In this document: positions 1-27,353 of the stretch, piece by piece | Layout of the letters: each line of letters opens with the position of its first letter | Position numbering within the stretch: position 1 is the stretch's first letter | Origin: a virus | Direction: 5' to 3' (one strand) | IMG/VR virus record: IMGVR_UViG_3300047548_000895 | Span: 1 to 27,353 of that record | Length of the DNA stretch: 27,353 nucleotides | Position numbers and translations under genes: made by a program | The notes under the pieces: model-generated | The model's input: the letters and a program-made list of their open reading frames with translations, nothing else | What the model was told of the DNA's origin: nothing | Databases searched by the model: none

Positions 1-1037
1 ACGCCGATCAGGTCAATCTCGGTCTCGTTGATGAAGGCGTCACGCAGGGTGACGTTCTCAAAGTAGGCCGTGAACTGACCGGTGACGCTCACCTTGCCAG
101 GGAACATCTGGGGGATGACGTTGGCACCCACCACAGGGTCGCCCGTGTAGTTGGCGTTGATTTCCACTGTCAGGCCGGTCACGGTGCCCACAATCGAGCC
201 AGCGGCACGCAGCACGCCGTTCACGGCTGCCAGGGTGCCAGTGCTGGTGATGGCCGTGGGGGTTGTGAAGTACTGCGAAGTGGCCACGACGCCACCACGC
301 TTGGCCAATGTGTCGGCCACGTCCTTGCCCATCACGTCAAACGCGACAGTGGCCAGGCCAGTGGGCGGCAGGCTCAAGCTGGCTTTTCCGATCTTGTTGC
401 CCAGGAACAGCTCGGACTGAACGATGTCGGTGTACCAGTGTTCAAAGGCAATCGACTTGTCGGTGTGGCCGGTCGTGGGGATGTAGGTCTTCTTGCCCAC
501 CACGGTCACCGTGGCCGAAGCAATGGGGCCTTCTGCCACCAGGGCGCTGCCATTGAGCGGCAGCACGGTAGCAACAGTGGCCGTCAGGTCCGTCACCAGC
601 AGGTTTTTGGCCGAGTTGGCGGCGTTGAAGCTGCCAGTCAGGCGGATCACGTCACCGACCTTCAAGCCACCGGTCAGGAAGTCGCCAGCGGCGCGAGTCA
701 CGGTGTAGGTCGGGCCGGTACCGGCAATGGTCAGCGACAAGCCGGTCAGGGCAGTCACGGCAGCGAAGTCACGCTTGAGCAGCACGCCGAACAGGTCGGC
801 ATAGGTCTTGGGCGACAGTTCGCCGGTCACCTGGCCCTGCACGCGGCGCACGCCATGACGGTAATCAGCGATCTGGAAGTCAGTTCGCTTTTCGTTCGCG
901 GCGTAGGCCTCTTTGGAAAGGTCAATCGTGCTTTGCACACGGCGCAGCAACTGACCACCGGATTGGCCAGGGGCCTCACCGAATGATGTTTCGACCTTGT
1001 AGGCCAACTGTTTGAATAAACCGGCAGCAATATTCAT
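1..1037 (-). CDS. Phage tail tube protein (major tail subunit), 3' end outside window
   Basis: The reading frame stays open for 345 codons and leaves the left edge, so the C-terminus is missing. It begins MNIAAGLFKQLAYKVE at an ATG, with AAGGAG 8 nt upstream. The N-terminus (VETSFG, then LRRVQSTIDLSKEAY and a YRHGVRRVQGQVTGELS stretch) and the alternating beta-strand and glycine pattern fit the phage tail-tube protein family of long-tailed phages. Such proteins stack as hexameric rings to form the tail tube. The gene follows the neck and terminator genes directly, which is the usual place for the tube gene. The family call rests on pattern recognition and context, not on a search. Confidence 0.8.
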   Translation of the reverse strand, partial: MNIAAGLFKQLAYKVETSFGEAPGQSGGQLLRRVQSTIDLSKEAYAANEKRTDFQIADYRHGVRRVQGQVTGELSPKTYADLFGVLLKRDFAAVTALTGLSLTIAGTGPTYTVTRAAGDFLTGGLKVGDVIRLTGSFNAANSAKNLLVTDLTATVATVLPLNGSALVAEGPIASATVTVVGKKTYIPTTGHTDKSIAFEHWYTDIVQSELFLGNKIGKASLSLPPTGLATVAFDVMGKDVADTLAKRGGVVATSQYFTTPTAITSTGTLAAVNGVLRAAGSIVGTVTGLTVEINANYTGDPVVGANVIPQMFPGKVSVTGQFTAYFENVTLRDAFINETEIDLIG

Positions 1038-1061
1038 TTCAAGACTCCTTCAAAAATTGTT

Positions 1062-1499
1062 TCAGATGGGCGTGCCCACCACCGTCATTGTCACTGGAAT
1101 GATGGCAATCGCTTGCTCACCCATCGTCCCCTCGTCCGTTGCGATTTGACCCATTTCAACCTTGTGGCACAAGCCGCCAAACGTGCAGGCATTCACCATC
1201 AGATTGTCGGGCTTGAACACGTCACACAGGGCATCCATGATCGGGTTCATCAGCGGGCCAGGGTCTTTGCCTTTGGGGTCGCGGACATACAGGTAGATGT
1301 CGGCGCTCAGTTCCCAAATGATCGTTCGGCCAGGCTGGTACAGCGGCACCTGGCCTGTCTGGGCGAGGTAAATGGCGGGCTGCTGGGCAGCGGGCACATC
1401 ATTGAAGTGTTCAAGGCGGCGCGAGAACGTGCGCACGCCGGGGATGGCCTTCAGCTTGTTGGCCAGCGTGCCGTAGTAGGTTTCGCGGGCGATGCTCAT
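1062..1499 (-). CDS. Tail terminator/neck-like protein
   Basis: This 145-aa protein begins MSIARETYYGTLANKLKAI, and its ATG overlaps the stop codon of the preceding gp10-like gene in an ATGA junction. The order connector, gp10-like, this gene, tail tube matches the neck region of long-tailed phages, where the third gene encodes the tail terminator that caps the tube and joins it to the head. The pattern of a helical N-terminus, a basic RTFSRRLEHF segment and a beta-rich body (IYLYVRD, IAIIPVTMTVVG) is consistent with that fold. The role is inferred mostly from position. No catalytic motif is present. Confidence 0.65.
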   Translation of the reverse strand: MSIARETYYGTLANKLKAIPGVRTFSRRLEHFNDVPAAQQPAIYLAQTGQVPLYQPGRTIIWELSADIYLYVRDPKGKDPGPLMNPIMDALCDVFKPDNLMVNACTFGGLCHKVEMGQIATDEGTMGEQAIAIIPVTMTVVGTPI

Positions 1500-2065
1500 G
1501 CGCCACCTTCTGACGGAGTTTGTCGCTTGGCAAGAGCGTTACCAACAGCCTGCGCAACACGCGATTTAATTTCGCTTCGCATTTCGTTCATGCTGGATCG
1601 CAAGAAAGACCTTGCGGGCATATTGACGCGGCGAGTGTGTGCCCTGACAGTGTATGCGTCCCCGATCAGCTCCATTTTGCGCAGCCTGCCAAGACGCATC
1701 TTTCCGTTCTTGTCGTAGGTGGCTTGGCCGCGCACTTTGACGGTCAGCTTTTTGTTCCGAATTGACTCTTTGACGTTGACCGTTCCGTTGAAGCCAAATT
1801 CATGGATGCGGGCGTACTCGACATTGGTGCCCACACGGGCCTCGACACCAGTTTCTGTGTCGGTCATCCGGTAGTTGATGGATCGACGCAATCGCCCTGT
1901 TTGCACCTTTAATGGGTTACCGGATAGCTTGTTTCGCTTAATCCGAGCCGTCAGCTCGATTGCCACCGTGCGAATTTCTTTTTTCACGTCAGCAAACAGC
2001 CAACGGCGCACTACGTTCAGCTGGGTTTCCAGCTTCTTGGCGTTGGGGATGGAAACTTCAATCAT
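1496..2065 (-). CDS. HK97 gp10-like neck/head-tail joining protein
   Basis: This 189-aa basic protein has the hallmarks of the HK97-gp10 family: an N-terminal helix, TGRLRRSINYRM near residues 56-67, and VGTNVEYARIHEFGF near residues 78-92. In that family the conserved TGxLRxS and YAxxxEFG motifs identify the neck proteins between connector and tail. It overlaps the gene on each side by 4 nt (ATGA), so it is translationally coupled. The basic C-terminal part (residues 120-189) is longer than in the shortest family members. Confidence 0.8.
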   Translation of the reverse strand: MIEVSIPNAKKLETQLNVVRRWLFADVKKEIRTVAIELTARIKRNKLSGNPLKVQTGRLRRSINYRMTDTETGVEARVGTNVEYARIHEFGFNGTVNVKESIRNKKLTVKVRGQATYDKNGKMRLGRLRKMELIGDAYTVRAHTRRVNMPARSFLRSSMNEMRSEIKSRVAQAVGNALAKRQTPSEGGA

Positions 2066-2607
2066 GACAGGTGCAGCGTCTTGTACTGGTCCAGCACCCG
2101 GCGCACCGAGTCTGAAAAGTCGTCGTTGGTGAACGTGATGGACTCACCTGCCAGTGACTTGCTCGACACGCCGATGCGGTCAAGAGTCTTGTAGCGCAGC
2201 ATCACCATTTCGCAGCAGGCAAGATCAACATCTTGCGGCACGTCAACCAGGCCCGCCGTGTAGGCAATCACCACGTTGTTCATGCCCTCGTCAAACCGGT
2301 ACCCGGACAGCTTCACCGTGATGTCATCGAACGTGTAACCGTTGCCCAACGCGGTGGTGCGCAACGGGATCGGCTGGTCATTGATGGTTACGCTGGAAAC
2401 GGCTGTCATCGGGAAATTGGAAACCGACATGCGGCGATTGCCGTTGCCGTCACGCACTTCGGTGTAGTTGGCCGACAGGAACGTGCGCGAGCAGTAGGTT
2501 TCTATGTTGGCGCTGGCGGCTTCGATCATGCGCAGCAACAGGGTGTCGTCCTCAAAGGATTCGACATGCCCGTATTGCTTGAGCTTGGCCAGCGTGGTCA
2601 GTGCCAT
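2062..2607 (-). CDS. Head-tail connector (gp6-like adaptor)
   Basis: This 181-aa protein begins MALTTLAKLKQYGHVE and continues with DDTLLLRMIEAASANIETYCSRTF, the helical opening typical of phage gp6-like connector proteins that dock on the portal. The middle (VSNFPMTAVSSVTI and a following GLVDVPQDVDLACCEMVMLRY) also matches the family layout, in which a beta insertion separates two helical parts. It sits two genes downstream of the capsid and overlaps the gp10-like gene by 4 nt, as expected for a neck cluster. Confidence 0.8.
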   Translation of the reverse strand: MALTTLAKLKQYGHVESFEDDTLLLRMIEAASANIETYCSRTFLSANYTEVRDGNGNRRMSVSNFPMTAVSSVTINDQPIPLRTTALGNGYTFDDITVKLSGYRFDEGMNNVVIAYTAGLVDVPQDVDLACCEMVMLRYKTLDRIGVSSKSLAGESITFTNDDFSDSVRRVLDQYKTLHLS

Positions 2608-2617
2608 CGTCTACCCC

Positions 2618-2812
2618 TTACTCAGCGCCTTCGGCGGCTGGGGCTTGCTTCTCGCCCTTGGCGGGGGTCGCATCGGTAAAGCCCCAGGTCTGCACAGCAA
2701 CAGCTGCAGCCTCGGGCGGCACCTCAAACACGCCTTTCACGGCGTCGTATTGCTTGCCGTCGTGGGAAAACGACGTGATGCTCGGGTGCTTGATCTTTAC
2801 GGTCTTGCTCAT
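2618..2812 (-). CDS. Small phage structural-region protein of unknown function
   Basis: This 64-aa protein begins MSKTVKIKHPSITSF and ends in a low-complexity tail rich in Ala, Glu and Pro (residues 45-64). I do not recognise the family. It lies between the capsid and connector genes, 10 nt before the connector, so it probably belongs to the head completion set. The first 45 residues have a beta-strand-like pattern (VKIKHPS, VKGVFEVPP) and no cysteines. The Shine-Dalgarno signal before the ATG is weak. The strong hairpin terminator just upstream means it would be expressed by read-through or from an unseen promoter. Confidence 0.6.
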   Translation of the reverse strand: MSKTVKIKHPSITSFSHDGKQYDAVKGVFEVPPEAAAVAVQTWGFTDATPAKGEKQAPAAEGAE

Positions 2813-2836
2813 TTCATGCTCGCAGGTTGGACTTTG

Positions 2837-2868
2837 AAAAAATCCCCCCAGCCGTGAGACCGGGGGGA
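2837..2868 (-). terminator. Rho-independent terminator after the major capsid gene
   Basis: Read on the minus strand, a stem of TCCCCCC against GGGGGGA with a 12-nt loop is followed at once by a run of six T. This is a strong intrinsic terminator. It lies 36 nt past the stop codon of the capsid gene and before the 64-aa gene, so it divides the late operon in two. Confidence 0.85.
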
Positions 2869-2903
2869 AATGGCTTCACCACTCCAAGGAAAAACTCGGG
2901 TGC

Positions 2904-4367
2904 TTAGACAGCGATGTTCTTCAACAGGCCAAAGGCCGGTGTGAAGTACATCTGCAGCAAACCGTCGGCGTACACACCGAACTCGAACTTACGAGTGCGG
3001 CGGGGCCATTCGATCTGGTAGTAGTCCTGGCGCATCTTCATCTGCGTCAGGCTGCCCACGTTGGAAACGGGGTAGGGCACGGTGTCAGACCAGAACATGA
3101 TCTGGCCATCGGCCATATCGGGATGCACGCGCACAGCGATTTGCTGGTTGGTGATCTTGTTCAGGTAGGTGCCGATCACGGAACCGGCAGCGATGGTCTG
3201 GTTGCCGCCGTTGTCCATGTTGAAGCGGATCAGGGGAGCGCCACCGTTGGCGATGACCAGCTTGTTCATGGCCAGCATCGTCTTGGCAGAGCACCACATC
3301 ACCGAAGGCGACAGGCGGCTGTTGTCCCAGAACTTGGCCAGCTCAGTGTCGATCTGGGTGATGCCGCCAGCGCCGTCGCTGGTCATGGCAGTGCCAGTTC
3401 CAGCAGTGCCGGTGGCCAGGTTGGTGACGATGGAGCCGGAGCCGGGGGTCTGAATCTGTGTCAGCAAGCCGTCATAGATCAGGGAGTCGCGGCTGTCATC
3501 GGTCGATGGCAGGGCAGAAGCCAGCTGGGTACCGGCAGCAGCGGCAGTGATGGCCACACTGTTGATGGCAGTGATCGCGCCAAGGGCCTCGGAGCCAGCA
3601 GCACCCCAGAACCAGGCGTAGGCCACGGCACCGTTGACGGGCGTGACAGTGGCGGTCAGGGAGCCGGTGGTGCCGGAAGCGACAGCAGCTGTGCCGCCAG
3701 CAGACTTCTGAGCCAGGCCGGACTTCACGGTGTCGGTCGAGCCGTCAGCGTTGGTGCGGGTAGCGTTCAGGGTCAGGCCAGCAGTCACCGAGCTGTAGCG
3801 CCAGGCGATGTGAGTCAGGGCCACGCAGATGACCGAGTAGGTCGCGGCTGCCAGCGTGCCACCAGTGGTGGAGGCTGCAACAGTCGGCGTGGGTGTGGTG
3901 CCCAGGGCCAGGCTGTTGTTGCCGCCCAGGATCACTTGCTCCTCTTGGATGAACACGCTGTTCAGCAGCGACTGGCTGGCGCGAGCGCGAGCGTCATCGA
4001 AGTTCTGAGCGGCGTAGTCGGCCTCATAGGTCACGCTGTTTTCCAGACCGATGCCACGGTAGGCGGCAGTCTTGTCTTGCACAGCGTCAGCAATCACACC
4101 ACCACGGTTGCCCTCGGAGACACCGGGGCGCATGTTGTTGACGTTGACAGCGGTGATCTGTTTCCAGTTCGTCGCGGTGCCACCGTTTGCAGCAGTGCGG
4201 GGGATGATGTTGCGCAGGGGCGTCAAGACCGGGTAGAGGGTCTTGGCGGCAGGTTGCAGGTCATAGAAGACCAGGCCAGTAGCTTGCGAGAACGACTTTG
4301 CGATGTCCTCGGCAAGCTGCGTGGGCTGCATAGCCTTCAACAGTTCGATGGTTTGCTGGGTGCTCAT
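2904..4367 (-). CDS. HK97-type major capsid protein with an inserted domain
   Basis: This 487-aa protein starts MSTQQTIELL. An in-frame GTG three codons upstream overlaps the GGAG ribosome site, so the ATG with 8-nt spacing is preferred. The N-terminus (PVLTPLRNIIPR, then TNWKQITAVN, then EADYAAQNFDDARARASQSLLN) and the C-terminus (GQIMFWSDTVPYPVSN, then FEFGVYADGLLQMYFTPAFGLL) fit a phage major capsid protein of HK97 fold. Between about residues 155 and 290 lies a threonine-, alanine- and glycine-rich beta segment (GGTLAAATYSVICVAL, then SLTATVTPVNGAVAYAWFWG) that looks like an Ig/FN3-type insertion. The protease gene just upstream supports the role. Confidence 0.88.
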   Translation of the reverse strand: MSTQQTIELLKAMQPTQLAEDIAKSFSQATGLVFYDLQPAAKTLYPVLTPLRNIIPRTAANGGTATNWKQITAVNVNNMRPGVSEGNRGGVIADAVQDKTAAYRGIGLENSVTYEADYAAQNFDDARARASQSLLNSVFIQEEQVILGGNNSLALGTTPTPTVAASTTGGTLAAATYSVICVALTHIAWRYSSVTAGLTLNATRTNADGSTDTVKSGLAQKSAGGTAAVASGTTGSLTATVTPVNGAVAYAWFWGAAGSEALGAITAINSVAITAAAAGTQLASALPSTDDSRDSLIYDGLLTQIQTPGSGSIVTNLATGTAGTGTAMTSDGAGGITQIDTELAKFWDNSRLSPSVMWCSAKTMLAMNKLVIANGGAPLIRFNMDNGGNQTIAAGSVIGTYLNKITNQQIAVRVHPDMADGQIMFWSDTVPYPVSNVGSLTQMKMRQDYYQIEWPRRTRKFEFGVYADGLLQMYFTPAFGLLKNIAV

Positions 4368-4382
4368 TACTTTCACTCCGTT

Positions 4383-4428
4383 AAAAAATACCCTTGCGGG
4401 CGGTTTCAGTTAGCCGAGGACGGCCCGC
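4383..4428 (-). terminator. Possible weak terminator or mRNA hairpin between protease and capsid genes
   Basis: On the minus strand GCGGGC pairs with GCCCGC across a 21-nt loop. A run of six T follows after a 7-nt gap. The gap makes it a poor intrinsic terminator, so it may instead be an mRNA processing or stability hairpin in front of the highly expressed capsid message. Confidence 0.35.
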
Positions 4429-4432
4429 TGAT

Positions 4433-5695
4433 TCAGTTGCCGACCATGTTGAGGGGCCGTGCGAGCACAGCCTTGAACATGGACAGCGGATCACTTGGAT
4501 CACCTTGGACTTGCGCTGGCGAGGCCAGGCTGTCCTTGGTGTCGTCCGATTTCTCGATGGTGGTGGTCGCGGCCTTGGCCGGTGCGGGCTGGGCTTCCAG
4601 CTCGGTCACGCGGGCCTTGGACTTGGCCAACTCTGCAAATGCGGCTTTGGCCAGGTCGGCCAGGGGCTGCTTGTCAATGACTGTCAGGCCCAGGTCAGTC
4701 GCGGCCTTTTTCAGGTCGTCGTCAGCAGTGACAGTGCCCACCAACAGTTCAGCGGCATCGGCCTTGTCCATGTCGGCGTCGTAGCCCATGCCCTTCATCA
4801 TCTTGTCGCAGTCGCGGATCATGCCGTGCACCTTCGACAAGGCTGCCTTGGTGGCTTTGGAGTACATGGCACCGGCCTTGAGCACGTCCAGGTTGTCGAT
4901 GCCGTCACCCATGGCGACTGGCGTGCCGTTCTCCATCTTTTCCTGCAGCTCGGCAATGACGAACGCCTTGAGGCCGTCCAGCACGCGTTGCAGAATGGCG
5001 ATCTGCTCGGGTTCCTTTTCCTTCTCGCTCACCTCGGACATCATCAAGCCGAACACGCAGTTCATGGCGTCGATGGCGCGTTGCGCGTCCCAGATGGCCT
5101 TGCCGCCGCCGCTCATGGCGTCCACAGCGTCACGGTCGTATTTCTTGATTTCACCGAAGTGATCGACAGCCACCGGGGCGGCTTGCTGCTCACTCTTTTC
5201 GGTTGGCTGTTCGTCAGCCTTTGCCACATCAGCCTTGTCACCCTCATTGGTGAGGGAAACATCGTCGTCCAGCGCTTCGGCCTTCCAGGTGTCGATCACG
5301 CATTCGGGGTTAGCCGGGCGATCCACCACAGAAATCTCGGTCAGGCGCAGCTTGGTGATGATGCCGTTGGCCTTCTCCAATGCCTTGCCGCCGATGCTGA
5401 AACCCTTGTAGACGCCTTCCTTGACCTTGGCCCAGGCAGCGTCGTCAACGATCTTGGCACCGATGTAGAGGCCGTTTTCGTTGACCTCAGCCGACTTGGC
5501 CACGCCGACCGCCGACATCGTGTGCATTTCACGGATGTTGGCGAACTTCATGTAGTCGGGCAGCGCGGCCTCGATGGCGTCGGACTTGACGATTTCACCC
5601 TGGCTGTCTTTGGTGTCGGTAGACGCATAGCCATAGACCATGCGCTGCTCGTCATCGACTTTGGTGATCGGGGCAAAGGCTTTAAAAATGTTCAT
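4433..5695 (-). CDS. XkdF-like prohead serine protease with C-terminal scaffold-like region
   Basis: The protein has 420 aa, and AAGGAG lies 7 nt before the ATG. Residues 18-125 match the S78-type/XkdF prohead protease pattern: MVYGYAS near 19-25, a candidate catalytic His58 in NIREMHTM, a candidate catalytic Ser100 in GVYKGFSIGG, and LTEISVVDRPANPE after that. The rest (about 140-420) is acidic, helical and low in aromatic residues, like the scaffolding part that such proteases carry and cut during prohead maturation. Position directly upstream of the capsid gene supports this. Confidence 0.82.
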   Translation of the reverse strand: MNIFKAFAPITKVDDEQRMVYGYASTDTKDSQGEIVKSDAIEAALPDYMKFANIREMHTMSAVGVAKSAEVNENGLYIGAKIVDDAAWAKVKEGVYKGFSIGGKALEKANGIITKLRLTEISVVDRPANPECVIDTWKAEALDDDVSLTNEGDKADVAKADEQPTEKSEQQAAPVAVDHFGEIKKYDRDAVDAMSGGGKAIWDAQRAIDAMNCVFGLMMSEVSEKEKEPEQIAILQRVLDGLKAFVIAELQEKMENGTPVAMGDGIDNLDVLKAGAMYSKATKAALSKVHGMIRDCDKMMKGMGYDADMDKADAAELLVGTVTADDDLKKAATDLGLTVIDKQPLADLAKAAFAELAKSKARVTELEAQPAPAKAATTTIEKSDDTKDSLASPAQVQGDPSDPLSMFKAVLARPLNMVGN

Positions 5696-5759
5696 GGATC
5701 GCTCCTTGTTTCGGATTATGTAGCACTTTCAGGGCGCTTGGATAGCCACGGGGTAGCTG

Positions 5760-7961
5760 TTACGCCCGTGACGGCTTTTTGGTGACCGGCAAAACATCGC
5801 ACCGGCACCGTGGGTGAGCCGGTGGCGCAAGGCGTCCAGAGGCGAATTGCTTGTCAAACGGGATCACTCCCTGAGCGGCATTATCGGCGCAGATTTCGCA
5901 CAGCTTTTCAGCACTGCCCACGATCCACCGCTTGCCCACGACCACGCCCGATTCCTCGTAAGCGATCATGTTGCCCTGCACGTCGGCAAAGGCGGTTTCG
6001 GTGACTGCGATCAGCTCGGCCCGGCTGGCGCTGAATGCGTAGCTGTCCTTCAAGGCAGCGGCCAGGCGCTCATTGCTCCAGCCGCCGCCGATGGCCTGAT
6101 CCACCAACGAGCGAACGCCATCACGGGTCACGGTGTCGATGCGGTAGACGGCATTGGGGTTGTCCACCAGCTTGCCTTCCACCCACCGCTTACCCACCAG
6201 CTCGGCGGCGTGATCCTTGGCCCACTCCACTGCTTTCTCGTTGACCAGCGCCAGCATTTCGGGCGTGTTCATGTCGATCTGGGTCAGGCCCTGCTTTCCG
6301 GCGTCCTTGACCAGATCCATGAAGATGTCGGCCAGCGCATCGGCCAAGGCCTCAAAGCCTGCCAGGCGCAGCGCATTAGCAAGCTGTTCGCCCTCGCTTG
6401 CCGCCTTGCCTACCTCGGAGGTCGCTTCAATGGCTTCTTCCAGCACTGAGGCAAACCATGCCTCAATAGCTGAACGAATGGCCTTCTCGGCACGCTTCGC
6501 AGCCCTGCGATCCCGGTTGATGGGTGCAGGGCTTTTGGCTTTTGGGCGGGGGGCGCTCCGCTTCATCAGGCTGCCCAAGTACTCGCCCTTGGTTTCGTCG
6601 TCGTCGTCGCCCGGCGGCTCACCCTCATCATTTTGATTACCACCGGCAGGCGCTTTGCGTGCCGCTTGCGCTTCCTTTTCCTCGGGCGTGAGCGGATCGC
6701 GGCCCAATTCCTCACGCACCTCGTCAGGCGTCAGCACCCCGGCGTCAATGTAGGTCTTGTGCACGTTGGCGCGGGTGGTGGCGTCCAGGTTGACTTCCTC
6801 GACCCAATCGAATTCCAGATCGGGGGCGTCAAACTGTTGGGCCAACACTGCGTCCATGGTGTTCTTGATCCACGTCATCACGGGGGCCAAGCCTTCTTCC
6901 ATGGCGGTGTGAGCCGACACCTCAGCCGTGGCACGGTTGACCTGGGCGATGAAGGCATTGGGCGACACGCTGAATGCCATGCAAATGATGCGGGCCAGCC
7001 ACTCGTCGTACATGTCTTTCAGCACGCTGTCCTTGGTCGGCTGGTACTCCATGCCGCCAGGAACGAACTTGGCATGGCGGCGCTTGGCCGTGTTGCCTTC
7101 CATGAGGTCGTCCCAATAGGCTTGGAACTGGCGAATCTGCTCGGTGGTCCAGTTCTCGGGCACGCCGATCAGGGCCTCTGGGACGTTGCCCTCGGTGTAG
7201 TACTGCAACTGGTTCATCTGGCGGCGCAAAGCGATGTTCACCGTGGTGATGACCTGCTCAACAGGGCTGTAGCCGTAGATGCGGTGCACGCGCCAGTTGC
7301 GCATCCGGTACATCAGCTCGTCGCGGGTGAAGTCAGCCGCCACCACACCCTTAAGCACTTGCTGATAGGCCGGGCCTTCGACTGGCGTGCGGCCACTCTG
7401 GTCGATCACGCGCTTGATGGTGGCCCCGTCCACCAGGTCCAAGGCGTACAGCTCACCGCCTCGGGTCTTGCGGGGGTAGATGGTGGCTGCGTCGATCACC
7501 AGCATGTCCTCGACCAGTGCCCGCACCCACACGTCCCAATCGTGGTCGCGGTCGGGCTGCATCAGAAACTTGTTGATCTTGTCCGTGCGGGCGTCCGGCT
7601 GTTTCTTCACGTCGCGGTGCTTGACGTTCCACTTCATGCGGCTGACCTGATCCTTGCGTGTCTCAATGATGAGGCGCATCAGGTCGTAGGACTCGGCCAG
7701 CACGCGCAGCTGGGTGAAGCTCACCGGCTCCAGGGCGCGGGGTGTCAGGTTCTGGTTGTAGCCGGTCTGGTAGTCCAGGGCGCGGCCTGCCACGTTCTCC
7801 GGTGCCACGGGGGGCATGGGGTCACGCGGGCCAAACCAGTCGGTGCTGCCGGTGCTGACAAACTGGTAGGCGACACGCAGCCGCTGCAGCAGCCCGGTGG
7901 GCGGCTGTTGTGGTTCGATGGTGGTGACGGTACCGCCCCCGGCGCTTGCTCTTGCGTTCAT
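5760..7961 (-). CDS. Portal-MuF fusion protein
   Basis: This 733-aa protein is preceded by AGGAG 9 nt before the ATG. Residues about 60-440 form the portal part: FTQLRVLAESYDLMRLIIETRK, MKWNVKHRD, DWDVWVRALVEDMLVIDAATIYPR, then the QMNQLQYYTEGNVPEALIGVP region. A linker rich in Pro, Asp and Glu follows (about 450-480). The C-terminal part ends with the MuF/SPP1-gp7 head morphogenesis pattern AELIAVTETAFADVQGN, CEICADNA and AHPRCRCDVLP. The two functions are usually separate genes, so this is a natural fusion. The portal forms the dodecameric DNA gate; MuF proteins enter the head or aid assembly. Confidence 0.88.
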   Translation of the reverse strand: MNARASAGGGTVTTIEPQQPPTGLLQRLRVAYQFVSTGSTDWFGPRDPMPPVAPENVAGRALDYQTGYNQNLTPRALEPVSFTQLRVLAESYDLMRLIIETRKDQVSRMKWNVKHRDVKKQPDARTDKINKFLMQPDRDHDWDVWVRALVEDMLVIDAATIYPRKTRGGELYALDLVDGATIKRVIDQSGRTPVEGPAYQQVLKGVVAADFTRDELMYRMRNWRVHRIYGYSPVEQVITTVNIALRRQMNQLQYYTEGNVPEALIGVPENWTTEQIRQFQAYWDDLMEGNTAKRRHAKFVPGGMEYQPTKDSVLKDMYDEWLARIICMAFSVSPNAFIAQVNRATAEVSAHTAMEEGLAPVMTWIKNTMDAVLAQQFDAPDLEFDWVEEVNLDATTRANVHKTYIDAGVLTPDEVREELGRDPLTPEEKEAQAARKAPAGGNQNDEGEPPGDDDDETKGEYLGSLMKRSAPRPKAKSPAPINRDRRAAKRAEKAIRSAIEAWFASVLEEAIEATSEVGKAASEGEQLANALRLAGFEALADALADIFMDLVKDAGKQGLTQIDMNTPEMLALVNEKAVEWAKDHAAELVGKRWVEGKLVDNPNAVYRIDTVTRDGVRSLVDQAIGGGWSNERLAAALKDSYAFSASRAELIAVTETAFADVQGNMIAYEESGVVVGKRWIVGSAEKLCEICADNAAQGVIPFDKQFASGRLAPPAHPRCRCDVLPVTKKPSRA

Positions 7962-7974
7962 GCTTGCTTACTCC

Positions 7975-8277
7975 TTACACGGGTCGGGTGCGGACGGCCA
8001 GGGTGCAGTCCACGGAAATGCGGTCGCCGGTCGGCGTGTACGCCAAGCATTTCAGATCGTAGTCGTGCAGGTCAGTGCCAGCCGTAAAACGCTGAAACAC
8101 CTTTGCGCCCTCAATAATTGGGTCGCCAGACGCAACCAGCTCTGTGTGATGATGGCCATGTCCCCAGCGCACGGCAATGCTGATGTCCGGATCGCTTGGC
8201 GTGTCGGTCACGACGGAAAAGTCAAAGCCGATGGTCACGACCTCGGCGGGGTCTTTGGGTTCTGAAAGGTAGGTCAT
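7975..8277 (-). CDS. Possible fibre-tail adaptor-like small protein
   Basis: This 100-aa protein begins MTYLSEPKDPAEVVTIGFDFS. The KDPxEV opening followed by DFS, a central Gly-rich beta segment and a C-terminal DCTLAVRTRPV resemble small phage proteins annotated as fibre-tail adaptors (KDPxxVxDYxxDWS...SxxLxVxxR). The neighbours fit: it directly follows the 437-aa repeat protein, with a 4-nt ATGA overlap, and the 602-aa fibre-like protein. Family assignment is from memory of the pattern and is moderate at best. Confidence 0.5.
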   Translation of the reverse strand: MTYLSEPKDPAEVVTIGFDFSVVTDTPSDPDISIAVRWGHGHHHTELVASGDPIIEGAKVFQRFTAGTDLHDYDLKCLAYTPTGDRISVDCTLAVRTRPV

Positions 8278-9587
8278 TGAATTGGCCCTCTGGTAGCGGT
8301 CATGTTGCGTGCATTGTCCGCGATGTAACGCCTCGCGTCAGCCGCCACCACAGAGTCGTTGCCTCTGGTCACCAGCGGATCGCCATCATCATCACGCTTG
8401 GCCGTGCCCCGTGCGCTCGATCCATCGTTGGGCAAAAAGCCCAGCACGCGGGCCTGGTAGAGGTCGGACAAGTTGACCAACAGTTGAGGGCGCAAGCCAA
8501 CAGCCACGCGCTCAAGGGTGATCGGGTAGAAAAGTTGGCTGTTGCTCGCCAGCTGGGGCAGCAGGTTCACCGCGCCAGGCGATGCCTCTGGGGCATAAAT
8601 CACCGACTCGTTGACCAGCTCAGGTGCGCCAAGGCTGATGACGACGGGCACCACGATGGCCGAGTAGAAGGCCTGGGTGTTGGCCAACAGCGGCACCGCC
8701 ACACTGACCGGGCCAGTGCTCACCACCGGGCCAAAGAACGTCTGTGCGTTGTTCAGGCGGGCAGGCAGCAGCTGGGCCGCGCCAATCTCCACCGTCGCGC
8801 CGTAGAACGCCTGCGTGTTGTCCAGGCGCTCAGGTGCCAGGTTGCTGGCAGCGGACTGCACCGCCGGGGGATAGAACGCCTGTGCATTGTCCAGGCGTGG
8901 CGCTTGAACCGTGACCTGGCCAGGCTCCACCGATGCGGGCAGGAAGTCTTGGGCGTTGACCAGCAGGCCCGGCGCAATAACGACAGCGCCCACGGACACC
9001 GTGGCAGCGTAGAACGCGCTCTCGTTATCGACCCTGGGGGGCTGCACAAATGCGCCCGATAGCTCCACGACTGGCGCATAGATGGCCGACTCGCTGCCCA
9101 ACAAATCAGGAGCAATAGTCACCGCTCCGGGCTGCACGTTGGCGGCGTAGAACACCTGATCGTTGACCGTCAGGGGTGCGGACACATTCACCGCGCCAGG
9201 CGTCAGGGTGGCGGCATAGAAAGCCTGAGCGTTATCGAGTCTCGCAGGTGACAGGATTACGGCACCAGGGGTAACCGCAGGCGCAAAGAACTGTTGCGCG
9301 TTGCTGACCAATGCGGGCAGCACAGCAACTGGCCCGCGCAACACCTGGGCAGCATAAAAAGCCTGAGCGTTGTCAAGCCTGGCGGGGCTGACAGTGGTCG
9401 CGCTACGGACTGTTGGCCCGTAGAAAGCCTGGTCATTGATCGTGAGCGGCGGGGCAATGTCCTGCCCCATTTGCGACACGGTGGCCGCAAAGAATTGCTG
9501 GCTGTTATTCAGCAGCGACGGCGACAGCTCGACGTTGGAAACGAGCTGGCCGTTGATGTAGCTTATGAAAAGGTAGTTGGCTGGCAT
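8274..9587 (-). CDS. Tandem-repeat structural protein, about sixteen 23-aa units
   Basis: The 437-aa protein has a short start (MPANYLFISYINGQL) followed by about sixteen copies of a 23-aa unit with consensus LxPxRLDNAQAFYxAxVxxGAVx, covering about residues 20-390. The C-terminal 60 residues are different, charged and non-repetitive. The regular spacing of the hydrophobic and NAQxFY positions suggests a solenoid or a string of beta hairpins that could form an elongated fibre or spike. The start codon overlaps the stop of the 602-aa gene (TAATG). I know of similar repeats in other phage proteins but not of a proven function; a virion appendage role is inferred from context. Confidence 0.75.
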   Translation of the reverse strand: MPANYLFISYINGQLVSNVELSPSLLNNSQQFFAATVSQMGQDIAPPLTINDQAFYGPTVRSATTVSPARLDNAQAFYAAQVLRGPVAVLPALVSNAQQFFAPAVTPGAVILSPARLDNAQAFYAATLTPGAVNVSAPLTVNDQVFYAANVQPGAVTIAPDLLGSESAIYAPVVELSGAFVQPPRVDNESAFYAATVSVGAVVIAPGLLVNAQDFLPASVEPGQVTVQAPRLDNAQAFYPPAVQSAASNLAPERLDNTQAFYGATVEIGAAQLLPARLNNAQTFFGPVVSTGPVSVAVPLLANTQAFYSAIVVPVVISLGAPELVNESVIYAPEASPGAVNLLPQLASNSQLFYPITLERVAVGLRPQLLVNLSDLYQARVLGFLPNDGSSARGTAKRDDDGDPLVTRGNDSVVAADARRYIADNARNMTATRGPIQ

Positions 9588-11395
9588 TAGATAAAGCTCA
9601 ATCCAGTGTTGTTGCCAGCGTCAACCGAATTGGCACCGACGTTCCAGTTGTCGGACCTGCGCAAAATCGCCTGCGTCGTGTTTGTGGACCCAAGCTGCAA
9701 CAGGTTGCCTGCAATGCCGTTCAGGTTGAAGTTCGTGAACTCGTTGATTGACCCACCCGTAAACCGCACGCTGCCAATCGCTGTGTTGGTGATGTCGTAG
9801 AACTTGTTGTTGCCGGTGACGGTCAGCGTTCCGGTATTGGCCTGCACCAGTGTTGGGTAGGTCTGAATCCCAGCGCCAGCAAATATCTTTGACGACGTGG
9901 AGGTAAATCGAAGCAATCCAGTGCCAGTGACCGTCAGGCCAGTGGAGTTTGTAATGTTCCATGCTGGCGTGCTCCCTGATGCCACAATAGTCCACGTCCC
10001 AGAGCCAATATCTAGCGTCCTATTTGCTCCCGACTGAGATGAGAAATTTCCACTGGTGCCCGTAAATGTTAAGTTGTACCCGTTCGCCGAAAAAGTGCCT
10101 TGGGTAAGCTGCAAGGCGTTTTGTTGTCCGACAGTTATGTTCAGCGCATCTTGAAGCGTGACAGAGCCGCCAGGGGTGTCAATCGCGAGTCGGTATTGAA
10201 AATTTTTCCCGGCGCTGGTCAGCTTTTGATCTTTGCGGCCAGCAAATGTAAGGCCGATCAATGACCCGCCCAGCGTGACACCTGATCCAGTGATCCAATC
10301 GCCATAAATTGTGGTGTTTGCGCTCATCGACAACGACATTGTGTTTGTCGTTCGCAACGACATATCAATCGTGCCGATGTTGTATCCCACGTTGACGGCG
10401 ATGTCAGAGCCAGAACTCGGGTATGTTGAGGCGGGGATGACAGCTGTGTCTTGCGCCAATGGAAACAGATCTAAACCACTGGGGCCACCCACCGTGGCCG
10501 ACCAGGATGAGGCTGCGTTCCAGTTTGCCGACAACGTGTTTCTCCAATACACAGTCTTGGGCGCATCAAATGTGATGCCGGTGTTGCCTCCGCAGTCCCC
10601 AAACCTGGTACCACTGATCGGAGCAACAGAGCCACTAATTTCAATGTCACGAAAATCAATGTCAGCAGCACCGGAAGCAATGCTGTTAACGGTGATGGTA
10701 CTAGCGAAGCCGTTTGCGTTTGCGCGAATAAATGTGCGGGCAACAGCATTAACCCCAACAGGAAGCGTGAGCGTGCCGTTGATCGTTTGATTGCCGCCAA
10801 TTACAACTTGGGAGAAACCAGCGGTGGCGCGGCCTGCGATGGACAGGTTGTTGAAGGTGTTTGGGCCTGCAATGGTCAAGATGGTTTGCGCGGTGTTGGT
10901 AAAGCTGACATTGTTGAAAGTCAGCCCCGCGCCGCAGTCAAAGCTAATACCAGAACCGGTGCAGTTGATTTGCGATGTGCCAGCGTTGAACGTCAAGTTG
11001 GTGCTTGTCGTCATTGTGAAGCCGGTGCTGATCGTCACCGTGCTACTACCCAAATTGATCGCTCTGACGTTGGAGTTGTTGGACAAAAGCGCCGAAATCG
11101 TGACGTTGTAGTTGTTGGTTGTGAAAGTCCCTTGGGTTAGCGTTATGGCACCGCTTGACGAATAGGCAGCGCCAAGGCTTAACTCGATGTTGGCGTTGTT
11201 GATTGTGAGGGCGCCAGATGAAACCCCGCTGTTCGTAAACGTGACCACCCCGCTGCCAGAGTTGGCGTCAAAAATTGGTGTGTCAGCAGAAGTTGGGACC
11301 GAAGCGCCACCAGCACCGCCGGACGTTGCAGACCAGTTTGCAGTATTGCCAGCAGCCCAGGTGCCCGCACCACCGACCCAATATCGAGCCGCCAT
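9587..11395 (-). CDS. Two-module beta-rich fibre or adhesin-like protein
   Basis: The 602-aa protein is rich in Thr, Ser, Asn and Gly and is almost without charged residues. It contains two homologous modules. Each opens with a Trp-rich stretch (RYWVGGAGTWAAGNTANW at 4; VYWRNTLSANWNAASSW at 282), continues with a beta-solenoid-like region containing LTQGTF(T/S) (about 86 and 430), and closes with DCGGNTGITF (267) or DAGNNTGLSF (592). Such proteins are commonly phage fibres, decoration proteins or surface-binding modules. Its sequence is visibly more AT-rich than its neighbours, which suggests separate acquisition. A receptor-binding or virion appendage role is inferred. Confidence 0.65.
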   Translation of the reverse strand: MAARYWVGGAGTWAAGNTANWSATSGGAGGASVPTSADTPIFDANSGSGVVTFTNSGVSSGALTINNANIELSLGAAYSSSGAITLTQGTFTTNNYNVTISALLSNNSNVRAINLGSSTVTISTGFTMTTSTNLTFNAGTSQINCTGSGISFDCGAGLTFNNVSFTNTAQTILTIAGPNTFNNLSIAGRATAGFSQVVIGGNQTINGTLTLPVGVNAVARTFIRANANGFASTITVNSIASGAADIDFRDIEISGSVAPISGTRFGDCGGNTGITFDAPKTVYWRNTLSANWNAASSWSATVGGPSGLDLFPLAQDTAVIPASTYPSSGSDIAVNVGYNIGTIDMSLRTTNTMSLSMSANTTIYGDWITGSGVTLGGSLIGLTFAGRKDQKLTSAGKNFQYRLAIDTPGGSVTLQDALNITVGQQNALQLTQGTFSANGYNLTFTGTSGNFSSQSGANRTLDIGSGTWTIVASGSTPAWNITNSTGLTVTGTGLLRFTSTSSKIFAGAGIQTYPTLVQANTGTLTVTGNNKFYDITNTAIGSVRFTGGSINEFTNFNLNGIAGNLLQLGSTNTTQAILRRSDNWNVGANSVDAGNNTGLSFI

Positions 11396-11396
11396 G

Positions 11397-11612
11397 TCAG
11401 ACCGCCTTTACATACTGGACGCCATCAATCTCGATGTATTCCGGAGCGGGTTCCTCCGGTGGCGGCGAGGTCACCACGGCAATCCAGTTGTCGCGGCGCT
11501 GTTCCTTCATGGCTTCGATCTGCACATCCGTCAAACCGTGATCGTCAGGAAGGTGCAGCGCATCACGGAACAAACCGTGCTCAGTCTGAAATTGAAAGTC
11601 AATCTTGAGCAT
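11397..11612 (-). CDS. Small acidic phage protein of unknown function
   Basis: This 71-aa protein starts MLKIDFQFQTEHGLF at an ATG with GAGG 8 nt upstream. An in-frame GTG three codons earlier would overlap that ribosome site and is less likely. It contains an acidic, Pro-rich stretch (PPPEEPAPEY near residue 50) and ends EIDGVQYVKAV. I do not recognise the family. It ends 1 nt before the start of the fibre-like gene, so the two are probably co-translated; a chaperone or attachment role for the fibre is possible but not shown. Confidence 0.6.
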   Translation of the reverse strand: MLKIDFQFQTEHGLFRDALHLPDDHGLTDVQIEAMKEQRRDNWIAVVTSPPPEEPAPEYIEIDGVQYVKAV

Positions 11613-11627
11613 GGTTGACACCTCGCT

Positions 11628-12023
11628 TTACAGGGCGAAGATGCCGGATGCGTTCCAAGCCACGTTGATGTCGCCGCCGTTGGGGGTGACGGGCAGGCCG
11701 GTCACGCCAGTGTCGATGTAGGCGACCAGGGGCGACGTGGCAGAGTTGCCGGTGTCAACGTAGATCACCAGGGCCTCGACCGTAGCGCCAGACACAGCGG
11801 TAAACGCCACATCAGCGCCATCGAACACGCCATTGGTGAATGTCTTGCTGCCGATGGTCTGGGCGGTACCGACCACACCTGACAGCGAGCTGGCGAACTG
11901 GTGCGCGGCGCTGTATGTGTAGGTGCCGGTGTCCACCAGGGCGACCTTGACGGTGCCGGACGACATGTTGACGCCAGCCTGCAGCGCGGATTCTTTGAAC
12001 TTGGGATAAAGGGCGTTGGCCAT
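11628..12023 (-). CDS. Conserved-looking phage protein of the late region, function unknown
   Basis: This 131-aa protein has AGGAG six nt before its ATG. It begins MANALYPKFKESALQAGV, then SGTVKVALVDTGTYTYSAAHQF, and ends VAYIDTGVTGLPVTPNGG followed by VAWNASGIFAL. I know this pattern from many phages, usually as an unnamed protein in the structural block. It looks beta-rich and glycine-rich, like a small virion or decoration protein. It follows the large terminase and precedes the fibre cluster. The role is unknown. Confidence 0.7.
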   Translation of the reverse strand: MANALYPKFKESALQAGVNMSSGTVKVALVDTGTYTYSAAHQFASSLSGVVGTAQTIGSKTFTNGVFDGADVAFTAVSGATVEALVIYVDTGNSATSPLVAYIDTGVTGLPVTPNGGDINVAWNASGIFAL

Positions 12024-12065
12024 CTCGGACTCCTAATGTTGGGGGGGGTGCTGGGAATTATCGCT

Positions 12066-13538
12066 TTATCCATAGAGTCCGGCTACCTGCGAGATATCCG
12101 GCGGGGAGGCGCTGGCCTCGCGCAATGCCTGTTCTTCACGCGCCCGGTCGGCGTAGAAGTCCAGCATCGAGAAGTTGTTGGCCGTCAGTTCGTCAAAGCC
12201 AGTGGACAGCGCATCGATCTGGTCATCGTGTGCGCCGTTGGGGAAGTTGCGCATTTCGTCCAGCAGGGCATCGTTCCACGGGCCGCGCACCATCAGCACG
12301 TTGCCGACGTTGACCTGGGCGGCAAATGGCCGCGCCCGCTGCACCTTGTCGCCCGACACGGGTTTGCTGCTTACCGGGTAGCCGCCAAGCATCCGGGTCA
12401 GTGCCCTGACTTGAGACTTACCGGCTTGGCCGGGGTCTTGCGGGATCGTCACGGTGGTAAGTTGGCCATCGCGGGTGGCCGTGGCCTTGATGATGGCCTC
12501 GACACCCTCGGGCGACTCGCGCACGCGCTCCATGCCGCCGATGACATACTGGCCGTCAGGCGTGAGGCCCAACAGACCGCCCGCCGTCCAGTCGCCGCCG
12601 TCCTTGGTACCGGCCAAGTCCCAACCGCGCACCAGGCGGGCACCTGCGGGCATGGCGTCAATGATTTCGATCTTGCCGGGCTTGAACTCGCCACCGGCCA
12701 GCGGGGCAGGGCGCTGCAAGTACTGCCCGGCGAAAACGTAGGGGTTCGCCTGCTCCATCACCCGGAGCTGTTCAATCGTGTGCTTCGCTGGCCACAGCGC
12801 CTTGCCGTCTTCGCTGATCGCGGGGATCACGACGTGTTCCCACTTTTCGCCATTGCCCCCGGCCAGCAGGTAGCCCGCCAAATCCGATTCATGCAGGCGC
12901 TGCATGATCAGGATGATCGGGGTGTCGGGGCTGTTCTTTCGGCTTTCCAGCGTGTTGCCAAACCACTCGATCACGTTCTTGCGCATCGTGTCCGACCGGG
13001 CTTCGTCGGCCTTGTGCGGGTCATCGATGATGATGGCCCCACCGAACTTCGGCCGCATCTTGCCCGCGCCAAAGCCGGTGATCGTGCCGCCCGCGCCCTG
13101 GGCATAGACCACCCCGCCCTCCGTGGTTCGCCAGTCGCCCTTGGCGTTGCTGTCATGGCGAAGCGCCACCTCGGGGAAGATTTCGCGGTATTCGTCCGAC
13201 TCCACCATGATCTTGGCGTTGGCCGTGTTGTTGACCGCCAGCGTGCCCGAGTAGCTGGTGTGGATGAATTCACTGTCCGGGTAGTGGCCCAACGCCCAAG
13301 CGATAAAGCACACCACCGCAATTTCGGTCTTGGAGTACCGGGGCGGCATGTTAATGATCAGCCGCTTGCACTCCCCGTTGAAAACCCGGGTCAGCGCATC
13401 ACAGACGGCTTGGTGGTGCCAGTTGTGCGCCCAGCGAAAGCCCCGGCGGGCGTGAAACATCCGGCGCACAAAGAAATAAAAGTCCTGCCGCGCCTCCAGC
13501 CTGATCGCAAGCTGACGGGCCGGGTCATCGGCGTGCAT
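12066..13538 (-). CDS. terL: Terminase large subunit
   Basis: The 490-aa packaging motor has an ATPase and a nuclease domain. A Walker A-like motif MPPRYSKT lies at residues 64-71, and Walker B AIIIDDP at 168-174 with acidic residues Asp172 and Asp173. The C-terminal RNase H-like nuclease begins at VRGWDLAGTKDGGDW (Asp307) and has HDDQIDAL at 437-444, giving the usual metal-binding Asp residues. Length is normal. It starts 3 nt after the small terminase stop. The ATPase pumps DNA through the portal and the nuclease cuts the concatemer. Confidence 0.93.
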   Translation of the reverse strand: MHADDPARQLAIRLEARQDFYFFVRRMFHARRGFRWAHNWHHQAVCDALTRVFNGECKRLIINMPPRYSKTEIAVVCFIAWALGHYPDSEFIHTSYSGTLAVNNTANAKIMVESDEYREIFPEVALRHDSNAKGDWRTTEGGVVYAQGAGGTITGFGAGKMRPKFGGAIIIDDPHKADEARSDTMRKNVIEWFGNTLESRKNSPDTPIILIMQRLHESDLAGYLLAGGNGEKWEHVVIPAISEDGKALWPAKHTIEQLRVMEQANPYVFAGQYLQRPAPLAGGEFKPGKIEIIDAMPAGARLVRGWDLAGTKDGGDWTAGGLLGLTPDGQYVIGGMERVRESPEGVEAIIKATATRDGQLTTVTIPQDPGQAGKSQVRALTRMLGGYPVSSKPVSGDKVQRARPFAAQVNVGNVLMVRGPWNDALLDEMRNFPNGAHDDQIDALSTGFDELTANNFSMLDFYADRAREEQALREASASPPDISQVAGLYG

Positions 13539-13541
13539 CCG

Positions 13542-13973
13542 TCAGAACTCCCCGAGAACCTTGGATCGGGCCTTGAGGTATTCATCGACCGGCACATTGG
13601 TCAGGGGAATGGGTGCGCCATCCTTGCCCGTCAACTCGGTGCGCTCGACATACAGCCCCGCCGCCTTGCCCCGGGCAATCTCGGCCTGAATCGCTGCCGT
13701 CCACTTGGCATCCTTCACCGCCATGTTGCGTAGGCGCAACAGGTCATCGAGGTGCTTTTCCAGTGTTAGCCCGGCCTTTTCCACGGCGGGTGCGCGAAGC
13801 TCCGCGATCCTTGGCGCAACCTTGGCGTGCTTGAGCAGCTTGCTGGCGTTCTCGTTGACGCTCTTTTCCGTCATCTTCGAGGTGTCGTAGGCGAGCCGGT
13901 AAGCCTCGGAAGCGTTGCCGGTCTGGATGTAGGCAAGGGCAAACGCCTCCTGCTTTGGGGTCAGCCCGGCCAT
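13542..13973 (-). CDS. terS: Terminase small subunit (Terminase_2-like)
   Basis: The 143-aa protein opens MAGLTPKQEAFALAYIQTGN, the characteristic LTxKQExFxxxYxxxGNAxxAY start of the Terminase_2 small subunits, which is the DNA-binding HTH. A helical oligomerisation region follows (LTLEKHLDDLLRLRNMAV). The ATG overlaps the upstream stop in a TGATG junction, which supports this start over a TTG one codon earlier. It recognises the packaging site and recruits the large subunit encoded immediately downstream. Confidence 0.9.
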   Translation of the reverse strand: MAGLTPKQEAFALAYIQTGNASEAYRLAYDTSKMTEKSVNENASKLLKHAKVAPRIAELRAPAVEKAGLTLEKHLDDLLRLRNMAVKDAKWTAAIQAEIARGKAAGLYVERTELTGKDGAPIPLTNVPVDEYLKARSKVLGEF

Positions 13974-14188
13974 CAAGACACCGCGACCTTTCCGCCAGGA
14001 ATGGCGTCGAGCAGCCGCATCATCAGCTCTTTTGGCATGACGCAGACCTCGCCAATCGTGAACTTGGTGGGGTCAGACATGCCTTTCAGGCGTTTGATGG
14101 CTTTGGACTTGTCGGCATAAACACATCCCTCAATCGGCATCTGGTCGTGCCGGTACAGGACAGCCCAGCGAGTGCAAGCGCCGTTCAT
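13973..14188 (-). CDS. Small unknown protein between ParB-like and terminase genes
   Basis: This 71-aa protein starts MNGACTRWAVLYRHDQMPIEG. The start is fixed by an ATGA overlap with the upstream ParB-like gene; the frame stays open further upstream but only as a shadow of that gene. It contains a basic segment (ADKSKAIKRLKGM near residue 25) and ends MMRLLDAIPGGKVAVS. I do not recognise it. It overlaps the small terminase start by one base, so the three genes are read as one unit. Confidence 0.65.
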   Translation of the reverse strand: MNGACTRWAVLYRHDQMPIEGCVYADKSKAIKRLKGMSDPTKFTIGEVCVMPKELMMRLLDAIPGGKVAVS

Positions 14189-14856
14189 GCCGCCACCTTC
14201 TTGGCCTTCTTGGCGGCGTCCTTGCGGTCGGTGGTCCCGCCCTCGTAGGCCACGTTGTAGGGCGGGTCGGTCAGCCACATGTCAACCATTTGGCCAGCGC
14301 ACAGGCGCTCCAGGTCGGCAATGCTGGTGCTGTCGCCGCACAACAGGCGGTGGTTGCCCATCACCCAAACGTCGCCCTGGACGGTGACCGGGTTGGCCGG
14401 TACCGGGGGCGCATCGTCGGGGTCGGTCAGGCCGTCGGTCTTTTCGGCCTCGGCCAGCAGGCCTTTGATCTCGTCCTCACCGAAGCCGGTCAGCTCCAGG
14501 TCGAAACCGGCCTCCTTCAAGTCGGCCAGCTCAAGCGCGAGCATTTCCTCGTCCCACCCGGCATTGAGGGCCAGCTTGTTGTCCGCGATGACGTAGGCAC
14601 GGCGCTGGGCCTCGGTCAGACCTGCCAAGGTGATCGTGGGCACTTCGGACAGTCCCAGTTTTTGGGAGGCCATGACCCTGCCGTGCCCCGCAATGATTCC
14701 GCCTTCCTCGTCCACCAGCACGGGGTTGGTGAATCCGAATTCTCGGATGCTTGCCGCGATTTGCGCGACCTGTTCCGGGTTGTGCGTGCGGCTGTTGCGC
14801 ACGTAGGGAATAAGGCCGTCAGTTGGCCGATAGGTGATTTTCAGTTGGTTGCTCAC
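14185..14856 (-). CDS. ParB/Srx-type N-terminal domain protein with truncated methyltransferase tail
   Basis: This 223-aa protein has a GTG start with GAGGA upstream. Residues 5-90 form a ParB/Srx-like domain (VRNSRTHNPEQVAQIAASI, then FTNPVLVDEEGGIIAGHGR at 42-60). Residues 158-200 match the front of a phage ParB-DNA methyltransferase fusion (GDVWVMGNHRLLCGDS, then DMWLTDPPYNVAYEG with the catalytic DPPY at 197-200). The rest of a methyltransferase, about 200 residues with the SAM-binding FxGxG part, is missing; a short Lys- and Ala-rich tail replaces it. It is probably not an active methyltransferase but may bind DNA near the packaging genes. Confidence 0.78.
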   Translation of the reverse strand: MSNQLKITYRPTDGLIPYVRNSRTHNPEQVAQIAASIREFGFTNPVLVDEEGGIIAGHGRVMASQKLGLSEVPTITLAGLTEAQRRAYVIADNKLALNAGWDEEMLALELADLKEAGFDLELTGFGEDEIKGLLAEAEKTDGLTDPDDAPPVPANPVTVQGDVWVMGNHRLLCGDSTSIADLERLCAGQMVDMWLTDPPYNVAYEGGTTDRKDAAKKAKKVAA

Positions 14857-14864
14857 GGGTTCCT

Positions 14865-14889
14865 CGCAGGTAGCTTTGTGATACCTGCG
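14865..14889. repeat. Perfect 8-bp inverted repeat upstream of the late block
   Basis: CGCAGGTA and TACCTGCG are separated by 9 nt and lie directly before the ribosome site of the ParB-like gene, the first gene of the leftward block. On the minus-strand mRNA the stem would end next to GAGGA. It could be an operator with GGTA/TACC half-sites like those in the early promoters, or an RNA hairpin controlling translation. Confidence 0.55.
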
Positions 14890-14972
14890 ATTGTGCGTTA
14901 TGTCCGTGAGCTTCGCATCCGCTCCCTATGTGGCGCGGTGGCAACAGATGCCAATAAACAGGGAAAACCCTG

Positions 14973-15001
14973 ATGAAATGCTACCCGCCGGGTATTACAA
15001 T
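14973..15001 (+). promoter_or_regulatory. Early promoter with CTACC-N5-GGTAT operator (site A)
   Basis: The palindrome CTACC-CGCCG-GGTAT sits at 14981-14995 and is followed at once by a -10 box TACAAT (14996-15001). A -35-like ATGAAA (14973-14978) lies 17 nt upstream, so the operator fills the spacer. It precedes the operon of small genes that begins 30 nt downstream. The 174-nt gap between the divergent genes holds this site, the 14865 inverted repeat and a small CAGGG-AAAA-CCCTG hairpin at 14959-14972. Confidence 0.65.
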
Positions 15002-15030
15002 GAGGCCTTCAACAACCCACGGAGAAAACC

Positions 15031-15204
15031 ATGAAGAACTCACACGTCAAGACACCGCGCACTTTGAACGAGTGCCATTTCACTCCCGGGTACCAAAGCC
15101 TGACCAACCGTGAGCCGCTTTGGGAGCGCATCGCGGGTTATGCGCTGGCCCTGGCCATTGGCACCGGCATGGCTGCACTGCTTGTTGCATGGTGGTCGTC
15201 ATGA
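15031..15204 (+). CDS. Small single-pass membrane protein
   Basis: This 57-aa protein is preceded by GGAGA 6 nt before its ATG. The N-terminal 32 residues are soluble (MKNSHVKTPRTLNECHFTPG), followed by a hydrophobic segment IAGYALALAIGTGMAALLVA at about 35-54 ending WWSS. It is the first gene of the operon driven by promoter site A and overlaps the next gene by 4 nt. Function is unknown; a small inner-membrane protein made early is likely. Confidence 0.65.
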   Translation: MKNSHVKTPRTLNECHFTPGYQSLTNREPLWERIAGYALALAIGTGMAALLVAWWSS

Positions 15205-15533
15205 GCGCCGCGCACACACCAGGGCCGTGGTACGTATCGAAAGAATTTGATGGTACGTCCATCAAAGCCGGAATGTTTCACGTCACGCACACCATTAAAG
15301 CGTGCGGCTTTCACGAACCAGAGGTGGACAAAGCAGTCACCCAAGCCAACGCCCGCCTGATCGCCGCAGCGCCTGATTTGCTGGAGGCGCTGAAAAAGAT
15401 GGTGGACATCGCCTCAGATAGCCGTGGCGTTGCTGGCTACCACCTGAATGGCGAGATTGCTGAATGGGATGAGTTCCCCGAATGGCAAGCCGCTTGTGCC
15501 GCCATCGCCAAGGCGACTGGGGGTGCTGTATGA
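15201..15533 (+). CDS. Small phage accessory protein (HTPGPW...ANARLIAAAP type)
   Basis: This 110-aa protein starts MSAAHTPGPWYVSKEFDG, set by an ATGA overlap with the upstream gene. The HTPGPW start and the central QANARLIAAAPDLLEALKKM are very common together in small phage proteins of unknown role. The 3' half shares DNA with the next gene: the 19-bp stretch coding for LLEALKK is identical in both (15379-15397 and 15681-15699), and both end with an AAIAKAT segment. This points to module shuffling among the small genes. Confidence 0.75.
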   Translation: MSAAHTPGPWYVSKEFDGTSIKAGMFHVTHTIKACGFHEPEVDKAVTQANARLIAAAPDLLEALKKMVDIASDSRGVAGYHLNGEIAEWDEFPEWQAACAAIAKATGGAV

Positions 15534-15814
15534 GCACACAATCCGAAGCACTGCGACTGGCAGACGCATTAGAAGACTCGCTTGAAGACTACTCAGGGTC
15601 ATCTCTGCCGCGTCGATGCCAAAACATTGCCGACGAAGCCGCCGCCGAACTGCGCCGACTGCACGATTTGAATGCCGAGCTGCTGGAGGCGCTGAAAAAA
15701 TACGACGAGGCGTTTAACGAACTTGGTGATGGCATGGAAAGCCGCCACCGTATGCGCTTGGCCGTTATCAAAGCTCGCGCCGCCATCGCAAAAGCAACAA
15801 GAGAAACGAAATGA
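15530..15814 (+). CDS. Small helical phage accessory protein
   Basis: This 94-aa protein starts MSTQSEALRLADALEDSLE, coupled by an ATGA overlap. It is almost wholly helical and highly charged (ADEAAAELRRLHDLNAELLE, then LLEALKKYDEAFNELGD). The AEALRLADxLE start and AAAELRRLHxxNxELLEAL middle are typical of small phage proteins of unknown function. Its tail resembles that of the gene before it. No enzymatic motif is present. Confidence 0.75.
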   Translation: MSTQSEALRLADALEDSLEDYSGSSLPRRCQNIADEAAAELRRLHDLNAELLEALKKYDEAFNELGDGMESRHRMRLAVIKARAAIAKATRETK

Positions 15815-16206
15815 ACCACATCGAAGCAACTCAATACATCAAAGCAACATTGGCAGCTTTTGGACCCGGCGATGCAATGGGCATGACGATAGATACGTGG
15901 GCAAAGCTCCACGAAGCGATGAGCGTGTTGATCGGCCAGCCTGCACAGAAGCCGCAGCAGGAGCCTGTGGCGTGGGATGGTGACTGTGTTCTTGGTCACT
16001 GTGGCTCACCTGCGGGTTGTGAGGCATCTAATTGCTGTCGTGCTGACTACACCACCCCACCACAACGCAAGCCGCTGACGGATGAGCAGATCGACGCCGC
16101 TATCAAAGCATGGTTTGAAAATGACATCGTTGCTGGCCGACAGCCATTCGCAAAGCGGATGCGTGCGGCCTTTGCAGCCGCCCACGGCATTAAGGGGGGC
16201 GCATGA
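15811..16206 (+). CDS. Small Cys-rich modular phage protein
   Basis: This 131-aa protein starts MNHIEATQYIKATLAAFGPGD and is coupled by ATGA. It has three parts: a helical N-terminus, a QPAQKPQQEPVAW linker at about 43-55, a short Cys cluster (DCVLGHCGSPAGCEASNCC near 58-76), and a helical C-terminus beginning PLTDEQIDAAIKAW. The MNHI(E/D)A start and the QPAQ linker recur in the last gene of the window, so the two are mosaic relatives. Role unknown; the Cys cluster could bind zinc. Confidence 0.72.
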   Translation: MNHIEATQYIKATLAAFGPGDAMGMTIDTWAKLHEAMSVLIGQPAQKPQQEPVAWDGDCVLGHCGSPAGCEASNCCRADYTTPPQRKPLTDEQIDAAIKAWFENDIVAGRQPFAKRMRAAFAAAHGIKGGA

Positions 16207-16385
16207 GCACCGTAATCGTCGACGGAGTGAAGTGGTCGCCGTTCTTGGTCGAGTTTGAAACTCAGGAGGGCACGTTTTACTTTGAGCTGTTTGCGCTCGA
16301 TTGGACTCACGCGCTGGATCGGCTGGAAGAACTGAAGGCCACAGCCAAGATTATTGGCGAAAAAAGAGGGAGGGTTGAAGCATGA
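16203..16385 (+). CDS. Small unknown phage protein
   Basis: This 60-aa protein starts MSTVIVDGVKWSPFLVEFET and is coupled by ATGA overlaps at both ends. The first half looks like beta strands (VEFETQEGTFYFELFAL); the second is an amphipathic helix (HALDRLEELKATAKIIGE). I do not recognise it. It is probably a real gene because the ATGA chain continues through it. Confidence 0.65.
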   Translation: MSTVIVDGVKWSPFLVEFETQEGTFYFELFALDWTHALDRLEELKATAKIIGEKRGRVEA

Positions 16386-16609
16386 GCCGCGTACCGCTGA
16401 AAGACATGCAGGCCTTGCTTGAGCGGGCTACCTACAACGATGACTACGGCGTTCACGGCTCGACCTTCATACATTGCCGCATTTGCGACCACGAAAGCGG
16501 TGCTGGTGTCTTGTACCGACCAAACTGGCACGCCTACGATTGCCCGGTCCCGCGCCTCAAGCGGAAGTACAGCGAACGAGGCGCGGCCAAGAAAGGCGGT
16601 GCAGCATGA
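16382..16609 (+). CDS. Small zinc-finger-like phage protein
   Basis: This 75-aa protein starts MSRVPLKDMQALLERATY, coupled by ATGA. It contains FIHCRICDHESGAG (Cys32, Cys35) and later HAYDCPVPRLKRKY, so a zinc-binding CxxC...H...C arrangement is possible. The C-terminus is basic. Length and composition resemble other small accessory proteins of early phage operons. Function unknown. Confidence 0.68.
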   Translation: MSRVPLKDMQALLERATYNDDYGVHGSTFIHCRICDHESGAGVLYRPNWHAYDCPVPRLKRKYSERGAAKKGGAA

Positions 16610-16827
16610 GATATCCGATGCCTCCAGTTACCAAGGAAGACCTCACGCTTTATATAAGACACGTGACCCTGCGCGACTACTTCGCCGCCAATGCGACCGA
16701 TGAGGACGTTAAGGCACAGGCCGAACGGCTCCGTGAAGTCAGCCCCATGCGAATCCTTCCAGAGGGCTGGCGATCAACTTGCCGCTACATGCATGCCGAC
16801 GCCATGCTGAAAGAGAGGGACGCATGA
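16606..16827 (+). CDS. Small unknown phage protein ending in a shared ADAMLKxRDA tail
   Basis: This 73-aa protein starts MRYPMPPVTKEDLTLYIRHV, fixed by ATGA overlap. The body is helical (RDYFAANATDEDVKAQAERL). The last residues, ADAMLKERDA, are encoded by a 33-bp stretch including the stop and next-start ATGA that recurs at 20586-20618 with one mismatch, at the end of an otherwise unrelated gene. Function unknown. Confidence 0.7.
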   Translation: MRYPMPPVTKEDLTLYIRHVTLRDYFAANATDEDVKAQAERLREVSPMRILPEGWRSTCRYMHADAMLKERDA

Positions 16828-16979
16828 ACACACGTCGCCGCCCACCGCCAAGCGAAGAAATCCTGCGCCAGTGGCTTCAGCACGACCCGTTTGAGCGTGC
16901 AAGCACTGACCTGATCCGCCAAATCCAAAAGCTGGCACGCCAGCCCCAACAACCCCAGGCCGAGCCTGCACCATTCTGA
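16824..16979 (+). CDS. Very small basic, Pro-rich phage protein
   Basis: This 51-aa protein starts MNTRRRPPPSEEILRQWLQ, coupled by ATGA to the gene before it. It is one helix (EEILRQWLQHDPFERAST, then DLIRQIQKLARQ) followed by a Gln/Pro-rich tail. The following gene begins 8 nt after its stop. I do not recognise it; the intact coupling favours a real gene. Confidence 0.6.
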   Translation: MNTRRRPPPSEEILRQWLQHDPFERASTDLIRQIQKLARQPQQPQAEPAPF

Positions 16980-16987
16980 GGACAACA

Positions 16988-17269
16988 ATGATCGACACAT
17001 ATTTCGACCGCGCTGACCGCGCCACCGGCTACCACTTGATGAAGCGCACCCCAATGCAAAACATCACCGAAGACCCGCGTTATTGGGGTGGCCAGCTTTA
17101 CGCCACCGTCACCGCCCGCATGGTGGCCGAAGCCCGCGCCATGGTGCGCTTTACGGTGGCGGCTGCCGCCCGGGACCATCAGCGCGAGATGTACTGCGGC
17201 ATCCCATTAGGAAGCAAGCACAGCGTGTTTGACGGCGCAGGCCGTCGCAAAACAAAGGTGCAGGCATAA
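16988..17269 (+). CDS. Small unknown phage protein, last gene of the small-gene operon
   Basis: This 93-aa protein starts MIDTYFDRADRATGYHLMK with AGGA 5 nt before the ATG. It has a helical middle rich in Ala and Arg (VTARMVAEARAMVRFTVAAA) and a basic C-terminus (GAGRRKTKVQA). It is the last gene before the bidirectional terminator, which lies 30 nt downstream. Function unknown. Confidence 0.68.
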   Translation: MIDTYFDRADRATGYHLMKRTPMQNITEDPRYWGGQLYATVTARMVAEARAMVRFTVAAAARDHQREMYCGIPLGSKHSVFDGAGRRKTKVQA

Positions 17270-17299
17270 CCAAAACAGAGCTGACAGGCGACGAATCGT

Positions 17300-17333
17300 A
17301 AAAAAGGCTCCCTACCGTGTGGGGGCCTTTTTT
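17300..17333. terminator. Bidirectional rho-independent terminator between convergent operons
   Basis: A stem of AAAAAAGGC-CCC against GGGG-GCCTTTTTT with a short TACCGTGT loop has a T-run in both readings. It ends the rightward small-gene operon and also the leftward repressor operon. The stop codon of the 66-aa leftward gene lies inside the hairpin. Confidence 0.85.
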
Positions 17334-17512
17334 GTTTTACGGCTTGGCGTGTCACCTGGCGCTTGGCACTTCTCCACGGACAACGACGCCAACACATCAA
17401 GCACAGCCTGACGGTGGCGTTTTTGCACGGCCATCAGCAGGGCCGCAAAGCGGTATTCATCGGTGACCGGCTCATCGACTCGCAGCCGCCTTTTTTCTTG
17501 CCTTCTGCTCAC
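17312..17512 (-). CDS. Small basic protein downstream of the repressor
   Basis: This 66-aa protein starts at a GTG with GAGG six nt upstream and overlaps the end of the repressor gene by 41 nt, so the two are probably co-translated. It is basic at both ends (MSRRQEKRRLRVDEP and SRKTKKAPTR) with a helix between (FAALLMAVQKRHRQAVLDVL). Its last codons run into the terminator stem, which weakens the case. I do not recognise it. Confidence 0.5.
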   Translation of the reverse strand: MSRRQEKRRLRVDEPVTDEYRFAALLMAVQKRHRQAVLDVLASLSVEKCQAPGDTPSRKTKKAPTR

Positions 17513-17912
17513 GGTCCCCCTCGGGCCTTTCTGTCGTGCTTGCTCCGATCATCCTTTCCCCCATGTAGCGCAGCAAGACCGACTGCGCCTCAAGCGGCGA
17601 TTCTCGGAACAGTTTTAGGGCCAGCTCCAGGTATTCACGCTCTGCGCGTGTGCCTGGTGCCGGGCTTCCCAAGTGGTCGTGATCCATCCAGCCGTGCGGC
17701 AGCTTGAAAGCCTGTTCCATCCGGCGGCAGGTTTCTGGCCCCAGATGCTTTCGACTGTTGTTCACATGCGACAAATACCGGGGGCTGACGCCCGTGAATT
17801 CGCCAAAGCGATTTAACAGGCCCCGTTCAGGCTCCCCGCTATCCAACTCCCTGGTGCGGAACTGCTGCATCAGGATCGTGTAGTTGCGCATCCGAATCTC
17901 GTTCACATCCAT
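17472..17912 (-). CDS. Phage repressor-like HTH protein without peptidase domain
   Basis: This 146-aa protein is best started at MDVNEIRMRNYTILMQQF (GGAG 9 nt upstream); an open extension upstream has no support. Residues 32-66 form a Cro/C1-type helix-turn-helix: LLNRFGEFTGVSPRYLSHVNN, then KHLGPETCRRME and LPHGWMD. The second half is a short helical region (EREYLELALKLF) and a basic tail. It has no S24/LexA-like self-cleavage domain, unlike the classical 200+ aa CI repressors. The divergent Cro-like gene and the operator between them support the repressor role. Confidence 0.78.
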   Translation of the reverse strand: MDVNEIRMRNYTILMQQFRTRELDSGEPERGLLNRFGEFTGVSPRYLSHVNNSRKHLGPETCRRMEQAFKLPHGWMDHDHLGSPAPGTRAEREYLELALKLFRESPLEAQSVLLRYMGERMIGASTTERPEGDREQKARKKAAASR

Positions 17913-18052
17913 GCCGAAAGGCTCCCCGCTGGTGACTCGCAGTAGCCGCAAGGTAGCACACTGACCGCCCTGGAAGTAGCGGGGCAAATGTAAAACGCGC
18001 CGACACTATGAGACAACTGAACAGGGATGTGCGCTGACGAAGGGCGCTCTAC

Positions 18053-18106
18053 TTACGGAAAACGGCAGCGGTTTTCCTTGTAACGCTTGCCGAGAACGGC
18101 TACCAT
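18053..18106 (+). promoter_or_regulatory. Promoter of the Cro-like gene with palindromic operator over the -35 box
   Basis: An inverted repeat GGAAAAC-N7-GTTTTCC (18057-18077) with outer TTAC...GTAA bases runs into a -35 box TTGTAA (18078-18083). Seventeen nt later is a -10 box TACCAT (18101-18106), which also carries a CTACC half-site. A protein bound to the repeat would block the promoter. The divergent gap 17913-18165 also holds three (A/G)GTAGC half-sites at 17941, 17952 and 17975 near the repressor start. Confidence 0.65.
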
Positions 18107-18165
18107 ACGGGGCGCAAACATTCCCTTGCGATAGCACGATTGAAGAACATAGAAAGGCCCGCCAA

Positions 18166-18501
18166 ATGGCACGTAAACCACTGAACCTGCGAGAGTATTG
18201 GGACGCCGTGGGCACCCAGAACATGGAAAAGATCATCACCGACCTGGGTAGCTCATTGAAGTATTTTCGGATGTTGAGGTACGGAATTAAGAAGCCCGGC
18301 GGTCCCCAGGCCCTGCGCATTATTGAGTCCGCTCGTCGGCACACGGCCCCGTATGAGCCTGACTTGGAGCTGCTGCTGGCGGGCGTGCCCCGGGCCGGTC
18401 ACAACCCAGCCAAACGGATCACCCCGGCTACCGAGTTTGTCCGCGCACGCAATCGGCTGTTGCAGAAAAGCAAAATCCCGACTGAAACAGTGGGTGATTG
18501 A
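18166..18501 (+). CDS. Cro-like/YdaS-type DNA-binding regulator
   Basis: This 111-aa protein has AGAAAGG 8 nt before its ATG. Residues about 8-55 (LREYWDAVGTQNMEKIITDL, then LKYFRMLRYG, then PQALRIIESARR) look like a small helix-turn-helix of the Cro or YdaS type. The basic C-terminus (TEFVRARNRLLQKSK) could extend DNA contact. It is the first rightward gene divergent from the repressor, the classical position of Cro. The exact family is uncertain. Confidence 0.65.
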   Translation: MARKPLNLREYWDAVGTQNMEKIITDLGSSLKYFRMLRYGIKKPGGPQALRIIESARRHTAPYEPDLELLLAGVPRAGHNPAKRITPATEFVRARNRLLQKSKIPTETVGD

Positions 18502-18529
18502 TTGAATACCCGGCAGGTAGTCTTAGAAT
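18502..18529 (+). promoter_or_regulatory. Early promoter with ATACC-N5-GGTAG operator (site D)
   Basis: A -35 box TTGAAT (18502-18507) and a -10 box TAGAAT (18524-18529) are spaced by 16 nt. The palindrome ATACC-CGGCA-GGTAG (18506-18520) lies between them. Transcription would start near 18536, exactly at the first hairpin of the structured RNA. Confidence 0.65.
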
Positions 18530-18535
18530 CACCAC

Positions 18536-18639
18536 ATCGCTTGGCAGCGATTCGTAGTAAGCCCTAGACGGGACTCTGCCGGTACTGCCCGGTCTGCCAA
18601 CACCTCTTTCGGGGTGAGAGTCCCGCCTAGGGCTTTTTT
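18536..18639 (+). ncRNA. Structured leader RNA ending in a terminator, C4-antisense-like
   Basis: The transcript would begin with a perfect hairpin ATCGCT-TGGC-AGCGAT (18536-18551). Then a long stem of two 9-bp blocks around one mismatch (18559-18577 with 18617-18635) encloses two short hairpins: CCGG-TACTGC-CCGG (18579-18592) and CACCTC-TTTC-GGGGTG (18601-18616). The stem ends in a run of six T. This three-way junction between a promoter and a downstream phage operon resembles the C4 antisense RNA of P1/P7-type phages, which controls the downstream gene. The terminator structure is certain; the C4 identity is a hypothesis from memory of shape and context. Confidence 0.6.
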
Positions 18640-18658
18640 GTTTGGAAGGCGGCAACAA

Positions 18659-19522
18659 ATGCCAACCCGATACCTCAAGCCCGGAGTGCGAGACAGCGAG
18701 GCGATTGATTCGCTTTCGCCTCTTGCCGAAGTCCTGTTCTACCGATTGCTTGTGACCGTTGATGACTTTGGGCGCTATGACGGTCGCGCAGCAATGATCA
18801 AAGCCCACTGTTTCCCGATCAAAGACATGCCGGTGGCCAAGTGCGCCGCGCTGCTGCAGGAGCTGCACGACCGTGGCCTGGTTGTGCTTTACACGGTGGA
18901 CGACAAGCCCTACGTGCAGATGTGCAAATGGGACAACGTGCCCCGCGCAAAGGAAAGCAAACATCCTGCACCTGATGTCGATGCCATGCACTTGCATACA
19001 TATGCAAGCAAGCCCCGCGCAGTTCTACCTTTAACCGAAACCGTAACCGGAACAGAAACAGAGACCGTAAACCAAAACAAAGACACGGCACCGCGCAAGC
19101 GCAGTGCTAGTACTCCGAAGATTTCAAAGCCGATTGATGTTGACGAACAAGTCTGGTCGGACTTCCTGACGATCCGAAAGGCAAAGGGCGCACCCCTGAC
19201 GGCAACGGCGCTTGCAGGGATCGAGCGCGAATCCGCCAAAGCCGGGATGACACTGCAGGCCGCGCTTGAGACATGCTGCGCCCGTGGATGGCAGGGGTTT
19301 AAAGCCGAGTGGATTCAGCGCGAAGTCACGTCCGCAACGGCTACCCGCCAGGGAGCCGTGGCCATGCCCATGACGTTCAAGGAGCGCGACGAGGCGCTGG
19401 CCCGCAAACGCTGGGAGGAAATGACCGGGCAAAAGTGGCCGGACGAACAGGACGCCAGAACCATCGACATCACACCAACCGGAACGGAGCTGTTTTATGA
19501 GCCTACCCCTGAAAGCAATTGA
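18659..19522 (+). CDS. Phage replication initiator (O/DnaT-like)
   Basis: This 287-aa protein starts MPTRYLKPGVRDSEAIDSLS, with GGAAGG about 10 nt before the ATG. Residues 1-95 look like a winged-helix domain seen in phage replication proteins (LAEVLFYRLLVTVDDFGRYD, then KPYVQMCKWDN). The C-terminal part (about 165-225) has VWSDFLTIRKAKGAPLTATA and CCARGWQGFKAEW, a pattern common in DnaT-like and O-like primosomal proteins. The next gene is a P-like loader, so the pair is the replication module. It lies behind the terminator-bearing leader RNA. Confidence 0.75.
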   Translation: MPTRYLKPGVRDSEAIDSLSPLAEVLFYRLLVTVDDFGRYDGRAAMIKAHCFPIKDMPVAKCAALLQELHDRGLVVLYTVDDKPYVQMCKWDNVPRAKESKHPAPDVDAMHLHTYASKPRAVLPLTETVTGTETETVNQNKDTAPRKRSASTPKISKPIDVDEQVWSDFLTIRKAKGAPLTATALAGIERESAKAGMTLQAALETCCARGWQGFKAEWIQREVTSATATRQGAVAMPMTFKERDEALARKRWEEMTGQKWPDEQDARTIDITPTGTELFYEPTPESN

Positions 19523-19964
19523 CCGCCTTTTCCAGAGGCTGGGCGCAACTTATGGCGCGGCTTGGACACGGCAATGGGCCGATGTTCCGATAGCTGATGT
19601 CAAGAGCGCTTGGTCCCATGAGCTTTCTGGCTTCGCCAACAACCTTGACGCAATTGCCTGGGCATTGGAGAACCTGCCTCCCCGCGCCCCCAACGTAATC
19701 GAGTTTAAGCAGCTGTGCCGCAATGCCCCGGCACCAGAAATGCCAAAGCTGCCGGAGCCAAAGGCAGACCCAGAGCGCCTGAAAGCCGAGCTGGCCAAGC
19801 TGGGCGAAATGCGGGCCAAGTTATCGACCGGCCATACCGTCGATCACCGGGCATGGGCACGCCGAATCATGGGCCGCTATGAGGGCGGCGAAAAGGTAAA
19901 CCCCACCACGCTGCGCTTTGCCCGCGAGGCGCTTCATCTTGACATTTTGAAAGGCAAAGAATGA
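19497..19964 (+). CDS. Replication protein P-like helicase loader
   Basis: This 155-aa protein starts MSLPLKAIDRLFQRLGATYG and overlaps the initiator gene by 26 nt. The N-terminus (AAWTRQWADVPIADVKSAWS, then LENLPPRAPNVIEFKQLCR) matches the lambda P-like family pattern in phages of Proteobacteria: a helical domain ending with a P(x)FxxLCR-type motif. It would load the host replicative helicase at the phage origin. It is shorter than lambda P, as is common. Confidence 0.75.
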   Translation: MSLPLKAIDRLFQRLGATYGAAWTRQWADVPIADVKSAWSHELSGFANNLDAIAWALENLPPRAPNVIEFKQLCRNAPAPEMPKLPEPKADPERLKAELAKLGEMRAKLSTGHTVDHRAWARRIMGRYEGGEKVNPTTLRFAREALHLDILKGKE

Positions 19965-20290
19965 CCGCCACCATCGCGCAGCAGCGCAAACAAACAGGCC
20001 AGCAGCTCGCACTGCTGAAAACAGGGCCGGAGTGGACCCAGCAGGCCATGGACTACCTGCGCATGTTCGTGTGTGACCGCATGGACGACGGTTGCGAGCT
20101 GTTCACGTTTGAGCAGTTCCGCATCTACGCCGAGCAGGCCGGTCTGCCTGTCCCCCTGAGCATCAATGCTTGGGGCGCCTTCACCCGCACTGCCGCCGCA
20201 AGCGGTTTGTGCTTTCCCACCGACACGTACATCAAGGCCACCAGGCCCGAGTCACACGCCCGCGCCATTCGGGTCTGGAAAATCTTATGA
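19961..20290 (+). CDS. Small unknown phage protein of the replication region
   Basis: This 109-aa protein starts MTATIAQQRKQTGQQLALLK, coupled to the loader gene by ATGA. The middle (FTFEQFRIYAEQAGLPVPLS) and the end (TYIKATRPESHARAIRVWK) are typical of small phage proteins found near lambda P-like genes, usually unnamed. The helix and basic ending suggest nucleic acid contact, but that is inference. Confidence 0.68.
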   Translation: MTATIAQQRKQTGQQLALLKTGPEWTQQAMDYLRMFVCDRMDDGCELFTFEQFRIYAEQAGLPVPLSINAWGAFTRTAAASGLCFPTDTYIKATRPESHARAIRVWKIL

Positions 20291-20409
20291 AAGCCCTTGC
20301 AAACCTCATGCTGTTTTTTGCCGCCACCGCTGCGGTGCTGTTGTTCACCGGCCTGGTGCTCAAGGTCTACTGGACGGTCTTCATGATCGGGTGGGGGATG
20401 CTGCCATGA
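20287..20409 (+). CDS. 40-aa hydrophobic membrane peptide
   Basis: This protein starts MKALANLMLFFAATAAVLLF, coupled by ATGA. Almost the whole sequence (about residues 5-36) is hydrophobic with one Lys near 26, so it is one or two membrane passes. The end IGWGMLP is encoded by DNA that recurs at 20678-20694 in the 27-aa gene. Function unknown; ATGA coupling at both ends favours a real gene. Confidence 0.55.
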   Translation: MKALANLMLFFAATAAVLLFTGLVLKVYWTVFMIGWGMLP

Positions 20410-20618
20410 ACTGGCTTTTACTTACCCTGCAGCTGATCGCAATGATCGGTCTCTATTTTTCCGTGCTGTACGGATACCGCCGCGCACGACGCGACTTTTT
20501 CGCGGCCATGGCCATGCAATCGTTGTTTGGTCGGCAAGACGTGAATGGCAAGCCGATGGAATATGCAAACACGGCCTACAAAATGGCCGACGCCATGCTG
20601 AAAGCGAGGGACGCATGA
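20406..20618 (+). CDS. Small membrane-anchored protein with shared ADAMLKxRDA tail
   Basis: This 70-aa protein starts MNWLLLTLQLIAMIGLYFSV (single membrane helix at residues 3-23), followed by a basic stretch YGYRRARRDFF and a soluble tail. The last residues ADAMLKARDA are encoded by a 33-bp module that is also found at 16795-16827, one mismatch apart. Coupled by ATGA at both ends. Function unknown. Confidence 0.62.
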   Translation: MNWLLLTLQLIAMIGLYFSVLYGYRRARRDFFAAMAMQSLFGRQDVNGKPMEYANTAYKMADAMLKARDA

Positions 20619-20698
20619 GCGAAGTTCGCCCCGCATTCCAAGGTGGCCTCATGCTCGCAGGCTGGACAAACAATCACATCGGCTGGGGGATGCTTTGA
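20615..20698 (+). CDS. 27-aa minigene
   Basis: Its ATG overlaps the stop of the gene before it (ATGA), and its own stop overlaps the next start (TTGA). The 27-aa product is MSEVRPAFQGGLMLAGWTNN followed by HIGWGML. Its end resembles that of the 40-aa membrane peptide, including a CTGGAC-N10-ATCGG spacing in the DNA, so it may be a remnant of a duplicated gene. It may simply keep ribosomes moving along the chain. Confidence 0.4.
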   Translation: MSEVRPAFQGGLMLAGWTNNHIGWGML

Positions 20699-20910
20699 AA
20701 TGCCAAGCCTGCCAGAAATCAAAAGAACGCCCACACAGCGGGCTGTACCAATTTCAGTGCCTGGAGTGCTGCACGCGCCTGGTGCTGTCGGCCTACCCCG
20801 ACAAGCGACAGGCTGGGGCCATGCTTGCCGCTATCGAGCGATTCCAGGGCAGTCCTGGCCGGGCGCAAGTGTTGGAGTCCGTCGCCCGGAGCCTTGGGAA
20901 ACACCCTTGA
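20695..20910 (+). CDS. Small zinc-ribbon-like protein (TTG start)
   Basis: This 71-aa protein starts at a TTG overlapping the preceding stop (TTGA), with a GGGGGA ribosome site just upstream. Residues MKCQACQKSK and FQCLECCTRLV give two CxxC pairs (Cys3, Cys6, Cys22, Cys25), a zinc-ribbon arrangement. The rest is helical (AMLAAIERFQGSPGRAQVLE). Function unknown; similar zinc-ribbon proteins occur in phage early regions. Confidence 0.6.
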   Translation: MKCQACQKSKERPHSGLYQFQCLECCTRLVLSAYPDKRQAGAMLAAIERFQGSPGRAQVLESVARSLGKHP

Positions 20911-20954
20911 GCTACGACGAAGTTGCGTTTGCAGTACGAAAGGAATTGCTGTGA
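20907..20954 (+). CDS. 15-aa coupling minigene
   Basis: This frame runs from a TTG (TTGA overlap with the preceding stop) to a TGA that overlaps the GTG start of the methyltransferase-like gene. The product would be MSYDEVAFAVRKELL. It carries the AAAGGA ribosome site of the next gene. It may be a real micropeptide or only a translational bridge. Confidence 0.35.
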   Translation: MSYDEVAFAVRKELL

Positions 20955-21568
20955 AAGTTTTGATCGCTTGCGAATACTCGGGCCGTGTCCGTGACGCATT
21001 TATTCGGGCTGGCCATGAGGCTATGAGCTGCGACCTGTTGCCAACCGATGTGCCCGGCCCGCACTACCAAGGTGATGTGTTCGACATCATCAACAACGGC
21101 TGGGACTTGATGGTCGCACACCCGCCATGCACCTACCTGTCGGTCAGCGGGATGCACTGGACCACGCGAGGACTGCGCGACCCGCAACTGACAGAGGAGG
21201 CTTTGGACTTTGTGCGCCTGCTGATGGCCGCGCCCATCGAACGGATCGCCATCGAAAACCCGATCAGCGTGATTTCCAGCCGGATCAGGAAGCCCGACCA
21301 AATCATCACGCCCTACCAGTTTGGCCACGACGCCAGTAAGAAAACCTGCCTTTGGCTTAAGAACCTGCCGCCGCTGCGCCAGACCGAGTACGTCGAGCCA
21401 CGAATGGTCAACGGCAAACCGCGCTGGGGAAACCAGACCGACAGCGGCCAGAACAAGCTGGCCCCGTCTGCTGATCGGTGGAAGGTGCGAAGCGAGACAT
21501 ACAGCGGCATTGCGTCCGCAATGGCTACCCAGTGGGGCGCTTTGCAGCCTATGCGGGAGGCGGCATGA
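20951..21568 (+). CDS. Orphan C5-cytosine methyltransferase-like protein
   Basis: This 205-aa protein starts MKVLIACEYSGRVRDAF at a GTG, with AAAGGA upstream and a GTGA overlap with the 15-aa frame. The first residues match the SAM-binding motif I of C5-methyltransferases (ACEYSGRVRDAFIRAGH). HPPCTYLS at 57-64 contains the catalytic PPC loop, and IAIENP at 99-104 matches motif VI. There is no typical target recognition domain or C-terminal FG motif, and the protein is about 100 residues shorter than usual enzymes. No restriction enzyme is next to it. The activity is plausible but unproven for this short form. Confidence 0.72.
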   Translation: MKVLIACEYSGRVRDAFIRAGHEAMSCDLLPTDVPGPHYQGDVFDIINNGWDLMVAHPPCTYLSVSGMHWTTRGLRDPQLTEEALDFVRLLMAAPIERIAIENPISVISSRIRKPDQIITPYQFGHDASKKTCLWLKNLPPLRQTEYVEPRMVNGKPRWGNQTDSGQNKLAPSADRWKVRSETYSGIASAMATQWGALQPMREAA

Positions 21569-21813
21569 ACCAGACGCGTATTGGCTCGCTGATTGAGGCG
21601 AGCATCAACGTTCTGATCGGCTACGCCATCAACTTCTGCGCGAACCTTCTGATCCTGCCCTTGATCGGGTTTCAGATCAGCGTGGGACAAAACCTGTTCA
21701 TTGGGTTGCTCTACACCGTCATCAGCGTGGCCCGCAGCTATGCAATCCGGCGCTGGTTCAATGCCAAGCTGCACCGCGCAGCGCAGGCCCTGGCCGCAAA
21801 GGTTGCAGCATGA
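21565..21813 (+). CDS. Small two-helix membrane protein
   Basis: This 82-aa protein starts MNQTRIGSLIEASINVLIGY, coupled by ATGA. Two hydrophobic stretches (about 12-36 and 43-58) and a basic C-terminus (RSYAIRRWFNAKLHRAA) fit a known small phage membrane-protein family of unknown function, for which I recall the name DUF7220. It lies between the methyltransferase-like and NinB genes. Confidence 0.72.
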   Translation: MNQTRIGSLIEASINVLIGYAINFCANLLILPLIGFQISVGQNLFIGLLYTVISVARSYAIRRWFNAKLHRAAQALAAKVAA

Positions 21814-22232
21814 GCGAGCGCCGAGTCTTCATCTTGGCGCACCCACAGGCCCGCGCAAACGCAATCCACGCCGTGCAGACCGCGCCTGATGGCCTGTGCG
21901 TGACGATCCGCGACGTGAACCGCACGCTCGACCAGAACGCGGCTCAATGGCCGATCTTGGAAGCATTCAGCGATCAGCTGCTGTGGCCGGTCAATGGCCA
22001 GATGGTCAAGATGACCGCCGAAGAATGGAAAGATGTCCTGACTGCGGCCTTTCAGCGCGAGACTGCCCGCCTGGCCATGGGCCTCGATGGTGGCGTGGTG
22101 ATGCTTGGCCAACGCACCAGCAAGTTCGGGAAAAAGAAGTTCAGCGAGTGGCTGGAGTTTCTTCACAGTGTTGCGGCCCTGCGGGGTGTTGTTGTTTACC
22201 CCATCGAGGCCCGCCATGCAGTCGAACACTGA
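21810..22232 (+). CDS. ninB: NinB (Orf) recombination protein
   Basis: This 140-aa protein starts MSERRVFILAHPQARANAIH, coupled by ATGA. The end matches NinB: LGLDGG-type loop (LAMGLDGGVVMLGQRTSKFGK), then FSEWLEFLHSVAA, the usual motif, and a short acidic/basic tail. NinB/Orf binds single-stranded DNA and helps load the annealing recombinase, replacing host RecFOR. NinG follows, as in lambda-like ninR regions. Confidence 0.9.
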   Translation: MSERRVFILAHPQARANAIHAVQTAPDGLCVTIRDVNRTLDQNAAQWPILEAFSDQLLWPVNGQMVKMTAEEWKDVLTAAFQRETARLAMGLDGGVVMLGQRTSKFGKKKFSEWLEFLHSVAALRGVVVYPIEARHAVEH

Positions 22233-22797
22233 ACCAAAGCCAAAGACCGCTAAGTGCAAGGTTTGCGAGGGCACCTACCAACGCCTGCGGCCCATGCAGA
22301 AAGTGTGCAGCCCGGTCTGTGCCATGACTCACACCCGTGAGCTGGTGAAGAAGAAGGCCGAGCGCGAAGCCAAAGCCGAGCGCAAGGCCGACAAGGCGAA
22401 GCTGGACGCCATGCGCACCAAGCCCCAGCTGACCAAGCTGGCGCAGCAAGCCTTCAATGCTTTTATTCGCGCCCGGGACGCGGGAAAGCCCTGCATCAGC
22501 TGCGGCACGACCCTGAGCAACGAACCCAACACCTACGACGCGGGCCACTACCGCAGCGTGGGCAGCGCCCCCCACATGCGCTTTGTTGAGGACAACTGCC
22601 ACGGGCAATGCAAGCACTGCAACAACTACCTGGCCGGGAACCATGTGGCGTACCGCCTTGGATTGGTCGCTCGCATCGGCCTGCGCAACGTGGAGCTGAT
22701 CGAGGCCGACACCATCCTGCGCAAATACAGCCACGAAGGTCTGATCGAAATTGCCCGGCATTACAGGGCCGAGGCCAAGCGAATCCGGGGCAAGTAG
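22216..22797 (+). CDS. ninG: NinG (Rap-like) recombination protein
   Basis: This 193-aa protein starts MQSNTEPKPKTAKCKVCEGT and overlaps NinB by 17 nt. It carries an N-terminal zinc site (CKVC 14-17 and CSPVC 31-35), a long basic helix (about 42-70), and the NinG core: KPCISCG at 91-97, AGHYRS (His111), CKHCNNYLAGNH with Cys132, Cys135 and His143. NinG/Rap is a Holliday-junction nuclease in lambda. It completes the recombination set with NinB, RecT and the exonuclease. Confidence 0.9.
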   Translation: MQSNTEPKPKTAKCKVCEGTYQRLRPMQKVCSPVCAMTHTRELVKKKAEREAKAERKADKAKLDAMRTKPQLTKLAQQAFNAFIRARDAGKPCISCGTTLSNEPNTYDAGHYRSVGSAPHMRFVEDNCHGQCKHCNNYLAGNHVAYRLGLVARIGLRNVELIEADTILRKYSHEGLIEIARHYRAEAKRIRGK

Positions 22798-22826
22798 CGA
22801 AAAAGCGACAAGAGCTGTCCCGCTAG

Positions 22827-22855
22827 TTGCAAAGCTACCGGCGGGGTAGTAAGAT
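22827..22855 (+). promoter_or_regulatory. Early promoter with CTACC-N5-GGTAG operator (site B)
   Basis: A -35 box TTGCAA (22827-22832) and a -10 box TAAGAT (22850-22855) are spaced by 17 nt. The palindrome CTACC-GGCGG-GGTAG (22835-22849) fills the spacer and ends directly at the -10 box. It precedes the recT-exonuclease operon. Confidence 0.7.
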
Positions 22856-22927
22856 CACGCACATGCACCAGGAAACGCGGGGTCAGTCAGATACCCGTCC
22901 AGGCGCATCAACAGGAGAAAACCACCA

Positions 22928-23734
22928 ATGACAAACGCACTCGCCACACTCACCACACGACTGGCCGAACGCCTCGACATGGGCGACGGCTCGGGCCTGA
23001 TCGAAACCCTAAAGGCCACAGCCTTCAAAGGCCAAGTCAGTGACGCGCAAATGACCGCGCTGATGGTCGTGGCCAACCAGTACGGCCTGAACCCTTGGAC
23101 GAAGGAAATCTACGCCTTCCCAGACAAGAACAACGGCATCGTGCCCGTGGTCGGCGTTGACGGCTGGGCACGGATCATCAACAACCACCCGCAGTTTGAC
23201 GGCATGGACTTTGACCAGACCGACCAAGCCTGCACCTGCATCATCTACCGCAAGGACCGCAGCCACCCGGTCAAGGTCACCGAGTACATGGACGAATGCC
23301 GCCGAGGCACTGGCCCATGGCAAACGCACCCAAAGCGGATGCTGCGCCACAAGGCGATGATTCAGGGCGCTCGCTTGGCCTTCGGGTATGGCGGCATCTT
23401 TGACCAAGACGAGGCCGAGCGCATTGTTGAAGGCACCGTGATTGATGGCAACACGGGCGAGGTGATTCAGAAGCCACGCACGACCATGCCACGGGCTAGA
23501 CCCGAGGCAGTCGTTATCGATGACGTTCCCGCGCAGGCCACGTCCGCGCAGCCCGCAGCGACTGCCGCCGCCAAGCCGGTCACAGCAGGCCAGCTCAAGT
23601 GGATCGAGAACAAGTGCAAGTCGCTGGGCATCGAGGTCAGCGTGCCTCTTGAGCACCTGGGAATTGAATCGCTTGACGCCATGACGCCAGAGCAGTTCGA
23701 CCAGATCAAGAACCACCTGATGACGCAGGGCTGA
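22928..23734 (+). CDS. bet: RecT/Bet-family single-strand annealing recombinase
   Basis: The protein has 268 aa; a ribosome site (AGGAG) lies 8 nt before the ATG. The core matches phage Bet: VSDAQMTALMVVANQYGLNP, KEIYAFPDKNNGIVPVVGVD, GWARIINNHPQFDGM, then MLRHKAMIQGARLAFGYGG. After about residue 200 comes an Ala- and Pro-rich linker and a small helical C-terminal domain (QLKWIENKCKSLGIE). It anneals homologous single strands with the partner exonuclease encoded 4 nt downstream. Confidence 0.93.
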   Translation: MTNALATLTTRLAERLDMGDGSGLIETLKATAFKGQVSDAQMTALMVVANQYGLNPWTKEIYAFPDKNNGIVPVVGVDGWARIINNHPQFDGMDFDQTDQACTCIIYRKDRSHPVKVTEYMDECRRGTGPWQTHPKRMLRHKAMIQGARLAFGYGGIFDQDEAERIVEGTVIDGNTGEVIQKPRTTMPRARPEAVVIDDVPAQATSAQPAATAAAKPVTAGQLKWIENKCKSLGIEVSVPLEHLGIESLDAMTPEQFDQIKNHLMTQG

Positions 23735-23738
23735 TTCG

Positions 23739-24305
23739 ATGCTGACGTTTGACGAAGCCGCCCATAAGTATTTCTGGAACGGCAAGCCCGTTCCGGGCGT
23801 GACCAGCATCCTGCAGGCGCTGCACAGCTTCGACGGTGTGCCCGAAAGCATCCTTGTCCCTGCACAGGATCGCGGCACTGCCGTGCACCTGTGCTGCGAA
23901 TACCTTGACAAAGGCATCCTAGACGAGGACAGCATCGACCCGGCCATCGCGGGCTACGTTGACGCCTGGCGTCTGTTCACCGCCGAAATGCGACCCGAAT
24001 GGACGCACATTGAGGCGCAGTGCTTTCACCCGGTCATGCGCTACGCGGGGACGGTGGACCGGGTAGGCTTGCTCAACGGCAAGCGGTACGTTCTGGACAT
24101 CAAGACCAGCGTGGCATCGCACCCCGTCTGGGGTTTGCAGACCGCTGCCTACGCCCACGCGCTGGGAGAAACGACCGCCAGCCGCGCCACGGTGCAGCTG
24201 CGCAAGGACGGCACCTACCGGCTGTTGGAATGGTCGGACGCCGCCGACTGGCCAACGTTTGCCTCGCTCATCACGATCAACAACTTTCTTCAAAAACACG
24301 GGTAG
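23739..24305 (+). CDS. PD-(D/E)XK exonuclease (partner of RecT)
   Basis: This 188-aa protein starts MLTFDEAAHKYFWNGKPVPG four nt after the RecT stop. It has the motifs of a RecB/Cas4-like PD-(D/E)XK nuclease: VPGVTSIL, RGTAVH (His50), AGTVDRVG with Asp107, VLDIKTS with Asp120 and Lys122, and QTAAYAHAL with Gln134. It would resect double-stranded ends and hand the 3' strand to RecT. It is shorter than lambda Exo, which is normal for this subtype. Confidence 0.9.
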   Translation: MLTFDEAAHKYFWNGKPVPGVTSILQALHSFDGVPESILVPAQDRGTAVHLCCEYLDKGILDEDSIDPAIAGYVDAWRLFTAEMRPEWTHIEAQCFHPVMRYAGTVDRVGLLNGKRYVLDIKTSVASHPVWGLQTAAYAHALGETTASRATVQLRKDGTYRLLEWSDAADWPTFASLITINNFLQKHG

Positions 24306-24342
24306 AAACCCTACCCGCCCGGTAGCAAAACTACCATATAAT
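24301..24342 (+). promoter_or_regulatory. Early promoter with phased array of GGTAG/CTACC half-sites (site C)
   Basis: GGTAG (24301), CTACC (24311), GGTAG (24321) and CTACC (24331) alternate with exactly 10-bp steps, then a perfect consensus -10 box TATAAT lies at 24337-24342. The central pair is the same CTACC-N5-GGTAG operator as at the three other promoters. No clear -35 box is seen apart from the operator bases. It drives the gene that begins 30 nt downstream. Confidence 0.7.
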
Positions 24343-24371
24343 TCACACGTCAACACCCAGGAGAAAACACC

Positions 24372-25148
24372 ATGACAACCGACAGCATCCTCGCCCCACT
24401 CGCCGCCATCCACGCGCCCGACGCCAACCAGCTAAACAGCCGTGCCCATGCGGCCTTGACCATGGTCGAGTCCATGGTGATCGACTCGCAGGAAACCTAC
24501 GACCTTGCCGCCGACGAACTGAAGGCGATCAAAAGCAAGTCCACCACGCTGGAAACGCAGCGCACCGCCATCACCGGCCCGATCAACAAGGCGCTCAAGG
24601 CCGTGAACGATCTGTTTCGTGGCCCGGCGCAGTACCTTGAGCAAGCCGAAAAGATCATCAAGGCCAAGATGCTCACCTATTCAGCCGAGCAGGAGCGCAT
24701 CGCCGCCGAAGAACGCCGCAAGGCCGAGGCCTTGGTGCGTGCCGAGCAAGAGCGCCTGGCCCGCGAAGCAGCCGCCAAGGAAGCCGCTGCCAAGGCCGAA
24801 GCCGACGCCCTGATCGCAGCAGGCAATGCCGAGAAAGCCGCCGAGGTGCAGGCCCAGGCTGCCATCGAGGCCGCGAGTATTACCGCCACGGCGCAGGTAA
24901 TGACGGCCCCCGTGGTCGAGGTGTCCGTGGCCAAGGTGTCAGGCATCAGCCAGCGCAGCGTGTGGAAGGCCGAGTGCACCGACAAGGCTGCGCTTATCTC
25001 CTACATCGCCGCCAACCCAGCGTTTCTCAATCTGGTCGAGGTCAACGCCTCCGCGCTGAACCAGATGGCCAAGGCCATGAAGGAAACGATGCAGATCCCA
25101 GGCGTTCGCGCCTTTGAAGAAAAGACGCTGGCCGCGAGCCGCGCCTGA
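24372..25148 (+). CDS. Coiled-coil phage protein of the recombination region
   Basis: This 258-aa protein is preceded by AGGAG 8 nt before its ATG. It begins MTTDSILAPLAAIHAPDANQ, followed by a helical stretch and then a long charged Ala/Glu-rich coiled coil at about 95-165 (EERRKAEALVRAEQERLARE), and a globular C-terminal part (WKAECTDKAALISYIAANPA and later MQIPGVRAFEEKTLAAS). This build is common among unnamed phage proteins encoded beside RecT and exonuclease genes. The WKxxVxDxxALxxxIA-like end resembles domains seen with phage SSB-associated proteins, but I cannot name it. Confidence 0.72.
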   Translation: MTTDSILAPLAAIHAPDANQLNSRAHAALTMVESMVIDSQETYDLAADELKAIKSKSTTLETQRTAITGPINKALKAVNDLFRGPAQYLEQAEKIIKAKMLTYSAEQERIAAEERRKAEALVRAEQERLAREAAAKEAAAKAEADALIAAGNAEKAAEVQAQAAIEAASITATAQVMTAPVVEVSVAKVSGISQRSVWKAECTDKAALISYIAANPAFLNLVEVNASALNQMAKAMKETMQIPGVRAFEEKTLAASRA

Positions 25149-25156
25149 ACAGTTAC

Positions 25157-25284
25157 GGGCGGCACGCCGCAGGGATTGCACCTGTGGGTCTGTGAAGGTG
25201 GAACGCCGACAGACCCTAACGCGAAGGCGATAGCAGGAACCACCCAGCGCCGGTCTGAGAAGGACGCGCCGCCCACCATTTTTT
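25157..25284. other. Structured intergenic region, possible non-coding RNA
   Basis: The 148-nt gap between the coiled-coil and FtsK-gamma genes holds no credible gene. GGGCGGC (25157-25163) pairs with GCCGCCC (25268-25274), closing the region. Inside, GGGTCTGT (25186-25193) pairs perfectly with ACAGACCC (25209-25216). A run of six T follows at 25279-25284. It could be a structured leader RNA or an intercistronic regulatory element. Confidence 0.45.
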
Positions 25285-25296
25285 GAAAGCAACACC

Positions 25297-26022
25297 ATGC
25301 AAGACCAAGCAACAAAACGCCCCCCGTTCAAGGTGAACGGGGCGGCAACCATCAAGCACCTGAACGTCCGCAAGGAAGGCCCCGAGGACGACAAGATCAT
25401 TGCCGTGGACATCAAGCTGGAAATCAAGCATGTGGACCGCCGCTTGTGCGCCTACTTCGATGACGCCTTGGAGGCTTTCTTGTGGCGGGGCAACACGGAC
25501 GCCCTGATCGCCCGCAACATGTACTTGCAGCCGGTCGCGTTTTCAAACCTGATCACGGGCGCGAGCTTCACCATCGAAAGCAAGACATTCGTCGGCTGTG
25601 AGGTGAAGAAGTTTGCGATGGAACCCCGCGACGGTGGCGTGATGACCCTCACCTGCGCCGTTTCTGTGTACCCCTTGGCATCCGAGGTGTCTGGCCTTGC
25701 CAAGCTGGTGCAGGACGACGCCCATGTGTCCATCGAAGGCCCGCCCGATCTGTTCGCCTCATCCCCTGACACTCAGGCCGATAAAGGCAGCGCCACAAAA
25801 GCCGAAGTCATCAAGGCCGCATCAAAGCTGCCCGACAGCCTGGTGGAGCTTGCCATCTCTCTGGTGAAGGCGCCAGGAGGGAAAGCCAGCATCAGCTATA
25901 TCCAGCGCAGCATGAAGATTGGCTACAACCAAGCCGCCCGCGTCATGGAAATCTTGGAGCAGAACGGCATCGTCGGCCCCATGCAGCCAAACGGCCAGCG
26001 CAAAGTTATTGAAACCGCATAA
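25297..26022 (+). CDS. Phage protein with C-terminal FtsK-gamma winged-helix domain
   Basis: This 241-aa protein starts MQDQATKRPPFKVNGAATIK. Residues 1-155 are a beta-rich domain I do not recognise (IIAVDIKLEIKHVDRRLCAY, then MTLTCAVSVYPLASEV). Residues 179-239 match the FtsK gamma winged helix closely: LVELAISLVKAPGGKASISY, then QRSMKIGYNQAARVMEIL, then QNGIVGP. In FtsK this domain reads the KOPS sequence and activates XerCD. No ATPase motor is present, so this is a stand-alone reader fused to a phage domain. It sits between recombination genes and SSB, 9 nt before SSB. Confidence 0.8.
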   Translation: MQDQATKRPPFKVNGAATIKHLNVRKEGPEDDKIIAVDIKLEIKHVDRRLCAYFDDALEAFLWRGNTDALIARNMYLQPVAFSNLITGASFTIESKTFVGCEVKKFAMEPRDGGVMTLTCAVSVYPLASEVSGLAKLVQDDAHVSIEGPPDLFASSPDTQADKGSATKAEVIKAASKLPDSLVELAISLVKAPGGKASISYIQRSMKIGYNQAARVMEILEQNGIVGPMQPNGQRKVIETA

Positions 26023-26031
26023 GGAAACATC

Positions 26032-26556
26032 ATGGCATCACTGAACAAAGTCCAAATCATCGGCAACTTGGGGGCCGATCCTGAAACCAGATACCTGCCC
26101 AGCGGCGATGCTGTGACCAGCATCCGGGTGGCCACCACCGAAAAGTGGAAGGACAAGCAGACCGGAGAAATGCAGGAGAGCGTTGAATGGCACTCCATCA
26201 GCTTCTTCGGGAAGCTGGCCGAAATCGCCAGCCAGTACCTCAAGAAGGGAAGCCAGGTCTACGTCGAAGGCAAGCTGCAGACGCGCAAGTACACCGACAA
26301 AAACGGGGTGGAGAAATTCGCCACCGGCATCAGGGCCGACACCATGCAAATGCTTGGCAGCCGTCAGGGTGGCGATGGCGAACAGCGCCAGGCTGCCCCA
26401 CAGCGCCAGCAGCGCCCGGCTGCAGCGCCCGCGAACACAGGTGGTGCAAGTGACGGGTTTGATGACATGACCGACGACATTCCATTCATTTCGGCGTCTA
26501 TGGCGCACGACATGACCGACAGCATTACAGGCAGGATGCGCCGCTATGACTACTAA
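26032..26556 (+). CDS. ssb: Single-stranded DNA-binding protein with C-terminal extension
   Basis: This 174-aa protein starts [20 protein letters not shown]. Residues 1-108 are the OB fold ([20 protein letters not shown], then [17 protein letters not shown]). A Gln/Pro/Ala-rich linker follows. The usual acidic tip DDIPF is at residues 148-152, not at the end: 22 more residues follow ([20 protein letters not shown] and two more). The gene overlaps the next one by 11 nt. SSB here would protect single strands during replication and RecT recombination. Confidence 0.92.
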
Positions 26557-26893
26557 ATTTCAATCCGAACAATCACGCGCCCGCTTGCAACAGATGCGCC
26601 ATTTGTTGCGCAAAACCCCGATGACTGTCGTTGAGTTGGCTGGGGTCTTGCAAATGTCTGCGCCACACGCCAACCACTACGTCCGGCACCTGCGCGACAT
26701 GGGTGAAATCAAAGTCATAGAACAAAGGCTGGTTGGTCAGTTCAACACGCCAGCAAACGTCTGGGGGGTGATCGTCAAGCCTGCCTCAAAGCCAAAAGCT
26801 GGCAAAGCCAAGATGATCAACGCACCGCGACCAGGCGTGCACACGCTCACGCGCTGGATCGGTGGCAACCCGTTTGAAAGACTCACAGCATGA
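26546..26893 (+). CDS. Winged-helix DNA-binding protein
   Basis: This 115-aa protein starts [20 protein letters not shown], overlapping the SSB end by 11 nt. Residues about 12-62 form a winged helix: [20 protein letters not shown], then [16 protein letters not shown]. The basic C-terminus ([15 protein letters not shown]) may add DNA contact. It resembles small phage and plasmid transcription regulators of the ArsR/MarR-like shape but without a ligand domain. It is coupled by ATGA to the next gene. Confidence 0.7.
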
Positions 26894-27353
26894 ACCACAT
26901 TGATGCAATGAAGCTGGTGCTGGAGAACTCGCAGCCATCACTCATGTCGCCGGGATGGACCTTTGTCCGCAACGAAGCCATCACCGCCCTGCGCGAAGCA
27001 CTTGCAGAGCAGCCAGCACAAACAGACTGGGAAGCTGTAGCAGCCGACCAAGCCTTGACCATTGCGCTGTTGAGGGCAGAGCAGCCAGCACAAGGATGCG
27101 ACCACTGCAATCACGCGCTGTATGCTGGGACAAAGTGCAAGAACTGTGGGCGGGTGACTGAGCAAGCAGCTATTAAGCGGGACTTAACACCTGAGCAGCC
27201 AGCACAAGCAGACGGCGAAACTATTGTGCAGACGTTCACAGGCTTGCCCAGGCGCAAGCTGCGCGAATTGCTGGCCGGTGGCTGGGAAGTGAATGGCGTT
27301 TGCTTTCAGCGCACCGAAGAAGATGGCACCGTGCGCCGAGGTGCAGCCACGAC
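26890..27353 (+). CDS. Modular phage protein with zinc ribbon, 3' end outside window
   Basis: The reading frame starts [20 protein letters not shown] (ATGA overlap) and runs off the right edge after 154 codons. It contains three EQPAQ linkers, a zinc ribbon CDHCNHALYAGTKCKNCG near residues 70-87, and a last part LRELLAGGWEVNGVCFQRTE that I know as a common phage tail-end module. The start and the QPAQ linker are shared with the gene at 15811. Such proteins look like mosaics of short modules. Function unknown. Confidence 0.7.
   Translation, partial: MNHIDAMKLVLENSQPSLMSPGWTFVRNEAITALREALAEQPAQTDWEAVAADQALTIALLRAEQPAQGCDHCNHALYAGTKCKNCGRVTEQAAIKRDLTPEQPAQADGETIVQTFTGLPRRKLRELLAGGWEVNGVCFQRTEEDGTVRRGAAT

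Follow-up and report, generated by a model that had tools for sequence, protein, structure and literature searches.

Gene order and candidate operators in the window

The window, meaning the whole stretch of DNA analysed, is the 27,353-base virus record IMGVR_UViG_3300047548_000895, and positions are counted in it. Up to about 14.9 kb the window holds structural genes, read leftward; beyond this point come the early genes, read rightward, in the order accessory operon, cI (itself leftward), cro-like gene, O-like replication gene, NinG, RecT, exonuclease and SSB. A second record of the same phage, IMGVR_UViG_3300043399_000579 (41,638 bases), showed 100% identity to the window over 18,955 bases, and its 127-base terminal repeat indicates a circular genome of 41,511 bases. 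An integrase is encoded on this complete circular record, so the phage is temperate. The CI-like and Cro-like genes are divergent, and the pair is conserved in relatives. The features of the early region are listed below, palindromes without strand unless noted.

14981..14995, candidate operator CTACC-CGCCG-GGTAT (CTACCCGCCGGGTAT), one mismatch, in the spacer of ATGAAA (14973-14978)-17-TACAAT (14996-15001)
17472..17912, minus strand, CI-like repressor of 146 aa (phrog_5736, E = 7e-8), candidate binder
17942..17956, read on the minus strand, weaker copy CTACC-TTGCG-GCTAC, two mismatches, at the presumed cI promoter
18100..18114, weaker copy CTACC-ATACG-GGGCG, two mismatches, over the -10 box (TACCAT, 18101-18106) of the cro-like promoter
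18166..18501, plus strand, Cro-like helix-turn-helix (HTH) protein of 111 aa, divergent from cI, alternative or second candidate binder
18506..18520, candidate operator ATACC-CGGCA-GGTAG (ATACCCGGCAGGTAG), one mismatch, at TTGAAT (18502)-16-TAGAAT (18524-18529)
18558..18641, plus strand, leader hairpin ending in a terminator-like T-run, between the 18506 operator and the O gene (z = -3.15)
19341..19355, CTACC-CGCCA-GGGAG within the O-like gene, possibly an intragenic copy, of uncertain role
22835..22849, candidate operator CTACC-GGCGG-GGTAG, exact, filling the spacer of TTGCAA (22827-22832)-17-TAAGAT (22850-22855)
24301..24335, array in which four half-sites alternate every 10 bp (GGTAG 24301, CTACC 24311, GGTAG 24321, CTACC 24331)

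An initial annotation had described CTACC-N5-GGTAG at 14981, 18506, 22835 and 24311, and all four palindromes are present, two exact and two with one mismatch. The -10 boxes TACAAT, TAGAAT, TAAGAT and TATAAT were located as it claimed, one per palindrome, and the two palindromes said to fill the spacer and touch the -10 box, those at 14981 and 22835, stop exactly at the start of that box. The 14981 site precedes the rightward operon 15031-17269, the 18506 site the replication (O-like) operon and the 22835 site recT/exo. The exact palindrome 24311-24325, which precedes a 258-aa gene, forms the centre of the half-site array in exact 10-bp register, with TATAAT at 24337-24342 beside the array. 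The array had been overlooked, as had two sites with two mismatches each, one on the -10 region of the cI promoter (17942) and one on that of the cro-like promoter (18100). The statement that the middle five nucleotides are always G or C was wrong, as 18506 has CGGCA; in relatives the central five are often A/T, for example TTTTT or AATGA.

Two further one-mismatch matches in the window, at 6410 and 19341, lie inside coding sequence. The former is probably due to chance. L201, a relative with CI 77% and Cro 73% identical, has CTACC-CCAAA-GGTCG at the place matching the latter, an agreement that may reflect coding conservation. An exact copy at 37453 of the complete record lies not at a promoter but where the lysis genes and the integrase converge with their 3' ends, and was set aside as chance or another element.

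Enrichment and conservation of the motif

In the early non-coding DNA of the window, CTACC-N5-GGTAG ranked first de novo among 11,264 palindromes (all 1024 half-sites combined with spacers of 0 to 10). With up to two mismatches it matched 18 times in the window, compared with 5.2 ± 2.2 in shuffles, none of 100 of which reached 18. Coding and promoter sequence had been named as the comparison that matters for the proposal, and the motif proved to be concentrated at early promoters: four of the six matches with at most one mismatch fell in early non-coding DNA, which makes up 5.8% of the window (binomial P = 1.6e-4), the other two being the coding matches above. A -10-like hexamer (at least 5/6 matches) was found near the palindrome in 12 of 112 site orientations against a background of 1.25%, mostly directly adjoining it; the 3' arm adjoins the hexamer in the window, L204, L230 and L241.

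The motif also emerged from relatives of the 146-aa repressor. When the window was excluded and only the cI-cro gaps of L109 and G003/L115 were ranked, whose CI proteins are 42% and 45% identical to that of the window, CTACC-N5-GGTAG was again first of 11,264, untied. Ten CI relatives together contained 47 matches with at most one mismatch, nine of them exact, against a mean of 3.2 and a maximum of 14 over 99 controls that were anagram or spacer variants of the motif; leaving out L233 and L243 gave 25 matches against 2.6.

The promoters themselves showed the same sites. L201 has equivalents of 14981, 18506, 18100 and 22835 at matching places, and over these four ungapped pairs 34 of 40 arm positions are identical (85%), against 74 of 192 in the flanks (39%). 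The 14981 equivalents lie right of parB, as CTACC-CCCGT-GGTAT in L201 and CTACC-GTGCG-GGTAT-cataat in L204. L201 further carries CTACC-CCATG-GGTCG in place of 18506, CTACC-ATACG-GGTCA at its cro-like promoter in place of 18100, and, after ninG and ahead of a gene other than recT, TTACC-CGGCG-GGTAT-gtataat in place of 22835. In G003, CTCCC-AATGA-GGTAG stands 54 bp upstream of recT, and a further site occupies the spacer of a leftward promoter-like sequence, TTGACG-N17-TAGCAT. Conservation upstream of the same operons, as the initial annotation had expected, was thus found for three of the four main sites (14981, 18506 and 22835) and for the cro promoter. The 24311 site has no equivalent in the relatives: exo and the 258-aa gene abut in G002/G003, and the genes are absent in L201.

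That all this reflects chance palindromes and composition bias is hardly credible. Genome-wide, codon-driven palindromes such as GGCCA do score above the motif, which ranks only 106 in the phage's own 41.5-kb genome; this ranking was swamped by codon bias in most records and was replaced by non-coding DNA and anagram controls. The independent first rank in the relatives' gaps, the excess over those controls and the arms conserved at diverged promoters all argue against chance.

Linkage of the motif to the CI/Cro gene pair

The number of sites differed greatly between relatives. L233 and L235 each have 13 sites in 16.4 kb, where 0.5 are expected; three lie in the cI-cro gap (two exact, one with one mismatch) and the others beyond it. 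In the repressor's own control region, copies range from exact to two-mismatch in L233, L109 and G003 and have two mismatches in the window. L202 has few sites although its CI is 75% identical, and L203, a 4.7-kb fragment with a 65% identical CI, has no site with at most one mismatch; many relatives are fragments. The motif-CI link appears to hold for only part of the CI family. Many loci whose CI carries the helix REAYMSHI, such as L207-L222, are without the motif: 15 loci with this helix gave nine matches, a count that did not exceed those of the better controls (rank 9 of 100), and another CI subclass gave no motif matches. This distribution, in which cI-cro gaps and early regions are enriched for the motif where this immunity module is present and loci with other CI subclasses are not, makes binding by a host regulator very improbable. 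Separately, 74 viral contigs matching ATGCTACC-N5-GGTAGCAT were examined. In most of them a single recurrent hairpin directly precedes a ribosome-binding site; no CI-family member is encoded on any, and they were considered unrelated.

We therefore read CTACC-N5-GGTAG as the candidate operator of the phage's own CI/Cro immunity module, with copies at four or more early-operon promoters, a reading to which we give a probability of about 0.86. The weaker, two-mismatch copies in the window's own cI-cro gap, compared with the distal copies, speak against it. The proposal of the initial annotation that one protein represses several early operons is supported, at the level of sequence, by the concentration at promoters, the conservation and the co-occurrence with the repressor/Cro module. 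The centres of the two CTACC half-sites lie 10 bp, or one helical turn, apart, the spacing expected for HTH protein dimers, and such a dimer would recognise both. It would sit between the -35 and -10 boxes at 14981, 18506 and 22835 and just upstream of the -10 box at 24311. Because the sites abut or overlap the -10 region, the bound protein is proposed to exclude RNA polymerase sterically, and a single repressor concentration could silence the replication, recombination and accessory early operons together in the lysogen.

Stoperator-like use, in which a protein bound within or between genes blocks elongation and not initiation, was also considered and is unlikely. The possible intragenic copies (19341 and L201 9832) and the many sites in L233 would suit it. 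Mycobacteriophage L5-type (cluster A) repressors have many such sites beyond the immunity region that evolve together with the repressor, and these are asymmetric, mostly oriented and mostly off promoters (PMC6550527). This arrangement was not found in the window, where the sites are symmetric and the strong ones overlap promoters at the -10 box.

Candidate binders and relation to known systems

The 146-aa CI consists of an HTH with the recognition helix PRYLSHVN (residues 44-51) and a helical C-terminus (AlphaFold pLDDT 80). No peptidase domain was detected: there was no Pfam match at E ≤ 0.001, and the model contains only the HTH and helices. Without a cleavage domain, this CI would have to be released in some other way, for instance by an antirepressor or by Cro. 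Its nearest solved relative is the Salmonella phage Rep in the Rep-Ant complex PDB 5d50, which we take to be from phage SPC32H (profile E = 2.5e-7, HTH region); only the HTH aligns and fold similarity is weak. Rep in 5d50 is held by the antirepressor Ant, whereas no antirepressor was identified in the window phage. The CI of E. coli phages mEp506 and ST2-8624 has an HTH about 38% identical to that of the L233 CI over 79 residues, and neither the CI nor the Cro of the window had a tblastn match among 50,697 phage records.

The initial annotation had favoured the 146-aa repressor as binder. It remains a candidate, though inseparable by sequence from the Cro-like protein, whose family is encoded divergently from cI in most of the loci. 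The CI helix and the Cro helix each correlate with the motif, each with exceptions, which favours shared binding as in lambdoid switches. The binder would be the CI-like protein, the 111-aa Cro-like protein or, most likely, both. That the Cro-like protein, rather than CI, mainly reads the distal sites and turns down early operons at a later lytic stage is a weaker but appreciable possibility. L223 and L243 carry the motif despite an 'A'-type CI helix (EAYISHI, KAFLSHI), and their Cro-like helix (YFKHIAH, YFEHIAH) matches that of other motif-bearing phages, while loci lacking the motif show helices like RGFEMVRIG in their Cro-like proteins. The window and L201, by contrast, have a deviating Cro-like helix (KYFRMLRYG), and their CI shares RYLSHV with L109 and G003. 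Lysogeny moreover requires silencing of early promoters by the repressor, which also counts against the Cro-like protein as the main reader; CI would then be the keeper of lysogeny. Recognition-helix residue R45 was suggestive as a specificity switch, yet L223 and L243 contradict it, and a ParB-like protein was rejected as binder because it was not found in most motif-bearing loci.

Among known systems, the lambdoid immunity region has divergent cI and cro-like genes for HTH proteins and palindromic operators over promoters. The window shares these traits but has sites at four further early promoters and a CI without the self-cleaving S24 peptidase domain. The contrast first drawn with a single right-operator control in lambda was overstated, since lambda operators form two sets, OL and OR. 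The phiC31 repressor, with conserved inverted repeats, is a further parallel. Dispersed sites also serve the P1 C1 repressor, which has 22 operators over the genome at separate lytic promoters (PMC8546580). The window likewise repeats its site beyond the immunity region, at several distinct promoters (14981, 18506, 22835 and 24311), with copies also in the repressor's control region. P1 operators are 17 bp long and asymmetric (ATTGCTCTAATAAATTT), unlike the symmetric CTACC-N5-GGTAG, which is linked to a divergent cI/cro pair.

The dispersed mode is therefore already known from P1 C1 and L5; new, in the data searched, would be the repressor, its Cro partner and the recognition site. Perhaps, with about even odds, they form a novel dispersed-operator immunity system that has a repressor/Cro family of its own and a symmetric operator, the latter increasing from about 4 to 13 copies between lineages and kept in promoter-operator cassettes at module borders behind which genes are exchanged. 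L201, which keeps the 22835 equivalent with another gene in place of recT, is such a case. One phage control pair, the repressor and/or its Cro-like partner, can probably silence several gene blocks together. Few phages have had their dispersed-operator control worked out, and in this family sequences from many lineages allow the repressor, its Cro-like partner and the set of operators to be followed jointly. Growth in operator number, drift in immunity specificity and operators that fix the borders of exchangeable modules could thus be studied, and early operons of otherwise unannotated phages become predictable.

An Rfam search of the window returned nothing credible. The leader hairpin at 18558..18641 recurs in L201, where the same leader follows the equivalent of the 18506 site.

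Leader between the operator at 18506 and the O gene

18558-18641: leader hairpin, promoter-proximal, between operator 18506 and the O-like replication gene

Folding of this leader gave a long stem with a T-run at its end, which resembles a terminator (z -3.15). The same leader is carried by L201, a relative of the phage found via its CI-like repressor, and at the leader position of a second such relative, L202, unrelated sequence also forms a long stem, which covers the ribosome-binding site. The leader suggests attenuation or a small RNA as control of replication.

Other features of the early region

14185-14856: ParB-N protein, with a methyltransferase-like DPPY motif shortly before the frame end
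25149-25296: 148-base stretch without genes, its ends GGGCGGC...GCCGCCC, then a T-run
25297-26022: phage protein of 241 aa, with an FtsK gamma (DNA-reading) domain at its C-terminal end

The ParB-N protein may be truncated. No credible match to the gene-free stretch was returned by the Rfam search, and it may be a structured RNA or a terminator. Residues 1-157 of the 241-aa protein were 94% identical in L201, exceeding every other early protein compared. A 33-base repeat is present in two copies with 97% identity (16795-16827 and 20586-20618), one at the end of each of two small early genes.

Palindromes at other sites and in other records

A third exact CTACC-N5-GGTAG palindrome, with 7 bp arms (GGCTACC-AAGTA-GGTAGCC), was found at position 37453 of the complete phage record, at the convergent ends of the lysis and integrase genes, where there is no promoter. 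In three loci of purple sulfur bacteria (L117, L118, L119), the gene for a CI relative is preceded by repeated TAGCA-N3-TGCTA palindromes, perhaps reflecting a different operator specificity within the same CI family. Most of the low-GC phage contigs L126-L199 share a perfect hairpin, ATGCTACCTACTTGGTAGCAT, which has no relation to the CTACC-N5-GGTAG finding; it lies immediately 5' of AGGAGGT, at the ribosome-binding site.
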